DNA of 64,000 nt from Clostridia bacterium. Its GTDB lineage: Bacteria > Bacillota > Clostridia > Oscillospirales > Acutalibacteraceae. Positions 1 through 64,000 of the stretch are shown in pieces. The stretch covers positions 1 through 64,000 of the forward strand of contig JAFULG010000068.1 in assembly GCA_017473435.1 (NCBI GenBank), read 5' to 3'. Below the pieces are notes generated by a model. That model made no database searches, had not been told where the DNA came from, and worked only from the letters and a program-made list of their open reading frames with translations. The position numbers and the translations under genes were made by a program. Within the stretch, counting starts at the first letter, position 1, and every line of letters starts with the position of its first letter.

Positions 1-256
1 CCAAAGGACATCGCAAAAGCGGTGTCCTTTTCTTTTGCAAAAACAAGGGAAACCCGAGGCACGCGGAGCGTGTCGGGCTTTGAGCGTGACCGCCGCCTGT
101 GGCGGAAACAGGGAGCGCGAAAAGGCGTAGCGGTCAAAATTTCCGTGCCGCTCCAAGGCACAAGGAAATTTTGGGTACCGCAAGAGGGCCACGGAGTGGT
201 TCGAGCCCTTCTGCCCCTGCCAAAGGACATCGCAAAAGCGGTGTCCTTTTCTTTTG
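1..256. repeat. Structured intergenic repeat with duplicated terminator-like hairpin
   Basis: A 37-base direct repeat occupies 1-37 and 220-256. Each copy holds the hairpin AAAGGACATCGC-AAAA-GCGGTGTCCTTT followed by a T-rich run, so each could terminate transcription. Between the copies lie further foldable segments, the clearest being 136-172, where AAAATTTCC pairs with GGAAATTTT and GTGCC with GGCAC. The part just before the second copy (about 195-222) looks like the T-arm, acceptor strand and CCA end of a tRNA, but no body of a tRNA precedes it. The long plus-strand ORF here has a composition unlike a protein and was not called. The window begins inside the first copy, so the full unit is not visible. 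Confidence 0.7.
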
Positions 257-338
257 TAAAAGTGAAGAAAACCTGTTTTTCAGTGATCCTTCATATGAAT
301 TTTTTACCTTTAAATAAAAAATATTTAATAATAAAAAA

Positions 339-371
339 GTTACGCAAATGTTACGCAGTCTGTGTTATAAT
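339..371 (+). promoter_or_regulatory. Promoter with extended -10 and a direct repeat at the -35 position
   Basis: TATAAT at 366-371 is preceded by TGT, giving an extended -10. No good -35 hexamer is present. Instead GTTACGCA occurs twice, at 339-346 and 350-357, 11 bases (one helical turn) apart, covering the expected -35 position. This arrangement suggests an activator or repressor site. It drives the 54-residue ORF at 414 and the sulfatase remnant behind it. Confidence 0.5.
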
Positions 372-413
372 CATCATTGAAAGTGGAATCTGTTTGATTC
401 GGAGAATGAGCCA

Positions 414-578
414 ATGAGAATTTTCAGCAGAATTACAATAATTGAAACCGAGCCCGAAGCTCCCGATGAACCTGCAGGTGATACTGACGAAAATACAAGC
501 TTCTTTAAAAGGATTTTCAACAGAATATCTGATTTCTTTAAGCGTATTATAAATTTCTTCACAGGCCTTTTTAAATGA
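414..578 (+). CDS. 54-residue microprotein with acidic N-half and amphipathic aromatic C-half
   Basis: No recognised family. The ORF starts with ATG at 414 behind GGAGA at about 400-404 and the extended -10 promoter at 366-371, so it has its own expression signals. Residues 11-27 are rich in Glu, Asp and Pro (ETEPEAPDEP). Residues 28-54 form a Phe/Lys/Arg/Ile-rich stretch (FFKRIFNRISDFFKRIINFF) expected to be an amphipathic helix. There is no signal peptide and no cysteine. The C-terminal stretch resembles the FMKFLYKIANFFWKLF segment near the end of the giant protein at 5640-12743. It could be a membrane-active peptide, or a C-terminal scrap of a surface protein that still carries translation signals. 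It is followed 20 bases later by the sulfatase remnant. Confidence 0.5.
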   Translation: MRIFSRITIIETEPEAPDEPAGDTDENTSFFKRIFNRISDFFKRIINFFTGLFK

Positions 579-598
579 TTTAAAAAGGAGAATTTGAA

Positions 599-954
599 AT
601 GAAAAAATTAACCGCATTATTTCTTTCCTTATTGTTATTGGGTTTATTGACGGCGTGTGCGGCTGACGGTAACACAGATAGTGCAGACGTCATCACCGAG
701 CGCGGTCTTAATTCGGAAGTGAAAAATGCTACGGAAAAGACGTTCAGGTTACATTCCGATCGCACAAATGGCCGCATTGGGGTAACGAAACAGTTGTTGA
801 CTATATGAACGATACGGCGGCAGTTTATAAATTCATAAACGATCAGACACTTACGTATATAAATCAGGGTTATACCTCTGATGAAATATCTAATATGATA
901 GAGCTTCCGGAGGAGCTTGCAAAAAATTCGTTTTTTGACGCATTATTACAATAA
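599..954 (+). pseudogene. Decayed alkyl-sulfatase-like lipoprotein gene
   Basis: The first frame opens at ATG 599 behind AAGGAG and encodes a lipoprotein signal (MKKLTALFLSLLLLG, lipobox LTAC, Cys at residue 20), but stops at 808. From about 742 the neighbouring frame reads KWPHWGNETVVDYMNDTAAVYKF, then INDQTLTYINQGYT and IELPEELA, ending at TAA 952-954. That is the segment of SdsA/BDS1-type alkyl sulfatases (WGN, HDQT, NQGYT, LP.LA) that follows the metallo-beta-lactamase domain. A full enzyme has about 600-650 residues. Here the whole metal-binding domain is missing and a frameshift separates the signal peptide from the remnant. The gene is therefore read as inactivated by an internal deletion plus a frameshift. 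Confidence 0.7.
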
Positions 955-974
955 GTTCGTCAATTTAATAATCT

Positions 975-1024
975 CCCCGCAATACTTAACGCTGACATGC
1001 GACAAGTATTGCGGGGATTTTTTA
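975..1024 (+). terminator. Rho-independent terminator
   Basis: CCCCGCAATACTT (975-987) pairs with AAGTATTGCGGGG (1004-1016), followed by ATTTTTT. It closes the microprotein/sulfatase-remnant unit. The stretch from here to 1196 shows no gene. Confidence 0.85.
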
Positions 1025-1196
1025 TGTGTTCCCGTCAAGAAAATGCAGGTATAATTCAGGTTAATATCTGAGCGGCACGCAAAGCTACGGTTTTTGTTAC
1101 GTGCTTTTTTTATAATACAGACACAAATCAAAACATAGTAATAACCTGAATTTTTGTCGGCTTGCGCAAGATTGAAAGGTGTGTATCAGGCTGAAT

Positions 1197-2747
1197 TTAA
1201 TCTATGCAATCAATCATTATTTTTTCTTTTCTTCGTGAGCCGTCAACACCCTTGCACTTAAAGCTCTCAAGCTTAAGGCTTTTACAGTGCCGCGCCCATA
1301 ATCCGTAAGCCGGAAGGTTTCTGAATCTCCAGCATTCGGGATAAACCTTTGCGTATTCAGGTATGAAAACACGTTTATCAATAATTTCAACTGCATCTCT
1401 GTAAGAGATGTCAAAATTTCGCAGAGTAATGTTTTCACAGCGCTTTGTTAAGCCTTTTTGTCTGTATCCCGCAACAATTACAGGCAGCTCGACATTCCTT
1501 GCCGTAACGTTTTCTACAGTAATATTGTAAAGCTCACTCTTGCCGTAAAAAGTATATTTATCTGCGGGCTCGGAGTTGTCGTCTTCTTTGACGATTTCAG
1601 TTTTATTGGCCGTTGAAGCAGTAACCTCTGCAGCTCTGTTACGGTTACCTAACCGTATAAACAGCGGACAGGTGCAACGGTCCATCCTAATATTATTAAC
1701 CGTTACATCGTGTACCCTTGCCCCGTCGCAGGCTTCAACGGAAATTCCCGAAACTGCACCCGGATAAAGGTCGGTCATAAGAAAAGAGCAATTCTCTACC
1801 GTTATGTCGTAAATATCGTAGGTGGTTTCTGTTCCGATTTTGAAGCAGTTCGTTCTTGAAATAACCTCGCAGTTTTTTACGGTTATGCCGTGCATTTCCT
1901 TTTCACAGCCACACCATATTGCATTTTTCAGAACTATTCCGTCGTCTGCAGTAGATATAAAGCAGTGGTCTATTTCAATATCATTGCTGCCTGCTATATC
2001 AAAGCCGTCTGAGTTTGCAACGTTGCGGTTGTTCCATATAACCGTATCTGTTATTTTTACACCGTCGCACAAGAGTATTTTGTAAGTCCACCAGGGGGAA
2101 TCCTCAAAGATAATGTTATGTATTTTTACGTTTCTGCATTTTTCCGTAAGCAGTATGGAGCCGTATTTTGATTTATGGGCAAAACGAAGCTGAGCACGGT
2201 AATCCTGACGCATCTGAATAACGTCAATAACGGGCGAAGGTGTAAACATATTATCTTTTATTGGCTTAAGACCGAAAAGAGTTCCGTTGCCTATGAGTTT
2301 TCCGCCACCAGTTATTGTGATATTATCACAGTCAAGGGCATAGATAAGAGCATTGTGACTATAGCCTTTGCTGGAGGTATTGGCGGAAATTGAGCTGTTT
2401 TTTTCGATGAATAACGTTACGTCTGATTTAAGAAAAAGCGTGGTTGTAACATAACATCCTCCTTCAATAAGTACCGTGCCTCCGCCGTTGTCGGAGCATT
2501 CATCAATGGCTGTTTGAATTGCCTTTGTGTTTTCCGCTTCACTTTTTGCGGTGTCAGCTCCGAAAGCTCTGATATTGTAGCAGATTTCAGGTATAGTTTG
2601 ATTGAAGCTTATGTATTTTTCCAAGGGGTAGTAGGATGAATAATCACCCTTGCGCACCTCGGTGTACGGTTCACCTGCTGTCACTCTTAAATCCTTGCCG
2701 AAAAGAAGTGTGCGGATTTTATCTATTATTGTTCTTTTTGTTTTCAT
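1197..2747 (-). CDS. Glycoside hydrolase family 28 (polygalacturonase-like)
   Basis: A right-handed beta-helix hydrolase of 516 residues. It opens with the pectate-lyase-3/GH28 fold signature (NIRAFGADTAKSEAENTKAI, about residues 58-77). The active-site region follows: NSDGFD at 245-250 and TADDG at 266-270, matching the Asp and Asp-Asp acids of GH28, then SRTNCFKIGTET about 30 residues further on. GH28 enzymes hydrolyse galacturonan and related pectic backbones with inversion. There is no signal peptide, so it probably acts in the cytoplasm on imported oligosaccharides, as many gut Clostridia GH28 proteins do. It has its own promoter (2772-2799) and is separated from the upstream ROK/nagA pair by a terminator. 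The exact substrate cannot be read from the sequence. Confidence 0.85.
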   Translation of the reverse strand: MKTKRTIIDKIRTLLFGKDLRVTAGEPYTEVRKGDYSSYYPLEKYISFNQTIPEICYNIRAFGADTAKSEAENTKAIQTAIDECSDNGGGTVLIEGGCYVTTTLFLKSDVTLFIEKNSSISANTSSKGYSHNALIYALDCDNITITGGGKLIGNGTLFGLKPIKDNMFTPSPVIDVIQMRQDYRAQLRFAHKSKYGSILLTEKCRNVKIHNIIFEDSPWWTYKILLCDGVKITDTVIWNNRNVANSDGFDIAGSNDIEIDHCFISTADDGIVLKNAIWCGCEKEMHGITVKNCEVISRTNCFKIGTETTYDIYDITVENCSFLMTDLYPGAVSGISVEACDGARVHDVTVNNIRMDRCTCPLFIRLGNRNRAAEVTASTANKTEIVKEDDNSEPADKYTFYGKSELYNITVENVTARNVELPVIVAGYRQKGLTKRCENITLRNFDISYRDAVEIIDKRVFIPEYAKVYPECWRFRNLPAYGLWARHCKSLKLESFKCKGVDGSRRKEKIMIDCID

Positions 2748-2771
2748 ACTGCTTCACCTGCTTCTGCCTTG

Positions 2772-2799
2772 ATTATACCACAAGGTATATTAAAATCAA
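2772..2799 (-). promoter_or_regulatory. Promoter of the GH28 gene
   Basis: On the minus strand TTGATT (2794-2799) and TATAAT (2772-2777) are 16 bases apart, 25 bases before the GH28 start codon. Confidence 0.55.
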
Positions 2800-2803
2800 T
2801 AGA

Positions 2804-2845
2804 AAAATTCCCCTTGACGAGGCTTTAACCTTGACAAGGGGAGAA
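2804..2845 (-). terminator. Terminator after the ROK gene
   Basis: On the minus strand CCCCTTGTCAAGG and CCTCGTCAAGGGG form a stem-loop followed by AATTTTT, immediately after the stop of the ROK gene. It separates the nagA/ROK unit from the GH28 gene. Confidence 0.7.
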
Positions 2846-2847
2846 TT

Positions 2848-4224
2848 TTATTTGAGTTTGGGAAGGCTGGCAGCAGCAACTGACTGACCTACACGGCGTG
2901 AGTTTTCATCGGGAATGTGAAGCTTGATTTTTGCGGCAAGCTCGGGGAATTCCTTATCAAGAACCTCCTGTGTTCTTTCAAGGAGGATTGTTCCGCCTTC
3001 ACCTGAGGTAACACGGCCCATGATGATAACGTGCTTTATGTCGTAGAATTCGGTGTAGTATGCAATAGCATAGCCGAAGTAAGCACCGATAGTGTCATAG
3101 ATAGCGGCAGCTCTTTCATCGCCCTCTTCCATAAGCTTCTGCACAACCTTAAGCTTTTCGGCAGGGGAAAGGCTTTCGTCAAGCTCAATACCTGCAGCAG
3201 GAGCAAGCTTGATTACGCCGTCCTGAGAGAAATACTTAACGCCGCAGCCGTAATCGCCTGACCATTCGTCAACCATTGCATCCTTGCAGTAGTCAACGGG
3301 GACGAAAGCAAGCTCGTTGAGCCAGCCAGTGATGTTGCCGTCGGGATCAATGTAGCCGCCGGCTTCGCTTGTACCCATTGCAACGCCGAGTACGGAGTCA
3401 TCGTTAAGATCCATTGCGCCTGCAAGAGCAGTAACGTCACCGTCGTTTGCAACCTCAATGGGAATGTTTTCACCGATTTCCTTTGCAATGTCGAGGTACA
3501 TATTTTTAACTCTCTTTTCGCAGTCCTCTTCACTTACCTTGATAAAGAGTGAAGCCGCCATAATGCGGTTGTTAACATAAATACCTGCTGATGAAACACC
3601 GATTGCATCAACTCTGGGCATTTTTGAAGCCGCTGTTTTCATAGCGTCGAGAATTCCCTGATAGTGATACTCGGGGTCGGAGTTGAGCTTGGGGAACCAA
3701 ACAACCTCTTCGGAGTAAACGGTTTCACCGTCGATAACAGCACTTACCTTTCTGTCGCTTCCGCCTGCGTCAAAGCCGATACGGCAACCGTCAAGGTGTC
3801 TGCCGATTGGTGCGGCAGATGACTTGTCCTCGGGAGCGTCCTCAAGGGCACAGATTTCAACCTCGAAGTCCTTTTCATAGGTCTTTTTCATGTGACCTAC
3901 GTCGAAAGCACGAAGACCTGTGGGGGTGTAAGCCTCCTTGATTTTAGCACCGACACCGTCAGCACCTGCAATAACAAGCTTCCATGCACCTGCAACCCAT
4001 ACAAGGGACTTTGCAATACGCTCAACGAAGCGGAAGTTTTCCTCGTCGTGGCCTGTGCCCTCGGGGAATATTCTTGTTTTGAATGTAGTGGTGTAGCCGT
4101 CGTTTCTGATTGCGGCAATGATAACATCCTGACCGTTTTCCTTTGTAGCCTCGCGCATTTCACGTACAACGAGTGAAAGAGGTTCAAACTGGGGGTCAAG
4201 CTTTGCAGGTACCTTAAGATTCAT
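2848..4224 (-). CDS. ROK-family sugar kinase-like protein with N-terminal extension
   Basis: This protein has 458 residues against about 300 for ordinary ROK kinases. The ROK-type nucleotide-binding core begins at about residue 148 with GFDAGGSDRK (phosphate-1 loop), followed by EVANDGDVTALAGA and a Gly-rich phosphate-2 region (VAMGTSEAGG). The first 140 residues are an extra domain of unknown role. ROK proteins phosphorylate hexoses such as glucose, N-acetylglucosamine or N-acetylmannosamine, or act as regulators. No HTH is visible, so a kinase is more likely. The gene overlaps nagA by 11 bases and is co-transcribed with it, which favours an amino-sugar substrate. Its ATG follows AAAGGAGAG. 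The typical zinc-binding Cys cluster of ROK kinases was not found. Confidence 0.75.
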   Translation of the reverse strand: MNLKVPAKLDPQFEPLSLVVREMREATKENGQDVIIAAIRNDGYTTTFKTRIFPEGTGHDEENFRFVERIAKSLVWVAGAWKLVIAGADGVGAKIKEAYTPTGLRAFDVGHMKKTYEKDFEVEICALEDAPEDKSSAAPIGRHLDGCRIGFDAGGSDRKVSAVIDGETVYSEEVVWFPKLNSDPEYHYQGILDAMKTAASKMPRVDAIGVSSAGIYVNNRIMAASLFIKVSEEDCEKRVKNMYLDIAKEIGENIPIEVANDGDVTALAGAMDLNDDSVLGVAMGTSEAGGYIDPDGNITGWLNELAFVPVDYCKDAMVDEWSGDYGCGVKYFSQDGVIKLAPAAGIELDESLSPAEKLKVVQKLMEEGDERAAAIYDTIGAYFGYAIAYYTEFYDIKHVIIMGRVTSGEGGTILLERTQEVLDKEFPELAAKIKLHIPDENSRRVGQSVAAASLPKLK

Positions 4225-5356
4225 ATTTAATCTCTCCTTTGATAATTGTTTTTTCTATATTGAATTCACTGTCGGTAATGATGATATCAGCATCCTTGCC
4301 GATTTCAAGTGAACCCTTTGACTTTTCAATTCCGAGTACGGTGGCAGGGTTAAGGGATGCACAGTTAACGCACTCATAAAGGGGAATGTCAGAGTTTGAG
4401 TAAACGTTCCATACACCCTTGTTAAGATGTAATACACTGCCTGCAACTGTTCCGTCCTCAAGGCGGCATACAATACCTTTATATATAATCTTCTGACCGC
4501 CGAGAGTGTATTCTCCCTCGGGAAGGCCGCCTGCAGGCAGACAGTCAGTAATGAAGCAGAGCTTTCTGCCCTTGAGCTTCCACAGCATATTGTAAAGGCT
4601 TGCATCCACATGGAAGGTGTCAACAATAACCTCAACGCTTGCGTCAGAGTTAAGAGCCGCGCCGACAACACCGGGAGCGCGGTGTGCAAGGGGAGTCATA
4701 GCGTTGAAAAGGTGGGTGGTGTGCTTTACGCCTGCGTTCACGCTTGCCATTGCTGTTGCGTAATCGGCCGAGGTGTGACCCATTGAGATTACAACATCGG
4801 TGTCACGGGTGATTTCACGTATTGCGGCAAAGTCCGCGGTGTCCTCCTCGGGGGCGAGGGTGATTGTCTTGATAATATCCGCGTACTCTTTTACAAAAGA
4901 TGCATCGGGCTTTAGGATGTATTCCGCCGCCTGAGCGCCCTTTTTGCTTTCGCTGATGAAGGGTCCCTCTGCATGACAGCCGAGAATCTCACTACCCTCC
5001 CAGGTTTTGCTTTCTTCTTTGAGCTTGCGGCACACCTCAAGTGCCTTGCGGATGGTTTTCATATCCTCGGTCATTGTTGTGGGGAGATACCCCGTAACGC
5101 CGTTTGCAAGCAGTCCTTTTGAGATAGTTCGGATGCTTTCCTCCTCGCCGTCACAAACGTCCTTACCGAGATAACCGTGGATGTGAAGATCGATAAGACC
5201 GGGAGCAACATAGCCGCCCTTGGCATCGATTATTTCACAGCCCTCGGGAATAAGGCTTTCGGGCACGATGCCCTCAACGACATCGCTGTAAAGAAGAGCA
5301 CAGCCTTCGGTAATTCTGTCCTTGAGGATAATTTTACCGCCGATAACAGCTTTCAC
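4214..5356 (-). CDS. nagA: N-acetylglucosamine-6-phosphate deacetylase
   Basis: A cytoplasmic amidohydrolase that removes acetate from N-acetylglucosamine-6-phosphate, feeding amino sugars to glycolysis. With the GTG start it has 380 residues, the usual NagA length. Motifs in order: HIHG (about 58-61), HAEGPF, GHTSA, HLFNAM and ITDCLPAGG, which carry the metal ligands and catalytic Asp of the family. The GTG at 5356 is chosen because AAAGGAAGTG lies just upstream and because the promoter (5395-5423) overlaps the longer ATG-started frame that would open at 5404. It is the first gene of a two-gene unit with the ROK-type kinase, a pairing that suits amino-sugar salvage from mucin or peptidoglycan. 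Confidence 0.93.
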   Translation of the reverse strand: MKAVIGGKIILKDRITEGCALLYSDVVEGIVPESLIPEGCEIIDAKGGYVAPGLIDLHIHGYLGKDVCDGEEESIRTISKGLLANGVTGYLPTTMTEDMKTIRKALEVCRKLKEESKTWEGSEILGCHAEGPFISESKKGAQAAEYILKPDASFVKEYADIIKTITLAPEEDTADFAAIREITRDTDVVISMGHTSADYATAMASVNAGVKHTTHLFNAMTPLAHRAPGVVGAALNSDASVEVIVDTFHVDASLYNMLWKLKGRKLCFITDCLPAGGLPEGEYTLGGQKIIYKGIVCRLEDGTVAGSVLHLNKGVWNVYSNSDIPLYECVNCASLNPATVLGIEKSKGSLEIGKDADIIITDSEFNIEKTIIKGEIKYES

Positions 5357-5394
5357 AAATATCACTTCCTTTGGAAAAATATCTACATAAATTA

Positions 5395-5423
5395 ATTCTA
5401 TCAAAACTAATTTAAAAATTCAA
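5395..5423 (-). promoter_or_regulatory. Promoter of nagA-ROK
   Basis: On the minus strand TTGAAT (5418-5423) and TAGAAT (5395-5400) are 17 bases apart. Its position rules out translation from the longer in-frame ATG at 5404. Confidence 0.6.
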
Positions 5424-5552
5424 GGGGGGAGAATGAATTTTTATTTTAACCCCTCTACCGTGCGGTTAAAACAATTATTTTGAGATTTCTTGCTTTGTAA
5501 TCCGCTTGAAACATTGAATAAATTGCACAATTAATTTTATTGAAAAAAGGTA

Positions 5553-5581
5553 TTGCTTTTTTCTAAAACATAATGTAAAAT
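5553..5581 (+). promoter_or_regulatory. Promoter of the giant surface-protein gene
   Basis: TTGCTT (5553-5558) and TAAAAT (5576-5581) have a 17-base spacer. A short hairpin AGCTATA...TATAGCT (5599-5620) sits in the leader just ahead of the strong Shine-Dalgarno AAGGAGGT (5625-5632). Both the hairpin and the TTG start codon could set the level of translation. Confidence 0.5.
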
Positions 5582-5639
5582 TTGTATGAATATAAAATAG
5601 CTATAAGTGTAACTATAGCTGTTTAAGGAGGTTTTAATT

Positions 5640-8600
5640 TTGAAGAACAACTTATTCAAAAAATCGATGTCAGTATTCATGGCAATACTGATGCTTATGT
5701 CCGCGTGGGTGTGGGTCGCACCGACAGAGGCAGAGGCTGGGATGATTTCTGCCAATGTAACAACTTCGTTTACATTGAGTCCTGAAGGAAATCGTGGTGC
5801 TACTGATTGGACAAGACTTGCTTTGACTGGTGAAGGCGGTAGCGGCGGTACATCTGTTATTCTTTTCAGATTCAGTAATGCTGATTTGAAAAGATTAGCA
5901 GGTATTGACGCAATAAATCTGCAGTTTTATGCGTATTCATGTCCTGACAGATTAACACACAAGAGCAACACGTCTGTTTATGCAGATGTTTATTACATTA
6001 CTAAAAATCAGTCTTTTGTAAGTAATCAGGGCTCAAATAAGAATGCTAATGTTGGCGATTCAAGCCACAGTGTTTTAGGCTCAAATTACGGTGGTACTAA
6101 TGTTCAGAATAGTGCAAAAAGCTATTTTGGTTTATCCGATACAACTAAGGTCGGTTCATTTGAACAGCCTGCTATTAACGGCAATGATAGCGCCAACAGA
6201 AATGGTGCGGTTAATGTTACATGTAATGTTACAGATATAGTAAAGTCAAAGGCAAATTCCGGTGAGGATTTGAGCTTTATTGTAATGCTCCGTAGTGCGT
6301 ATTCCTGTTCAAGCAGTGCAGGCTGGTCGGATATTTATATAAATTCTGATACTATCGTTCTTTCAGGTTATGACGGTGCTTACGGTATGCCCGAGGTAGG
6401 TTTAGGTAACAAGCTTGACGGTCAGATGAAGACAACTTTGGGTAGTACTATTACTGTTAAATATCCTACAAAAATGTATATTGATAAATCTGAAGATTTA
6501 AGCGATGCAGGTTATTCAATTAACGTTTCCTGTAACGGTAATAACCGTATGATCGTATTCCCTGTTATGTGGGGTGGTCAGGAAAGTGACACAAGCGGTA
6601 ATTTTGCTGCTGACCGTAGCAATTATGATGCAGGACTTAAAGGACAGAATACTATTATCAATAATTTTGACAATTACGGTATCAGGCTGACAGGTGCAGG
6701 TAGTTTTGCAAATGAAACTACCGATAAGGAGTATACTACATGTCTGTTGTGTGATAATGCTTCCCAGTACTTGAGCAGTGGCAATAACTATGCTCTTCAG
6801 GGTAAGCCGAAGTCAACAGGCACTTACAGATATTACCTTACAGGTTATTACAACACAAGTTCAGCAGATCCTCGTCTTACATATATGGGTGGTGGCGGCA
6901 CTACCTATCTTTCAAATACCAATTATATCAGCGGTAACGTTGACTTTACTATTTATGTTTATGATAAGTCAGCTCTTAACTCAACTGTAAACAGTGCAGT
7001 AGGATACCTTGGACAGACAGGTAAATATACTTGGCAGTCAATTGAAAATTTGAGAACTGCAATCAATAACGCCGGAACAGTTCTTAAAACAAGAGAAGTA
7101 ACTCAGCAACAGATTGATGCTGCTAAAGATGAAGTCACCAGCAAGGTTAACGCTCTTGAGGAAAGAACCTATGACCTCACTTATGAAAACCTTTTCTCAT
7201 TCTCTGATTGGGCAAATTCAGATTGTGCAAAAGCTAATGATACTAGTAGAGGTACAATAACATATGATATTAACAATGGTACAATTAAGTCTGTTGATAA
7301 TTCGTCTACAAGTTCAAACGACCTTTATTCATCATACGGCTTTGCCGATAAATATTACAAAATAGCCGTTAAGGAAAATACTGATTATTATCTTGATTTT
7401 GATGCAAGCGCTACAGGTGGTCAGTGTTATATTTTCTATTATTCCGCTTCAGGTGCTGTAAATGGTTCGGACGGAAATCCTCACAGATCTTTGAGTGCTA
7501 ATTCAGGTGCTAAACTGATTACAACACCTGCAGGTTGTACTCAGCTTGGTGTTCGTTTCGGTACAGCTGTAAATGGTGCAAATGTTACATTCTCAAACAT
7601 TCGTTTATATGAGGCAGATAGAAAGGATATTGTTGACGCTGCAAAGGAACAGGGTATCAACAGAGTTGTTTACGCTGCAGGTGACTACATTCCGACAAGC
7701 TCAGTTCCTACAATTACAAGAACCGGTTATACCTTCAACGATTGGCTTGTAAAGGATGTTGACAACAACGGCGACGGAAAATGGGATTCAGTTTATGATT
7801 ACGATGAAGGCGCATACCCTATGGGCGCAAGCTTTGTTATCTATTCTGACTGGACTGAACACAAATACAACATTGCATTTAATGCAAACGGCGGTTCAGG
7901 CTCAACTGCAGGCATAAACAATGTTCTTTATTCAGCAGATACAAAATTAACTGCAAACGCTTTTTCAAAAACGGGCTATATCTTCACCGGCTGGAATACC
8001 AAGGCTAACGGTTCAGGTACTCCTTATGCTGACGGAGCAACCGTATCAAAGCTTTCAGCTACTGACGGTGCAACAGTAACCCTCTATGCACAGTGGACCG
8101 CTAACAAGTACACCGTTACATGGAAAAACGATGACGGTACAGTTCTCAAAACAGATACAGTTGAGTATGGTAAGACTCCTTCTTACACAGGTGAAACTCC
8201 CACAAAGACAGCAACTGCTCAGTATACCTATACTTTCGACGGTTGGGATAGTACTCTCGCTCCCGTAACAGGCGACGTAACATATACGGCTAAGTATAAA
8301 TCAACAGTTAACAATTACACTATCACATGGGTTGACGGTGACGGTAAAACCATTAAAACCGAGCAGGTTGCCTACGGTGAAACACCTTCTTACACAGGTG
8401 ATACACCCACAAAGACAGCAACTGCACAGTACTCCTACACCTTTAAGGGTTGGTCACCTGAACTTGCTACTGTAACAGGTCCTGCAACTTATACCGCTCA
8501 GTTTGACAGCACAGTTAATAAGTACACTGTTACATGGGTAAACTACGACGGCACAGTTCTTGAAACTGATGAAAATGTAGCTTACGGTACAACGCCTGAA

Positions 8601-11600
8601 TATAATGGCGCAACACCTGCAAAACTGGGTACAGCACAGTACAATTATTTCTTCACTACTTGGGATCCTGCTGTTGGACCTGTAGAGGGTAATGTAACTT
8701 ATAAGGCTCAATTCAGAGAAAGCCTTACCAGGCATACTGTACGTTTCCTTAACTATGACGGCACGGTACTTCAGACGAGCACTCTTGGATACGGTTCAAC
8801 TCCCGAATATAACGGTGCAACACCCACAAAGCCTGCCGATGCACAGTATACTTATACATTTGCAGGTTGGGATAAGGAAATAAAAGATGTTACCGTTAGT
8901 GTTGACTATAAGGCGACTTTCAGCACAACCGTTAACGAGTACACCGTTACATGGGTTGACGGTGACGGAAAAACTCTTAAAACAGAACAGGTTGCTTACG
9001 GTGCAACACCTGCTTATACAGGCAATACACCTATAAAGACAGCAACTAAGCAGTATACCTACACCTTTAACGATACCTGGACTCCTGAAATCGCAACTGT
9101 AACAGGCAATGCAACTTATACCGCTCAGTTTAACAGCACAGTTAATAAGTACACTGTTACTTGGGAAAATGATGACGGCACAACCCTTAAAACCGAACAG
9201 GTTGAATACGGTAAAGTTCCTGCTTACCCCGGTGATACACCTACAAAGGAAGGCAACGCACAGTACAGCTACACCTTCAAGGCCTGGACACCTGAGATTG
9301 TTGGAGTAACAGAGGATGTAACCTATACTGCAACCTACACTCAGTCAACCAACAAGTACACCGTAACATGGAAGAACTATGACGGTACAGTGCTTGAAAC
9401 CGATGAAGATGTAGAATACGGTACAGTTCCCACTTATGACGGTGAAACACCCACAAAGCCTTCTGACGCTCAGTATGATTACTCGTTTAACCTTTGGACT
9501 ACAGAGGTTTCCCTTGTCACAGGCGATGTAATCTATACAGCAAAATATGATGCTAACCTCAGAGAATATACAATTAAGTTTGTCAATGAGGATGGCACAG
9601 TTCTCCAGTCAGGTTTTGTTAAGTATGGCGATACGCCCGCATATAACGGAGCAACCCCCACAAAGACAGCAACGGCACAGTACACATACACCTTTGCAGA
9701 TTGGACTCCTGCTGTTACCGCCGTAACAGGCGAAGCTACTTATACAGCTACATATTCATCAACAGTTAACGAGTACACCGTTAAGTTTGTCAACGAGGAC
9801 GGAACAGAGCTTCAGTCAAGCGAAGTTGCATACGGTGCAACACCTGCTTACACAGGCGAAACACCCACAAAGGCAGCGGACGCACAGTATACATACGCAT
9901 TTGCAGGCTGGACACCCACAATTACAGCTGTAAGCGACAATGTGGTCTACACAGCAACTTACACACCCACAGTAAGAAGCTACACAGTTAAGTTTGTTGA
10001 CGAGGACGGTACAACCGTGCTTGATACTCAGACTCTTGAATACGGCCAAGTTCCTGTTTATGACGATACAACACCCACAAAGTCAGCAACCGCTGAATAT
10101 ACCTACATCTTTGACAAGTGGAGCCCTGCAATTGCAGCAGTAACAGGCGATGCAACTTATACTGCCACATATAAAGCAACAAAGAGGAGCTATGAAGTTA
10201 CATTTGTTGATGAAGACGGCACAGTGCTTCAGTCAAGCGAGGTTGCTTACGGTGAAACTCCTGCTTATGTCGGTGAAAATCCCGTAAAGGCTTCAACTGC
10301 ACAGTATGATTACACCTTCGCAGACTGGACACCTGAGGTCGTTGCTGTAACAGGCGAAGCAACCTATAAGGCTACTTATACAGAAACTGTCAGAAAATAC
10401 AATGTGACTTGGGTTGACGGCAACGGTGAAACACTCAAAACCGAACAGGTTGCATACGGTGAAACACCTGATTACACAGGTGATACACCCACAAAGACAG
10501 CAACTGCACAGTACTCCTACACCTTTAAGGGTTGGTCACCTGCAATTACAGCTGTAACAGGCGACACAACCTACACAGCACAGTTTGACAGCACTGTTAA
10601 CGAGTATACAATCACATGGAAAAATGATGACGGTAGTGTAATCGATACAACAACAGTTGAATACGGTACTGTTCCCACTCATGCCGATGCAACAAAGGCA
10701 GCAACAGCACAGTACACTTATACTTTTGCAGGCTGGGATCCTGAGGTTGTTGCAGTAACAGGTGATGCAACTTATACAGCAACCTATACAGCTACAAAGA
10801 ACAGCTACACAATTACATGGCTTAATGATGATAACAGCGTAATTGATTCAACAACAGTTGAGTACGGTGTAGTTCCCACTCATTCCGATGCAACAAAGGC
10901 TGCAACTGACGAGTACACCTACACCTTTGCAGGTTGGACACCTGAGGTCGTTGCTGTAACAGGCGAAGCAACCTATAAAGCAACCTTCACGGCTACAAAG
11001 AGAAGCTATACAATTACATGGCTCAATGATGATAACAGCGTAATTGATACAACAACAGTTGAGTACGGTGTAGTGCCCACTCATGCCGATGCAACAAAGG
11101 CAGCAACAGCACAGTACACTTATACTTTTGCAGGTTGGACACCTGAGGTTGTTGCTGTAACAGGCGATGCAACATATACCGCTCAGTTTGACAGCACTGT
11201 AAACAAGTATACAATTAAGTTCGTTAACGAAGACGGCACAGAGCTTCAGTCAAGCGAGGTTGCTTACGGTGAAACTCCTGCTTACACAGGTGAAACACCC
11301 ACAAAGGCAGCCGATTCACAGTCAGTTTACGCTTTTGACGGCTGGACACCTGAAATTGTCGCAGTAACAGGTGATGCAACCTATACAGCTAAATACTCTT
11401 CGGTAGCAAATGAATATGAAATTACGTTTAAGAATATTAATGGCGAGATCGTAAAATCAGAAAAGGTAGCTTATGGCGATAAGCCTGTTGCTCCTGAAAA
11501 CTCAGCAATTAAATATGATGAGAACGGTCACCATACATATGCTTGGCCTGATCTTCAAACAGTTACATCTCCATTTACATATAACGAAGTTGAAACTATT

Positions 11601-12743
11601 GTTGAACATACTCCTGCTGATGCAGTAGAAGAAAACAAAACTGATTCAACTTGCTATAAAACAGGTTCTTACGATGAGGTTGTATATTGTTCACTCGATG
11701 AATGTAAATTTGAAATCAGCCGAACTGAAAAAACAATCGAACTTAAAGAACATACACCCGGCGAAGAAGTAATTGAGAACGAGAAAAAAGCAACATGTAC
11801 TACTGACGGTTCTTATGATAAAGTTGTTTATTGTTCGGTAGAAGAATGTAAAGAGGTTATTTCAAAGGAAACTGTTACAATTCTCGCTCTCAACCACAAG
11901 AACAAGGTTCATCATGAAAAGGTTGAAGCAACCTGTGTGGAAACCGGTACAATAGAATACTGGTCATGTCCTGACTGCTCAAAGAACTTCAGCGATGCAG
12001 ATTGTACAGCAGAAGTAACAGACATTACGATTGCAAAAAATGCTGAAAATCACGTTGAAATTAAAAAAGTAGAAGCAAAGGAACCCTCTTGCACAGAAGT
12101 AGGTTACGATGCATACGAATACTGTACAGGATGTACATACACAACTTACACAGAAATTCCCCAGAAGGGTCATACTCCCGTTCCCGGTGAGTACAAGGCT
12201 CCCACATGTATCAGTGAAGGCTACGAGGGTGCAACAATCTGTGATGTTTGTAAGGTTGAGATTACAGCAGGTAAGTATATCGATAAGCTCGCACATGAAT
12301 TCGGTAACACTCCCGTTCAGGTTATCCCTGAAAACTGTACATATGAAGCAACTTATGTATATAAATGTAAGTTCTGTACAGAAACCAATAAGGTAGGCGG
12401 CGAAGCAAAGCCCGAAGGAGATAAGGGTCCTCATACAATAGTTGAACTTGAGAAAATTGAACCCACTTGCGATACAGCAGGAATTTACTCCTACTACTGC
12501 TCAACCTGCGGCAGTACAGTTAAGACCGAAACGATTGATCCTATCGGTCACGCTGACAAGGATGGCGACGGTTACTGTGATAACTGCGGCGGCAAATACT
12601 TTGATCCCAATAACCAGAGCGTATGTACATGTCTCTGCCATAAGGAAAGCGGATTTATGAAGTTCCTTTATAAGATCGCTAACTTCTTCTGGAAGCTCTT
12701 TAAGATCAACAAGTCCTGCGCTTGCGGTTACGTTCACTATTAA
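5640..12743 (+). CDS. Giant secreted repeat protein with InlB-type repeats (2367 aa)
   Basis: Starts at TTG 5640, eight bases after AAGGAGGT. A signal peptide (lysines, then MSVFMAILMLMSAWVWV, cleavage after about TEAEA) sends it out of the cell. An unassigned N-terminal domain covers about 36-440, a helical FIVAR-like segment 445-510, and a carbohydrate-binding-like beta domain 511-657. Two Gly-rich Listeria-Bacteroides (InlB B/Flg_new) repeats follow at about 660-818. Then come 16 tandem units of about 67-70 residues (821-1921) built on YTVTW.NDDGT...EYG..P.Y.G.TPTK...QYTYTF.GW.P, plus one degenerate unit. About 1985-2320 holds Cys-rich modules (ATC...GSYD.VVYCS..C). The tail has HADKDGDGYCDNCGG, then CTCLCHK and FMKFLYKIANFFWKLFK, ending CACGYVHY. 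No LPXTG, S-layer or dockerin pair is seen, so attachment is unknown. Probably an adhesin or stalk; the function is inferred only. Confidence 0.85.
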   Translation: MKNNLFKKSMSVFMAILMLMSAWVWVAPTEAEAGMISANVTTSFTLSPEGNRGATDWTRLALTGEGGSGGTSVILFRFSNADLKRLAGIDAINLQFYAYSCPDRLTHKSNTSVYADVYYITKNQSFVSNQGSNKNANVGDSSHSVLGSNYGGTNVQNSAKSYFGLSDTTKVGSFEQPAINGNDSANRNGAVNVTCNVTDIVKSKANSGEDLSFIVMLRSAYSCSSSAGWSDIYINSDTIVLSGYDGAYGMPEVGLGNKLDGQMKTTLGSTITVKYPTKMYIDKSEDLSDAGYSINVSCNGNNRMIVFPVMWGGQESDTSGNFAADRSNYDAGLKGQNTIINNFDNYGIRLTGAGSFANETTDKEYTTCLLCDNASQYLSSGNNYALQGKPKSTGTYRYYLTGYYNTSSADPRLTYMGGGGTTYLSNTNYISGNVDFTIYVYDKSALNSTVNSAVGYLGQTGKYTWQSIENLRTAINNAGTVLKTREVTQQQIDAAKDEVTSKVNALEERTYDLTYENLFSFSDWANSDCAKANDTSRGTITYDINNGTIKSVDNSSTSSNDLYSSYGFADKYYKIAVKENTDYYLDFDASATGGQCYIFYYSASGAVNGSDGNPHRSLSANSGAKLITTPAGCTQLGVRFGTAVNGANVTFSNIRLYEADRKDIVDAAKEQGINRVVYAAGDYIPTSSVPTITRTGYTFNDWLVKDVDNNGDGKWDSVYDYDEGAYPMGASFVIYSDWTEHKYNIAFNANGGSGSTAGINNVLYSADTKLTANAFSKTGYIFTGWNTKANGSGTPYADGATVSKLSATDGATVTLYAQWTANKYTVTWKNDDGTVLKTDTVEYGKTPSYTGETPTKTATAQYTYTFDGWDSTLAPVTGDVTYTAKYKSTVNNYTITWVDGDGKTIKTEQVAYGETPSYTGDTPTKTATAQYSYTFKGWSPELATVTGPATYTAQFDSTVNKYTVTWVNYDGTVLETDENVAYGTTPEYNGATPAKLGTAQYNYFFTTWDPAVGPVEGNVTYKAQFRESLTRHTVRFLNYDGTVLQTSTLGYGSTPEYNGATPTKPADAQYTYTFAGWDKEIKDVTVSVDYKATFSTTVNEYTVTWVDGDGKTLKTEQVAYGATPAYTGNTPIKTATKQYTYTFNDTWTPEIATVTGNATYTAQFNSTVNKYTVTWENDDGTTLKTEQVEYGKVPAYPGDTPTKEGNAQYSYTFKAWTPEIVGVTEDVTYTATYTQSTNKYTVTWKNYDGTVLETDEDVEYGTVPTYDGETPTKPSDAQYDYSFNLWTTEVSLVTGDVIYTAKYDANLREYTIKFVNEDGTVLQSGFVKYGDTPAYNGATPTKTATAQYTYTFADWTPAVTAVTGEATYTATYSSTVNEYTVKFVNEDGTELQSSEVAYGATPAYTGETPTKAADAQYTYAFAGWTPTITAVSDNVVYTATYTPTVRSYTVKFVDEDGTTVLDTQTLEYGQVPVYDDTTPTKSATAEYTYIFDKWSPAIAAVTGDATYTATYKATKRSYEVTFVDEDGTVLQSSEVAYGETPAYVGENPVKASTAQYDYTFADWTPEVVAVTGEATYKATYTETVRKYNVTWVDGNGETLKTEQVAYGETPDYTGDTPTKTATAQYSYTFKGWSPAITAVTGDTTYTAQFDSTVNEYTITWKNDDGSVIDTTTVEYGTVPTHADATKAATAQYTYTFAGWDPEVVAVTGDATYTATYTATKNSYTITWLNDDNSVIDSTTVEYGVVPTHSDATKAATDEYTYTFAGWTPEVVAVTGEATYKATFTATKRSYTITWLNDDNSVIDTTTVEYGVVPTHADATKAATAQYTYTFAGWTPEVVAVTGDATYTAQFDSTVNKYTIKFVNEDGTELQSSEVAYGETPAYTGETPTKAADSQSVYAFDGWTPEIVAVTGDATYTAKYSSVANEYEITFKNINGEIVKSEKVAYGDKPVAPENSAIKYDENGHHTYAWPDLQTVTSPFTYNEVETIVEHTPADAVEENKTDSTCYKTGSYDEVVYCSLDECKFEISRTEKTIELKEHTPGEEVIENEKKATCTTDGSYDKVVYCSVEECKEVISKETVTILALNHKNKVHHEKVEATCVETGTIEYWSCPDCSKNFSDADCTAEVTDITIAKNAENHVEIKKVEAKEPSCTEVGYDAYEYCTGCTYTTYTEIPQKGHTPVPGEYKAPTCISEGYEGATICDVCKVEITAGKYIDKLAHEFGNTPVQVIPENCTYEATYVYKCKFCTETNKVGGEAKPEGDKGPHTIVELEKIEPTCDTAGIYSYYCSTCGSTVKTETIDPIGHADKDGDGYCDNCGGKYFDPNNQSVCTCLCHKESGFMKFLYKIANFFWKLFKINKSCACGYVHY

Positions 12744-12761
12744 GATTTATCTTAAATGAAT

Positions 12762-12797
12762 AAAAAGTTCAGCATCTTAGGATGCTGAACTTTTTTA
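12762..12797 (+). terminator. Rho-independent terminator
   Basis: AAAAAGTTCAGCATC, loop TTAG, then GATGCTGAACTTTTTT: a 14-base-pair stem with a T run, 19 bases after the giant gene. Confidence 0.95.
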
Positions 12798-12814
12798 TAT
12801 TTTGTATATGCCTC

Positions 12815-12843
12815 TTGACTGTTAACAACAGGTGTTGTATAAT
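12815..12843 (+). promoter_or_regulatory. Promoter of the flippase-murT-gatD operon
   Basis: TTGACT (12815-12820), 17-base spacer, TATAAT (12838-12843); a near-consensus sigma-A promoter 58 bases before the start codon. Confidence 0.8.
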
Positions 12844-12900
12844 TTATACGTGCTATTATGACAAAATTTGCATAGATTGAATTTCGAAAGGAGGAGCGTT

Positions 12901-14559
12901 GTGGCTAAAAAAATCAGAAAGAACGGTTTTGTTGAAGGCGCTGTAATTTCCTATGCGGCTATAGTTATCACAAAATTGCTCGGAGCTTTTTACAACATTC
13001 CTTTTTACGGTATAATCGGCGAACGAGGCAGTATTATCTACTCCTTTGCTTATAGCATATATACTTTATTTCTTGATATATCAACCTCGGGTATTCCTAT
13101 TGCAATCAGCATTGTTTTAAGTGAGTATGCGGCGAAGGATATGTACCAATCCAAAGAGAGAGCTTATACTCTTGGTAAACGGGTCGTTATGACCGTGTCC
13201 CTTGTGGCGTGTGCTTTTCTGATGATTTTTGCTCCTCAGGTAGCCGGCTACTATATCGGTGATATGACCGACGGTGTTACCGTAGCAGAGGTTGCTCCTG
13301 CAATCCGCTCCATAGCCTGCTGTCTTGTAATTGTACCCTTCCTCAGTATGAGAAGAGGTTACCTTCAGGGTCATAAATGTGTGGGAGTTTCATCCGAAAG
13401 TCAGGTTGTTGAACAGCTTGTAAGAATTATTGTTGTTCTTGCCGGTGCGTATATTACAATTCATGTGCTTGACCTGGGCATAACAAACGGCGTTTGCGTT
13501 TCTCTTTTCGGAGCTTTTCTCGGCGCCGGAGCAGCTTTTCTCTACCTTAAGGCTAAAGAGAGAAACAGTAAGGATCTGTTTTTTCTTAACGCACCTGCCG
13601 AAGATAAGCCTGATAAGGACAGTGTAATCCTCAAAAAGCTTTTCACTTATTGCTCGGTTATAACTATTGTAGCAGTCGCCTCAGGTGTTTATAACCTTGT
13701 TGATATGAAGCTTCTTCTTATCGGTCTTGAAAAGCTCAACTATTCAGACGAAAATGCACAGCTTATTGCGGGCCTTGCTTCAACCTGGATTCCTAAAATC
13801 TGTATGATTGTTATGGCTCTTGCTATGGGTATGACTAACAGCATTGCTCCTCATGTTGCAGAGAATTATGCCTCAGGTAACCTGGAAAAGGTTAATCATA
13901 ATATGAATCAGGCTATAAGTACAATCTTTGCTGTTGCTACACCTATAGCGTGCGGAATGATAATTTTCGCCCGACCGGTTTTTATGGTTTTTTACGGTGA
14001 AAGTCCGTTTGGACCCAATATGCTTAAATTCAGTCTTGTACTGAATGTTATAGCCGGTATTGTTTCGGTAATAAGTATGGGTATGCAGAGTATGAACATG
14101 GGTAAAACAGTTTGTCTTACTACTTTGCTGGGAATTGTAGTAAACGCTCTGTGTGATTTACCGCTGATTTTCCTGTTTGATGCAATCGGTTTACCGGCGT
14201 ATCTCGGAGCAACTACATCAAGTATTCTCGGAGAGTGTGTGACCCTTGCTGTTCTTCTTATCATTCTTAAGAAAAAGCTCGGTTTCCACTATTCGCCTTC
14301 AATTAAGGTGCTTGTAAAAACGAGTTATACTGTTGCTGTTATGGCTGTTGTAGTTCTTGGTCTTTGCTTTGCGATGCCGCTCAGGGACGGAATTGTAATG
14401 TACATTCAGGTTGCTGTCTACGGAGCAACAGGAGCTCTTGTGTTCCTTGCAATAAGTATAAAGAATTCTCTGCTTGTTGATGTTCTCGGAGAGGAAATGA
14501 TAGAACGACTGACAGGTAAAATTAAGCCTTTACTTAAAAGGCTTCGTCTTATGAAATGA
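12901..14559 (+). CDS. MurJ/SpoVB-type lipid flippase (MOP superfamily)
   Basis: An integral membrane protein of 552 residues with about 14 predicted spans, starting KNGFVEGAVISYAAIVITKLLGAFYNIPFYGIIG-like, which is typical of the SpoVB/polysaccharide-flippase branch of the MOP superfamily. Members flip lipid-linked cell-wall or cortex precursors across the membrane. GTG at 12901 is taken as start because AAAGGAGG lies at 12887-12894; the frame opens 11 codons earlier at an ATG that would overlap this site. It is first in an operon with murT and gatD, which act on lipid II, so lipid II or a related undecaprenyl-linked sugar is a likely cargo. Whether it is MurJ itself or a SpoVB paralogue cannot be decided here. 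Confidence 0.8.
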   Translation: MAKKIRKNGFVEGAVISYAAIVITKLLGAFYNIPFYGIIGERGSIIYSFAYSIYTLFLDISTSGIPIAISIVLSEYAAKDMYQSKERAYTLGKRVVMTVSLVACAFLMIFAPQVAGYYIGDMTDGVTVAEVAPAIRSIACCLVIVPFLSMRRGYLQGHKCVGVSSESQVVEQLVRIIVVLAGAYITIHVLDLGITNGVCVSLFGAFLGAGAAFLYLKAKERNSKDLFFLNAPAEDKPDKDSVILKKLFTYCSVITIVAVASGVYNLVDMKLLLIGLEKLNYSDENAQLIAGLASTWIPKICMIVMALAMGMTNSIAPHVAENYASGNLEKVNHNMNQAISTIFAVATPIACGMIIFARPVFMVFYGESPFGPNMLKFSLVLNVIAGIVSVISMGMQSMNMGKTVCLTTLLGIVVNALCDLPLIFLFDAIGLPAYLGATTSSILGECVTLAVLLIILKKKLGFHYSPSIKVLVKTSYTVAVMAVVVLGLCFAMPLRDGIVMYIQVAVYGATGALVFLAISIKNSLLVDVLGEEMIERLTGKIKPLLKRLRLMK

Positions 14560-14589
14560 AATAAATAATTTAAAATCGGAGAAAGAAAC

Positions 14590-15978
14590 ATGAGAAAGAT
14601 AAGATTTTTTATTGCCCTTTGGGCAGGTAAGCTTCTGCTGTTTGTTTTTAAACGTATAGGCAGAACAAGAGATGATAAGCCGGGAATGGCTTCAATGCGT
14701 CTTTGTGAGGATTTTCTTGCACAGGTTGCTAAGCCTGAGCTTACTATTGCTGTTACGGGCACAAACGGAAAAACCTCTATTTCAAGTATGGTAGCTGAAA
14801 TGCTTAGTAAACAGGGGTTAACCGTTTCCTACAATGACTGGGGCGCAAACCACCATGCAGGCCAGGCAAGATGTATTCTTGACACGGTCAGCATATTCAA
14901 CAAGCCTGTAAAGGATGCCTGTGTTATTGAGTCCGACGAGCTTATTTCACCTATCAATATACCTCGTATTAAGCCCAACTATATGATAGTTAATAACGTT
15001 GCACGAGACTCAATGCTCCGTAATGCTAATCCCGAATATATTGCCGGACAGCTCAGAAAGGCTTGTGACGGTTCGCCTGAAACTGTAGTCATCATAAATG
15101 CTGATGATCCTTTGTGCTGCTTTATCGGAGAAAAGAACCGTAAGGTTTATTTCGGAGCGGATTACCTTCATACAAATCCGTTTGAAAATATAGCTAAGGA
15201 TTTTTCCGTGTGTCCTGTCTGCGGCGCATCGGTAAAATATGAATACAGAAATTATCGACATATAGGTAAGTTTATCTGTACAGATTGCGGAGTTGCAACT
15301 CCAGCAAGAGATTTCCTTTCAAAAGGCGTTTCAGCTGACAGTACAAGTATCTCAGTTGAGGAAAAGGCAGGCTGCTTCGATTATCCTCTTATTTCACGCG
15401 GTGTACATAATGTTTACAATACCACAGCGATTGTAGCTCTTATGCGTGACCTTGGCAATTCACCTGAGGAGGTTGCCCACCTTCTCTCTGTTACCAAGCT
15501 GCCCGAATTCCGCGAAACAAGACACTTTGTTGATGATGTTGAGGTTATCTGCCGTGTTGCAAAGGGACAGAACGCAACATCGGTTTCAACGGTTTTTGAG
15601 CATCTGGCAAAGGATGAAAGTAAAAAAGAGCTTATTATTCTCCTTGATGAGATTTTTGATAATCCGAAAAAGCAGGAAACCGTTGCCTGGATTTACGATA
15701 CGGACTACGAATTCCTTAACAATGATAATATCAGAAAAATAGTAATCGGCGGACCGAGATGTAAGGACCATTACCTGCGTCTTCTTCTTGCCGGATTGCC
15801 TAAAGAAAAAATCTGCTGCGTCAAGGATATATTTGAAACAGCTAAGCTTGTTGATCACAAGGGCGTTGATAAAATTTTCATTCTTCATGACGTAAACTGC
15901 GTTTCAAGAGGCCACGCTGTACGTGATGCCGTAATTGAACACATAAAAGCGAAGGGGGGCAAGGTCAATGCGCGTTGA
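14590..15978 (+). CDS. murT: Lipid II isoglutaminyl synthase, Mur-ligase subunit MurT
   Basis: MurT activates the alpha-carboxyl of D-Glu in lipid II with ATP so that it can be amidated to D-iso-Gln. In 462 residues it shows a short hydrophobic start, the Mur-ligase P-loop TGTNGKTS (56-63), the MurT-specific Cys4 zinc ribbon (Cys 208, 211, 230, 233; CPVCG...CTDCG) and the C-terminal DUF1727 domain. In the C-terminal region the family stretch NDN-ADG-DVSWIWD is here LLDEIFDNPKKQETVAWIYD, so the Asp proposed to join the amidotransferase triad seems to be changed. This alignment is from memory. The gene overlaps gatD by 11 bases (translational coupling). Confidence 0.9.
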   Translation: MRKIRFFIALWAGKLLLFVFKRIGRTRDDKPGMASMRLCEDFLAQVAKPELTIAVTGTNGKTSISSMVAEMLSKQGLTVSYNDWGANHHAGQARCILDTVSIFNKPVKDACVIESDELISPINIPRIKPNYMIVNNVARDSMLRNANPEYIAGQLRKACDGSPETVVIINADDPLCCFIGEKNRKVYFGADYLHTNPFENIAKDFSVCPVCGASVKYEYRNYRHIGKFICTDCGVATPARDFLSKGVSADSTSISVEEKAGCFDYPLISRGVHNVYNTTAIVALMRDLGNSPEEVAHLLSVTKLPEFRETRHFVDDVEVICRVAKGQNATSVSTVFEHLAKDESKKELIILLDEIFDNPKKQETVAWIYDTDYEFLNNDNIRKIVIGGPRCKDHYLRLLLAGLPKEKICCVKDIFETAKLVDHKGVDKIFILHDVNCVSRGHAVRDAVIEHIKAKGGKVNAR

Positions 15979-16699
15979 GGTACTTTTTCCTGAATTCTGT
16001 AACCTTTTCGGCGATACGGGTAATATACGCTTTATAAAAGCAAGTGTACCCGATGCTGAAATAATCAACACCGACAACCGTTCCGTGCCTTATTTTGTAA
16101 ACGGTGATGTAGATATGATCTACATCGGCTCTATGTCTGAGCGCAAGCAGGAAATTGCCGTCAGCAGACTTCTTCCTTATAAGGACAGGCTTATGGAGCT
16201 TATTGAAAATGGTGTTGTTGTTCTTGCGACCGGTAACGCTCTTGAGCTTTTCGGCAAGCACATCAAGGATAAGGATGAGATCATTCCAATGCTTGATATG
16301 TTCGATTTCAGTACCGACAGATATATTCAGGAAATCAGACACAATTCAATGTTCATCGGTGAATTCGAGGGAATGAAAATCGTCGGCTATAAGTCGCAGT
16401 TTTCCTCCTGCTCCGGTAATTTTGCCGAGCCCTTCATCAAAGTAAACGGCGGTTACGGCAACGACGTAGACGATAAATCCGAGGTTAAATACGAGGGACT
16501 TCGCTACAAAAATCTCTTTGCAACCTATCTTTTAGGCCCCTTCCTTGTTCTTAATCCTCCTTTCACAAAATATATTTTAAGGCTTATGGGTCACGACGGC
16601 AGCCTTGCCTTTGAAGAAGAAGCAATGGATGCTTACAATGAGCGCGTTGAGTGTCTTGAGGATGAAAGCACTGTCTTCTGGATGGACGAGCACGGTTAA
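15968..16699 (+). CDS. gatD: GatD-like glutamine amidotransferase subunit, apparently lacking catalytic Cys and His
   Basis: 243 residues of the CobB/CobQ-like class I amidotransferase family, partner of MurT, which normally releases ammonia from glutamine. The fold signature is clear (LFPEFCNLFGDTGN at the start; GGYGN at 161-165; YKNLFATYLLGPFL at 180-193). However, the nucleophile elbow usually written A.CGGYQ reads VLATGNALELFG, with Thr88 where Cys is expected. The YLHGP motif reads YLLGP, with Leu189 for the catalytic His. The glycine-rich GGG.D.EQ stretch reads GSMSERKQ. It starts at ATG 15968 after AAGGGGGG, overlapping murT. It is either a structural subunit in a MurT complex using free ammonia, or a glutaminase with altered chemistry. 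Confidence 0.8.
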   Translation: MRVEVLFPEFCNLFGDTGNIRFIKASVPDAEIINTDNRSVPYFVNGDVDMIYIGSMSERKQEIAVSRLLPYKDRLMELIENGVVVLATGNALELFGKHIKDKDEIIPMLDMFDFSTDRYIQEIRHNSMFIGEFEGMKIVGYKSQFSSCSGNFAEPFIKVNGGYGNDVDDKSEVKYEGLRYKNLFATYLLGPFLVLNPPFTKYILRLMGHDGSLAFEEEAMDAYNERVECLEDESTVFWMDEHG

Positions 16700-16709
16700 T
16701 AATAAAAAA

Positions 16710-16756
16710 AACACAGATATTTTATTGCATAAGAGCTTTAAAATATCTGTGTTATT
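16710..16756. terminator. Bidirectional terminator between convergent genes
   Basis: AACACAGATATTTTA (16710-16724) pairs with the TAAAATATCTGTGTT that ends at 16752, flanked by A and T runs on both sides, between convergent gatD and the epimerase gene. Confidence 0.85.
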
Positions 16757-16769
16757 TTAATTTTATATG

Positions 16770-17627
16770 TTACTCTGCAAACTCAGCACTCCAGATGAAG
16801 TCAAACTTTTCATCTTTTTCAAGCTTTTGTATGCCGTCCTTCTGAGAAAAGCCAGGCTTTTTAATCTGTGAATCGTTCACTCCGTACCAAGGCTCAATAC
16901 AAACATAAGGTGCGCCGGGCTTTGCCCAGATGCCGAGGAAGGGAGCCTTGCCGAGATTGAATTTTACCCTTCTGCTACTGCTCTGACTTACAAGAGTAAT
17001 ATGCTCAGAAACAGCACCCTCAAAAATAAGTGCATCCTCGTTGAAAACATCCCTTGTAACGGTGATCTCTTTTTCGCCTCGCAGGAAGGGCGTTGTTTCG
17101 GGAAGTCTCAGTGATTTTTCAAGGTCAATCTTTATTGTGTCAAGAGTCTCGTTTTCGTCAAAAACGAGCTTGTCGCCGATTTCACAGTTGAATGCGGGAT
17201 GAGCACCGAGAGAGAAATACATTACACCGTCATTCTTGTTGTAAACTTCGTGGTGTACTGTGAGCTTTTTACCGTGAAGGCTGAAGGTTACAATTAAATC
17301 AAAAGCGTAAGGATAGCTCTTGAGTGTCTCCTTATTTTCACTTAGAACAAAGCTGATACAGTCATCCGCCTTTAAGTGCAGCTTCCACGGAAGCTTTCTT
17401 CCGAAGCCGTGCTTGGGCATTTCGTATTCCGTGCCGTCAAGGGTGTACTTATCGTCAATAAGTCTGCCGATAATCGGGAAAAGGATAGGGGACTGTCCGG
17501 CCCAGACAGAAGCGTCGCCCTGCCAGAGAAATTCAAAGCCGCTTTCCTTTGATATAATGCTTGTCAGCTCGCAGCCGAATTCTTTAATGCCGACCTTAAG
17601 AAAATCGTTTTCAATAAAATGTGTCAT
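16770..17627 (-). CDS. Aldose 1-epimerase family protein (LacX-like)
   Basis: A galactose-mutarotase-fold protein of 285 residues. It shows HGFGRKLPW, SLGAHPAFNCE (catalytic-type His) and a C-terminal YVCIEPWYG, where the glutamate of the family sits. Members interconvert alpha and beta anomers of hexoses, or bind hexose-6-phosphates in the LacX/YeaD branch; the substrate cannot be told from sequence. It is cytoplasmic, with no signal peptide. It lies at the 3' end of a minus-strand run of six genes and follows luxS by 18 bases, so it is probably co-transcribed, although no functional link is obvious. Confidence 0.88.
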   Translation of the reverse strand: MTHFIENDFLKVGIKEFGCELTSIISKESGFEFLWQGDASVWAGQSPILFPIIGRLIDDKYTLDGTEYEMPKHGFGRKLPWKLHLKADDCISFVLSENKETLKSYPYAFDLIVTFSLHGKKLTVHHEVYNKNDGVMYFSLGAHPAFNCEIGDKLVFDENETLDTIKIDLEKSLRLPETTPFLRGEKEITVTRDVFNEDALIFEGAVSEHITLVSQSSSRRVKFNLGKAPFLGIWAKPGAPYVCIEPWYGVNDSQIKKPGFSQKDGIQKLEKDEKFDFIWSAEFAE

Positions 17628-17645
17628 TGATTTTATCCGCCTTTC

Positions 17646-18110
17646 TTATTTTGTGGGATATTCGAGCATTTCTGCCGTCCAGCCTTCGAGAACAGCGCAC
17701 ATATCTGCAGCTTCTTTTTTTGCACCGTCAAGGTTGTGGTCACGGTAGTTGCCGCACTCCTCGGCTGAAACGCCGGGGATTTCTCCTTCAAATGCGGCAC
17801 AGAAGGCGAGAGCCTTTTTGGTAAGCTCAACGGCATCTGACTTGCTTACTTCATCGGTGGTGATGAAGTAAAAGCCTGTACGGCATCCCATAGGGCCGAA
17901 ATAAACCACGTTGTCCTTGTGTTCACTGTTTCTTACATAGGTTGCGAAAAGGTGCTCAAGGGTGTGAATTGCGCCGTTTTCCATAACCTCTTCAACGTTA
18001 GGTCTTCTTGTACGTATATCGTAGGTAACGGTGTTAGCGTCAACTCTTGAAAGGTACATACCCTTGGGTAGAATTGTATGGTCGATTGTAAATGATGCGA
18101 TTTTTTCCAT
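17646..18110 (-). CDS. luxS: S-ribosylhomocysteine lyase LuxS
   Basis: LuxS splits S-ribosylhomocysteine into homocysteine and DPD, the AI-2 precursor, in the activated-methyl cycle. At 154 residues it has normal length. The metal and catalytic signatures are present: HTLEH (His ligands), YFGPMGCRTGFYF (catalytic Cys) and EECGNYRDHNL (third ligand Cys). It lies 15 bases downstream of recG in a minus-strand operon. No mtnN or metK is adjacent. ATG 18110 follows AGAAAGGATG. Confidence 0.97.
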   Translation of the reverse strand: MEKIASFTIDHTILPKGMYLSRVDANTVTYDIRTRRPNVEEVMENGAIHTLEHLFATYVRNSEHKDNVVYFGPMGCRTGFYFITTDEVSKSDAVELTKKALAFCAAFEGEIPGVSAEECGNYRDHNLDGAKKEAADMCAVLEGWTAEMLEYPTK

Positions 18111-18125
18111 TTTATATCATCCTTT

Positions 18126-20162
18126 CTAATTAAGCGTAGAGCCTTTATCTTTTGTGAAAAGCTGTGCTACAGCCTTTCTTAAACGTAAATTTTCCTCATT
18201 TCTGAGCTTGGGGTCGGCTTTAAGTATTGCTTCGCTTGCTTCCTTGCTTTCACGCACGGTATCCATATTTTCCGTCAGCTCAGCTATTTTAAGGGTAGGT
18301 ATACCTGATTGTCTTGAACCGAAGAAATCACCGGGGCCGCGAAGCTCAAGGTCCTTATCGGCAATTTTAAAGCCGTCGGAGGTTTTGCACATTATATCAA
18401 GCCTTGCTTTTGTGTTTTCCGATTCGGTATCGCTTATCAGTATGCAGTAGGATTTGTGCGTACCTCTTCCTACACGTCCTCTTAGCTGATGAAGCTGTGA
18501 AAGCCCGAAGCGTTCTGCGTTTTCAACTACCATTATAACGCTTTCGGGAACATCAACGCCAACCTCAATTACCGTAGTGGAAACCAGAAGATTGATTTCT
18601 CCCTGCGCAAAGTCAGACATAATTTTTTCTTTTTCTTTAGGCTTCATTTTGCCGTGAAGCAAACCGATTTTGTAATCCTTGAAGTGCTTTTTCTGCAGCT
18701 TTTCTGCATATTGCTTTGCGGCGGTCAGATCCCCGTCGTTTTCTTCGACGAGAGGACAGACAATGTATGCACGCAGACCCATATCAAGGTGCTTTTTTAT
18801 AAAGGCGTATATTCTTTCCCGGTAGGATGTATCCACGGCATAGGTGGAGATTTTTTGTCTGCCCTTGGGTAATTCATCAATTACCGTAAGATCAAGGTCG
18901 CCGTAAAGAATCAGTGAAATTGTTCTGGGAATAGGTGTCGCACTCATTACAAGGGTGTGAGGGTTGATACCTTTACCGTTGAGAGCGCTTCTCTGCTTTA
19001 CGCCGAAACGGTGCTGTTCGTCTGTTATTACAAGTCCGAGACGGTCAAATTCCGTGTCGTCGGTAATAATGGCGTGAGTGCCTACAATAACCTGCGTTTC
19101 ACCTGATCTGAGTCTTTCCTTTATCTCTTTTTTCTTTTTGGCTGTAACCGAGCCTGTGAGAAGCTCGACGCTTATACCAAAGGGTTCAAAAAGTCTGGTA
19201 AGGGTTTCAAAGTGCTGTCTTGCAAGGATGTCCGTCGGTGCCATAAAGGCACTTTGTATGTTGTTTTTAGCCGCAGTATAAATAACAGCCGCCGCAACAA
19301 CGGTTTTACCGCTGCCTACGTCGCCCTGAACAAGTCTGTTCATCGGCGTTTCTTTTTTTATGTCATTTATACAGCTGTCTATTGCCCTTTGCTGTGCTCC
19401 TGTCAGCTCAAAGGGGAGAGAGGTTATAAATTCTTTTGAAAAATCATTTTCTATAATAAAGCTTGTCCTGCCTCTGTTGCGGCTTTTTAAAAGCTTCATT
19501 CCGAGCTGTAGAGTGAGAAGCTCTTCGAAAATGAGTCTGCGCTTTGCGATTTCCAGGTCGTAGGAGCATAGCGGATTGTGTATTGCTTTTACAGCAAACT
19601 GTTCATGACACAGAGAATATTTTCTCCGGATATCATCGGGGATGATATCTGCGTCATTTTCTCTTTCATAATATTGCAATGCGTTTGCAATTATTTTTGA
19701 AAGTATCTTACTGCTGAGTCCCGCTGTAAGGGGATAAATCGGCTGCATTATATACTCGGTATCTGTTTTTTCTATGATTGGATTCGTTATTTCAAGCATA
19801 CCTTTGTTAAGGGTGATTTTTCCGTAAAAAAAGTATTCTTCACCCTCGGCTAAGCTTTCCGCGAGGTAAGCACTGTTGAAAATGTTAAGGTGGACCGAAT
19901 ATTCTCCGTCAATCAGTAACGTTTTGTAAATTGTCATACCGCGGCGGATTTCGTTTTTTACAGGAGTATAGCCTACAGCTGCACGAAAGCATGCCGTTGT
20001 TTCCGGAATAAGCTTGTTTATAGGTGTAGGATCAGTGAAATCAAGATAAGCACGCGGAAAATAATGAACGAGATCGCTGAGGTTGTTTATGCCGAGCTTT
20101 TTAAGTAGCAGCTCTCTTTTTTCGCCTACTCCCTTAATGTATTTCAAGGGAATGTCCCTCAT
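18126..20162 (-). CDS. recG: ATP-dependent DNA helicase RecG
   Basis: A branched-DNA helicase of 678 residues that reverses stalled replication forks and processes recombination intermediates. It has an N-terminal helix-hairpin and OB wedge domain (KYIKGVGEKRELLLKKLGI at the start, OB fold at about 60-150). The SF2 core follows: GDVGSGKTVVA (Walker A), DEQHRFG (motif II), SATPIPRT (motif III) and QLRGRVGRG (motif VI). Full length and intact. It sits between the solute-binding protein gene and luxS on the minus strand. Confidence 0.97.
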   Translation of the reverse strand: MRDIPLKYIKGVGEKRELLLKKLGINNLSDLVHYFPRAYLDFTDPTPINKLIPETTACFRAAVGYTPVKNEIRRGMTIYKTLLIDGEYSVHLNIFNSAYLAESLAEGEEYFFYGKITLNKGMLEITNPIIEKTDTEYIMQPIYPLTAGLSSKILSKIIANALQYYERENDADIIPDDIRRKYSLCHEQFAVKAIHNPLCSYDLEIAKRRLIFEELLTLQLGMKLLKSRNRGRTSFIIENDFSKEFITSLPFELTGAQQRAIDSCINDIKKETPMNRLVQGDVGSGKTVVAAAVIYTAAKNNIQSAFMAPTDILARQHFETLTRLFEPFGISVELLTGSVTAKKKKEIKERLRSGETQVIVGTHAIITDDTEFDRLGLVITDEQHRFGVKQRSALNGKGINPHTLVMSATPIPRTISLILYGDLDLTVIDELPKGRQKISTYAVDTSYRERIYAFIKKHLDMGLRAYIVCPLVEENDGDLTAAKQYAEKLQKKHFKDYKIGLLHGKMKPKEKEKIMSDFAQGEINLLVSTTVIEVGVDVPESVIMVVENAERFGLSQLHQLRGRVGRGTHKSYCILISDTESENTKARLDIMCKTSDGFKIADKDLELRGPGDFFGSRQSGIPTLKIAELTENMDTVRESKEASEAILKADPKLRNEENLRLRKAVAQLFTKDKGSTLN

Positions 20163-20192
20163 TACTTCACCGCCTTTCGGTATTTCACATCA

Positions 20193-21740
20193 TCAGTTGA
20201 TTATCATTTTTGAAGTTTCCCAGGAATAGATGTTTTTATACGGCTCATATTCGTTTACGCCGCCTTCATAGGTAACCTCATTTGAATAGTAGGCTATGCC
20301 TGTACGGTAGCAAAGGGGAATGAAAGGCTTTTCTTCTTCAAAAACGCTGATAAACGTTTTGATGTCTATGCTTCCGGATTTAAAGTCGTTATAGGCGTTG
20401 GAAATTGTGTTTGAAGAAATGCCGTAAGATGCTGAACCGCCTTTATTGAAAAAACAGCTCAGATCCATATTAGGAGATATTTTTACCTCGCCGATATATA
20501 AATCGTAGTTGCCTTCTGCGAGAGCCTGACGATAATCTTTAAAGCTCAGAGCGCTGAGTGTAACCTTAAGTCCGAGGTTTTTAAGGTTGACGGCAATAAG
20601 CTTTGCACATGCAAGCTTTATGGCGCTATCCTTGTTTACGATGATTTTAACCTCGAAGTGACCGTCGGAATCGTAACGGAAGGTCTTTTCTGTGGGGGAG
20701 TAGTTGTAGCCGTTCTCATCGAGAATGTTGCCTGCTTTAATCAGGTTATACTCATAAGAGGGGAGCTGAATATCCTGAACGGCACACCACTTCGGATTGA
20801 AGGGTATATCCGTAAGAGTACAGAAGTTGTCAAAAACCGTATCTGCAAGGGTGCTTTTGTCTATTGCATAACGGATGGCGGTAATAACAGCCTTGTCTGA
20901 AAGACTTGAAACCGAGCTGTTATAGCCGAGATAAACAAGATTGTTGGTAGGAACAGCCACAGTCTGCGCTGTAAGCTTTGTATATGCTCCGGTGTCCATA
21001 TTGTTGTAGTAGTAGCTGAGTTCGCCTGTTTGTATGCGGTAAATTTCATCGTTTTCCGATGTTATGGGAGTAAGCCCTATAACAGATGTGAAAAGGGATT
21101 CACCTCTTGTGCTTGAGGGGTTTGCAGAAAGCACATATTTACCGTTGATGCTTCTTAAAACATAGCGTCCGCTACCTATGGGCAGTGCGGCATTACCGGT
21201 ACCGTTTTGTACAATAGGGAAGGTGAGACTCTGCTGAGCAAAAATGTCAGGCTTGTTGAGGGTGAATGTTACAGTATCTGCGCCTGCGGTTGCTCCGGCA
21301 AAGTTTGAGAGTCTGCCCTTAAAGGCAGGACTTTTTTTAGCAAGATTAAAGGAATAAACAACGTCATAGGCGGTAAGTGAGGCACCGTTTGAAAAAACTG
21401 CTCCGTCTATGAGCCTTACGGTTACCTGTTTGCCGTCATTGATATATTCAGATGCAATAAGTCCCGTAGAAGACCAATCCTCGTTCATAACAAAAAGAGA
21501 GTCGTAAAGCAGAGAGGCAATGGCTAAGTTTGTGGGACTGTTTGAATTGAAGGGGTTAATAGCCTTACCTTTGTAATAGGGGAGATATACATCACGTGCC
21601 TCTTCTTCAAAAGGCTGGGTGGTTTCTTCTGTAGGCTCGGTCGTACCGCTGCCTATATCAAATTTCCCCGTAACGAAAATAGCCGTAACAACAACGGTTA
21701 TACATAAAACTGCAATAATAATTTTTTTCATTTTATCCAA
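20193..21740 (-). CDS. ABC transporter substrate-binding protein, family 5 (peptide/nickel type)
   Basis: 515 residues of the SBP_bac_5 (OppA/DppA/NikA) fold. Recognisable pieces are the opening after the anchor (YLPYYKGKAINPFNSNSP), EYINDGKQVTVRL, YDVVYSFNLAKKSPAF and the C-terminal FIPLCYRTGIAYYSN. The N-terminus (KKIIIAVLCITVVVTAIFV) is a membrane anchor without a lipobox Cys, followed by a Thr/Glu-rich linker (TTEPTEETTQPFEEE). No permease or ATPase genes are adjacent, so it is an orphan binding protein. It might work with a transporter elsewhere or act as a sensor. ymdB lies immediately upstream, with a 4-base gap. Confidence 0.88.
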   Translation of the reverse strand: MDKMKKIIIAVLCITVVVTAIFVTGKFDIGSGTTEPTEETTQPFEEEARDVYLPYYKGKAINPFNSNSPTNLAIASLLYDSLFVMNEDWSSTGLIASEYINDGKQVTVRLIDGAVFSNGASLTAYDVVYSFNLAKKSPAFKGRLSNFAGATAGADTVTFTLNKPDIFAQQSLTFPIVQNGTGNAALPIGSGRYVLRSINGKYVLSANPSSTRGESLFTSVIGLTPITSENDEIYRIQTGELSYYYNNMDTGAYTKLTAQTVAVPTNNLVYLGYNSSVSSLSDKAVITAIRYAIDKSTLADTVFDNFCTLTDIPFNPKWCAVQDIQLPSYEYNLIKAGNILDENGYNYSPTEKTFRYDSDGHFEVKIIVNKDSAIKLACAKLIAVNLKNLGLKVTLSALSFKDYRQALAEGNYDLYIGEVKISPNMDLSCFFNKGGSASYGISSNTISNAYNDFKSGSIDIKTFISVFEEEKPFIPLCYRTGIAYYSNEVTYEGGVNEYEPYKNIYSWETSKMIIN

Positions 21741-21744
21741 ATCC

Positions 21745-22518
21745 TTATTCTAAAGATACAAGTTCCGTAGAAATACATTTTCCGCTCTTTTTGTCAACGG
21801 TGAAAATGCAGCCGTTTGCCATTGCTGATCCCTGTGCTTTGTCAAACCGGGCAGGCATATTAAAGCGGAATTTTTCAATAATAATGTCCTTGTCAACACC
21901 CAGTACGCTTTCCTTTACTCCGCACATTCCTACATCGGTTATGTAGCCGGTGCCACCCTGTAAAACGGTGTTGTCAGCGGTAAGCACATGAGTATGAGTG
22001 CCGAAAACAGCTGTGACCTTTCCGTCAAGGAAGAAGCCGAGAGCCTTTTTTTCGCTTGTTGCTTCTGCGTGAAAGTCAACAAATATGATGTTTGTTTTAT
22101 CTTTGATTTTTTCAAGTTCTTTTGTTATGGCATTGAAGGGATTTTCAAGGCTTTCCATATACATTGTACCCATAACATTTACAATGCCGATTGAGAAAAA
22201 GCCACAGTCAACAACTCTTGAGCCCACGCCGGGGTTCTGAGAAGGATAGTTGCAGGGCCTTATGATAAACTCGCTTTCGTCAAGAAGGTTGTAAACCTCT
22301 TTTCTGCGGTAAACATGGTTGCCTGTTGTTATAAAGTCAACCCCTGCGGCAAAAAGAGCTTGAGCAGAGTCAGGGGTGATTCCGTTTCCGTCGGCAGAGT
22401 TTTCACCGTTGGCAATACAAAAATCTATAGCTTTGAGCTTTTTGAAAGCGGAAAGATTTTTTCGTAGAAAATTACAGCCTTCACTGTTTACAACGTCACC
22501 TAAAACAAGAATGTTCAT
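21745..22518 (-). CDS. ymdB: YmdB-family metallophosphodiesterase
   Basis: 257 residues matching the YmdB/TIGR00282 calcineurin-like family, whose Bacillus member hydrolyses 2',3'-cyclic nucleotides and affects biofilm and motility decisions. Seen motifs: MNILVLGDVVNSEG (first metal Asp), CIANGENSADG (Glu-Asn), FITTGNHVYRR (Asn-His), VDFHAEATSEK (His) and GTHTHV (His pair). In many Firmicutes ymdB follows rny; here it stands between a histidine phosphatase and a binding protein. Confidence 0.93.
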   Translation of the reverse strand: MNILVLGDVVNSEGCNFLRKNLSAFKKLKAIDFCIANGENSADGNGITPDSAQALFAAGVDFITTGNHVYRRKEVYNLLDESEFIIRPCNYPSQNPGVGSRVVDCGFFSIGIVNVMGTMYMESLENPFNAITKELEKIKDKTNIIFVDFHAEATSEKKALGFFLDGKVTAVFGTHTHVLTADNTVLQGGTGYITDVGMCGVKESVLGVDKDIIIEKFRFNMPARFDKAQGSAMANGCIFTVDKKSGKCISTELVSLE

Positions 22519-22535
22519 ACTGTGCCTGCCTTTTA

Positions 22536-23237
22536 TTATACGTATTCGCTTATATCAAAATCATCGTCGTTTGGCATGTAATCCCAACCGTCATAATAGT
22601 TACTCTCTTTTTCTTCCTCGGGAAGATCGGGAATCTGTCTGACAGCTTCAAGCTTGTGTCCCGACATCCATAAGAAGTTGGAAAGATAAAGAGTGTATCC
22701 GCAGCCGGAGGGAGTGAGCCATTCGGTTGATGGAGCTTCGGGAATTGCAAAGTTTGCCATAATTGCCGAAATAACACCACCGTGGGTGATTATTGCAACA
22801 TTGTCAGTGCCGGTTTTGAGTATACCGTCCATCATTTTAACAAAGGTTGAGCATACTCTGTCGGCAAACTCTTCGTTACTTTCTCCGAAGGGCGGATTTA
22901 TGTTTTCTTCGCCGCGCACCCAACGGTCAAAAAGAGGCTCTTTTTCGTGGAGATATTCAGCGTTCTGTCCCTCAAATTCACCAAAGTTGTATTCGGTAAG
23001 TCCGTCAATCTCAATGGGGTTAAGTTCAGGATAAAGAAGCTTGGCAGTTTCCTTGCAACGAGGAAGAGGCGAGGTGAAAACAAAATCAGCATGAGGATAA
23101 ATATATTCTTCTTTCATCTGTAAGAGCTGATTTCTTCCCTCTTCACAAAGAGGAGTATCATTTCTGCCTGAGTAAACACCGTCAAGGTTATGCTGCGTCA
23201 GACCGTGTCTGATAAGATGTATTTTATAATTTTTCAT
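22536..23237 (-). CDS. Histidine phosphatase family protein (phosphoglycerate-mutase-like)
   Basis: 233 residues of the branch-2 histidine phosphatase family. The catalytic motif LIRHGLTQHN is at the N-terminus, with YSGRNDTPL, FTSPLPRCKETA (second Arg), the acid loop GEFEGQ, and ITHGGV (second catalytic His). Members in this size range include CobC/PhoE-type phosphatases; the substrate cannot be assigned. The C-terminal 35 residues are acidic (DDDFDISEYV). First gene of the minus-strand run that ends with the epimerase, behind the promoter at 23271-23299. Confidence 0.9.
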   Translation of the reverse strand: MKNYKIHLIRHGLTQHNLDGVYSGRNDTPLCEEGRNQLLQMKEEYIYPHADFVFTSPLPRCKETAKLLYPELNPIEIDGLTEYNFGEFEGQNAEYLHEKEPLFDRWVRGEENINPPFGESNEEFADRVCSTFVKMMDGILKTGTDNVAIITHGGVISAIMANFAIPEAPSTEWLTPSGCGYTLYLSNFLWMSGHKLEAVRQIPDLPEEEKESNYYDGWDYMPNDDDFDISEYV

Positions 23238-23270
23238 TGTATAATCACCTTACAAAAAGTTATTCATATT

Positions 23271-23299
23271 ATTATATAATAAATATTACTTAATTTCAA
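23271..23299 (-). promoter_or_regulatory. Promoter of the minus-strand operon (phosphatase to epimerase)
   Basis: On the minus strand TTGAAA (23294-23299), 17 bases, TATAAT (23271-23276), followed by the Shine-Dalgarno AAGGTG before the ATG at 23237. Confidence 0.8.
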
Positions 23300-23332
23300 G
23301 GAAAACTGTATAAAATAATAGCTCTGTTTGTA

Positions 23333-23361
23333 TTGATTTTTTTGTCGGTTGCTGATATAAT
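23333..23361 (+). promoter_or_regulatory. Promoter of asnS
   Basis: TTGATT (23333-23338), 17-base spacer, TATAAT (23356-23361). It lies in the open frame upstream of the asnS ATG at 23405, supporting that shorter start. Confidence 0.75.
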
Positions 23362-23404
23362 TGATTATCAATGTGTAGATTTCTCCAAGGAGGTTTATGA
23401 TAAT

Positions 23405-24799
23405 ATGAAACGTACGGAAATTGCAAAGCTTTACGAGAATGCCGCTTCCTTCAAGGACAGCAAGGTTACCGTCTGTGGTTGGATTCGTACCAACAGAGAC
23501 TCAAAGGTATTAGGCTTTATGGAGCTTAACGACGGTAGCTGCTTCAAGGGTGTTCAGGTTGTTTTTGAAAAGGACAAGCTTGATAACTTCGCCGAGGTGG
23601 CTAAATATAACGTAGGTGCAGCGGTTGTTGTTGAGGGTGATTTTATCCTTACTCCCGAAGCAAAGCAGCCCTTTGAAATCAACGCAACAAAGGTTACTCT
23701 TGAAGGTGCATCAGCTCCCGAGTATCCCTTGCAGAAAAAAAGACATTCACTTGAATACTTAAGAACAATTGCTCGCTTAAGACCCAGAACAAATATTTAC
23801 TCCGCTGCCTTCAGAGTTCGCTCCGTTGCCGCTCAGGCAATTCACCGTTTCTTTGAGGGTGAAGGCTTCATCTATGCACACACTCCTCTTATCTCCTGCA
23901 GTGACTGTGAGGGTGCGGGTGAAATGTTCAGAGTTACAACCCTTGATATGAAAAATCCTCCTCTTACCGAGGACGGCGAAATTGATTACAGTGAGGACTT
24001 TTTCGGCAAGAGTGCCTTCCTTACCGTTTCCGGTCAGCTTCAGGGCGAAATTATGGCTCAGGCCTTTGGTAAGATTTATACCTTCGGACCTACCTTCCGT
24101 GCTGAAAAGAGCTATACACGGCGCCATGCTGCAGAGTTCTGGATGATCGAGCCTGAAATTGCTTTTGCGGATCTTTGCGACGATATGGATCTTGCAGAAA
24201 GAATGATCAAGTTTGTAATTAACTATGTAATGGAAAACTGCAAGCAGGATATCGAATTCCTCAATCAGTTTGTTGATAAAGGGCTTATCGAACGTCTTAC
24301 TGCTGTCGCTACCTCAGATTTTGCAAGAGTTACATACACCGATGCAGTTAAGATGCTTGAAGAAAATAACGATAAATTTGAATTCAAGGCTTATTGGGGA
24401 TGTGACCTTCAGACAGAGCATGAAAGATATCTTACAGAGCAGATTTTCAAAAAGCCCGTATTTGTTACTGATTATCCCAAGGAAATCAAGGCTTTCTATA
24501 TGAGACTTAACGACGACGGTAAGACCGTTGCCGCTTGTGACTGCCTTGTTATGGGTATCGGTGAAATTATCGGCGGCAGTCAGAGAGAGGAACGTTACGA
24601 TGTTCTTCTTGAAAGAATAAAGGAGCTCGGACTCAACGAGGAAGATTACTGGTGGTATCTTGACCTTCGTAAGTACGGTGGTACAAAGCACGCAGGCTTC
24701 GGACTCGGCTTTGAAAGACTTGTAATGTACCTTACAGGTATTTCAAACATCAGAGACGTTCTTCCCTTCCCCAGAACAACAGGTTCAGCAGATTTCTAA
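23405..24799 (+). CDS. asnS: Asparaginyl-tRNA synthetase
   Basis: A class II synthetase of 464 residues charging tRNA-Asn. It has an N-terminal OB anticodon-binding domain ([12 protein letters not shown]), then class II motifs: motif 2 [21 protein letters not shown] (shortened: FRAEKS...EFWMIEPE) and motif 3 [15 protein letters not shown]. Gln/Asn-pocket features (SGQLQGE) are also present. ATG 23405 is chosen: AAGGAGGT lies at 23387-23394, and the longer frame overlaps the promoter. An aminotransferase follows after 25 bases, a sensible pairing because aspartate and oxaloacetate metabolism supply asparagine. Confidence 0.96.
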
Positions 24800-24824
24800 T
24801 ATTTTCCCCAGGAGGTTTTTATAA

Positions 24825-26105
24825 ATGGCAGAATTAAGAACATACACAAAAGAACAGCTTCTTGATTTTAAGGCAAAGCTTGAAAAGGAATACGCAGAGT
24901 ATAAGGCACAGAACCTTAAGCTTGATATGTCAAGAGGTAAGCCCGGTTCAGATCAGCTTGCAGTATCAAACGGTCTTCTCGATGCTGTTACATCAAGGGA
25001 CTGGGAGGACGACGCAAGTAACCACAGTCTTGAATACAGAAATTACGGTCTTCTTACAGGTATTATCGAGTGTAAGGAAATCTTTGCAAAGCTCCTTAAG
25101 GTGCCCACAAAGAACGTTATTGTCTGTGGTAACTCAAGCCTTAATATGATGTTTGACTATATTACACAGTGTATGCTTACCGGTAGCGGAGGAAAGCCTT
25201 GGAAGGATCAGGGCGAGATTAAATTCCTTTGTCCTTCACCCGGATATGACAGACACTTCTCAATTGCACAGTATTACGGCATTAAGCTTATCCCTGTTGC
25301 AATGACAGGCAAGGGCCCCGATATGGATGCAGTTGAAGAGCTTGTAAAGGATCCCTCAGTCAAGGGTATGTTCTGTGTTCCTAAGTATTCAAACCCCACA
25401 GGCGAAACCTACAGTCACGAAACTGTTGAAAGAATTGCCGCAATGTGTCCCGCAGCAGATGACTTCCGTATTATCTGGGATAACGCTTATATTATCCATG
25501 ATCTTGCAGAGGAGAGCGACAAGCTTGAAAATATTTTCGATGTGCTTAAGAAGTACGGTCACGAGGATATGGTAATTGAGTTTACTTCAACCTCAAAAAT
25601 CAGCTTCCCCGGCGCAGGTGTTGCAGTTCTTGCCGCATCTGACAAGAACATCGATATGATTATCAGCCGTATGTCAATTCAGACAATCGGTTACGATAAG
25701 CTTAATCAGTTCAGACACGTTAAGTTCTACAAGGACGTTAAGGGCATCAAGAACCATATGAAGCTCCACAGAAACATCCTTGCACCGAAGTTCAAGGCAG
25801 TTATCAATGAGTTCAAGTCACAGCTTGGTGAGTACAAAATTGCTCATTGGACAAAGCCCAACGGCGGTTACTTCATCAGCCTTGATGTAATGCCCGGAAC
25901 TGCAAAGAGAGTGTACGAGCTTTGTAAGGAGGGCGGTGTTACACTTACAACAGTCGGTGCAACCTTCCCGTACGGTATTGACCCTGAGGATAAGAACATC
26001 AGAATTGCTCCTTCATATCCTCCTGTTGACGAGCTTATGACTGCAACAAAGCTTCTTTGCCTTTGCGTTAAGCTTGCCGCAGTTGAAAAGCTTCTGGCAG
26101 AATAA
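24825..26105 (+). CDS. PLP-dependent aspartate aminotransferase, AspT-like (subgroup 1c)
   Basis: 426 residues of the fold-type I aminotransferase group (PF12897-like, Corynebacterium AspT type). It begins YTKEQLLDFKAKLEKEYAEYK and LDMSRGKPGSDQL, has the cofactor loop VCGNSSLNMM, the aspartate pair IWDNAYIIHDL, the Schiff-base lysine in TSTSKISFPGAG, and a C-terminal RIAPSYPP with the carboxylate-binding Arg. These enzymes interconvert aspartate and oxaloacetate with glutamate/2-oxoglutarate. It sits downstream of asnS with an AGGAGG Shine-Dalgarno, and a terminator follows. Confidence 0.9.
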   Translation: MAELRTYTKEQLLDFKAKLEKEYAEYKAQNLKLDMSRGKPGSDQLAVSNGLLDAVTSRDWEDDASNHSLEYRNYGLLTGIIECKEIFAKLLKVPTKNVIVCGNSSLNMMFDYITQCMLTGSGGKPWKDQGEIKFLCPSPGYDRHFSIAQYYGIKLIPVAMTGKGPDMDAVEELVKDPSVKGMFCVPKYSNPTGETYSHETVERIAAMCPAADDFRIIWDNAYIIHDLAEESDKLENIFDVLKKYGHEDMVIEFTSTSKISFPGAGVAVLAASDKNIDMIISRMSIQTIGYDKLNQFRHVKFYKDVKGIKNHMKLHRNILAPKFKAVINEFKSQLGEYKIAHWTKPNGGYFISLDVMPGTAKRVYELCKEGGVTLTTVGATFPYGIDPEDKNIRIAPSYPPVDELMTATKLLCLCVKLAAVEKLLAE

Positions 26106-26177
26106 AAACAATAGAATTTTTGTCAAGCTTTTTCAAAAGCTTGCGGTTTAAGGGCATAGCCCTTTATAATAAAAAAT

Positions 26178-26230
26178 CACAGCACCTCGTCAATCTGTTA
26201 AATGATGGTCTTAAGGTGCTGTGTTTTATT
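26178..26230 (+). terminator. Rho-independent terminator
   Basis: CACAGCACCT (26178-26187) pairs with AGGTGCTGTG ending at 26223, then TTTTATTT. Two smaller hairpins (CAAGCTTTT...AAAGCTTG and AGGGC..GCCCT) precede it at about 26124-26165. Confidence 0.85.
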
Positions 26231-26252
26231 TAAAGAAAACAGGAGATAATTT

Positions 26253-27941
26253 ATGAAAGCTGTTTTTAAAATATTCATATCAATCTTGTTTATGCTTCTG
26301 CTGTTTTTACCGCAAAGCGTAAGCGCTCAGGATGTGACGACGGAAAACGATAACATACAAACTGAAGTCATCGAGCCTGAAAACGAGGAAATAACCGATC
26401 CTCAGCCTGAATGTGAACACAGTTTTTCTGATTATGTTTACGATGATAATGCAACCTGCTTTGCTGACGGTACAAAAACAGCCGTGTGTGATAACGGCTG
26501 TGGGGAAACGGATACGGTTACTGCGTCCGGAACAAGAATTATTCTTTCTAAGCCTGAAATGTTGACAGCAACGCAGACCACTTCACAAATCATTATTAAC
26601 TGGTCTTCCGTAAAAGGCGCAACAGGCTACGACATTTATTACAGAACAACGGGTAACTGGACTAAATTTACAAGCATTACAAGTGGAAATTCTTTTACCT
26701 TTACTAATCTCAGACCAGGTCTGAAAACTAACCTTGCTGTGAGAGCGTTTGCGGTGAACGAAGGTAAAAGGATTACCTCTTCGGTGTATACAACAATATA
26801 CACCGGAACCAAAAATTCTGCTCCTGCAAGTGTTACTTCAACGCAGACCTCCTCGCAGATAACCCTTAACTGGTCGGCCAGCAAGGGCGCAGACGGATAT
26901 ATAATTTATTATATGAGAAACGGTCTGTGGACAGTTGCTACTGCTTTGGTAAAGGGAACAAGCGTAACTTATAAAAATTTATCACCGGGAATAACATACA
27001 CCTTTGCAGTTCGTCCGGTTTTGTGGACTTCTTCGGCGTTGTTCGGTGAGTTTGCTACTCATATAACATCAACAAAAACAGCGGCACCGAAAACAAAGGT
27101 TACAATTATATCAAAGGGTAAAATCTCAGTTTCCTGGAACAGCGTAAGCGGTGCCGAGGGTTATCAGCTCTATTATAAAATCAATAACGGTAAATACAAC
27201 TTATACAGGAATTATGCCGTTCCGCAGAAGATTAACTACACTCTTCAGGGTGACAGATATTACACCTTCGCAGTAAGAGCCTACAAAAGAGCAGGCGGAA
27301 GATATATTTTCGGCGATTACGAGCCTGTCGGTGCGCATATAGGTAAGGAAGCTGACAGGGTGGTGATAAACCCGAATTCAGGCTTATGGTATCTTACACT
27401 TGTCAACAAGCAGAGAGAGTTACCGCTGGATTATTCTGTTAAGCTCGCATACATTCCCGACGGTTATCAGATGGATTACAGAGCCGCTTCGTATTACAAT
27501 AAAATGTATTCTGATGCATTAAAAGAGGGGATATATCTCAATCCTGTTTCCGCTTACAGGTCAAGAAGCTTCCAGCAGGAGATTTTTGATGAAACGGTGG
27601 AAGATTATATCTACGGATACGGTATGACCAGAAAAGAGGCAGAAAGAAAAACGGCAACGGAGGTACTTTACCCCGGAACAAGCGAGCATAACCTGGGTCT
27701 TGCTGTTGATATAGGAAGCTCGAGCGGTTATTTTGCTGACTCTGCCGCTTACAGATGGCTTCAGAAAAATGCCCACAAATACGGCTTTATTGAGCGTTAC
27801 ACCGCAAGTAAGCAGAGTGTTACAGGAATTATTCCCGAAGCCTGGCATTGGCGCTATGTCGGCGCATATCACGCAACCAAAATAAAGCAAAGCGGACTTT
27901 GCCTTGAAGAATATCTTGCAAAATATAATCTTATACCATAA
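26253..27941 (+). CDS. Secreted VanY-type D,D/L,D-carboxypeptidase with Cys-rich and three FN3 domains
   Basis: 562 residues. A signal peptide (about 1-25, ending SVSA) exports it. Residues 53-92 form a Cys-rich module (ECEHSFSDYVYDDNATC...CDNGCG) of the same style as those near the C-terminus of the giant protein at 5640-12743. Three fibronectin type III domains follow at about 97-186, 188-275 and 278-362, each with INWSSVKGA.GYDIYY-like strands. The C-terminal peptidase M15B domain (about 380-555) has SAYRSRSFQQ, the zinc motif SEHNLGLAVD (His479, Asp486) and EAWHWRYVG (His532), so the active site is intact. It should trim peptidoglycan stem peptides outside the cell, with FN3 domains as spacers. 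A terminator lies on each side, so it is monocistronic. Confidence 0.93.
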   Translation: MKAVFKIFISILFMLLLFLPQSVSAQDVTTENDNIQTEVIEPENEEITDPQPECEHSFSDYVYDDNATCFADGTKTAVCDNGCGETDTVTASGTRIILSKPEMLTATQTTSQIIINWSSVKGATGYDIYYRTTGNWTKFTSITSGNSFTFTNLRPGLKTNLAVRAFAVNEGKRITSSVYTTIYTGTKNSAPASVTSTQTSSQITLNWSASKGADGYIIYYMRNGLWTVATALVKGTSVTYKNLSPGITYTFAVRPVLWTSSALFGEFATHITSTKTAAPKTKVTIISKGKISVSWNSVSGAEGYQLYYKINNGKYNLYRNYAVPQKINYTLQGDRYYTFAVRAYKRAGGRYIFGDYEPVGAHIGKEADRVVINPNSGLWYLTLVNKQRELPLDYSVKLAYIPDGYQMDYRAASYYNKMYSDALKEGIYLNPVSAYRSRSFQQEIFDETVEDYIYGYGMTRKEAERKTATEVLYPGTSEHNLGLAVDIGSSSGYFADSAAYRWLQKNAHKYGFIERYTASKQSVTGIIPEAWHWRYVGAYHATKIKQSGLCLEEYLAKYNLIP

Positions 27942-27957
27942 AAGTTGCATAAAAATC

Positions 27958-27992
27958 ACAGCACCTTGCTTTTCGGCAGGGTGCTGATTATA
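27958..27992. terminator. Terminator between convergent vanY-like and XRE genes
   Basis: CAGCACCTTGC (27959-27969) and GGCAGGGTGCTG (27975-27986) form a stem-loop with A-rich and T-rich flanks. The first bases (AAAATCACAGCACCT) are nearly the same as those of the terminator at 26178. Confidence 0.7.
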
Positions 27993-28205
27993 TTATTTAT
28001 TCATTTTTTTGTTGTTAGTTCTTCCGAGGATATAATCAACCGAAACACCATAATAGTCTGCAAGCTTTATAAGTATAGATGTTGGTACATCTCTTTCTCC
28101 CGTTTCGTACTTTGAATAGCCAGTCTGACTCATACCTAAATAAGTAGCAATCTGTGTTTGATTCATATCTTTATCTTCTCTTAAATCGCGGATTCTTCCG
28201 TGCAT
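27993..28205 (-). CDS. XRE-family DNA-binding protein (70 aa)
   Basis: A single Cro/C1-type helix-turn-helix: IRDLREDKDMNQTQIATYLGMSQ as helices 1-3, then GYSKYETGERDVPTSILIKLADYYGVSVDYILGR. This is the classic short repressor of phages, mobile elements and stress loci; it has no effector domain. GGAG lies just before ATG 28205. It sits next to a second HTH gene in the same orientation with a 47-base gap, so the two may be co-transcribed. Targets are unknown; the divergent SLOG gene at 28606 is a candidate. Confidence 0.9.
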   Translation of the reverse strand: MHGRIRDLREDKDMNQTQIATYLGMSQTGYSKYETGERDVPTSILIKLADYYGVSVDYILGRTNNKKMNK

Positions 28206-28252
28206 AAAATCACTCCGGAAATTAGGCGAATATAGTAAATTGGTATATTTGA

Positions 28253-28495
28253 TTATAAGTTATGCTCAATTATATCTTCAACCTTGCAATTCAAGGCATA
28301 ACAAAACCTTGCTAAAATGTCACTGTCAATTCGTTCAATGTTTCCGTTATACCATTTGTTCACAACTTCAAATCGAGTGCCGGTTATTTTTGAGAGTTGA
28401 TATCTTGTTAGGTTTCTTTCGTTGAGAATATCTTTCAATTTGATTTTAATACTACCATATGAACATGCTGTAGTTATATGATTAACTTTACTCAT
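28253..28495 (-). CDS. XRE-family DNA-binding protein (80 aa, YozG-like)
   Basis: Residues 18-78 form an HTH of the Cro/C1 type in the YozG-like subgroup (IKLKDILNERNLTRYQLSKITG, then RFEVVNKWYNGNIERID, LARFCYALNCKVEDII). The N-terminal 17 residues are extra. No other domain. It is divergent from the SLOG gene; the 110-base region between them holds the SLOG promoter, so this protein or its neighbour may control that promoter. The minus-strand promoter for the pair was not clear. Confidence 0.88.
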   Translation of the reverse strand: MSKVNHITTACSYGSIKIKLKDILNERNLTRYQLSKITGTRFEVVNKWYNGNIERIDSDILARFCYALNCKVEDIIEHNL

Positions 28496-28548
28496 AGTAT
28501 CACCTGCAAATATTATCTATGGTAATATTGTAATTTTTATGTAACATC

Positions 28549-28577
28549 TTGACAAACTACATATTTATAGTTACTAT
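28549..28577 (+). promoter_or_regulatory. Promoter of the SLOG gene
   Basis: Perfect TTGACA (28549-28554), 17 bases, TACTAT (28572-28577). It overlaps the upstream part of the open frame, so translation should start at 28606. Confidence 0.65.
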
Positions 28578-28605
28578 TTATATAGTAATATTTGAAGGTG
28601 GTTTT

Positions 28606-29094
28606 ATGTACTGTTCATTTTTCGGTCATCGTGACTACGGTAACGACAGTGAACACTGTCTTACGGAGACTATAGAAAAATTGATTTTTACCGCAAATGT
28701 TGATGTGTTCTATGTCGGTAATAAAGGTGCGTTTGATAGAGCCGTTCATCGCGCTTTAAGGATGCTTAAGGATAAATATCCTTACATTAAGGTTTATATA
28801 GTGCTTGACAGTGTCTCACCTTTTACAGATGATAGGCTTAATGAAGATGAAAGGGAATATCTCGAAGAACTTGCAGATTTTGAATTTTTAGTTCCTGATG
28901 GTATTGAAAATGTTCCGAAGCGTTACGCAATGAGCCACAGAAACGATTGGATGATTAAAGAATGTGACTTTGCTGTGGTTTATTGTCTTTATTCAGGTTC
29001 AAATACTCAAAAATACATTGATAAGCTTAATAAATCAGAAAAAACTGTTGTAAATATTGCTGAATTAACATCCGAAGCAGATTGTCCTTTTTAA
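28606..29094 (+). CDS. SLOG-family (YspA/DprA-like Rossmann) protein
   Basis: 162 residues with the features of short SLOG proteins: MYCSFFGHRDYG at the N-terminus, FYVGNKGAFDRAVHRAL (nucleotide-binding Gly-rich loop) and YAMSHRNDWMIKECDFAVVYC. SLOG domains bind or process nucleotide-type ligands, and several are sensors in conflict or stress systems; the ligand here is unknown. ATG 28606 follows GAAGGTGG. The longer frame would begin inside the promoter. It is monocistronic, divergent from two XRE regulators. A 20-base tandem duplication covers its stop codon (29081-29120). Confidence 0.78.
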   Translation: MYCSFFGHRDYGNDSEHCLTETIEKLIFTANVDVFYVGNKGAFDRAVHRALRMLKDKYPYIKVYIVLDSVSPFTDDRLNEDEREYLEELADFEFLVPDGIENVPKRYAMSHRNDWMIKECDFAVVYCLYSGSNTQKYIDKLNKSEKTVVNIAELTSEADCPF

Positions 29095-29120
29095 TTACAG
29101 ATTGTCCTTTTTAATTACAG
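29081..29120. repeat. Exact 20-base tandem duplication at the end of the SLOG gene
   Basis: ATTGTCCTTTTTAATTACAG occurs at 29081-29100 and again at 29101-29120. The first copy holds the stop codon (29092-29094), so the protein is unchanged. It looks like a recent slippage event. Confidence 0.95.
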
Positions 29121-29126
29121 TTTATC

Positions 29127-29155
29127 TTGACATATTATCTTTCTTGTGCTAAAAT
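29127..29155 (+). promoter_or_regulatory. Promoter of the T-box-valS transcript
   Basis: TTGACA (29127-29132), 17 bases, TAAAAT (29150-29155) with TGTGC just before the -10. Confidence 0.75.
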
Positions 29156-29164
29156 CAATAGGAT

Positions 29165-29407
29165 ATTTAATAAGGCAATGATAAAGAGGAGTAACACATC
29201 CTTCCTTTTACAGAGAAAAGACGGTCGGTGCAAGTCTTTATGTGAAAATGTGTGAAGGTAGCTTTTGAGCCTCGGGAAGAAAGATTTTTTTCAAGTAGAC
29301 CCCGACGTTTGTCCGCGTTAAGGCTTTTGAGTGCAGAGAGTAATTCTCTGAATTCAGGTGGTACCACGGAATTTGCTCCGTCCTGATTTACAGGACGGAG
29401 TTTTATT
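29165..29407 (+). promoter_or_regulatory. T-box riboswitch controlling valS
   Basis: The leader contains the T-box sequence AGGTGGTACCACGG at 29356-29369, which pairs with the CCA end of uncharged tRNA. A terminator follows in which GCTCCGTCCTG (29375-29385) pairs with CAGGACGGAG (29391-29400) before TTTTATTT. The antiterminator would use the T-box and the 5' part of that stem. A stem I-like region spans about 29175-29285. A GTA at 29258-29260 is a possible valine specifier codon, but the specifier loop was assigned by eye. Binding of uncharged tRNA-Val should let transcription continue into valS. Confidence 0.9.
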
Positions 29408-29471
29408 TATGTAAACGCAGGGAACGACAACCTCGTCGTTCCGTTAGAATAACAATTCAGGAGTGAAAAAA

Positions 29472-32093
29472 ATGGCAAAAGAACTTGCAAAGCTCTACGA
29501 TCCCAAGGACGTAGAAGACAGAATTTACAAAACCTGGCTTGACGGAAAGTATTTCCACGCCGAGGTTGATCCCAAGAAGAATCCCTATACAATCGTGATT
29601 CCTCCTCCGAACATCACAGGTCAGCTTCATATGGGTCATGCACTTGATAACACTCTTCAGGATATTCTTATCCGCTTCAGAAGAATGCAGGGCTTTGATA
29701 CCCTTTGGCTTCCCGGTACTGACCATGCTTCAATCGCTACAGAAGCTAAAATTGTTGAAGCTATGAAGGCTGAAGGACTTTCAAAGGAGGATCTCGGACG
29801 TGAAGGCTTCCTTGAAAGAGCATGGGAGTGGAAAGCACAGTACGGCGGAAGAATTATTGAACAGCTTAAAAAACTCGGTTCATCCTGCGACTGGGACAGA
29901 GAGAGATTTACTCTTGACGAGGGCTGCTCAAAGGCAGTTAAGGAGGTTTTTGTAAATCTCTATGAAAAGGGTCTTATCTACCGCGGTGAAAGAATCATCA
30001 ACTGGTGTACTCACTGTAAAACATCAATTTCCGACGCTGAGGTTGAATATGAAGAAAAGGACGGCAACTTCTGGCACTTTGCTTATCCCTTCGCAGACGG
30101 AAGCGGAAGCATCATTGTTGCAACAACCCGTCCCGAAACAATTCCCGGTGATACAGGTATTGCTGTCCATCCCGATGACGAACGCTACAAGGATGTAATC
30201 GGTAAAACAGTAATTATGCCCGTTATCGGCAGAGAAATTCCCATTGTTGCAGATACCTATGCAAAGATGGATAAGGGAACAGGTGCCGTTAAAATCACAC
30301 CCGCTCACGACCCTAATGACTTCGAGGTTGGTATTCGCTGTAATCTTCCAGTGCTTGACGTTATGACCGATGACGGTTATATGAACGAAAAGGCAGGTAA
30401 GTACGCAGGCATGAACCTTATGGAATGCCGTAAGGCTATTGTTCAGGATCTTACCGATGCTGGTGCTCTTGTTAAAATTGAGCCTACGAAGCATGAGGTA
30501 GGCACATGCTACCGTTGCCATACCGCTGTTGAGCCCAAGGTTTCCAAGCAGTGGTTTGTAAAAATGGAGCCTCTTGCAAAGCCTGCAATCAAGGTTGTGC
30601 GTGACGGAGAGGTTAAGTTTATTCCCGAACGTTTTGACAAAATTTACTATAACTGGATGGAAAACATTCGTGACTGGTGTATTTCCCGTCAGCTCTGGTG
30701 GGGTCACAGAATTCCCGCCTGGTACTGTGCTGACTGCGGTGAAATCACCGTAAGCAAGGGTGAGCCCACAACCTGCTGTAAGTGTGGCAGCAAGAACATC
30801 GAGCAGGATCCCGATACACTTGATACCTGGTTCTCCTCAGCTCTCTGGCCCTTCTCAACTCTCGGCTGGCCTGAAAAGACTCCCGAGCTTATGCACTATT
30901 ATCCCACAAGCACTCTTGTTACAGGCTACGATATCATCTTCTTCTGGGTAGCAAGAATGATCTTCTCTGCTTGTGAGCAGATGGGTCAGGTACCCTTTGA
31001 TACAGTATTTATCCACGGTATCGTCCGTGATGAGCTCGGCAGAAAGATGAGTAAGTCACTCGGTAACGGTATTGATCCTCTTCTTGTTATCGATAAGTAC
31101 GGTGCAGACGCACTCCGCTTTACCCTTGCAACAGGTAACAGCCCCGGAAACGATATGCGTTACAGCGACAAGAAGGTTGAAGCAAGCCGTAACTTTGCCA
31201 ATAAAATCTGGAACGCAGCTCGTTTCATTCTTATGAACCTTGATGAAAATGAGCCTGCTCCTCACATTCCCGCTGACCTTGCACTTGAGGATAAATGGAT
31301 TCTTTCACAGTTCAACAGCCTTGCAAAGGAAGTAACCGATAATCTTGATAAGTTTGAACTCGGTATTGCAGTACAGAAGCTTTATGACTTTATCTGGGAT
31401 ATCTTCTGTGACTGGTTTATTGAGCTTGCAAAAATCAGACTTCAGAAGGGCGGCGACGAGGCTAAGACCGCAAAGGCAGTTCTCGTTTATGTTATGAGCG
31501 AAACACTCAAGCTTCTTCATCCCTTTATGCCCTTCATCACCGAGGAAATCTGGCAGACACTTCCCCACGACGGTGAAACAATTATGAAGTCAGCCTGGCC
31601 TGTATTCTCAGATGCTCTTGTTTTCACAAAGGAAGAAGAGCAGATGAATATGATTATGGATGCTATCAGAGCAATCCGTAACAGAAGAGCAGAAATGAAC
31701 GTTCCTCCTTCAAGAAAGGCTCACGTTTACGTTGCAACCGATAAGAAGGATATCTTTGAAAAGGCTGTCGTATTTATGCAAAAGCTCGCTTCTGCTTCCG
31801 ATGTAACAGTAGGCGATGCATTTAACCTTGAAGGCAGTGTAAGCATCGTTACAGCAGAGGCAAAGATTTACATTCCTATGGGTGACCTTGTTGACTTTGA
31901 GGCTGAAAGAAAGCGCCTTATGAAGGAAAAGGAAGCAGCTGAAAAGAAGCTCGCACAGATTAACGGCAAGCTGAATAATCCCGGCTTCCTTGCAAAGGCT
32001 CCTCAGAATGTTATTGATGCACAGAAGGCTGATGCAGAAAAGCTTACAGAAAAAATCAAGATGATTGACGAAAGTCTTGCAGCTCTCGGCTGA
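29472..32093 (+). CDS. valS: Valyl-tRNA synthetase
   Basis: A class I synthetase of 873 residues. It has PPNITGQLHMGHAL (HIGH motif, about 45-58), the CP1 editing domain (VATTRPETIPGDTG, AHDPNDFEVG), two zinc-type Cys pairs (CYRCH; CADCG...CCKCG), KMSKSLGNG (KMSKS motif), the anticodon-binding helical domain and a C-terminal coiled coil (about 805-873) that contacts the tRNA. ATG 29472 is preferred over GTG 29463 because CAGGAG lies at 29458-29463. Controlled by the T-box leader. A small hairpin, GGAACGAC...GTCGTTCC (29421-29442), lies between the terminator and the start. Confidence 0.98.
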   Translation: MAKELAKLYDPKDVEDRIYKTWLDGKYFHAEVDPKKNPYTIVIPPPNITGQLHMGHALDNTLQDILIRFRRMQGFDTLWLPGTDHASIATEAKIVEAMKAEGLSKEDLGREGFLERAWEWKAQYGGRIIEQLKKLGSSCDWDRERFTLDEGCSKAVKEVFVNLYEKGLIYRGERIINWCTHCKTSISDAEVEYEEKDGNFWHFAYPFADGSGSIIVATTRPETIPGDTGIAVHPDDERYKDVIGKTVIMPVIGREIPIVADTYAKMDKGTGAVKITPAHDPNDFEVGIRCNLPVLDVMTDDGYMNEKAGKYAGMNLMECRKAIVQDLTDAGALVKIEPTKHEVGTCYRCHTAVEPKVSKQWFVKMEPLAKPAIKVVRDGEVKFIPERFDKIYYNWMENIRDWCISRQLWWGHRIPAWYCADCGEITVSKGEPTTCCKCGSKNIEQDPDTLDTWFSSALWPFSTLGWPEKTPELMHYYPTSTLVTGYDIIFFWVARMIFSACEQMGQVPFDTVFIHGIVRDELGRKMSKSLGNGIDPLLVIDKYGADALRFTLATGNSPGNDMRYSDKKVEASRNFANKIWNAARFILMNLDENEPAPHIPADLALEDKWILSQFNSLAKEVTDNLDKFELGIAVQKLYDFIWDIFCDWFIELAKIRLQKGGDEAKTAKAVLVYVMSETLKLLHPFMPFITEEIWQTLPHDGETIMKSAWPVFSDALVFTKEEEQMNMIMDAIRAIRNRRAEMNVPPSRKAHVYVATDKKDIFEKAVVFMQKLASASDVTVGDAFNLEGSVSIVTAEAKIYIPMGDLVDFEAERKRLMKEKEAAEKKLAQINGKLNNPGFLAKAPQNVIDAQKADAEKLTEKIKMIDESLAALG

Positions 32094-32128
32094 TAAAAGA
32101 GCTTATATTGATATAAGGAGTGTTGATT

Positions 32129-32848
32129 ATGTCAAAAATATTTGCACACAGAGGCTTCAGCGGTAAATATCCCGAAAACACAATGCTTGCTTTTGAAAAG
32201 GCAGTTGAAATCGGTGTTGACGGAATTGAAATGGATGTTCATCTTACAAAGGATAACGAACTTGTTATCATCCACGATGAAAATATAAAGCGTACCTGTA
32301 ACGGTGAGGGTCTTGTCCGTGATATGACTCTTGAGGAGCTCAGAAAATATGATGCCTCCGCAACCTATGTCGGTGTTTACGGTGTCAACCCTATTCCCAC
32401 CTTAAGGGAATACTTTGAGCTTGTAAAGGATACGGATATCATTACTAACATAGAACTTAAGACGGGTATTTTTGAGTATCCTACAATTGAAAAAAGAGTA
32501 ATTGATATGATTTATGAGTACGGCTTGCAGGATAAAATTATCCTTTCTTCCTTCAACCATTATACGGTTAAGCGTTGCGAGGAGATAGCACCTGAAATCA
32601 AACGCGGCTTCCTTTGCGAAAGCTGGCTTATCAATTACGGTAAGTATACTGCAGAGCAGAATGTTCAGTGCTGTCATCCCATTTTCTGCAACCTTTCACA
32701 GGAGGTTGTTGATGAAATGCACGGTGCCGGCTGTGAAATCAACACATGGACAGTTAACGAATATGAGGACATTGAACGCCTTGCAGCAATGGGCGTAGAT
32801 GCACTAATCGGTAACTTCCCCGACAGAATGATTGAAAAGTTAAGATAA
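32129..32848 (+). CDS. Glycerophosphodiester phosphodiesterase, cytoplasmic
   Basis: 239 residues of the GDPD TIM-barrel family, which hydrolyses glycerophosphodiesters to glycerol-3-phosphate and an alcohol. All catalytic features are present: FAHRGFSGKYPENT (first His and Arg), DGIEMDVHLTKD (metal Glu and Asp), IIHDENI (second His), NIELKTG (metal Glu) and INTWTVNE near the end. No signal peptide. ATG 32129 is used instead of GTG 32120 because AAGGAG sits at 32115-32120. This intact enzyme is a useful reference for the degenerate paralogue at 38230. Confidence 0.93.
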   Translation: MSKIFAHRGFSGKYPENTMLAFEKAVEIGVDGIEMDVHLTKDNELVIIHDENIKRTCNGEGLVRDMTLEELRKYDASATYVGVYGVNPIPTLREYFELVKDTDIITNIELKTGIFEYPTIEKRVIDMIYEYGLQDKIILSSFNHYTVKRCEEIAPEIKRGFLCESWLINYGKYTAEQNVQCCHPIFCNLSQEVVDEMHGAGCEINTWTVNEYEDIERLAAMGVDALIGNFPDRMIEKLR

Positions 32849-32857
32849 CCTAACGTG

Positions 32858-32898
32858 ACGGTAGTCGGACTTTTACTGTCCGATTACCGTTTTTAATT
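32858..32898 (+). terminator. Rho-independent terminator
   Basis: ACGGTAGTCGGAC (32858-32870) and GTCCGATTACCGT (32878-32890) form a 13-pair stem followed by TTTTAATTT; 12 bases before polA. Confidence 0.93.
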
Positions 32899-32910
32899 TG
32901 AGGTGATACA

Positions 32911-35517
32911 ATGAGATTACTTGTAATTGACGGCAACAGTATTGTAAACCGTGCCTTTTACGGTATCAAGCTGCTTACAACAAAGGATGGTCAGTTTACA
33001 AACGGTATTTACGGCTTTATGAATATTCTTATCAGATTAAGGCAGGAGTGTGACCCTGACAGGGTTGCGGTTGCCTTTGATGTTCATGCACCTACATTCC
33101 GTCATAATATGTATGATGCCTACAAGGTGGGCAGAAAAGGGATGCCTGACGAGCTTCGCAGTCAGATGCCTGTTTTAAAGGAGCTTCTTACCTATCTCGG
33201 TTATACTATAGTTGAAAAAGAGGGATTTGAGGCTGATGATATCCTCGGAACCCTTTCGGCTCAGTGTAAGGGTGAGGATAAGTGCTTCGTTGCAACGGGT
33301 GACCGTGACTCACTTCAGCTTGTAAGTGATAACACAACAGTTCTCCTTGCCGCAACAAAAATGGGTAAGGCAACCACCGTGGTTTATGATAAAGCAAAAA
33401 TTATGGAGGATTACGGAGTAGAACCCAAGGGTATGATTGAAATAAAAGCTCTTATGGGCGACTCATCCGATAATATTCCAGGTGTTGCAGGTATCGGTCA
33501 GAAAACAGCAGGTGACCTTATTTCCCGTTTCGGCTCTATTGATTATATATATGAACATATTGACGAAATCGATATAAAAAAGGGTGTGCGGGAAAAGCTT
33601 ATTGCTGATAAGGACAACGCTTACCTTAGCCGCACTCTCGGCACAATTAACCTTGAAGCACCCATTGACCTTGATATGGATACCTATACAATCGGCGGCG
33701 GTGACGCGGGCAAGGCAATACGTCTTCTTTCACAGCTTGAAATGTTCGGTATAATCGAGAAGCTCGGTTTAACAGCTGAAAAAATTACCGTAGCTGTTGA
33801 TGAGACAGAGCAGATGGTCGAAAAGCTTTCCTTCCGTTATGAGCGTGACCTGATGGGACTTCTGGGTAGATTCAAGAATGAAGGTAAGGCATATTTCACC
33901 TGTGAATTTATTGACGGCGACATTACAAGGCTTTACTTCCTTTTTGAAAATGAGGTTCTTTGTGTAGAGGGTAACTGCCTTGACTTTTACGATTTTCTTC
34001 CTGCCTTTTTTGAGGGCGAGTGGGAGAAATACACAACCGACACAAAGCTTATTCACAAGTACGCACAGTCTCACGGCTTTGAGCTTAAAAATGTAAAAAT
34101 GGATCTTGCTCTTGCAGGTTACATTCTCAATCCTGCGGCGAATTCCTATGATGTGCAAAGACTTGCGGCAGAGTATGATATTTCTTTAAGTGATGTCGAA
34201 TATGACGGCGAAGAAAATTCAGATATTACCAAAGCAAAGGAATGTACCTGCCTTAAAAAGCTTTGCGAGCTGTTCCGTAAGCAGATAAATGAAAACGGAC
34301 AGGACATGCTCCTTGACGAAATTGAAATACCGCTTGCAGCAGTGCTTGCAGGCATGGAAAACGAAGGCTTCCTTGTTGACAAAGAGGGTATTGAAGCCTT
34401 CGGCGTTGAAATGAGCGAAAGAATAGAAAAGCTCACTGCTGAAATTTATGAAAAGGCAGGCTGTGAGTTTAATATCAATTCACCCAAGCAGCTTGGCACT
34501 GTGCTTTTTGAAACTCTCGGACTTCCCTGTAAGAAAAAGACCAAGAACGGCTACAGCACTAACGCTGAGGTTCTTGAAGAGCTTGCACAGGAGTATCCCA
34601 TTGTAGCTCTTGTACTTGAATACCGAACCCTTGCGAAGCTTAAATCAACCTACTGTGAGGGACTTTTAAAGGTTATAGGCAAGGACGGACGCATCCGTTC
34701 TACTCTCAATCAGACGGAAACAAGAACGGGCAGAATATCTTCAACAGAGCCTAATTTACAGAATATTCCCGTCAGAAGTGAGCTCGGCAGCAGAATGAGA
34801 AAATTCTTTGTTGCCGATGAGGGTAACGTTCTTGTTGATGCCGACTACTCTCAGATTGAGCTTCGTGTTCTTGCCCACCTTTCAGGTGACAGAACGATGA
34901 TTGACGGCTTTATCGGCGGAGAGGATATTCACCGCATTACCGCTTCTCAGGTGTTCAATATGCCTATGAATATGATTACGCCTCTTATGCGAAGCCGTGC
35001 CAAGGCGGTTAACTTCGGTATAGTTTACGGAATCGGAGCTTTTTCTCTTGCAAAGGATATAGGAGTAACCCGTAAGGAAGCCGACAGCTATATAAAAGGC
35101 TATCTTCACCATTATGAGGGTATCCGCCGTTACCTTGAAAAGGTTGTTGCCGATGCAAGAGATTGCGGTTATGTTGAAACAATGTTCCGCCGCAGAAGAT
35201 ATCTTCCTGAGCTTACTGCAAGTAATAAAATGCTTCAGGCGTTCGGTGAAAGAGTGGCTAAAAATGCACCTGTACAGGGCTCAGCGGCTGATATTATCAA
35301 AATAGCTATGGTAAAGGTTGCCAAGCGTCTTAAGACTGAAAACTGTAAGGGCAGACTTATTATGCAGGTACACGATGAGCTTATAATTGAGTGTCCTGAA
35401 AGTGAGCGAAATCAGATTGAAAAAATCCTGAAAGAGGAAATGGAAAGCGCCTGTGAGCTTGCCGCGCCCCTTACTGCAGATGTAAATACGGGCAAAACCT
35501 GGTTTGAAACACATTAA
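32911..35517 (+). CDS. polA: DNA polymerase I
   Basis: 868 residues. The N-terminal 5'-3' exonuclease (about 1-290) shows MRLLVIDGNSIVNRAFYGI, GFEADDILGTL and MGDSSDNIPGVAGIG. The middle region (about 310-470) has the 3'-5' exonuclease fold, but the DxE metal motif was not found, as in Bacillus and Thermus enzymes, so proofreading is probably absent. The polymerase domain carries TETRTGRISSTEPNLQN-type motif A neighbours, DADYSQIELRVLAH (motif A), RSRAKAVNFGIVYG (motif B) and MQVHDELIIE (motif C). It fills gaps and removes primers. No gene follows in the same unit; the next has its own promoter. Confidence 0.97.
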   Translation: MRLLVIDGNSIVNRAFYGIKLLTTKDGQFTNGIYGFMNILIRLRQECDPDRVAVAFDVHAPTFRHNMYDAYKVGRKGMPDELRSQMPVLKELLTYLGYTIVEKEGFEADDILGTLSAQCKGEDKCFVATGDRDSLQLVSDNTTVLLAATKMGKATTVVYDKAKIMEDYGVEPKGMIEIKALMGDSSDNIPGVAGIGQKTAGDLISRFGSIDYIYEHIDEIDIKKGVREKLIADKDNAYLSRTLGTINLEAPIDLDMDTYTIGGGDAGKAIRLLSQLEMFGIIEKLGLTAEKITVAVDETEQMVEKLSFRYERDLMGLLGRFKNEGKAYFTCEFIDGDITRLYFLFENEVLCVEGNCLDFYDFLPAFFEGEWEKYTTDTKLIHKYAQSHGFELKNVKMDLALAGYILNPAANSYDVQRLAAEYDISLSDVEYDGEENSDITKAKECTCLKKLCELFRKQINENGQDMLLDEIEIPLAAVLAGMENEGFLVDKEGIEAFGVEMSERIEKLTAEIYEKAGCEFNINSPKQLGTVLFETLGLPCKKKTKNGYSTNAEVLEELAQEYPIVALVLEYRTLAKLKSTYCEGLLKVIGKDGRIRSTLNQTETRTGRISSTEPNLQNIPVRSELGSRMRKFFVADEGNVLVDADYSQIELRVLAHLSGDRTMIDGFIGGEDIHRITASQVFNMPMNMITPLMRSRAKAVNFGIVYGIGAFSLAKDIGVTRKEADSYIKGYLHHYEGIRRYLEKVVADARDCGYVETMFRRRRYLPELTASNKMLQAFGERVAKNAPVQGSAADIIKIAMVKVAKRLKTENCKGRLIMQVHDELIIECPESERNQIEKILKEEMESACELAAPLTADVNTGKTWFETH

Positions 35518-35551
35518 TATGTGAAAAATTTATTATAATTCAATTAAAATG

Positions 35552-35580
35552 TTGATAATTTTTCTTTAATGATGTAAAAT
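35552..35580 (+). promoter_or_regulatory. Promoter of the secreted hydrolase gene
   Basis: TTGATA (35552-35557), 17 bases, TAAAAT (35575-35580). Confidence 0.6.
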
Positions 35581-35614
35581 TTTACCGAAGAAAAATCCGG
35601 AGGGAGACTTTATT

Positions 35615-37381
35615 ATGAAGAAATTTATCAGCATTTTACTTTGTCTTGTTATGTTGTTTTCCTGCGCGGTAACAGGTTTTGCTGCCGATGAAAACACATA
35701 CACACCTGATTACGATGAGGATACGCCTATTGTTGTGCTTCACGGTATAGGTCAGAACAATACCTATATTCTTGATGAAAACGGTGACAGAAGGCTTGAT
35801 GAAACCGGTGATTATATGACCGGCTGGCCTCTTGAAATTGATGTCGGTGCACTTCTTGCAAACGTGCTTCCTAATTTGATTTTCTCTATTATCACGCGTC
35901 AGGATAACGGTCTTTCCGATGCAATGAGAGAGGGCGCTTATGATTTCCTCTACGCAATTCATAAGGATAATGAGGGCAACTACGAAAATGACGTTGAAGT
36001 TCCATGCTATAATGCTCCTATGTCAACTATGCCCAAAGAAGTAAGAGAGCATATCTATGATATGATTCCTCTTCGCCGTTGCGGTCAGATTGTGGGTGAA
36101 GACAATCTCTATTATTTCGGCTATGATTCACTCGGTGATATTCAGGCAACAACAGACAGACTTCACGAGTATATAACTGAGTATGTTCTTCCTCAGACCG
36201 GTGCAAAGCAGGTGAACATCTGTCCTATAAGCCTTGGCGGTACTGTTGCAGTTAACTATATAGATAAGTACCCCCAGGATCATAAGCTTATCAAAAAAAT
36301 GGTTTACGTTGTGCCGGCTATTGACGGATCGGATATCGTAGGCGATGTGCTTACGGGTAACCTTAGTATATACGATGACGATACGCTTTACAATAAGCTC
36401 CTCGTTACTCTTATGGGTGACAGCTTTACAACTTATCTTCTTAATATGGTGCTTCGTATACTGCCTTCAACTGTTTTAAGACAGGCTCTTGAAGGACTTT
36501 GCGAGGGTGCGGTTGAAGCCGCTGTGAGAAATACTACCCAGCTCTGGGCTCTTTGCCCCACGAAGTATTATCCCGAGGCAAGAGAGAAATGGCTTTCTGA
36601 CGAAGAACATACCGTTATAAGAGAAAAGGTTGATGCCTTTATGGCAGCAAGAGATGATTTTGAAGAAAATACTGAGTCAATCATCGAAGAAGGCGGAAGG
36701 GTTTATGATATTGTATGCTACGATCTTGAACTTTTCCCGCTAACAGCTGATTACAGAACAACCAATTCCGACGGTATAATCCAGTCAGCTTCAACCTCCA
36801 TGGGTGCTACCTTTGCACCTTTAGGTACAACTCTCGGTGAAAACTATGTTGCAAAGGGCACATATTGCAGTAACCCTGCTCATAATCATCTTTCTCCTGA
36901 CGGTGTTGTAGATGCAACAACGGGTCTTCTTCCTTGCACAACCTGGTACTTTAAGGGTCAGTCACATGAGGACCTTGCTAACAATGACGTTGTTCTTACT
37001 CTTGCAACAGAGCTTATGACCGACGACAATATGTTCGACGTTTACAGTAACATCGCAGCATATCCTCAGTTCAACAACGCAAGAAGCATAAAGCTCTTTA
37101 ACCGTAATCTTGATTTGTGGAATAAAGCTGATAAGACAGTTTTAAGCGCTGAAAAAATTGCAGAGATTGAAAAAGCAATCGCCGATATTAATGCTCTTAA
37201 GGGCGAAACGGTAATTGACCGTGAAAAATGGCTTGCTGCTGAAGCTGCTTTTGAATCTGCACTTATATCTGCCGGCCTTAAGGAGGATACGACTCCCGGC
37301 TTCTTTGACGTATTCCTCAATGACGCCTTCAAGGGCATGAATAAAGCTGTCAATTCAATTTTTTCGAAGCTTGAAAAGTAA
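35615..37381 (+). CDS. Secreted alpha/beta-hydrolase (lipase-like)
   Basis: 588 residues with a signal peptide (KKFISILLCLVMLFSCAVTGFA, cleavage after about 24). The mature part opens with TPIVVLHGIGQNN, the oxyanion-loop HG motif of lipases. CPISLGGTVAVNYI holds the likely nucleophile Ser, in a P-I-S-L-G form instead of G-x-S-x-G. A candidate catalytic His is in the PAHNHLSPDG/STSMGATF region, but the acid and His were not assigned with certainty. The C-terminal 100 residues are helical (FIVAR-like KIAEIEKAIADI...). A signal-peptide Cys near residue 16 is not a good lipobox. The substrate is unknown; a lipid or ester outside the cell is likely. Confidence 0.72.
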   Translation: MKKFISILLCLVMLFSCAVTGFAADENTYTPDYDEDTPIVVLHGIGQNNTYILDENGDRRLDETGDYMTGWPLEIDVGALLANVLPNLIFSIITRQDNGLSDAMREGAYDFLYAIHKDNEGNYENDVEVPCYNAPMSTMPKEVREHIYDMIPLRRCGQIVGEDNLYYFGYDSLGDIQATTDRLHEYITEYVLPQTGAKQVNICPISLGGTVAVNYIDKYPQDHKLIKKMVYVVPAIDGSDIVGDVLTGNLSIYDDDTLYNKLLVTLMGDSFTTYLLNMVLRILPSTVLRQALEGLCEGAVEAAVRNTTQLWALCPTKYYPEAREKWLSDEEHTVIREKVDAFMAARDDFEENTESIIEEGGRVYDIVCYDLELFPLTADYRTTNSDGIIQSASTSMGATFAPLGTTLGENYVAKGTYCSNPAHNHLSPDGVVDATTGLLPCTTWYFKGQSHEDLANNDVVLTLATELMTDDNMFDVYSNIAAYPQFNNARSIKLFNRNLDLWNKADKTVLSAEKIAEIEKAIADINALKGETVIDREKWLAAEAAFESALISAGLKEDTTPGFFDVFLNDAFKGMNKAVNSIFSKLEK

Positions 37382-37387
37382 TTATTC

Positions 37388-37419
37388 AGGGCTTGCGGAT
37401 ATTTCCGTGAGCCCTTTTT
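37388..37419 (+). terminator. Rho-independent terminator
   Basis: AGGGCTTGCGGA, loop TATT, TCCGTGAGCCCT (two G-T pairs) followed by TTTT. Confidence 0.85.
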
Positions 37420-37430
37420 GAAAGGTAAAT

Positions 37431-38111
37431 ATGAAATATACTGAAATTATAAAAGCTACGTTTATAAAAAGACTTAACCGTTTTGTTGCTCTTTGCAACA
37501 TAGACGGCGAGGAAATATACTGTCACGTAAAAAACACGGGGCGTTGCGGAGAGATACTGACAGTCGGAGCAGAGTGCTTTCTCGAAAAGGCGTCTAATCC
37601 CGGGAGAAAATATAAGTATTCTCTTATAGCCGTCAAAAAGGGTGAAAGGCTTATTAATATTGACTCACAGGCACCTAACAAAGCGGCAGGGGAGTTTCTG
37701 AAAAGCGGAAGGCTGTTCAGTGATATAGAAAATATAAAGGCCGAAAGCACTTATGGTAAATCGCGCTTTGATTTTTACTTTGAACACAGCGGAAAAAAAG
37801 CTTACCTCGAGGTTAAGGGTGTAACCTTGGAAAAAAACGGAGCTGTGTATTTTCCTGATGCTCCTACCCTGAGAGGTACTAAACACCTCAATGAGCTTTG
37901 CGACTGTGTAAGGCAAGGGTATGAAGCTTATGTGCTTTTTGTTGTGCAGATGAAGGGAGCAGATTTCTTTTCTCCTGAAGAAAAAAACGATCCTGATTTT
38001 GCTCTTTCTCTGCGTAAGGCAAAGGAGTGCGGTGTTAGAATACTCTGCTATGATTGTAATGTTACAGAAAAAGAAATGAATATAGCTGATGCCGTTCCGG
38101 TAATACTTTGA
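37431..38111 (+). CDS. sfsA: SfsA family DNA/RNA nuclease-like protein
   Basis: 226 residues of the SfsA family (sugar fermentation stimulation protein; a PD-(D/E)XK-type nuclease fold with an OB-like start). Visible: ATFIKRLNRFVALCNIDGEEIYCHVKNTGR at the start (OB part; Arg-Phe, HxxN-Thr-Gly), then SRFDFYFEHSGKKAYLEVKGVTLE (Asp and Glu-x-Lys of the nuclease core), PDAPTLRGTKHL, and a C-terminal LRKAKECGVRI. It is cytoplasmic; the physiological role is poorly known across the family. Shares no clear operon partner. Confidence 0.92.
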   Translation: MKYTEIIKATFIKRLNRFVALCNIDGEEIYCHVKNTGRCGEILTVGAECFLEKASNPGRKYKYSLIAVKKGERLINIDSQAPNKAAGEFLKSGRLFSDIENIKAESTYGKSRFDFYFEHSGKKAYLEVKGVTLEKNGAVYFPDAPTLRGTKHLNELCDCVRQGYEAYVLFVVQMKGADFFSPEEKNDPDFALSLRKAKECGVRILCYDCNVTEKEMNIADAVPVIL

Positions 38112-38162
38112 GTATTATCGGATTTTATATGTATTCTATTTATTAAATCATTTAAAAAATTA

Positions 38163-38191
38163 TTGCCAAATGTTTAAGTTTGTGCTATCAT
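38163..38191 (+). promoter_or_regulatory. Promoter of the degenerate GDPD gene
   Basis: TTGCCA (38163-38168), 17 bases, TATCAT (38186-38191) with TGTGC before the -10. Confidence 0.5.
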
Positions 38192-38229
38192 AACCTAGTA
38201 TAAAACAATTTATCCGAAAGGTCTGTATA

Positions 38230-39456
38230 ATGGGTTTAAAAAATAAATTAATTTCAAGCATTTTGCTTGTTGCTGTAATAATCTTCAGTTCGTTTTTTTC
38301 TGCAGGAGCGATTTTTGAAAAAGAAACAGCCCTGGAAAAATTCTATTCCTCTGAGCAGAAGCTTCTTTGTATTTCTCATAGAGGTGATACGGAATTCTAT
38401 CCCGAAAACTCCTTGGAGGGAGTAAAATCCGCGCTGAAAAAAGGTGCAGATTTTGTGGCGGTGAATATTGTAAAAACAGCTGACGGAGTGTATTTTCTTT
38501 GTGAGGATGAAAGCCTCGGTAATGTTTGCAACGCTCCCTATGAAAGTCTTTCACAGATGAATGCAGCAGAAGCTGAAAAATATAAGCTTTATGATGTTTA
38601 CGGAAAGGAAACGGAATACAAGCTTACTTCTCTTGAACGTCTGCTTGAAAAAACAGACAGCGAGGACGGTCTTATTCTCGATGTTAAACCTGAATACAAG
38701 GATGGTGTTTACAGCGTGCTTTCAGAGCACGGTGCGCTTGACAGAGTTATTCTGCGTGTAAAAGAAAGCTCCTCGGAGCTTGTTGAATGGGCGCAGAGTA
38801 AAGAAGAAAAGGTTTATGTGATAGCTGTTTACAGCGGCAATATTATATTCAGCACAATTTCTTCCGTTAAAAATATGACTATGGCGGAAATGCCGGCTGT
38901 TCAGTATCAGAGTAAAAATTATTTCAATGTTGCTTACGGCGACTTTTTTGCAAACAGATACCTGATATCTGAAAATGTCCGTGCGGTTGCCGTTACTTAT
39001 TCGCCCGATCTTTGCGGTCAGAGAGGCGACAGCTCTGACGGGTGGAACGAGCTTATAAAAAAAGGTTATTCGGTAATTGAAACAAACAACATTGAAGCGT
39101 TTAACGAATACAGAAAAGAAACCGAAAGACTGGAAAAAGCTATAAAAGAGCTTTACGAAAAGTCCCTTGCTATAGAAAGTGATAAATTTTCACAGGTGAG
39201 TCTTGATAATTTGAGAAAAGCAAAAGCTGAATGTGAAGCTTTGCTTTCGGGAAAAGCTTTTTCTCTTGATGAAGCGCAGAAGGCTTATTCTGATTTGCTT
39301 TTTGCTCTGGAGGATATGAAAATATCCACGGGCGAGGTTGATACAAGGGGTGCGCTTAACGTAACTGCAGGTAAGGTTATTGCTGCTGTTGTTGTAGGAG
39401 CGGCACTTCTTGCGGGTCAGATATTTGTATACAAAATGCGAAGAAAGAGTAAATAA
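38230..39456 (+). CDS. Membrane-anchored GDPD-like protein with missing metal ligands
   Basis: 408 residues. An N-terminal hydrophobic segment (about 8-28) and a C-terminal span (VIAAVVVGAALLAGQIFVY, then KMRRKSK) suggest two membrane anchors with the middle outside. The middle follows the GDPD barrel: CISHRGDTEFYPENS keeps the first His-Arg. The next motif, EMDVHL in the intact paralogue at 32129, is here VAVNIV, so the metal-binding Glu and Asp are gone. HDE becomes CED, losing the second His. A helical FIVAR-like region (about 295-370, ERLEKAIKELYEKS...) precedes the last span. It is probably not a phosphodiesterase; a binding or structural role is inferred. Confidence 0.75.
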   Translation: MGLKNKLISSILLVAVIIFSSFFSAGAIFEKETALEKFYSSEQKLLCISHRGDTEFYPENSLEGVKSALKKGADFVAVNIVKTADGVYFLCEDESLGNVCNAPYESLSQMNAAEAEKYKLYDVYGKETEYKLTSLERLLEKTDSEDGLILDVKPEYKDGVYSVLSEHGALDRVILRVKESSSELVEWAQSKEEKVYVIAVYSGNIIFSTISSVKNMTMAEMPAVQYQSKNYFNVAYGDFFANRYLISENVRAVAVTYSPDLCGQRGDSSDGWNELIKKGYSVIETNNIEAFNEYRKETERLEKAIKELYEKSLAIESDKFSQVSLDNLRKAKAECEALLSGKAFSLDEAQKAYSDLLFALEDMKISTGEVDTRGALNVTAGKVIAAVVVGAALLAGQIFVYKMRRKSK

Positions 39457-39501
39457 TAAGGAGAAAAGGCTCTTCGCATATATATATAAGGAGGATAAAT
39501 T

Positions 39502-41094
39502 ATGCAAGTAAAAGAAAAGGCAGACTGGCTTGAAAGAGCAAAAACACCTGAAGAGGTAGGCGTATCCTCAAAAGAGGTTAAGGCCTTCGTTGACCATTGT
39601 ATGGAGCTTAACAAGGAGCTTCACTCATTCATTATCATCCGTCACGGCAAAATTGCCTGTGAGGCATACAGAGAGCCTCTCGGCCGTGAGCACAAGCATA
39701 TGATGTATTCGGTAAGCAAGTCATTTACCTCTACGGCAATCGGTTTTGCTGTAAGCGAAGGATACCTCACCGTAGATACAAGAGTTATTGATATTTTCCC
39801 TGAGCTTCGCGGTAAAAAGCCCGATGAATATCTAGAGGAAATGACTGTTGAGGACCTTCTTACTATGCGCAGCGGTAAGGAAGTAAGCGTTTTCCTTGAC
39901 AGAACGAGCGATACCTGGCTCGAAGATATTATGGCTTCACGCTGGATTTCTGAGCCCGGTACTGAGTTCCTTTACATAAGCGAAAATATGTATGTCCTTT
40001 GCTGTATCATCCATAAGCTTTGCGGAATGAGCGTTATGGAATATCTTAAGCCCCGTCTTTTTGATCCTCTCGGTATCGAGGATCCCTTCTGGGAAACCTG
40101 TCCCAAGGGCATTGAAGCCGGCGGATGGGGTATGATGATTAAAACAGAAGATCTTGCTAAGTATATCTACTGCTATTCTCAGGGCGGAAGATTCAACGGT
40201 AAGCAGGTTATCCCCGAGGATTGGGTAAAGGCATCCGTTTGTTACCACGCCGATACTGAGGCTGCTAATAATGATTCCGACTCAAAGGTCGGCTACGGCT
40301 ACTGCTTTTGGAGAAATGCGGGCTATGAAAACAGCTACCGTGCAGACGGTATGTTCTGCCAGTTCGGTATTGTTTTTGAAGACCTTGATGCTTGCTTTAT
40401 TTCAACGGGCGGTGAGGTTAATGAGCAGGGAATGCGCGATGTTATCTGGGAGCATTTCCCCAAGGCATTCCTCGAGGAAAACACCGGTGAAACAGTTGAG
40501 ATCAGCATCCCCGCTTATGAAAGACTTCCCGAAAAGAGCCGCTCGGCACTTGAACAGCGTCTTGACGGCAAGAGCATGAAGCTTTCAAAGCCTATTGCAG
40601 TCAATATCGCAGGTTATCCTACCAGCGTGGTTCCTCTTCCGGCTCTCTTTATGGAAAGCGACAAAGCAGGCAACATCAGCGACCTGAGCTTCAGATTTTA
40701 CGAAAAGGACTGCGTAATGACCTGGACTGAGGGTGACGAGATCAACAGCATAAAAATCGGTCTTGACGGAGAGTACCGTTGGGATGATATTGTTATCGGT
40801 AAAATTCCTTATCACACCTGTGCAACAGGCTGCTGGAATACTGACAGTGAGCTTGAGGTGCATATCCGTTGCATTGAGGTTGTATCGGAAAGAATCCTTA
40901 CCTTTAAGTTCAACGGCGATAATGTTGTTATGCGTCCTTCATCAAATCCCTCAATCGGAGTTATGGCGGAAACCCTCAAGGAAACCGTAAAGGCGGTTAT
41001 TAAGCAGCCTCTCATTCAGAGTGCGGTTACAAAGGCACTTCCCAAGGTTGTTCCTCTTATTGATGCGGTTCAGCGCGGTAAAATCAAAGGCTGA
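39502..41094 (+). CDS. Serine hydrolase of the beta-lactamase/PBP-like family with C-terminal beta domain
   Basis: 530 residues. The N-terminal 310 residues are a class C beta-lactamase-type fold (COG1680): MYSVSKSFTSTAIGF contains the S-x-x-K catalytic motif, ISENMYVL fits the Tyr-x-Asn-type second motif, and FISTGGE is close to the third (K/H-x-G) motif. The remaining 200 residues form a beta-rich domain (FRFYEKDCVMTWTEGDEI) like those appended to esterase-type members. There is no signal peptide, so it is probably a cytoplasmic esterase or peptidase rather than a beta-lactamase. AAGGAGG precedes the ATG. Confidence 0.82.
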   Translation: MQVKEKADWLERAKTPEEVGVSSKEVKAFVDHCMELNKELHSFIIIRHGKIACEAYREPLGREHKHMMYSVSKSFTSTAIGFAVSEGYLTVDTRVIDIFPELRGKKPDEYLEEMTVEDLLTMRSGKEVSVFLDRTSDTWLEDIMASRWISEPGTEFLYISENMYVLCCIIHKLCGMSVMEYLKPRLFDPLGIEDPFWETCPKGIEAGGWGMMIKTEDLAKYIYCYSQGGRFNGKQVIPEDWVKASVCYHADTEAANNDSDSKVGYGYCFWRNAGYENSYRADGMFCQFGIVFEDLDACFISTGGEVNEQGMRDVIWEHFPKAFLEENTGETVEISIPAYERLPEKSRSALEQRLDGKSMKLSKPIAVNIAGYPTSVVPLPALFMESDKAGNISDLSFRFYEKDCVMTWTEGDEINSIKIGLDGEYRWDDIVIGKIPYHTCATGCWNTDSELEVHIRCIEVVSERILTFKFNGDNVVMRPSSNPSIGVMAETLKETVKAVIKQPLIQSAVTKALPKVVPLIDAVQRGKIKG

Positions 41095-41116
41095 TATATA
41101 AAATCGGAGGTTGATT

Positions 41117-41863
41117 ATGCTTCTTAAAATTCTTCTTGCTGTTGTAGTTCTCGCGGAGTTCTATACAGTGCCGACATTCCTTAAGTATTATTGGCCAAAA
41201 AAGTGTAAGCAGTCACTTTTATTCAAAATGATTTCCGCGACACTTTTTGTGCTTTGCGGTGTACTTGCAATGAAGGTCAGCGGCAACAACACTTCCTATG
41301 CTTCTCTTATGGTGCTTGGTCTTGTATTCGGATGGTTGGGTGACTATTTCCTGCACAGCCTTAAAGACAGAATGGTTGAGTTTATCATAGGCGTTGTTGC
41401 TTTCCTTGTAGGACATCTGTTCTATATTGCTGCATTTTACCATGCGCTTAAAACACTTAAGCCTGATGCACAGTTAATTAACTGGTATGATTTTGTTGCT
41501 GTCGGCATCGCATTGATTCTTGTTGTTCTTTATGTAATTTTCATGAAGATTTATCAGAAAAAGGGCCCCATGGTTATCGGACTTATTCTTTACGGTATTT
41601 TCCTTACAACAATGGTTGTAAAGGCGGGCCTTTATATGTATGCTGAATGGGAATACGGTATCAACGACAGTATGGTTCCCGCACTTCTTACCGTAGGTAT
41701 CGGCTCAGTATTCTTTTTCCTCTCCGATTTGTCTCTCTTCTTTATCCTCACAGGTGACGAAGTGAAAAAGGGTATGCGTTATTTCAATATCATTACCTAT
41801 TTCATTGCACAGGTTTTGCTTGCAGTAAGTATTCTTTTTGTAAGAAGTCAGATTATTGTGTAA
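41117..41863 (+). CDS. YhhN family membrane protein (lysoplasmalogenase-like)
   Basis: 248 residues with about 8 membrane spans. The arrangement fits YhhN/TMEM86: GLVFGWLGDYFLH (Gly-x-x-x-Asp region), GHLFYIAAFY, and VGIGSVFFFLSDLSLFF near the end, with the polar Asp residues that are thought to be catalytic. Eukaryotic TMEM86 hydrolyses lysoplasmalogens. Anaerobic Clostridia make plasmalogens, so a similar role is possible. ATG 41117 follows CGGAGG; the nearby TTG 41111 is closer to the ribosome site and less likely. Confidence 0.8.
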   Translation: MLLKILLAVVVLAEFYTVPTFLKYYWPKKCKQSLLFKMISATLFVLCGVLAMKVSGNNTSYASLMVLGLVFGWLGDYFLHSLKDRMVEFIIGVVAFLVGHLFYIAAFYHALKTLKPDAQLINWYDFVAVGIALILVVLYVIFMKIYQKKGPMVIGLILYGIFLTTMVVKAGLYMYAEWEYGINDSMVPALLTVGIGSVFFFLSDLSLFFILTGDEVKKGMRYFNIITYFIAQVLLAVSILFVRSQIIV

Positions 41864-41880
41864 AAGTTAAAATATTACAG

Positions 41881-41922
41881 AACCGTCTTTGCGTTTACGA
41901 CGTAGAGACGGTTTCTTTTTCG
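41881..41922 (+). terminator. Rho-independent terminator
   Basis: AACCGTCTTTGCG...CGTAGAGACGGTT followed by TCTTTTT, directly before the ruv promoter. Confidence 0.85.
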
Positions 41923-41953
41923 TGTTTTATAGAGAGTTTTTCTCCTTTAACCC

Positions 41954-41982
41954 TTGCCCATTTATCAATACTGTGCTATAAT
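41954..41982 (+). promoter_or_regulatory. Promoter of the ruvCAB operon
   Basis: TTGCCC (41954-41959), 17 bases, TATAAT (41977-41982) with TGTGC before it. No SOS box (LexA) was recognised. Confidence 0.75.
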
Positions 41983-42012
41983 TACTTGATAATTAATGTG
42001 AGGTAGTATGTC

Positions 42013-42525
42013 ATGATTATTTTAGGCATTGACCCGGGCTATGCAATAGTCGGCTTCGGCGTCCTTGAATATAAGAACAATCATTTCGGCGTTATTGATT
42101 ACGGTGCAATTCTCACCGATGCAAAAACACCCTTCAATGAAAGACTTGAAATAATTTATGACAGGCTTTGTCAGATTATTGAATTTCATAAGCCCGATGC
42201 AATGAGTGTTGAAAAGGTCTTTTATAACAGTAATGCGAAAACTGTAATTGATGTCAGCCAGGCGAGGGGAGTAATAATGCTTGCGGCGCAGAAAAACCGT
42301 GTGCCAGTTTTTGAATATACACCCTTGCAGGTCAAGCAGAGCGTTGTCGGCTACGGCAGAGCTGAAAAAAATCAGATTCAGGAAATGGTGAGAAGAATTC
42401 TCAACCTTGAAAAGGTGCCTAAGCCAGACGATACCGCCGATGCTCTTGCAATGGCAATCTGTCACGGACATTCAAGTGGCTCACTTTCTACATACGGTAA
42501 TATGAAAATCAGAAAGGGGATATAA
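42013..42525 (+). CDS. ruvC: Holliday junction resolvase RuvC
   Basis: 170 residues with the RNase H-like fold: ILGIDPGYAIVGFG (first Asp), SVEKVFYNSNAKTV (Glu), KQSVVGYGRAEKNQIQ and PKPDDTADALAMAICH (final Asp pair). Cuts Holliday junctions after RuvAB migration. First of ruvC-ruvA-ruvB, 3 bases ahead of ruvA. The -10 element lies only 31 bases upstream. Confidence 0.97.
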   Translation: MIILGIDPGYAIVGFGVLEYKNNHFGVIDYGAILTDAKTPFNERLEIIYDRLCQIIEFHKPDAMSVEKVFYNSNAKTVIDVSQARGVIMLAAQKNRVPVFEYTPLQVKQSVVGYGRAEKNQIQEMVRRILNLEKVPKPDDTADALAMAICHGHSSGSLSTYGNMKIRKGI

Positions 42526-42528
42526 CCT

Positions 42529-43131
42529 ATGTTTTACAGCTTAACAGGTAATGTGGTAAAAAGCGGTGTAGGCTTTGTTGCCGTGGAATGTGGCGGTGTT
42601 GCCTTCCGTTGTCAGACATCAAATCAGACCCTTTATGAAATTTCAGGCGAAAAGCAGGTTACACTTTACACTTATCTCAATGTAAGAGAGGATGCTCTCG
42701 ACTTGTTCGGCTTTTCAACGGAGTATGAGCTTGACTGGTTTAAAATGCTCATTACTGTAAACGGTGTAGGACCAAAAGCTGCACTCGGCATTTTAAGTGA
42801 GCTTTCACCGGATAAGCTTGCTTTGAGCATTTCAGCCTCCGATGAAAAGGCAATCTGCCGTGCACCCGGTGTAGGCAAAAAAATTGCACAGAGGATTATC
42901 CTTGATCTTAAGGATAAGGTTAAAAACCTTGCAGGTGACAGCGTATCAACGGCGGAAATGGAAAAAATCAGTGCCGTTAACGATATGTCAAACACAAGCG
43001 AGGCGGTTGCAGCTCTTTCAATGCTCGGCTACAGCCAGTCCGAGGCATCCGTTGCCGTCAGCAAGCTTGACCCGACCTTGCCTGTTGAGACTCTTATCAG
43101 ACAGGGACTTAAGCTGTTATCAAATCAGTAA
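42529..43131 (+). CDS. ruvA: Holliday junction branch migration protein RuvA
   Basis: 200 residues: N-terminal OB domain (MFYSLTGNVVKSGVGFVAVECGGVAF), tandem helix-hairpin-helix (LITVNGVGPKAALGIL; ICRAPGVGKKIAQRIILDLKDK), and a C-terminal three-helix domain (SEAVAALSMLGYSQSEA) that binds RuvB. It forms the tetramer that holds the junction. Starts after AAAGGGG. Confidence 0.97.
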   Translation: MFYSLTGNVVKSGVGFVAVECGGVAFRCQTSNQTLYEISGEKQVTLYTYLNVREDALDLFGFSTEYELDWFKMLITVNGVGPKAALGILSELSPDKLALSISASDEKAICRAPGVGKKIAQRIILDLKDKVKNLAGDSVSTAEMEKISAVNDMSNTSEAVAALSMLGYSQSEASVAVSKLDPTLPVETLIRQGLKLLSNQ

Positions 43132-43148
43132 TATTAAGGTGAAGATAT

Positions 43149-44168
43149 ATGGATTTTGAAGAAAGAATTGTAGCTCCTGATATGACGAGTATGGACAGCG
43201 ATATTGAGGTCTCTCTCCGTCCTAAGGTGCTTACCGATTATATCGGTCAGGAAAAAGCAAAGGAAAACCTTGAGGTTTATATAAAGGCGGCTTTAAGCCG
43301 CGGCGAGGCTCTTGACCATGTGCTTTTGTACGGACCTCCGGGACTTGGCAAAACTACCCTTGCAGGTATCATCGCAAATGAGATGAATGTCAATCTTCGT
43401 GTTACATCAGGTCCTGCAATCGAAAAACAAGGGGATCTTGCTGCACTTTTAACTAATCTTAATGAAGGCGATGTATTGTTTATTGATGAAATACACCGTC
43501 TTAACAGAAGTGTTGAAGAGGTTCTTTATCCTGCAATGGAGGATAATGCTCTTGATATCATCATCGGTAAAGGTCCGTCCGCACGTTCAATCAGACTTGA
43601 CCTGCCGAAGTTTACCCTTGTGGGCGCTACTACAAGAGCGGGTCAGCTCTCGGCTCCCTTGCGTGACCGCTTCGGCGTTATTCTCCGTCTTGAGCTTTAC
43701 ACTCCTGAGGAGCTTGCTCAGATTGTTACAAGAAGTGCAGGCATTCTCGGTATTGATATTGAAAAATACGGTGCGCTTGAAATTGCTTCGCGCTCAAGAG
43801 GTACACCGCGTATTGCAAACCGCCTTTTGAAGCGTGCCCGTGATTTTGCTCAGATCAGAGGCAACGGTATCATTGATGAGGACAGTGCAGACTATGCTCT
43901 TGAGAAAATGGAAATTGACCACCTCGGGCTTGATAATATTGACAGAATACTTCTTGAAACAATGATAAAAAGCTATAACGGCGGTCCTGTAGGACTTGAA
44001 ACAATAGCGGCGGCTATCGGTGAAGAAGCCGTTACTATTGAGGATGTTTACGAGCCTTATCTTATGCAGATAGGCTTTCTCGGAAGAACACCGAGAGGCA
44101 GAGTGGCTACGCCTGCTGCTTATGAGCATTTAGGCTTAGCCAAGCCGAATACACAAATTACATTTTAA
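43149..44168 (+). CDS. ruvB: Holliday junction DNA helicase RuvB
   Basis: 339-residue AAA+ motor: [19 protein letters not shown], Walker [12 protein letters not shown], Walker [12 protein letters not shown], sensor 1 VGATTRAG, the arginine finger in LRDRFG, and a C-terminal winged helix ([17 protein letters not shown]). Drives branch migration with RuvA. An SAM methyltransferase follows after 9 bases. Confidence 0.98.
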
Positions 44169-44177
44169 GGTGATATA

Positions 44178-45059
44178 ATGAGATATTCAAAAGATTGGAA
44201 GGATTACGAGCTGATCGATTGTTCTGACGGTGAAAAGCTTGAACGTTGGGGAGACATTATCCTCGTAAGACCCGACCCTCAGGTAATCTGGAAAACTCCT
44301 AAAACAAACCCTCTCTGGAAAAAGGCAAGCGCTTACTATCGCCGTTCAAAAACCGGTGGCGGTGCATGGGATGTCAGAGGTAAGATGCCTCCTTTCTGGA
44401 GCATAAAATATAAGGATCTCACTTTTAATATTAAAACCATGGGCTTCAAGCATACGGGACTTTTTCCCGAGCAGGCTGTTAACTGGGACTACACCCGTGA
44501 GCTTATAAGAAAAGCAAACCGCCCCGTAAAGGTCCTTAATCTTTTTGCTTATACAGGCGGTGCAACAATTGCCGCCTTAAGTGAAAACGCACAGGTTGTT
44601 CACGTCGATGCATCAAAGGGTATGACACTCTGGGCGAAGGAAAACGCTGTTTCGTCAGAGCTTCAGGATAAAAGCGTAAGATGGATCGTTGATGACTGTA
44701 TCAAGTTCGTTCAGCGTGAAATACGCCGTGGAAACAAGTACGATATCATCATTATGGATCCTCCGTCTTATGGCAGAGGCCCCGGTGGTGAAGTGTGGAA
44801 GCTTGAGGATGAGGTTTATAATTTTGTTGAGCTTTGCAGTGAACTTTTATATGAGGATTCACTAATGATGCTCATTAATTCGTATACAACCGGCTTGTCA
44901 GCTTCAGTTATGGAATATATACTCGGTGCAGTTGTAAAAAAGAAGTTCGGCGGTAAGGTCAAGTCCTCAGAAATCGGACTTCCCGTGACGGAAACAGGTA
45001 TGATACTTCCCTGCGGTGCATCCGCAATCTGGGAAAAATCCGGTGATGAAAATGAGTAA
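44178..45059 (+). CDS. Class I SAM-dependent methyltransferase (RlmI-like, PF10672 type)
   Basis: 293 residues. The SAM-binding domain has [16 protein letters not shown] (motif I), [17 protein letters not shown] (motif II, acidic residue) and [11 protein letters not shown] (motif IV, D-P-P-S). This matches the COG1092 group, whose members methylate rRNA cytosine or guanine bases. No PUA domain is present, unlike E. coli RlmI, so the target may differ. It follows ruvB and overlaps ecfA1; the operon from ruvC through truA appears continuous. Confidence 0.87.
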
Positions 45060-45906
45060 TTTTATTGAATTTGAAAACGTGTGCTTTGCTTACCGTGATG
45101 AGGAAGAAGGAACAGAGGTAAAGGTTATTGAGAACCTGAGTCTCACCGTTGACAAAGGTGATTTTGTCTGCGTTCTCGGTCATAACGGCTGCGGTAAATC
45201 AACAACAGCAAAGCTTTGTAACGCTATTCTCGTTCCTCAGTCAGGCAGGGTGCTTGTTGACGGAATAGATACAAGAGATGAAGATAAAATCAACGACATA
45301 AGAAAAAAGGTCGGTATGGTTTTTCAGAATCCCGATAATCAGATTGTTGCAACCATTGTAGAAGATGATGTTGCTTTCGGTCCGGAAAACCTCGGCATTT
45401 CACCCGAGGAAATCAGACGCCGTGTTGATGAAGCCTTAAAGCAGGTTGAAATGTATGATTTCCGCCTTTCTGAGCCTCATAAGCTTTCGGGCGGTCAGAA
45501 GCAAAGGGTTGCCATTGCCGGTATAATCGCTATGCAGCCTGAGTGTATTGTTCTTGATGAGCCTACGGCAATGCTTGACCCTAGGGGCAGGCGTGAGGTT
45601 ATGAAAACCGTTAAAATGCTTAACGAGAAATTCGGTATTACCGTAATTTTCATTACTCATTATATGGATGAGGCTGTCAAGGCAAAAAGAGTCATCGTAA
45701 TGGATGAGGGTAAAATTGTCCTTGACGGTAATCCACGTGAGGTCTTTACCCACATTGATACTCTTAAAAGGGTCGGACTTGATGTTCCTGAGGCAACAGA
45801 ATTAGCGATGCTGCTTAACAAAGACGGCATTAAGATTGAAAAAGATGTACTTGATATAGATGAACTTTTGGACTGTGTAATCGGTCTGCTGGAGGATAAA
45901 AATTGA
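45052..45906 (+). CDS. ecfA1: ECF transporter ATPase EcfA1
   Basis: 284-residue ABC ATPase of energy-coupling-factor vitamin/metal transporters: [16 protein letters not shown], Walker [11 protein letters not shown]-loop [10 protein letters not shown], signature [13 protein letters not shown], Walker [14 protein letters not shown] and H-loop ITHYMDE. The FQNPDNQ Q-loop is typical of EcfA1/CbiO. Start is ATG 45052 or ATG 45046; both overlap the end of the methyltransferase gene, and the ribosome site is weak, so coupling is likely. Partners ecfA2 and ecfT follow without gaps. No substrate-binding S component is encoded nearby, as expected for group II ECF systems where a shared core serves several S subunits. 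Confidence 0.96.
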
Positions 45907-46772
45907 GTGTAACTGTTCTTGAAACAAAAAACCTCACTCACGTTTATTCAAAGGGCACAACCTCACAGGTTGACGCTATAAGAGATGTGAGTGTTAAAAT
46001 TGAACAGGGTGAGCTTGTGGGTATAATCGGACACACAGGCTCGGGCAAAAGCACCCTGATTCAGCATTTTAACGGTCTTTTAAAGTGTACATCAGGTACG
46101 GTTCTTCTTGAAGGAAAGGATATCTGGCAGAATAAAAAGAATATCCGTGATGTCCGCTTTAAGGTAGGAATCTGCTTTCAGTATCCCGAATATCAGCTTT
46201 TTGAAGAAACCGTTTACAAAGACATCGCTTACGGACCTAAGAATATGAAGCTTTCCGATGAAGAAATTGACCGCCGCGTAAGGCAGGTTATAAGCTTTGT
46301 CGGTCTTGATGAAAGCTATCTTGAAAAGTCACCCTTCGACCTTTCGGGTGGTGAAAAGCGCCGTGTAGCTATAGCAGGTGTAATGGCCATGGAGCCTTCC
46401 GTGCTCATTCTTGATGAGCCCTGTGCCGGCCTTGATCCCAAGGGCAGAGAAACTGTTCTCTCTCTTATTACTTCTTACAGAGAGAAAACAGGGAGCACCG
46501 TCCTTGTTGTATCCCACAGCATGGAGGATATTTCAAAAATTGCTACAAAGGTGCTTGTTATGAATAACTCAGAGCTTGCGTATTACGATACCGTTGACGG
46601 AGTTTTCACCCATTCCTCAGAGCTTTATGATATGGGTCTCAATGTACCTCAGCTTACAATGCTTTTCCTTAAACTTCGTGAAAAGGGTTACGATGTTCCC
46701 GTTAATGTTTATACCCTCGATAAGGCAAAGGCAGAGCTTGAAAAGCTTCTGAAAGGGGGTAGCGACGAATGA
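45903..46772 (+). CDS. ecfA2: ECF transporter ATPase EcfA2
   Basis: 289 residues: [16 protein letters not shown], Walker [11 protein letters not shown]-loop [17 protein letters not shown] (the FQYPEYQLF form marks EcfA2), signature [25 protein letters not shown] and VSHSMED. It begins with TTG 45903, overlapping the ecfA1 stop, with GGAGG at 45891-45895. Forms a heterodimer with EcfA1. Confidence 0.96.
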
Positions 46773-47581
46773 TTTCCGATATTACCATCGGACAGTATTA
46801 CAAGGAAAATTCAGTTGTTCACCGCCTTGATCCAAGAAATAAAATTATTCTCACAGTTATAATCATTGCGATGATTTTCTGCTGTAAGAATTTCTTGGCT
46901 CTCGCACTTGTAGCGGCGGTCATCATTGTTTCCATACTTTTTTCAAAGGTTCCAATGAAAATGTTTTTCAAGAGCCTTAAATCGATAATACCAATAATTC
47001 TTTTTACCGCAATACTTAACCTGTTTTATGTCAGCGGCGGAAAAGAATGGAGCTTCTGGATACTGAAAATCAGTGAAAAAGGTATTTATACTGCTGTTTT
47101 TATGGCGTTCAGAATTATTCTTCTCATTGTGGCAAGCTCAATTCTTACTTATACAACTGTTCCCACAATGCTCACCGATGCCATTGAAAAGCTCTTGTCA
47201 CCGCTTAAGGTGTTCAAAATTTCCGTCCATTCCCTCGCAATGATGATGACTCTTGCGCTTCGTTTTATTCCTACGCTTATTGAAGAAATTGAGCGCATTA
47301 CCAATGCCCAGAAGGCAAGGGGAGCGGACTTTGAAAACGGAAGCCTCATTGACAGGGTGAAGTCGCTTATTCCCGTACTTGTGCCCTTGTTTGTTTCATC
47401 CTTTAAAAGAGCTTACGATCTTGCTTTTGCAATGAGCTGCCGCTGTTATACCGGCGGTGATGGCAGAACAAGAATGAAGCAGATGAAATTCGGCATTAAG
47501 GATATAGGAGCACTTGCATTTTATGCGGTCAGCTTTACGGCAGTAATACTGCTGAATAAATATTTCGGAGCGTTGATATAA
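46769..47581 (+). CDS. ecfT: ECF transporter transmembrane subunit EcfT
   Basis: 270 residues with about five spans: LDPRNKIILTVIIIAMIF, then the coupling helices near the C-terminal half carrying ALRFIPTLIEEIERITNAQKARGADF (A-R-G motif) and a second A-x-x-x-R-x-Y-like CRCYTGG region. These contact the two ATPases. ATG overlaps the ecfA2 stop. truA starts right at its stop codon. Confidence 0.96.
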   Translation: MISDITIGQYYKENSVVHRLDPRNKIILTVIIIAMIFCCKNFLALALVAAVIIVSILFSKVPMKMFFKSLKSIIPIILFTAILNLFYVSGGKEWSFWILKISEKGIYTAVFMAFRIILLIVASSILTYTTVPTMLTDAIEKLLSPLKVFKISVHSLAMMMTLALRFIPTLIEEIERITNAQKARGADFENGSLIDRVKSLIPVLVPLFVSSFKRAYDLAFAMSCRCYTGGDGRTRMKQMKFGIKDIGALAFYAVSFTAVILLNKYFGALI

Positions 47582-48334
47582 ATGAAAAGAAATATCAGCC
47601 TTACTTTGATGTATGACGGAAGTAAATTTCACGGTTGGCAGATGCAGGAGAATGCAGAAACAGTTCAGGGTCATCTCTCTGCTGCATTGGAGCGTATTCT
47701 CGGTCATAAAGTTACAATATACGGCTGCAGCCGTACCGACTGCGGTGTTCACGCCAACACCTTCTGCTGTAATTTCAGAACAGAAAAGGAAACGCCTTGT
47801 GAAAAAATCAAGGTTGGTGTAAATGCTCTTATACCTGATACTATTGCGGTTTTAGCCGCGCAGGAAAATGAGGAGAGCTTCAATGCACGCTTTGACTGTA
47901 AGGGTAAGGAGTATGTTTACAAGGTGTGGAATTCCCGTGTAAGAAATCCTTTTCTTGTAAATAAAGCTCTCCACCATCCGATTTACATCGATGCAGATAA
48001 GCTTGACAGGGAGTCAAAAGCTTTTATCGGCTACCACGATTTTTCCGCCTTCTGCGCAAGCGGCACCGAGGTGCAGGATAAAAGACGTACCGTATTTGAT
48101 TTTTCCGTAAAACGCGAGGGTGACCTTGTGCTCTTTACTGTAAGAGGTGACGGCTTCCTTTATAATATGGTAAGGATTATGGTGGGTACACTTCTTGATA
48201 TAAACAGCGGAAAAATTCCCGAAAACACATTAAGCTATATAATTGAATCCAGGGACAGAGTGCGTGCAGGTATAACTGCAAAGCCCTGTGGACTTTATCT
48301 TAATAAGGTGTTTTATGGTGACAGCTTAAATTAG
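47582..48334 (+). CDS. truA: tRNA pseudouridine(38-40) synthase TruA
   Basis: 250 residues: LTLMYDGSKFHGWQMQENAETVQG, GCSRTDCGVHA with the catalytic Asp, CKGKEYVYKVWN, and DGFLYNMVRIMVGTL near the C-terminus. Converts uridines 38-40 of the anticodon stem. Following ecfA1A2T is a very common Firmicutes order. ATG begins right after the ecfT stop. Confidence 0.97.
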   Translation: MKRNISLTLMYDGSKFHGWQMQENAETVQGHLSAALERILGHKVTIYGCSRTDCGVHANTFCCNFRTEKETPCEKIKVGVNALIPDTIAVLAAQENEESFNARFDCKGKEYVYKVWNSRVRNPFLVNKALHHPIYIDADKLDRESKAFIGYHDFSAFCASGTEVQDKRRTVFDFSVKREGDLVLFTVRGDGFLYNMVRIMVGTLLDINSGKIPENTLSYIIESRDRVRAGITAKPCGLYLNKVFYGDSLN

Positions 48335-48343
48335 TATATAATG

Positions 48344-48372
48344 TTGTTTATTTTTAAACAATGTGATATAAT
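48344..48372 (+). promoter_or_regulatory. Promoter of cvpA
   Basis: TTGTTT (48344-48349), 17 bases, TATAAT (48367-48372), inside the short gap after truA. Confidence 0.7.
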
Positions 48373-48403
48373 ACATCTTAAATCTTCTTGAAGGAGGAAT
48401 TAA

Positions 48404-49111
48404 ATGACTTATATAGTTGATATTATTCTCGTTGTAATTTTTGCTCTTGTAATTTTAACTTCTGCAAAAAAAGGTTTTTTCAAAAGTCTTGTAGATCTTA
48501 TAGGTTCTTTGGTTGCCGTTCTGGTTGCAAAGCTTTTATCCGAAGGTGCTGCTAAGGCGGTGTTTGACGGCTTTGTTTACAAGGGTGCCGAGAGTACGCT
48601 TATGCAGAGTCTCGGTGAGGCAGGCTCTACAGATTATGTTGAGCAGATTGAAAACGCCCTTGCATCTCTCCCTGAAGGACTTAACGGTATTCTTCAGATT
48701 ATGGGTATCGACAGTCAGAGCCTTATGGATAAGCTGTCAGGCGTAAACCTTAACGGTGACAATCTTGTAGAGAGTCTTATGAACAGCGTTGTTGTTCCTC
48801 TCGGAACGGCAGTTGTACAGTTTGTGCTGTTTGTGGTTTTTGCTATTGCGTTGATTTTTGCCGTAAAGCTACTGGCAAAGCTCATTGATAAAATAGTCAA
48901 AAAGCTTCCTGTTATCAAAGGCTTCAATAAAACGATGGGTGCCGTGTTCGGTGTTCTCAGAGGTCTTATAATTGTGGTTATCATTTCAATGCTGCTGAGT
49001 GTTGTTGTCGGCTTTATCGGTAATGAGGCTCTTATTGCAAGCGTTGAAAATTCAATGATAATAAACGCGGTAAGAGAAACGATGACTTCTTTTATCGGAA
49101 TCAATTTTTAA
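48404..49111 (+). CDS. CvpA family membrane protein
   Basis: 235 residues with four predicted spans: IVDIILVVIFALVILTSAKKGFFKSLVDLIG is the typical CvpA opening (D-x-x, KKGFF), and a C-terminal VFGVLRGLIIVVIISM carries the G-x-x-x-G pair. CvpA proteins are linked to colicin V production, envelope integrity and biofilm formation. The family role is uncertain. pgsA follows after 18 bases. Confidence 0.85.
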   Translation: MTYIVDIILVVIFALVILTSAKKGFFKSLVDLIGSLVAVLVAKLLSEGAAKAVFDGFVYKGAESTLMQSLGEAGSTDYVEQIENALASLPEGLNGILQIMGIDSQSLMDKLSGVNLNGDNLVESLMNSVVVPLGTAVVQFVLFVVFAIALIFAVKLLAKLIDKIVKKLPVIKGFNKTMGAVFGVLRGLIIVVIISMLLSVVVGFIGNEALIASVENSMIINAVRETMTSFIGINF

Positions 49112-49129
49112 AAAAGTGAGGATTTAAAC

Positions 49130-49765
49130 ATGAAAGATTTATTTAAAGGCTGTTGGACAATACCCAACCTTCTCTCATTTATCAGAATTTTACTTATCCC
49201 TGTTTTCGGTGTGCTTTTCTATAACGATCAGAAAGTTGCCGCAGTTGTTGTTCTTGCACTTTCAGGTTTTTCCGATATGTTCGACGGTAAAATTGCCAGA
49301 CGTTTCAATCAGGTGAGCGACCTCGGTAAGGTGCTTGATCCCGTTGCTGATAAGCTCACACAGATTACCATTGCTATTATGCTTTTCCTTGATTTCAAGA
49401 ACTCCGATGATAAGCTTATCAATGCTTTCGGTTGGGTTTTCCTTGTTTTCCTTATCAAGGAAGCAGTTATGATTATTGGCGGACTTGTTATGCTTCTTAT
49501 GAACATCCGTCCGGGTGCTGCTGAAATCTGGGGCAAGCTTGCAACAGGTGTGTTCTATGTAGGTATGGTTGCGATTATTGCAGTAGGTCCCGATGTAGGA
49601 GCATTCAATGATGTACTTAACTTTGAACTTCCTGCTGTAATTACAGGTATTATCGTAGTTGTTTCTGCAATTATGACAGTTATTGCTTTCCTTAGCTATA
49701 TGCCTGAAACCTTCAGACAGTTCAAGGAGCATTTTGCAGAGAAAAAGGCTGCAAAGACAAAATAA
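49130..49765 (+). CDS. pgsA: CDP-diacylglycerol-glycerol-3-phosphate 3-phosphatidyltransferase
   Basis: 211-residue membrane enzyme making phosphatidylglycerol-phosphate. Carries the CDP-alcohol phosphatidyltransferase motif in SDMFDGKIARRFNQVSDLGK...LDPVADK (D-G-x2-A-R-x8-G-x3-D-x3-D pattern), with a Trp-Thr-Ile-Pro-Asn-type start (WTIPNLLSFIR) and about five spans. The C-terminal tail is basic (KEHFAEKKAAKTK). Confidence 0.93.
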   Translation: MKDLFKGCWTIPNLLSFIRILLIPVFGVLFYNDQKVAAVVVLALSGFSDMFDGKIARRFNQVSDLGKVLDPVADKLTQITIAIMLFLDFKNSDDKLINAFGWVFLVFLIKEAVMIIGGLVMLLMNIRPGAAEIWGKLATGVFYVGMVAIIAVGPDVGAFNDVLNFELPAVITGIIVVVSAIMTVIAFLSYMPETFRQFKEHFAEKKAAKTK

Positions 49766-49811
49766 TCTATTCCCAGGAAAGGAAGCCGAAATTCGGCTTT
49801 AAGGCGCTATT

Positions 49812-52127
49812 ATGAAAAAAATGATTTGCTCAAGATGTAAAAAGCGTCCGGCAGTGATTTTTATTTCAAAAATTGTTGACGGCAAAACAGTTCCCGAAGG
49901 TCTTTGCATCAACTGTGCAATGGAAATGAATATCGGTCCTATTAAGCAGATGATGGAACAAATGGGAATTACCGAGGAGGACGTTGATTCTATCAGCGAG
50001 CAGTTCAGTAATATGTTCCCCGATACTGACGGTGACGAAAGCTTTGAACCCGGCGGTTCACCGACAATGCCTTTTTTACAGGGCCTTTTCGGTGATATGC
50101 AGAACGGACTTACTCTGAGAAATGAGAGTAAATCCGAGGCTGTTAAGGCTGAATCAAATCCCGAGCCCGAGAATAAAAAGCAGGGCAGAAAATCAAGACG
50201 AGAAAAGGAAAAAAAGAGAAAATTCCTTTCACTTTACTGTACAGACCTTACCGCAAAGGCAAGGGAGGGTAAGATTGATAACATAATTGGCAGAGACAAG
50301 GAGCTTTCACGTGTTATTCAGATTCTTTGCAGACGTTCAAAGAATAACCCCTGCCTTATAGGTGAACCCGGCGTGGGTAAAACTGCTATTGCAGAAGCTC
50401 TTGCACAGAAGATTGCCGAGGGTAAGGTTCCTGCAAAGCTTGCTGACAGAGAAATTCATCTGCTTGACCTAACAGCTCTTGTTGCGGGTACACAGTTCAG
50501 GGGACAGTTTGAAAGCAGAATTAAAAATCTCGTAGATGAGGTAAAGTATAACGGTAATATTATCCTCTTCATTGACGAAATTCACAATCTTGTAGGTACA
50601 GGTGATGCGGAAGGCTCGATGAACGCCGCAAACATCCTCAAGCCTGCTCTTTCCCGCGGTGAAATTCAGGTTGTAGGTGCTACCACCTTTACCGAGTACA
50701 GAAAGCATATCGAAAAGGATGCCGCTCTTGAAAGACGTTTCCAGCCGGTAAAAATTGAAGAGCCCTCAATCGAGGATGCTACAGCGATTTTGCTTGGTAT
50801 AAAAAAATACTACGAGGCTTATCACAGAGTAACAATCAGTGATGCACTTGTAAAAAAAGCTGTTGTTCTTTCCGAAAGATACATCACAGACCGTTTCCTT
50901 CCCGATAAGGCTATTGACCTTCTTGACGAAGCATGCACCTGTGCAAATCTCCGCAACAAGGCAATCAGCGATCTTGAAATAAGTGAGCGTAAGCTTGCTG
51001 ATCTCAAGCTTGACGAGGAAGATCTTATGAGCGATACGGAGAATATCGACTATGAGGCCATAGCAAAGCTTAAGAGCGATATTGTTCTTTGTGAAAACGA
51101 TATTGCCGGACTTACCGATAAAGCTAACGACAATGCCGTAACCGAAGAAGACATTGCAAAGGTAATTGAGCTGTGGACGGGTGTACCGTCAAGCAAGGTT
51201 ATTGAAAGCGACCTTAAAAAGCTCGGTTCACTTGAAGCGACTCTTAAAAGCAAGGTTATCGGCCAGGATGAGGCTATTGCCGCTATTGCCGCCGCAATCA
51301 GGCGCAGCCGTGTGCAGATAAGCCCCAGAAGAAGACCCGCCTCCTTTATTTTTGTAGGTCCTACCGGTGTCGGTAAAACCGAGCTTGTTAAGCAGATTTC
51401 AACTGAGCTTTTCTCAACTCCCGAGACACTTATCAGGCTTGATATGTCCGAGTTTATGGAAAAGCACAGTGTTTCCCGTATTATCGGCTCACCTCCGGGC
51501 TACGTCGGCTATGATGAGGCAGGACAGCTTACGGAAAAGGTGAGAAGAAAGCCCTACAGTGTCATTCTCTTTGACGAAATCGAAAAGGCTCACCCCGATG
51601 TAATGAACATCCTTCTGCAGATTCTTGACGAGGGCAGAATAACCGATGCTCAGGGCAGAACGGTTAATTTTGAAAATACAGTTATTGTTATGACTTCCAA
51701 TGCAGGCAGCGAGAGAAAGTCAGGCGCACTCGGCTTCGGCAAGGAAAAAGGCGACGCTACAAGAGAGAAGATTATGAAGGCTCTTTCTGATTTCCTTCGT
51801 CCCGAGTTTATAGGCAGAGTTGACGAAATTGCAATTTTCAATGCTCTTACCGTAGAGGATTACGAAAAGATAGCAGAGCTTCTTTTAAAGGAGCTTGAGG
51901 GCAGTCTTAAGGAAAAAGATATCAGCTTCAGATGGACTCCCGAGGTTGCAAAGCACCTTGCTGAGAATTCTCACGGCGGACAGAGGGGAGCAAGAGACCT
52001 TCGTAACCTTATCCGTAAGAAGATTGAGGACGGCGTTGCAACAATTATTATTGATAATGCCGATTCAGTTGTGACCGGTATTGCCGCTGAGGTTAAGGAC
52101 GGAGAAATATCTCTTTCACACATATGA
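49812..52127 (+). CDS. ClpC-type AAA+ unfoldase with N-terminal Cys4 zinc finger
   Basis: 771 residues. In place of the usual double Clp N repeat it starts with a McsA/UvrB-like finger: CSRC (Cys6, Cys9) and CINC (Cys32, Cys35), then an acidic and basic linker to about residue 140. Two AAA+ modules follow. D1 has [20 protein letters not shown] and a ClpC-length coiled M domain ([15 protein letters not shown]). D2 has [19 protein letters not shown] and [14 protein letters not shown] in D2 matches the ClpP-binding loop, so it should feed ClpP. The finger may take over the adaptor role that McsA plays for ClpC elsewhere; that is inference. No ctsR, mcsA or mcsB is adjacent. Confidence 0.9.
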
Positions 52128-52132
52128 TATAA

Positions 52133-52165
52133 AGGGTCTGTTTTAAAAAGACAGACCCTGAAATT
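52133..52165 (+). terminator. Stem-loop after the Clp gene
   Basis: AGGGTCTGT (52133-52141) pairs with ACAGACCCT (52151-52159). The following sequence is A/T-rich rather than a clean T run. Confidence 0.6.
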
Positions 52166-52202
52166 TTATAATAAATTTATTACAGTTTTTTAAAAAAAAG
52201 GC

Positions 52203-52231
52203 TTGACAACAGGGCGTGTATTGTGTATAAT
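52203..52231 (+). promoter_or_regulatory. Consensus promoter of the tRNA operon
   Basis: Perfect TTGACA (52203-52208) and TATAAT (52226-52231) with a 17-base spacer, 23 bases before tRNA-Gly. Confidence 0.93.
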
Positions 52232-52253
52232 AATCAGCGTTGCACAGATATAT

Positions 52254-52327
52254 GCGGGTGTAGTTCAATGGTAGAATCCCAGCCTTCCAAGCTGGTCGTG
52301 TGGGTTCGATTCCCATCACCCGCTCCA
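52254..52327 (+). tRNA. tRNA-Gly (TCC)
   Basis: Acceptor GCGGGTG pairs with CACCCGC; the anticodon loop CTTCCAA gives TCC; T-loop GGTTCGATTCC; the CCA end is encoded. First of four tRNAs. Confidence 0.97.
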
Positions 52328-52339
52328 ATTTAATAATAT

Positions 52340-52416
<77 letters not shown>

Positions 52417-52422
52417 GTAGGT

Positions 52423-52500
52423 GGTGGATATAGCTCAGTTGGTTAGAGCGCCAGGTTGTGGCCCTGGAGGTCGTCGGTTCGAATCCGATTATCCACCCCA
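52423..52500 (+). tRNA. tRNA-His (GTG)
   Basis: The extra G at 52423 (G-1) precedes acceptor GTGGATA, pairing with TATCCAC and discriminator C; loop TTGTGGC gives GTG; CCA is encoded. Confidence 0.97.
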
Positions 52501-52513
52501 TTTATTTTTATAT

Positions 52514-52588
52514 AGGGGTGTCGTCAAGCGGTAAGACACAACACTTTGACTGTTGCATTCGTAGGTTCGAATCCTGCCACCCCTGCCA
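52514..52588 (+). tRNA. tRNA-Gln (TTG)
   Basis: Acceptor AGGGGTG pairs with CACCCCT; loop CTTTGAC gives TTG; CCA is encoded at 52586-52588. Last tRNA of the cluster and adjacent to mobile-element debris. Confidence 0.97.
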
Positions 52589-52618
52589 TAATTAACGCCT
52601 AAAAAGGCAACAAACCTT

Positions 52619-52655
52619 GAAACCCCTTGATTTTGCAAGGGGTTTCGGTGTTTTT
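52619..52655 (+). terminator. Terminator of the tRNA operon
   Basis: AACCCCTTG (52621-52629) pairs with CAAGGGGTT (52635-52643), then TTCGGTGTTTTT. Confidence 0.85.
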
Positions 52656-52976
52656 ATGACTCAGAAATAGTGTTTCGTTTTATGGCAACAAAATAACTGT
52701 TTTTGAGGCCTGTGGGGATATGAACTCGTACATATCCAATAATTTAATATAAACATAATTTTAAGATCGATTTTTTCAAGATTAAAGACTGAAAATATCG
52801 AACTTTTTTATTGCCTAAATTTAATAGTAATACATAGCCGTTATTGTAAAAAGTAGCGGCATTTTTTATCTAACAAAACTTTGCGAACAAGGAGGTAAAA
52901 CAATGTTCAAAAAAATCACAGGACTTTAGGTAAAGTGAAGTCCCCCTCAAAAAAATAATACAAGGAGGAAAAACAA
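52656..52976. other. Gene-free stretch with translation-signal debris
   Basis: No intact gene is seen. At 52890-52929 AAGGAGG precedes an ATG (52902) that encodes only MFKKITGL before a stop, which looks like a truncated start of a small mobile-element gene. The rest is A/T-rich with no hairpin of note. It lies between the tRNA cluster and the ParB/IS30 fragments and probably marks an old integration site. Confidence 0.4.
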
Positions 52977-53066
52977 ATGATGCACGGTTTACTTGTCTTG
53001 CCCGGTCTTTACACGGCAGTATTTCTCCACATCGTGGCTTCGATTGCAAATTTCATAGGAGGCTAA
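52977..53066 (+). CDS. 29-residue hydrophobic peptide
   Basis: ATG 52977 follows AAGGAGG at 52962-52968. The peptide MMHGLLVLPGLYTAVFLHIV-ASIANFIGG forms one membrane span with no charged residue. No family recognised. Short hydrophobic ORFs of this kind are common in conjugative elements and in type I toxins. The strong ribosome site supports translation, but the location in element debris means it may be a fragment. The ParB remnant starts 3 bases downstream. Confidence 0.4.
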   Translation: MMHGLLVLPGLYTAVFLHIVASIANFIGG

Positions 53067-53069
53067 TGT

Positions 53070-53222
53070 ATGGCAGAGAATGAAATGCTTACTGATGTGA
53101 CATTAACACAAATCCGTGATTTTCTTCATCATCCCTATCTTGTTAAAGACGATGAGAGTATGGATGAGCTTGTTGAAAGCATAAAGGAAAGAGGCTTGTT
53201 CAGCTCGCAGGGACTGCTTTAA
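53070..53222 (+). pseudogene. Truncated ParB-like protein of an integrative element
   Basis: 50 residues beginning MAENEMLTDVTLTQIRDF, then HHPYLVKDDESMDELVESIKERGLF. This is the start of the ParB/Spo0J nuclease-like domain (H-P-Y-x-V, D-x-S-M-x-E-L-V-E-S-I-x-x-x-G) found in Tn1549/Tn916-type conjugative elements, where the full protein has about 300 residues. The frame stops soon after, at the point where IS30 transposase sequence begins in another frame, so an insertion or deletion cut the gene. Confidence 0.75.
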
Positions 53223-53782
53223 AAACAGATATATGTATTCTGCAAAGCTGGCACAAGCCGAGGTCCAAAAGCGAAAAGCAACAGCAATACCGTATCGGCA
53301 GAGGATATGATGAGTTTCAACGGTTTATGCTGGATAATCCCGATTGCCCTGTTGTGCAGATGGATACAGTAAAAGGCAAAAGAGAAAAAGGCAAGGTTAT
53401 TCTTACGATGCTGATGCTTAAATATGATATTATGCTTCTTTTTCTTTTGCCTGAAAACACGGCATCTGCAGTTGTTGATGTATTCGATTTCCTTACCGAT
53501 ATTCTTGACCTCGATGTCTTTCAGAACTTATTTCCTGTAATCCTTACAGACAACAAAGCAGAATTCAAACGTGTTGAAGAATTAGAATACACCTGTACGG
53601 GTGAACAGCGGTGCATGATGTTTTACTGTGACCCTATGGCTTCGTGGCAAAAGGGTGAGCTTGAAAAGAATCACGAATACATCCGTTATGTTATTCCTAA
53701 AGGAACAAGCCTTGATCCTTATACACAGGAAGATGGTGTTATTTATATGATAAAAATAACCATCGAGCAGGTCGATGGTTAA
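53216..53782 (+). pseudogene. IS30-family transposase fragment
   Basis: An open frame running from the ParB junction, with the nearest ATG at 53327, carries the DDE core of IS30 transposases: CPVVQMDTVKGKR (first Asp), LFPVILTDNKAEFKR (second Asp; TDNGSEF in active members), YCDPMASWQKGELEKNHEYIR (shown in part; Glu) and VIPKGTSLDPYTQED. The N-terminal HTH half is missing, and after TQED the frame runs into unrelated residues (IKITIEQVDG), consistent with a frameshift and loss of the end. No terminal inverted repeats were found. It is not expected to be active. Confidence 0.85.
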
Positions 53783-53817
53783 TTCTCTAAATAACATTCG
53801 ACATCAATTTATCCTCC

Positions 53818-53982
53818 TTACTTTTCATAAATATCGATGAGTTTTAAAAGCAATTCGTCAATTTCCTCAGTGGGTAAACCCTCAACCATAAGCATGTTGC
53901 GAAATTCAATCATACCGTTGATAAGCAAGTTGCATTCAAATCTGTCGAGTTTAATTCTTATTTTTTTGCTTTTCATAAACAT
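53818..53982 (-). CDS. 54-residue protein of mobile-element type
   Basis: ATG 53982 on the minus strand follows AGGAGG. The sequence KSKKIRIKLDRFECNLLING-MIEFRN, then LPTEEIDELLLKLIDIYEK, is a short helical protein. It resembles small hypothetical proteins often found in Tn1549-type elements (K.KLT..E.N.....L...RN.L...G.....DELLLK), but no function is known. Its good ribosome site and intact frame suggest that it is expressed or only recently lost its context. Confidence 0.65.
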   Translation of the reverse strand: MFMKSKKIRIKLDRFECNLLINGMIEFRNMLMVEGLPTEEIDELLLKLIDIYEK

Positions 53983-54182
53983 GAGAACGCCTCCTCGTTT
54001 CTTGGTAATTAAATTTTACTTTATTATAATAAAAATTTCGAATGTGCGATAAATAATTTGCTGTTATTCGATTCGTTCGTCAATCTGAAACCTTAAAATA
54101 TGATCTTATAGGAGAGAACGTGTTTTTTGAAATGATAAGAAATTCATTTTGAAAGAAAAGCATTTAAAAGTAAAAGTGTCTG

Positions 54183-54211
54183 TTGATTTATTCTTTTAAA
54201 AATGATATACT
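54183..54211 (+). promoter_or_regulatory. Promoter of the GPH transporter gene
   Basis: TTGATT (54183-54188), 17 bases, TATACT (54206-54211), followed by AGGAGAG before ATG 54242. Confidence 0.65.
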
Positions 54212-54241
54212 TTTATAAAATTAATGTAGGAGAGTGAAAAT

Positions 54242-56653
54242 ATGAATTGGATTAAAAAAGTTAAAGGCAGTATTTCTTATTTACAAACATACTGGAAAAC
54301 ACCACCATTAGGAAATTATATGACAATTAAAGAGATTGTTTCTCTTGCCGGTGGCAGTATTGGTGTTAGATTTATAACTCAATGTGTTTCTTCTGTGCTT
54401 TTATCCGCAACGAATGTTTTCGTAGGCAATACAATCGGTATAGAACCGATGAATTTGTATTATATATATCTGATTTCTGTTATTATCAGTTTCCCATTCA
54501 CAATGCTCAGAGCATACATTATTGATAACACAAGAAATAAAAAAGGAAAATACAGACCGTATCTTATTTCGATGGGTATCCCGACCGTACTTTTATCAAT
54601 CGGTTATTTCTGGATGCCCTATGAAAAAATGGAGAGTCAGGTTACAAAATGCGTTGTTGTTCTTCTCTTCAATATTGGGTTCCAGTTCTTCTATAATTTC
54701 CTTTATGAAGCGTACTACAATTATGTGGTTGTTCTGTCGCCTAATACTCAGGAGAGAGCAAATGTTTCATCTGTCAAAGCGGTTGTTGAATCATTCGGTC
54801 CTTCAGTAACCGGTATCATCATTCCTCTTTTTGCGAAGAACTTTATAGGTACAGATAACCTTAATGACATCAGACTATACAGATACATTTGGGTTCCGAT
54901 TCTTATTTTAGGCCTTTTTCTCAGTATCATTGTTTATGCCAATACTCACGAAAGAATTATTCAGGCAAAAACTCATGTTGTTCAGATTAAATTTATGGAT
55001 GCATTGCGTGAGGTTACAAAAAACAAGTATTTTTGGATTACATCGCTTGCCGGTTGGTTAGGATTTCTTGAAGGAGCATGCTTTAACATTCTCAATTGGC
55101 TTTACTCTTATCAACATGCCTGTACTGCGGGTCAGTATGCTTTAATTACTACTGTTTACGGAAATGCATCTCTTTGGGGTATGCTTTTAGCTCCTCTTGC
55201 AATCAAAAAAATTGGTAAGGGTAAAACTCTTCTTCTTATAAATTCACTTAACATTGTCTTCATTGGTGCTATTTATCCAATAGTAAAATATGCAGATATG
55301 AGTATTATGATATGGCTTGTTCTTATCTGTCTTTGGATGAACGCCCTCGTGGGTGCCTTCGGACATATCCTTTCGCCGAGCATAAACGGTGATATCCGTG
55401 ACTATCAGCAATATGTATCAGGTGAAAGAATTGACGGTATGTTTGCGGCAGTCGGTCTTATCGGTAGTGTTATTACAATGGCAACAAGCTCTGTTCTTCC
55501 GGCAATTTACGAAAAGGTCGGCTTTAATGAAAGTAAGCTTCAGGAATTATTACCTTCAATCATCGCTCAGGAAGGCTCTCTTAAAGATCCGACAAATGTT
55601 TACAATGTTCTTTATCATAAAGAAACATTTATAGCTATTTTCGGTGTTTTAATCGCAGCTTCTGTTATTGGTGCAGTAATGAATGTTATTCCATATTTCT
55701 TCTATGACCTTACAGAAGTTAAACAGCAGGGTATTATCAAGGTTCTTAAAATCCGTGCATTATTTGAGGATTACGGTAACGGTGTTCTTCAAGACCGTGA
55801 CCTTGTTGAAACTATTGATATTATCAAACAGGCAAAGGCATTTGAATGTGCTCAACCAAAAGACATCAAAGCATATAAACTCGCAATCAAGCAAGCTAAA
55901 GACAAGGCATCAAAGAAAGTTGCAAAAAAAGAATATAATGCCGCAAAACAGTATAATGTTGATATTGAAGTTTCAAAGATGGTTCTTGAAGAAATGGCTC
56001 GTTTCAACACAGATTTTGGTAGAATTCAACTTGAACAGGCAAGGAAAACTGCTTCTTTAGGCTATGATGCAATTTATAATTATGATAGTAGTGAGCTTGC
56101 GAAGGCAAAAGCACTTCCAACCGGTACTCCGGAAGAAAAGGAATTCAGAAAGAATGCTGTTTCCGTTGCAAAAGACTTTGTTGATGCTCAAAAGGTTGCA
56201 AAGAAAAAGTTCGATAATAATATCATTGAATTTGATTCAAGTATCTTTGATAAGCTCTTCAATCGTGAAGACGATATTTCTGCAAAAATTGAAGAAGCGT
56301 ATGCAAGACTTTACAAGGCTAATGATGAAAAAGACAACGATGCTATTGCTCATATCAAGGCGGAAATAAAAGAACTTAAAAAAGAACGTAGCATTATTGA
56401 AAAAGAAATCAAAAATGCAACAACTGAAAATTCGCTTTATGCCCGTGCTGCTCGTCCTGTAATAAAGGCACAGAAACTTTTGATTCAAGCTGAAAACTAT
56501 ACAAAACTTGAAGAAATCGAAAGCCTTTATGAAGAGGCAAAAGCAAGACACGAACAGACCATGGAAGATGCTCGTATAGAAGCAGAGCGTGTTGAGGCAG
56601 AAAAGAAAGCGCACGCAGAAAAAATTCGTGCTCAGAAAGTAGAAAAGAAATAA
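54242..56653 (+). CDS. GPH-family (MelB-like) sugar symporter with long coiled-coil tail
   Basis: 803 residues. Residues 1-485 carry about 12 spans in MFS/GPH style: a short N-terminal loop, SLAGGSIGVRFITQ, the loop AYIIDNTRNKKGKYRPYL (D-x-T-R-x-x-x-G-x-x-R-P, the GPH cation/sugar signature) and NGDIRDYQQYVSGERIDG after span 10. GPH proteins bring in glycosides, pentosides or hexuronides with a cation. Residues about 500-803 are hydrophilic and rich in Lys, Glu and Ala (IKAEIKELKKERSIIEKEIK; EAERVEAEKKAHAEK), predicted to form long coiled coils in the cytoplasm; typical MelB proteins end near 480. Its codon use is more AT-rich than that of the neighbours, and it lies beside mobile debris, so transfer is possible. 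Confidence 0.85.
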   Translation: MNWIKKVKGSISYLQTYWKTPPLGNYMTIKEIVSLAGGSIGVRFITQCVSSVLLSATNVFVGNTIGIEPMNLYYIYLISVIISFPFTMLRAYIIDNTRNKKGKYRPYLISMGIPTVLLSIGYFWMPYEKMESQVTKCVVVLLFNIGFQFFYNFLYEAYYNYVVVLSPNTQERANVSSVKAVVESFGPSVTGIIIPLFAKNFIGTDNLNDIRLYRYIWVPILILGLFLSIIVYANTHERIIQAKTHVVQIKFMDALREVTKNKYFWITSLAGWLGFLEGACFNILNWLYSYQHACTAGQYALITTVYGNASLWGMLLAPLAIKKIGKGKTLLLINSLNIVFIGAIYPIVKYADMSIMIWLVLICLWMNALVGAFGHILSPSINGDIRDYQQYVSGERIDGMFAAVGLIGSVITMATSSVLPAIYEKVGFNESKLQELLPSIIAQEGSLKDPTNVYNVLYHKETFIAIFGVLIAASVIGAVMNVIPYFFYDLTEVKQQGIIKVLKIRALFEDYGNGVLQDRDLVETIDIIKQAKAFECAQPKDIKAYKLAIKQAKDKASKKVAKKEYNAAKQYNVDIEVSKMVLEEMARFNTDFGRIQLEQARKTASLGYDAIYNYDSSELAKAKALPTGTPEEKEFRKNAVSVAKDFVDAQKVAKKKFDNNIIEFDSSIFDKLFNREDDISAKIEEAYARLYKANDEKDNDAIAHIKAEIKELKKERSIIEKEIKNATTENSLYARAARPVIKAQKLLIQAENYTKLEEIESLYEEAKARHEQTMEDARIEAERVEAEKKAHAEKIRAQKVEKK

Positions 56654-56796
56654 AATTTATAAAGGCTGCAATAGAAAAAAACGGATTCATATAATCCATA
56701 AATGAAATTAAAAGAGCTGAAGTGAAAATATTTTTCTGAGATAGTAGCAATAAAATTCAATTTATTCGGTTGTTGCTATTTTAAGCTGTAAACACA

Positions 56797-56829
56797 AAAA
56801 TTCTCGTTCTTAGGAACGAGAATTTTTTT
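56797..56829 (+). terminator. Rho-independent terminator
   Basis: AAAATTCTCGTTC, loop TTAG, GAACGAGAATTTTTTT; 13-pair stem with a T run after the transporter gene. Confidence 0.95.
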
Positions 56830-56831
56830 AT

Positions 56832-57037
56832 CCAAGCCGATAGGCTTGGTATATCATCACGCGTCAGCGTGTATATCATCAGCACGGCATAGCCGTGTTG
56901 TATCTCATCACACCTTTAGGTGTGTATTCTGTCGGCTTGATGATATGCAAGGCTTACGCCTTGATGATATACAGCTTCTTACGAAGCTGATGATATGCAA
57001 TTCCTGCGGAATTGATGATATCCAAGGCTTCGCCTTG
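56832..57037. repeat. Mirrored array of eight hairpins with constant 8-base linkers
   Basis: Seven clear small hairpins plus one half-unit follow each other. Left half: CCAAGCC-GGCTTGG (56832-56849), CACGC-GCGTG (56858-56871), CAGCACGGC-GCCGTGTTG (56880-56900), CACACC-GGTGTG (56909-56924), separated by TATATCAT (once TATCTCAT). The centre holds TATTCTGTCGGCTTG (56925-56939), whose TCGGCTTG can pair back with CAAGCCGA at 56833-56840. Right half: CAAGGC-GCCTTG (56948-56963), CAGCTTC-GAAGCTG (56972-56989), CAATTCC-GGAATTG (56998-57014), CAAGGC-GCCTTG (57023-57037), separated by ATGATATA, ATGATATG and ATGATATC. The linkers of the two halves are reverse complements. Stems differ in sequence but always begin CA or CCA and end TG or TGG. 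Function unknown. Confidence 0.9.
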
Positions 57038-57060
57038 ATTTATTTGAAGAAACTTTAAAG

Positions 57061-57089
57061 TTGTAATTAAATAATGCTTGTGATATAAT
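57061..57089 (+). promoter_or_regulatory. Promoter of the orphan gene at 57135
   Basis: TTGTAA (57061-57066), 17 bases, TATAAT (57084-57089), just after the hairpin array. Confidence 0.7.
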
Positions 57090-57134
57090 CAATTCAGTAA
57101 ATCAGTTTTTTGTGTAGCGGAAAGGAGAATATCA

Positions 57135-57926
57135 ATGAAAAGAATGTTAATGATCAAAAGAAAAGGCTTTAATTATTATACTGATTATACCGAACTGTAC
57201 TTGCATAATGCTTTTCAAAATTACGGTTACTCTATAGTGAGAGATAAAGCTAAAAGTGATTTTTCTGTAATTGTTTATATATCTGAATTTGCAAAATATA
57301 TGATGCTGACTTCGACTTTTTTCGATGAATTAAGCGAAAGCGATGCAGTAAATCTGTGTGAAATATTCAGCAATGCATTTAAAAGCGAGGCTGCAATAGC
57401 TGATATTGTGGAATGTGAAAATGCTTCATTTGAAGCTTATGAATTTATGCTCAGTAAAACATACAGTGCATATGATGAGCCTGTTTATATGGTTGACGAA
57501 CCACCGAAGCTTGAATGGAGAACACGTGATATTAATTTCGAAACAAATAAAAATTATTCTATGAGTTTTGTTAATGTAGGAGGAAAATTTTCAGGAATAA
57601 ATATTACTTTTGATTTTAATGAAAGCTTATATGATTTAGAGTTATCTGATGCCCACATATCTCGATTTAACGGACATAGTTTTTCAAGACAGGAATTTGT
57701 CTTCAAAAAAGAAAACGGTTGTTTTAAGGCAGATATAGATTTTCTTAAGCTTGAAAAAGGAATCAATCCTAAAAGTGCAGTATTGAGAGCCAAGAAAAGA
57801 GCAAACGAAGAGGAAAGGTATGGCTTTTGGTTAGGTGTTTTGCCTGTCAGTAAGGAAGATGTAGTTTTAAAGGGTACATTAACAATTAAGTCTGATAACA
57901 TAGAGCTCTTTAGAGGCAATATATAA
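57135..57926 (+). CDS. Uncharacterised cytoplasmic protein (263 aa)
   Basis: No family recognised. AAAGGAG precedes ATG 57135. No signal peptide, membrane span or Cys cluster. Residues 1-115 look like a mixed alpha/beta domain (FNYYTDYTELYLHNAFQNYG, then DFSVIVYISEFAKYMMLTSTFFDELSESDA). Residues 130-263 look beta-rich (PPKLEWRTRDINFETNKNYSMSF..., FVFKKENGCFKADIDFLKLEKGINPKSAV). LRAKKRANEEERYGFWLGVLP is a basic-acidic helix before the last strands. It is AT-rich like the GPH transporter gene, monocistronic, and placed between the hairpin array and the dehydratase-type operon, from which it is separated by a terminator. It may be a transferred accessory gene. Confidence 0.7.
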   Translation: MKRMLMIKRKGFNYYTDYTELYLHNAFQNYGYSIVRDKAKSDFSVIVYISEFAKYMMLTSTFFDELSESDAVNLCEIFSNAFKSEAAIADIVECENASFEAYEFMLSKTYSAYDEPVYMVDEPPKLEWRTRDINFETNKNYSMSFVNVGGKFSGINITFDFNESLYDLELSDAHISRFNGHSFSRQEFVFKKENGCFKADIDFLKLEKGINPKSAVLRAKKRANEEERYGFWLGVLPVSKEDVVLKGTLTIKSDNIELFRGNI

Positions 57927-57974
57927 CATTGTAGACAAATCAAGCCGCAACTCAAATTATATTTGTAACTTACC

Positions 57975-58006
57975 GCCCAAAGTTTCCAAAAACTTTGGGC
58001 ATTTTT
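57975..58006 (+). terminator. Rho-independent terminator
   Basis: GCCCAAAGTTT, loop CCAA, AAACTTTGGGC, then ATTTTTG. Confidence 0.93.
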
Positions 58007-58018
58007 GTAATTTTTGTG

Positions 58019-58047
58019 TTGAAAATCACCGAAACCTTTGTTATAAT
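58019..58047 (+). promoter_or_regulatory. Promoter of the CooC/HgdBAC/ACS-like operon
   Basis: TTGAAA (58019-58024), 17 bases, TATAAT (58042-58047). No promoter or terminator is evident inside the seven genes that follow, so they are probably one transcript. Confidence 0.75.
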
Positions 58048-58098
58048 GTAATTTAAAGTAATATGCGGATTTGCGTCCGCTTTACAAGGAGAATACAT

Positions 58099-58863
58099 AT
58101 GGAAAACAACGCAACAATCATTGCCCTTTCAGGTAAGGGCGGTGTGGGTAAAACCTCAATCTCTGCCGCTATCGTAAAGCTGCTCGTTGAGGCTTATCCC
58201 GATAAAAAAATCCTCGCTATTGATGCTGACCCTGCCGTGGGACTTTCAACAGCACTCGGTATCGAGGTTGAAACCACAATCGATGATATCCGTAAGGAAA
58301 TCGTTTCCACCGTTGAGGACGGTAACACCAAGGCGGCTATTGAGCTTTTAGGTGACGCAAGATATAAAATCTTTGACGCACTTGTTGAAACTGACGGCTT
58401 TGCTTTTATCGCCGTAGGCAGACCTGAAAGTGCAGGCTGCTACTGTAAAATCAACGCTTATCTTAAAGAGGTTATCAGCCTTCTTTCCGCTGATTTTGAC
58501 TTTGTTGTAATTGACGGTGAGGCAGGCGTTGAGCAGATTAACCGCCGTGTAATGGAAAAGGTGACACACCTTTTACTGATTACCGATGCAAGCAAAAAGG
58601 GCACACAGGTTATTTCAACTATCAAGTCTGTTGCCGATGAGCTTGTTATGTACAAAAAAATCGGTGCAATCGTTAACAGAATTCCCGATGAAAGCGTTAT
58701 TCCTCACATTAATACAAACGGAATTCCCGTGCTATCATATATTCAGAATGATACAAACCTTGCAATTTATGATATCGAGGGCAAGAATATTACAAAGCTG
58801 CCTGAGGATTCAAATGTTGTAACGGGTGTAAAGAAGGCTCTTACTGAGCTTGACATATTATAA
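58099..58863 (+). CDS. CooC/AcsF-type metallocentre-maturation ATPase
   Basis: 254 residues of the MinD/ParA-like SIMIBI ATPase class. SGKGGVGKTS (11-20) is the deviant Walker A with the signature lysine; ILAIDADPAVGLSTALG is switch I; VVIDGEAGVEQINRR is the Walker B region with the D-x-E-A-G motif of CooC. The CxC pair (Cys114, Cys116 in SAGCYCKIN) matches the metal-binding CxC of CooC, which loads nickel into CO dehydrogenase, and of AcsF, which does so for acetyl-CoA synthase. ATG 58099 follows AAGGAG; the longer frame starting at 58063 is unlikely. It leads the operon with an ACS-like protein, so maturation of a metal site in this cluster is the likely role. Confidence 0.88.
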   Translation: MENNATIIALSGKGGVGKTSISAAIVKLLVEAYPDKKILAIDADPAVGLSTALGIEVETTIDDIRKEIVSTVEDGNTKAAIELLGDARYKIFDALVETDGFAFIAVGRPESAGCYCKINAYLKEVISLLSADFDFVVIDGEAGVEQINRRVMEKVTHLLLITDASKKGTQVISTIKSVADELVMYKKIGAIVNRIPDESVIPHINTNGIPVLSYIQNDTNLAIYDIEGKNITKLPEDSNVVTGVKKALTELDIL

Positions 58864-58874
58864 GGAGTAGGCTT

Positions 58875-60080
58875 ATGAAGGATTTAAAGCATCTTTATGA
58901 ATTTGAGAAGCTTTTGCAGGAGGCTAACAACGAGCTTGTGCAGAAGGCTAAAAATGACGGCGGAATAGCTCTCGGCTATACCTGCTACCATATTCCCGAG
59001 GTGTTGCTCAACTGCGGAAACTGCTTTTCCGTAAGACTCCGCGCACCCAGAACAGGCTCAATGGATATTGCTACCTATTATATGAGTAACTTCCTTTGCG
59101 GTTTTTCAAAGGCGATTCTTGAAAGAGCAATCGAAGGCGGCTATAATTTCCTCAATGCTCTTCTTGCTTCGGAAACCTGCTCAGAAATGAACAGAACAGC
59201 CGAGCATTTTGAGCTTCTCAATCTTGTTGATAATGAGAAGTTTTTCCTTACCTTTCTTGATATGCCATTTAAAATTGAGGAGCATACAGTTAAACATTAT
59301 GTTAAACAGACACGCCTTAAAATACTTGATATGCTCACGGAGGTTTACGGCGTTGACACCTCTGATGATGCACTTTTAAAGGCTGTTGAGGAGCACAACG
59401 AGGTCTGCCGTCTTATGACGGAAATCGGTAACTACCGCAAAGAGGATAATCCCCGCATTACAGGCTATGAATATCACGTTCTCAATCTTATTACATACTG
59501 TTGCCCCAAGGCTCTTATTCTACCTATGCTTCGCGAGACTGCCGAGGAGCTTAAAGCAAGAGAGCCCGATGCTAAAAAGAACTACCGTGCAAAAATCGTT
59601 GTTGTCGGCTCGGAGATGGATGACCCCGAATTCACCTCACTTATTGAGGATAGCGGCGCACTTGTTGTTGCTGACAGATACTGCTTCGGAGCCCTTCCCG
59701 GCAGACAGGAAATCATCATCAAGGAAGGGGAGGACGTACTTACTCAGATTTGTATGCACTACCTTAAAACAAGTCAGTGTCCCCGTTATATGAGCCATGA
59801 AAAGGTTCAGGAGAGACGTGACTATGTAAAGCAGCTTGTTGACGAATACAACGCCGACGGTGTTATGTATGAGCAGCTTAAATTCTGCGAATATTGGGGA
59901 TATGAAAGAGCTCTTGCCTCATATGTTATGACAAATGACTACGGTGTACCAACCGCAGCTGTTGACCGTCAGTATACTGCTTCAGCATCAGGTCAGCTTC
60001 GCACCCGAGTTCAGGCTTTTGTTGAAAGCCTTGAAATCAAAAAAATACAGAAGGAGAGGAAGGAGAAGGAAAATGGATAA
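58875..60080 (+). CDS. 2-hydroxyacyl-CoA dehydratase / double-cubane-type Fe-S protein, HgdB-like subunit
   Basis: 401 residues of the HgdB/BcrB/FldC superfamily. GYTCYHIPEVLLNCGNC (34-50) is the typical opening (G-x-x-C-x-x-P-E, Cys37). Further conserved-type cysteines are Cys75 (SNFLCGFSK), Cys102 (SETCSEMNR) and Cys338 (LKFCEYWG); HgdB-like subunits hold a [4Fe-4S] cluster with three such cysteines. RYMSHEKVQERRDYVKQLVDEYNADGVMY is the family's C-terminal region. Cys47 and Cys50 close to Cys37 are extra and could serve a larger cluster, as in double-cubane proteins (Jeoung and Dobbek); that is inference. It sits 11 bases after the ATPase gene and overlaps the next subunit by 8 bases. Confidence 0.85.
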   Translation: MKDLKHLYEFEKLLQEANNELVQKAKNDGGIALGYTCYHIPEVLLNCGNCFSVRLRAPRTGSMDIATYYMSNFLCGFSKAILERAIEGGYNFLNALLASETCSEMNRTAEHFELLNLVDNEKFFLTFLDMPFKIEEHTVKHYVKQTRLKILDMLTEVYGVDTSDDALLKAVEEHNEVCRLMTEIGNYRKEDNPRITGYEYHVLNLITYCCPKALILPMLRETAEELKAREPDAKKNYRAKIVVVGSEMDDPEFTSLIEDSGALVVADRYCFGALPGRQEIIIKEGEDVLTQICMHYLKTSQCPRYMSHEKVQERRDYVKQLVDEYNADGVMYEQLKFCEYWGYERALASYVMTNDYGVPTAAVDRQYTASASGQLRTRVQAFVESLEIKKIQKERKEKENG

Positions 60081-61602
60081 CTACGGTAAGCTTTATAAAG
60101 AACATACCGCTGTGCTTAAGCACAGAGAGTGGCGTGGATTTAAAGATACGATGTACGATTATTATCGCTGGCTTATAACCTGGAAGGATATGATCAAAAT
60201 GGTGCTCAAAGCACCTGTATCAACGGTTAAAGGCTTATGGCGTTACCGTTGGATGGCTTCCTACCTTTCAACTCCGTCTTTTATAGACCGTCACGTTGCA
60301 GGTCTGCGCGGACCGCACCTCCGAATTGCACATCTTCATTACAATATGATTGTTAAGCACACAACAAAGCTTATCAATATTTCCTTCCGTGCTGATGAAA
60401 AAATCAATCCCGGTAACAAGCTTTCGAAGAAAATTGTTCTTATGGATGAGATTGTTCCCAATGAGGTTTTCACAGGCTTCCCTAACCTCATTCCCGTTCC
60501 CTTGCAGACTCTGCCTATCTTCCTTTCTTCAATGGTGGATCAGCAGATTACACCGCCTTACCTTGAAACAACAGAAAGCTTCGGTGTTCCCGCTGACGTT
60601 TGTCCGCTTCCCTCTGCTGAGGCCGGTGTAGCAATCGAGGATGACTATCCTAAAATGGGCTGCTGTATGGTTGGTACAAATATGCCCTGCGACGGCTCAA
60701 TTATGAACTCGTCCTTCCTTGATAGAAGATTAAACCTTCCCACTCATTGCTTCGGCATTCCTCTGCGCTATGACGGTGAGGATGTTCAGGAGTACGCAGT
60801 GGAGGAAATCAAGTCTCTTATTAAATTCATTGAAGAGCAGACCGGTGAAAAGTTTGACTGGGATGCTTACTTCAAGCGAATGAAGGATTACAACAAGCAG
60901 CTTGAATATGAAAAGCAGAAGTGGGATATCAACAAAACACCCTATCCTCAGATGACGGGCGCAACCTTCTGGCTTTACAGAATTTACTACTTTAACCTCT
61001 CGGGCGGTTCAAATGAAAACTTCCTTAAGGTTGACAAAAAGGTCAACAAGATAATGATGAAGGGATATGAAAAGAAAACTCCCGTTTCAAAGGAAATGCG
61101 ACACAGAGCCGTTGTGTGGTCCTGCCCTGCAAACTATTACACAAGCTTTGCAAACTGGCTTGAAAACTGCTGGGGTATGAACGTTGTTATGGATATGGAA
61201 ACCATGATTTCCTATCTCGAAATTGATACCGAGGATAAAGAACAATCCCTTAAGGACCTTGCAAAAACCTATCAGCGCTCAATTATGCGTAAGCACACTA
61301 AGGGCGGTTACCGTAATGTTGTTGATGAGCTGTGGCGTATAGTAGAGGAATATAATGCTGACACGGTTATTATGTATGATCAGATTTCCTGCAAGGGTAT
61401 GGACGGACTTATGGGTATATTTGATGACCAGGCAAGAGAAAAGGGCATCAACTTCATCTGGGTACGTCAGGACCTTATGGATCCCCGTACAATTTCACGA
61501 AGAGAGATGCGTGATCAGGTTAATAAATATATGCAGACCGTTCTGCAGGAAGAACCCCTTGACGCTTCACTTTTAGACTTTGAAGACGATTTAGCTTGGT
61601 AA
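60073..61602 (+). CDS. HgdA-like partner subunit of the dehydratase-type complex
   Basis: 509 residues. Starts at ATG 60073, inside the end of the previous gene, with AGGAGAAGGA upstream; the frame also opens 46 codons earlier but without a ribosome site. The first 110 residues are basic, aromatic helices (WRGFKDTMYDYYRWLITWKDMIKM shortened) with no counterpart that I know in HgdA. The rest follows the dehydratase fold: VLMDEIVPNEVFTGFPNLIPVPL, CPLPSAEAG, the Cys-rich GCCMVGTNMPCDGS (Cys197, 198, 206), HCFGIPLRYDGED, and a final domain with SCPANYYTSF, QISCKGMDGLMG (Cys440) and DLMDPRTISRREMRDQVN. It should form a heterodimer with the HgdB-like protein. The substrate is unknown; no CoA-transferase gene is present. 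Confidence 0.8.
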   Translation: MDNYGKLYKEHTAVLKHREWRGFKDTMYDYYRWLITWKDMIKMVLKAPVSTVKGLWRYRWMASYLSTPSFIDRHVAGLRGPHLRIAHLHYNMIVKHTTKLINISFRADEKINPGNKLSKKIVLMDEIVPNEVFTGFPNLIPVPLQTLPIFLSSMVDQQITPPYLETTESFGVPADVCPLPSAEAGVAIEDDYPKMGCCMVGTNMPCDGSIMNSSFLDRRLNLPTHCFGIPLRYDGEDVQEYAVEEIKSLIKFIEEQTGEKFDWDAYFKRMKDYNKQLEYEKQKWDINKTPYPQMTGATFWLYRIYYFNLSGGSNENFLKVDKKVNKIMMKGYEKKTPVSKEMRHRAVVWSCPANYYTSFANWLENCWGMNVVMDMETMISYLEIDTEDKEQSLKDLAKTYQRSIMRKHTKGGYRNVVDELWRIVEEYNADTVIMYDQISCKGMDGLMGIFDDQAREKGINFIWVRQDLMDPRTISRREMRDQVNKYMQTVLQEEPLDASLLDFEDDLAW

Positions 61603-61617
61603 AGGAGCAATAATAAA

Positions 61618-62418
61618 ATGAAATATTTTGGCGGATGCGATGTAGGATCAACCTACACAAAATGTATAATTCTTGATGAAAACGGTAAAATTGTTGCCAA
61701 CGTAACAAACAGAAGTAAAATTAACCCCGTACAGAGCGCTGAAATCGCTCTCGGTGATGCAGTTGCACAGGTTGACGGACTTGAAAACGCAAAGGAGCTT
61801 ACCTACCTTATCGGTACAGGCTACGGCAGAAACAAGGTTCCCTTTGCTGACGAAAACATTTCTGAAATCAGCTGTCACGCTATGGGTGTTCACGTAACAA
61901 ATCCCGAGGTTAAGGCAATTATCGATATCGGCGGTCAGGATGTTAAAGGCATTTCTATTGATACCGACGGTACAGTTAAAAACTTTGCAATGAACGATAA
62001 GTGCGCCGCAGGTACAGGCCGTTTCTATGAAGCAATGGCAAACGCCTTCGAAATGTCGCTTCCTGAATTTTCAAAGCTTTCCCTCGGAGCAAAGAATACT
62101 ATTCCCATTACAGCGCAGTGTACTGTTTTTGCCGAAAGTGAAGTTATTTCTCTTGTAGGTGAGGGTAAGCCTATGGATGAAATTGCCGCCGGTATTCAGC
62201 TCGCAGTTGCAAAGCGTTGCTTTGTTATGGCTAAAAAAGCCGGTGCAACAGACAGCATTACTCTTACAGGCGGTTGTGCTAAAAATGACGGACTTAAAGC
62301 TGCTATTGAAAAGGTGCTTAAAATTAAGGTTGTTGAGCTTAATACCGACCCTCAGCTTATGGGCGCTCTCGGCGCAGCGGAATATGCCCGTCAGAAAGGC
62401 CTTGCAAAGGTGAACTGA
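61618..62418 (+). CDS. HgdC-type ATP-dependent activator (BadF/BadG family, Fe-S)
   Basis: 266 residues of the ASKHA-fold activator that hydrolyses ATP to push a low-potential electron into dehydratases or double-cubane proteins. Shows GGCDVGSTYTKCIILDENG (phosphate-1), GTGYGRN, IDIGGQDVKGISI (phosphate-2), MNDKCAAGTGRFYE with one cluster Cys, QCTVFAESEVISLVGEG with the second cluster Cys, and LTGGCAKNDG. The homodimer normally bridges one [4Fe-4S] with these Cys pairs. AAAGGAGC precedes the ATG, 15 bases after the HgdA-like gene. It defines the cluster as an ATP-driven reductase system. Confidence 0.96.
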   Translation: MKYFGGCDVGSTYTKCIILDENGKIVANVTNRSKINPVQSAEIALGDAVAQVDGLENAKELTYLIGTGYGRNKVPFADENISEISCHAMGVHVTNPEVKAIIDIGGQDVKGISIDTDGTVKNFAMNDKCAAGTGRFYEAMANAFEMSLPEFSKLSLGAKNTIPITAQCTVFAESEVISLVGEGKPMDEIAAGIQLAVAKRCFVMAKKAGATDSITLTGGCAKNDGLKAAIEKVLKIKVVELNTDPQLMGALGAAEYARQKGLAKVN

Positions 62419-62419
62419 T

Positions 62420-62578
62420 ATGGATATTATTCTTACTATACTTGCGGTTATTTTTGCGCTGTTTGTTATAACATTTGCAATTTACTGGTTTAACCTTGAT
62501 ATGAAGCTTATCAGGGTGGTGTATGACTGGCTGTGGAAAAACCGCTACGATAAAATGAAAAAGGATAAAAAGCTCTGA
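62420..62578 (+). CDS. 52-residue single-span membrane microprotein
   Basis: ATG 62420 begins one base after the activator stop, and its TGA overlaps the ATG of the ACS-like gene, so it is locked into the operon by position. Residues 1-24 (MDIILTILAVIFALFVITFA-IYWF) form one membrane helix. Residues 25-52 are aromatic and basic (LDMKLIRVVYDWLWKNRYDK, then MKKDKKL) and should lie in the cytoplasm. No cysteine. It could tether the complex to the membrane. No family recognised. Confidence 0.75.
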   Translation: MDIILTILAVIFALFVITFAIYWFNLDMKLIRVVYDWLWKNRYDKMKKDKKL

Positions 62579-63267
62579 TGAAATTTTTTTCTTCGCTGAT
62601 AAAGGATTTTTCTGCTTTTACAGAACCTTATAATAAAAAGAAATATGCATACAACGGGCAGAATTGCTGGAAGGATATCGGTTACAACGAGGTCATTATG
62701 CAAAGAGATACTGCCTTTGAATTAAGCGGTACAGGGTTTAACCTGATTACGTCTTCTCCCGTTGAAAGCGGCGTGACTGTAATAGGCGATGATCTTGGAG
62801 ATATAACAGAAAGCCGTAAATTTGCCAGAGTATCTCTTGTTCAGCTTGAGCAGCAGGAGGATGAGCAGAAAATATATAACCTCATCAGAAAGGTTGAGTA
62901 TGTAAAATATCATTATTTTCCTGAAGGGTATATGATGCGCACTTCTTCCAGATCACATAAGGAAGCCGTCAGAGTTTCAAAAAAAGCCGTGAAAAACGGA
63001 ATAAGCTTTGAAACGGCGGGTAATCTTCTTATAAAAAAATATATGGAAAATCCTGCTGTAAAGGCGGTAAACGTTGTTTTCGTTACTGACCACAAGTTGG
63101 ATTACAGTAAGCTTGAAGCTCTTGCTCTTAAGGGTAACGGAATAACTGAAGCTCTTAATCACATTATGAACAGCGTTAAATTTGACTGTGAAACCTGTAA
63201 TCTTAAGCCTGTATGTGATGAGGTTGAAGGAATGAAGGAGCTTCATTTTAAAAGTATGGGTATGTGA
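62578..63267 (+). CDS. Short acetyl-CoA synthase (CdhC/AcsB)-like protein lacking the Ni-site part
   Basis: 229 residues matching the middle of acetyl-CoA synthase. VIGDDLGDI (69-76) fits GPDL-type; VSKKAVKNGISFETAGNLLIKK (shortened: VSKKAVKNG, 133-141) fits V-S-K-x-A-x-x-K-G-F; VNVVFVTD (164-171) fits the V-Q-V-T-x-x-T-D stretch. FDCETCNLKPVC (202-213) aligns with the Cys-x2-Cys...Cys region that holds three of the four [4Fe-4S] ligands of the A-cluster. The protein ends 16 residues later, without the fourth Cys and without the C-G-C nickel motif. About 500 residues of normal ACS are absent. It cannot do acetyl-CoA synthesis alone. Together with the CooC/AcsF-type ATPase it suggests a new metal-site subunit. 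The alignment is from memory. Confidence 0.7.
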   Translation: MKFFSSLIKDFSAFTEPYNKKKYAYNGQNCWKDIGYNEVIMQRDTAFELSGTGFNLITSSPVESGVTVIGDDLGDITESRKFARVSLVQLEQQEDEQKIYNLIRKVEYVKYHYFPEGYMMRTSSRSHKEAVRVSKKAVKNGISFETAGNLLIKKYMENPAVKAVNVVFVTDHKLDYSKLEALALKGNGITEALNHIMNSVKFDCETCNLKPVCDEVEGMKELHFKSMGM

Positions 63268-63268
63268 T

Positions 63269-63844
63269 ATGGATAAAAAAGATATAGCAGAGTTTTTTGA
63301 CAGACTTGCCGGGCAATGGGATTGCAATACGGTAAGAAACGAGGATGTAATAAATATAATTCTTGAAAAAGGCGGGATAAAAAAAGGTGTAAGAGTGCTT
63401 GATGTTGCCTGCGGTACGGGAGTGCTTTTTCCTGATTATTACAGCAGAGGGGCTGATGTGACGGGGATTGATATTTCTGCCCGGATGGTAAAAGCTGCAA
63501 AGATAAAGTTTCCTGATGCTGAAATAATTTGCGGTGACGCTGAAAGCTTTACTTTTCCGGAAAAATACGGTGCAGTAATGATTTATAATGCCTTTCCGCA
63601 CTTTGCTAATCCTGAAAAGCTTTTTGAAAATCTGTCGAAGACTCTCGTTGACAATGGTAGGCTGACGGTTGCTCACGGAATGAGTGAAAAAGCACTTGCC
63701 GAGTGTCACGCAGGCTCGGCAAAAAATGTATCTCTGCCGTTGCCATCGAAGGAGCATCTTGCGGAAATTATGTCAGCTTATTTTGATGTTGATGTAATGA
63801 TATCCGATGAAAATATGTATATGGTATCGGGAACAAAAAAATAG
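63269..63844 (+). CDS. Class I SAM-dependent methyltransferase (UbiE/Methyltransf_11-like)
   Basis: 191 residues. VLDVACGTGVLFPDYYSRGADVTGIDIS (in part) holds motif I (D-V-A-C-G-T-G) and the acidic loop (GIDIS); ICGDAESFTF is motif II-like; YNAFPHFANPEKLFENLSKTL matches motif III and the following helix. The acceptor is unknown. It begins one base after the ACS-like stop and is the last gene of the operon. Because ACS and corrinoid chemistry use methyl groups, a link with the upstream genes is tempting but unproven. Confidence 0.85.
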   Translation: MDKKDIAEFFDRLAGQWDCNTVRNEDVINIILEKGGIKKGVRVLDVACGTGVLFPDYYSRGADVTGIDISARMVKAAKIKFPDAEIICGDAESFTFPEKYGAVMIYNAFPHFANPEKLFENLSKTLVDNGRLTVAHGMSEKALAECHAGSAKNVSLPLPSKEHLAEIMSAYFDVDVMISDENMYMVSGTKK

Positions 63845-63943
63845 TTTATTAAGATATGTAACATAAAATTCATTATTTTTTATTTATTTATCGGAAAAAC
63901 CACTGTATAATATTATGTGAGAAAATAATTGGAGGAAAACATA

Positions 63944-64000
63944 ATGGCAAGAAACCATGAAGTAACACAGAGAAATAACCTTTTAAATGCTGACGGTACT
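63944..64000 (+). CDS. Start of a gene cut by the window edge
   Basis: ATG 63944 follows GGAGG at 63931-63935. A TATAAT at 63906-63911 (weak -35) may drive it. The 19 visible residues read MARNHEVTQRNNLLNADGT. This resembles the beginning of DUF2804 proteins (...LL-x-x-x-G-x-x-N-E-P-G), but the fragment is too short to be sure. Confidence 0.6.
   Translation, partial: MARNHEVTQRNNLLNADGT

Follow-up and report, generated by a model that had tools for sequence, protein, structure and literature searches.

Organization of the locus

The window analyzed here is a stretch of 64,000 nucleotides from a Clostridia bacterium of the Acutalibacteraceae. Seven genes, termed G1 to G7, follow one another on its forward (+) strand between positions 58099 and 63844, with intergenic spacings of +11, −8, +15, +1, −1, and +1. 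The coordinates, the single strand, and the spacings of −8 to +15 were re-derived and bear out the tightly packed run described in the original prediction. A terminator-like stem of 11 pairs lies 3′ of the preceding gene (57975–58000, + strand), followed just 5′ of G1 by a sigma-70-like site, TTGAAA-17-TATAAT, that matches 11 of 12 positions and has an extended −10 element (58019–58047, + strand), both being consensus matches. No terminator-like site was found on the + strand within the operon. The proposed single promoter is nevertheless only plausible, because a second site with the same 11/12 score, lacking the extended −10, is present inside G2 (59119–59147), and the region contains 18 promoter-like sites as compared with 13.0 (SD 3.8) in shuffled sequences.

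The predicted reductase core: G2, G3, and G4

G2 (58875–60080, + strand, 401 residues) and G3 (60073–61602, + strand, 509 residues) are both HGD-D proteins (PF06050), scoring 308.7 and 163.0 bits for a cut-off of 28.4, and are the only matches to this family in the host genome, which is 96.9% complete. Cys37, Cys75, Cys102, Cys270, Cys302, and Cys338 of G2 align with the cluster ligands Cys36, Cys73, Cys100, Cys263, Cys293, and Cys327 of BzdN and are found in 54/54 sequences. The alignment thus reproduces the ligand pattern of the class I benzoyl-CoA reductases, with six [8Fe-9S] cysteines in G2, the predicted double-cubane subunit, and three [4Fe-4S] cysteines in G3, the predicted open-site subunit. 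The predicted structure of G3 gives a fold match, and the protein also carries an additional conserved cysteine, Cys366, and a REWRG segment present in 16/16 aligned rows.

G4 (61618–62418, + strand, 266 residues) is an ATP-dependent activase of the BcrAD_BadFG family (PF01869, 189.4 bits; TIGR00241, 212.2 bits for a cut-off of 125.4), predicted to form a homodimer around a [4Fe-4S] cluster. Its residues Cys129 and Cys168, conserved in 54/54 sequences, are presumably the ligands of this cluster.

The overall composition, an HGD-D heterodimer with a BcrAD-type activase, and the distribution of six and three cluster cysteines between the two subunits are those of the benzoyl-CoA reductase BzdNOPQ (PDB 8s02), as far as the available part of its description goes (PMC11971306). 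BzdNOPQ has two activase genes, whereas the window has one, and the window adds G1, G5, and G6 as well as Cys366 and the REWRG segment of G3. Neither subunit reaches the corresponding class I equivalog models (G2, 98.6 bits versus 453.8 for TIGR03190; G3, 29.4 versus 486.55 for TIGR02260). Among the NCBIfam models, G2 scores best with that of the double-cubane proteins, NF040772, which gave 141.4 bits for G2 and 57.0 for G3 for a cut-off of 350. Like the window, the double-cubane proteins DCCP/DCCP-R combine an ATP-driven activase with a subunit that carries the [8Fe-9S] ligands, but DCCP is a homodimer, whereas G3 keeps only three of the ligands. In a 38-row tree, G2 and G3 each form a separate clade supported at 100/100, outside the HadB/HadC and sampled benzoyl-CoA reductase clades, so that the separate HgdB clade anticipated in the original prediction is observed for both HgdB-like subunits; G2 is placed beside BzdN with a support of only 85/57. 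The (R)-2-hydroxyisocaproyl-CoA dehydratase HadBC/HadI differs further, as HadC lacks, in the alignment, cysteines at two of the six G2 cluster positions. Two other systems were considered as matches and set aside, the benzene "Magic" cluster (PMC13101534) and the mlp clusters (PMC10418091): the genes named in the available parts of these reports differ from G1–G6.

The other conserved genes: G1, G5, and G6

G1 (58099–58863, + strand, 254 residues) is a ParA/MinD-type ATPase by family search, and its best match of solved structure is CooC (3kje, 60.7 bits). It shares with the CooC/AcsF nickel-insertion ATPases a deviant Walker A motif, KGGVGKT, and a CxC motif (Cys114-Tyr-Cys116, codons 58438–58446, + strand), which is kept in 51/51 homologues checked. 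It differs from them by its clade and by a host without CO dehydrogenase (CODH) or complete acetyl-CoA synthase (ACS) as client. In the tree, G1 forms its own clade (100/100), grouped with uncharacterized CooC-type ATPases of Wood-Ljungdahl clusters, while the solved CooC1, a partial chain on a long branch of the kind that the tool flags, falls in the other ATPase clade.

G6 (62578–63267, + strand, 229 residues) matches the CdhC family (PF03598, 37.2 bits for a cut-off of 24), of which it is the only member in the host, and its predicted model has the fold of the ACS middle domain. With about 710 residues, ACS (AcsB/CdhC) is far longer, and G6 lacks its N-terminal and C-terminal domains. The original prediction called G6 a truncated ACS-like protein; it is no decayed ACS but a member of a large family (1566 proteins at E ≤ 0.001). 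In the C-terminal motif C204-x2-C207-x5-C213-D-E-V-E...H223 (63187–63246, + strand), Cys204, Cys207, Cys213, Glu215, and His223 are conserved in 56/56 sequences; the candidate ligands were read from alignments, the tail of the model being of low confidence. The equivalent of His223 is lost in a distant version of G6 (genome G949). The C-x2-C element falls where the A-cluster ligands of ACS begin, and C-x2-C-x5-C may be a metal site derived from ACS. The CGC motif, which forms the distal nickel site of ACS, is absent from G6 of the window and was not seen in the aligned G6 rows; it is present in the ACS of loci L037 and L038. Some sources label G6-type proteins as CO dehydrogenase/acetyl-CoA synthase beta subunit, and PF03598 counts read as acetyl-CoA synthase overcall acetogenesis in gut metagenomes.

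Across the 25 loci compared below, G6 is 49–71% identical as compared with 89–97% for G4, a variation that exceeds that of the other large core proteins and is odd for a catalytic metal site.

G5 (62420–62578, + strand) is a membrane peptide of 52 residues that matches no Pfam family and bears an N-x-D-x-K motif, read by eye, after its hydrophobic stretch. It precedes G6 in 52/56 G6-bearing loci and is, as had been proposed, part of the unit.

Conservation of the block and its neighbors

G1–G6 occur in the same order in 23/25 loci from other genomes, the remaining two being cut by contig ends, and most of these genomes lack CODH. The union of HgdBA/C-type and CooC/ACS-type modules noted in the window therefore recurs beyond chance, and the recurrent synteny that the original prediction called for is found. 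Carriers of the block are gut bacteria from deer, cattle, goats, and sheep, as well as various relatives; its spread is patchy, G6 being absent from 8/8 genomes of the same family. G1, G5, and G6 are retained at much the same frequency as G2 and G3. The SAM-dependent methyltransferase G7 (63269–63844, + strand), counted as a member in the original prediction, is found in 10/25 loci, three times on the opposite strand, and is thus missing or reversed in 18/25. The conserved unit consists of the six genes G1–G6.

Three loci (L082, L097, and L099) keep G1, G4, and G6 together, separate from G2–G3. A stricter rule, that G6 is always beside G4, was dropped, as L081 has G6 beside G1 only. Since the reordered loci keep G6 by G1, and mostly by G4, rather than by G2–G3, a role of G6 in activation would fit.

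An ene-reductase-type flavoenzyme adjoins the operon in 15/30 loci of one family, probably Lachnospiraceae. In six loci (L039, L075, L077, L078, L079, and L095), an OYE-like gene of the same orientation lies no more than about 0.6 kb away, and an IsrA-like gene is directly 3′ of the operon in nine, which are not fully independent (L088 and L090 come from one genus). Two CxC motifs 74 residues apart, the spacing reported for the isoprene reductase IsrA, were found in 8/8 IsrA-like proteins checked. In seven of the nine loci, HypA comes next; it was initially counted as nickel support, but its place 3′ of the IsrA-like gene assigns it to the IsrA-like module, because HypA is near 73% of 988 IsrA homologues according to the available part of that survey (PMC10134865). 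IsrA-like genes are also common in these genomes at a distance from the operon. In the window, no flavoenzyme adjoins the operon, and a search at E ≤ 1e-100 found no IsrA-like protein in the host or in 13/13 genomes tested behind the 25 loci.

Proposed function and alternatives

Together, the observed gene content, order, and families, the model folds of G3 and G6, and the near-invariant cysteines aligned with BzdNO form the basis of our main reading (probability about 0.6): G1–G6 would form a low-potential reductase driven by ATP and tethered to the membrane, with G1 and G6 as its predicted metal-loading and electron-entry module. By analogy with HgdC/BcrAD, G4 would act as an ATP-switched pump delivering electrons to the predicted double-cubane cluster of G2, a storage site, from which they would reach the predicted open-site [4Fe-4S] cluster of G3, the catalytic subunit. 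G5 may anchor the G2–G3 pair to the membrane. In view of its relatives, the nickel-inserting CooC ATPases, and of its CxC motif, G1 would load a metal, most likely nickel, onto the putative ACS-derived cysteine site of G6, and G6 might pass electrons or metal on to the reductase. Our best guess for the substrate is an unsaturated or otherwise hard-to-reduce molecule, given the ene-reductase-type flavoenzyme next to the operon in 15 of the 30 loci mentioned above. The distinct ATP-dependent low-potential reductase of the original prediction thus holds as regards synteny, the separate clades, and the co-conserved G5, and fails for G7; which metal the enzyme contains, its use of ATP, and its substrate are inferred. 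If correct, a benzoyl-CoA reductase pump and the CODH/ACS maturation machinery, two of nature's lowest-potential metal toolkits, would have been joined into one conserved gut-bacterial unit.

A minority reading, to which we still give some weight, is an ordinary catabolic enzyme of the benzoyl-CoA reductase/2-hydroxyacyl-CoA dehydratase group. Its substrate would be an acyl- or aryl-CoA ester, and G1 and G6 would give minor help in maturation. G2, G3, and G4 do belong to this group, and a CoA-ester substrate is favored by the distant operon of genome G949, which has two activases, as benzoyl-CoA reductase does, and adjoins a pair of genes resembling acyl-CoA dehydrogenases, which score best with the cyclohexane-1-carbonyl-CoA dehydrogenase model (111 and 70 bits for a cut-off of 650). 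The claim that no acyl-CoA dehydrogenase accompanies the operon therefore stands for the host neighbors read and not for this distant version. Against this reading, neither G2 nor G3 groups with the sampled dehydratases or benzoyl-CoA reductases in the tree, both score far below the equivalog cut-offs, and G1, G5, and G6 show the steady retention noted above. In addition, no CoA-handling gene was recognized among the neighbor clusters recurring in at least three of 58 loci (of 19 non-core clusters, 10 were checked against Pfam and the rest read by their first residues) or among the host ORFs read within 11.6 kb downstream. Likewise, no CoA transferase was recognized in the operon, the nearest upstream genes, or the downstream ORFs, part of these neighbors having been family-searched.

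A substrate-level version of the main reading, in our view rather unlikely, is a lipid or alkene reductase docked at the membrane by G5, for which the OYE- or IsrA-like enzyme would perform the preceding or following C=C reduction, for example in fatty-acid biohydrogenation by Butyrivibrio. The 15 flavoenzyme-bearing loci, the IsrA-type CxC spacing, and the G6 protein of Butyrivibrio proteoclasticus are in line with it. Yet the window lacks such a neighbor, the nine IsrA-like loci are partly dependent, IsrA-like genes are common away from the operon, the flavoenzyme could equally serve as electron donor, and no lipid gene was recognized among the recurrent neighbors.

More of a long shot is a new class of ATP-driven nickel enzyme, in which G1 would insert nickel via G6, a mini-ACS, and the double-cubane pump would bring a Ni-Fe-S site to potentials sufficient for reducing CO2/CO or an unactivated C=C bond at the membrane. 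Such a nitrogenase-like small-molecule reductase of gut Clostridia might explain how bacteria that lack CODH genes come to show CO dehydrogenase activity.

Very improbable, in our opinion, is an ATP-driven machine reactivating another metalloenzyme, with G6 as docking subunit, by analogy with methyl-coenzyme M reductase, which has an activating complex. The clustering of G1, G4, and G6 away from G2–G3 in three loci and the lack of any catabolic gene recognized as recurrent would suit it, but G2–G3 retain the full BzdNO-like ligand set and no partner enzyme recurs nearby.

Acetogenesis genes in operon-bearing genomes

The host has no match at E ≤ 0.001 to PF03063 (CODH/HCP) or PF03599 (CFeSP), and G6 is its sole PF03598 match; it thus shows no Wood-Ljungdahl set. 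PF03063 is also absent from 20/24 operon genomes. The absence of acetogenesis genes stated in the original prediction is therefore true of the host, but in genomes G184 and G296 the operon occurs together with CODH-family, CFeSP, and FTHFS genes. These two have the only strong CFeSP matches among the 24; other matches are weak and lie in frames of about 790–850 residues that, in our reading, resemble methionine synthase. FTHFS, matched in 24/26 genomes, was not used as evidence because the gene is common. Among 397 genomes of the family of genome G223, profile A2, which includes one real ACS piece and hence finds both types, detected G6-type frames (231–274 residues) in 30 and long ACS-type frames (≥500 residues) in 47, with both in one, a non-significant deficit (3.6 expected, P = 0.11).

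These counts, the kinship of G1 and G6 with CODH/ACS-cluster proteins, and the puzzle of Ca. Galacturonibacter, for which the available part of the report describes acetogenesis and CO dehydrogenase activity without CODH/ACS genes (PMC7000372), could point to a stand-in for CODH/ACS in which, in fermenters devoid of the canonical complex, the reductase converts CO2 to CO and G6 aids acetyl-CoA formation, but the missing CFeSP, the absent CGC motif, and the four genomes in which the two systems coexist, wholly or in large part (G184, G296, G432, and G949), make this the least credible alternative. Cultivable candidates for study are Butyrivibrio proteoclasticus, Eubacterium callanderi, and Acetobacterium malicum, which by name possess a G6 protein, the gene looked at in these species.

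Operon layout in the window

The original prediction of a compact seven-gene run is borne out by the tight same-strand spacings (+11, −8, +15, +1, −1 and +1) found on ORF reading of the forward strand at 58099–63844. Family searches identify G1 as a CooC-type ATPase, G2 and G3 as two HGD-D proteins, G4 as a BcrAD-type activase, G6 as a CdhC-domain protein and G7 as a methyltransferase; G5 is a membrane peptide of 52 residues. A single promoter had also been proposed: a strong promoter-like site does precede G1 (58019–58047), but one inside G2 (59119–59147) scores equally, and both, like the terminator-like stem behind the gene preceding G1 (57975–58000), are consensus matches only. No Rfam family reached threshold in 53000–64000. 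The host genome, which includes the window, comprises 2.56 Mb in 91 contigs and is 96.9% complete.

Immediately upstream of the operon lies a 263-aa protein that hits nothing in Pfam or NCBIfam at E ≤ 0.1 (57135–57923), preceded by a GPH/MFS sugar transporter with a long charged tail beyond the transporter domain (54242–56653). Short repeats, TGATGATATNCA and its complement, occur in both orientations between two genes (56849–57030). The host ORFs downstream, up to the contig end, look unrelated to the operon by eye; after G7, where the window ends, comes a 349-aa protein (63929 onward; L170:130–1179). Elsewhere in the window, a 2367-aa protein (5640–12743) carries many similar repeats, one matching the Listeria-Bacteroides repeat model, and is probably a surface protein.

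Conservation and spread of the gene set

Scanning named genomes with a G6 alignment yielded 25 loci, of which 16 name a herbivore gut sample in their titles and one is labelled Erysipelotrichaceae. Gene order recurs across these genomes: G1–G6 are kept in order on a single strand in 23 loci, the remaining two (L005 and L011) being broken off at contig ends. G7 is found in only 10 of the 25, on the opposite strand in three of them; the methyltransferase thus drops out of the predicted unit, and the conserved unit is six genes, G1–G6. Of 391 genomes sampled from the class, 10 matched, seven through short proteins of the G6 type and three through long ACS-type frames; in the distant loci L039–L042, with G6 identities of 30–44%, the order is unchanged and G5 is likewise present. 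When 58 loci including the window's are set side by side, G4 and G6 each occur in 56, G3 in 53, and G1 and G2 each in 51.

The G223 family, which Butyrivibrio names among the relatives suggest to be Lachnospiraceae, includes 30 genomes with G6, 47 with a long ACS-type frame and one with both among 397, as split by frame length. Of 28 loci taken from this family, eighteen show the window order and three are rearranged (L081, L097 and L099); L082 reads G1-G4-G5-G6 with G2 and G3 not nearby, contig ends break four (L076, L084, L089 and L101), and ORF calls leave the order in L100 and L102 unsettled.

A deep-branching version occurs in G949, a far relative from another class (L167 9096–19731), with the order G2-G3-activase-activase-G6-G1, preceded by two acyl-CoA dehydrogenase-like genes and a 594-aa gene without known function. 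Its G6 keeps the three conserved cysteines and has lost the final histidine, and the genome additionally has a long ACS-type frame. The two-activase operon and the acyl-CoA dehydrogenase-like genes hint at acyl-CoA substrates.

Within the class sample, none of the eight genomes from the host's family carries G6, and the short G6 type appears in only 2 of 398 genomes sampled phylum-wide (G000 and G949). This patchy spread, together with the 84–89% identity of G2, G3 and G4 between the Erysipelotrichaceae locus and the window, suggests that the operon has moved between lineages by transfer.

Proposed catalytic and activation parts

G5 precedes G6 in 52 of 56 loci, and every copy read has a single hydrophobic stretch and N-x-D-x-K. 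In L039, one G1, G4 and G6 adjoin a second, divergent G2'-G3'-G5' set; an extra divergent G3' also occurs in L075, L077, L078 and L101, and in these five loci it comes with G2', G5' or both and one activation set. G6 adjoins G1 in the order variant L081 and both G4 and G1 in L082, L097 and L099. From the extra copies and from G6 staying with G1 or with G4 and G1, G2-G3-G5 looks like a membrane-bound catalytic part and G1-G4-G6 like an activation part, although the usual position of G5 between G4 and G6 counts against a strict split.

Neighboring genes

Nineteen non-core clusters recur in at least three of the 58 loci; the ten compared with Pfam are transporters, amino-acid enzymes and similar, with no CoA-handling gene. 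Directly 3' of the operon, nine G223-family loci (L040, L081, L084, L086, L087, L088, L090, L092 and L094, the last with two frames) carry an IsrA-like oxidoreductase, and six others (L039, L075, L077, L078, L079 and L095) have an OYE-like gene on the same strand within ~0.6 kb, together 15 of 30 loci. The IsrA-like proteins agree with IsrA in domain set, and each of the eight checked carries a pair of CxC motifs at a distance of 74 residues, as described for IsrA (PMC10134865). At E ≤ 1e-100, no such protein was found in the host or in any of 13 genomes tested among those behind the 25 named-genome loci, and genomes that have them often carry them away from the operon; they are therefore at most operon partners in one branch. 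In G296 (L041 1133–10560), the operon is directly preceded by genes for a ferredoxin, an aldehyde ferredoxin oxidoreductase, a MoaD-like protein (by reading) and an alcohol dehydrogenase, with 27 bases in the last gap before G1.

Mechanism and ALTERNATIVES

The operon most likely encodes an ATP-driven reductase. Which genes are present, how the models fold and which ligands are conserved is shown here; beyond this, we infer that electrons would pass from a donor to G4 (with G6), from there to the double cubane of G2 and on to G3 with its open [4Fe-4S] site. A substitute for CODH/ACS is attractive given the Lachnospiraceae acetogen recorded in PMC7000372 as having no CODH/ACS genes; it is nevertheless very improbable, since no CFeSP match was obtained in the host, the CGC motif is missing from G6 and both systems occur together in some genomes. 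The observation behind the original prediction is confirmed and its interpretation supported in part. G1–G6 would be a new form of the ATP-driven BCR/HAD/DCCP reductases, combined with a CODH/ACS-related module. None of the top matches in the open-access full-text literature was recognised as describing the gene set, which may be in print elsewhere. Proteins of the G6 type go under the name CO dehydrogenase/acetyl-CoA synthase beta subunit in some sources, a naming that can inflate acetogen counts in gut metagenomes.
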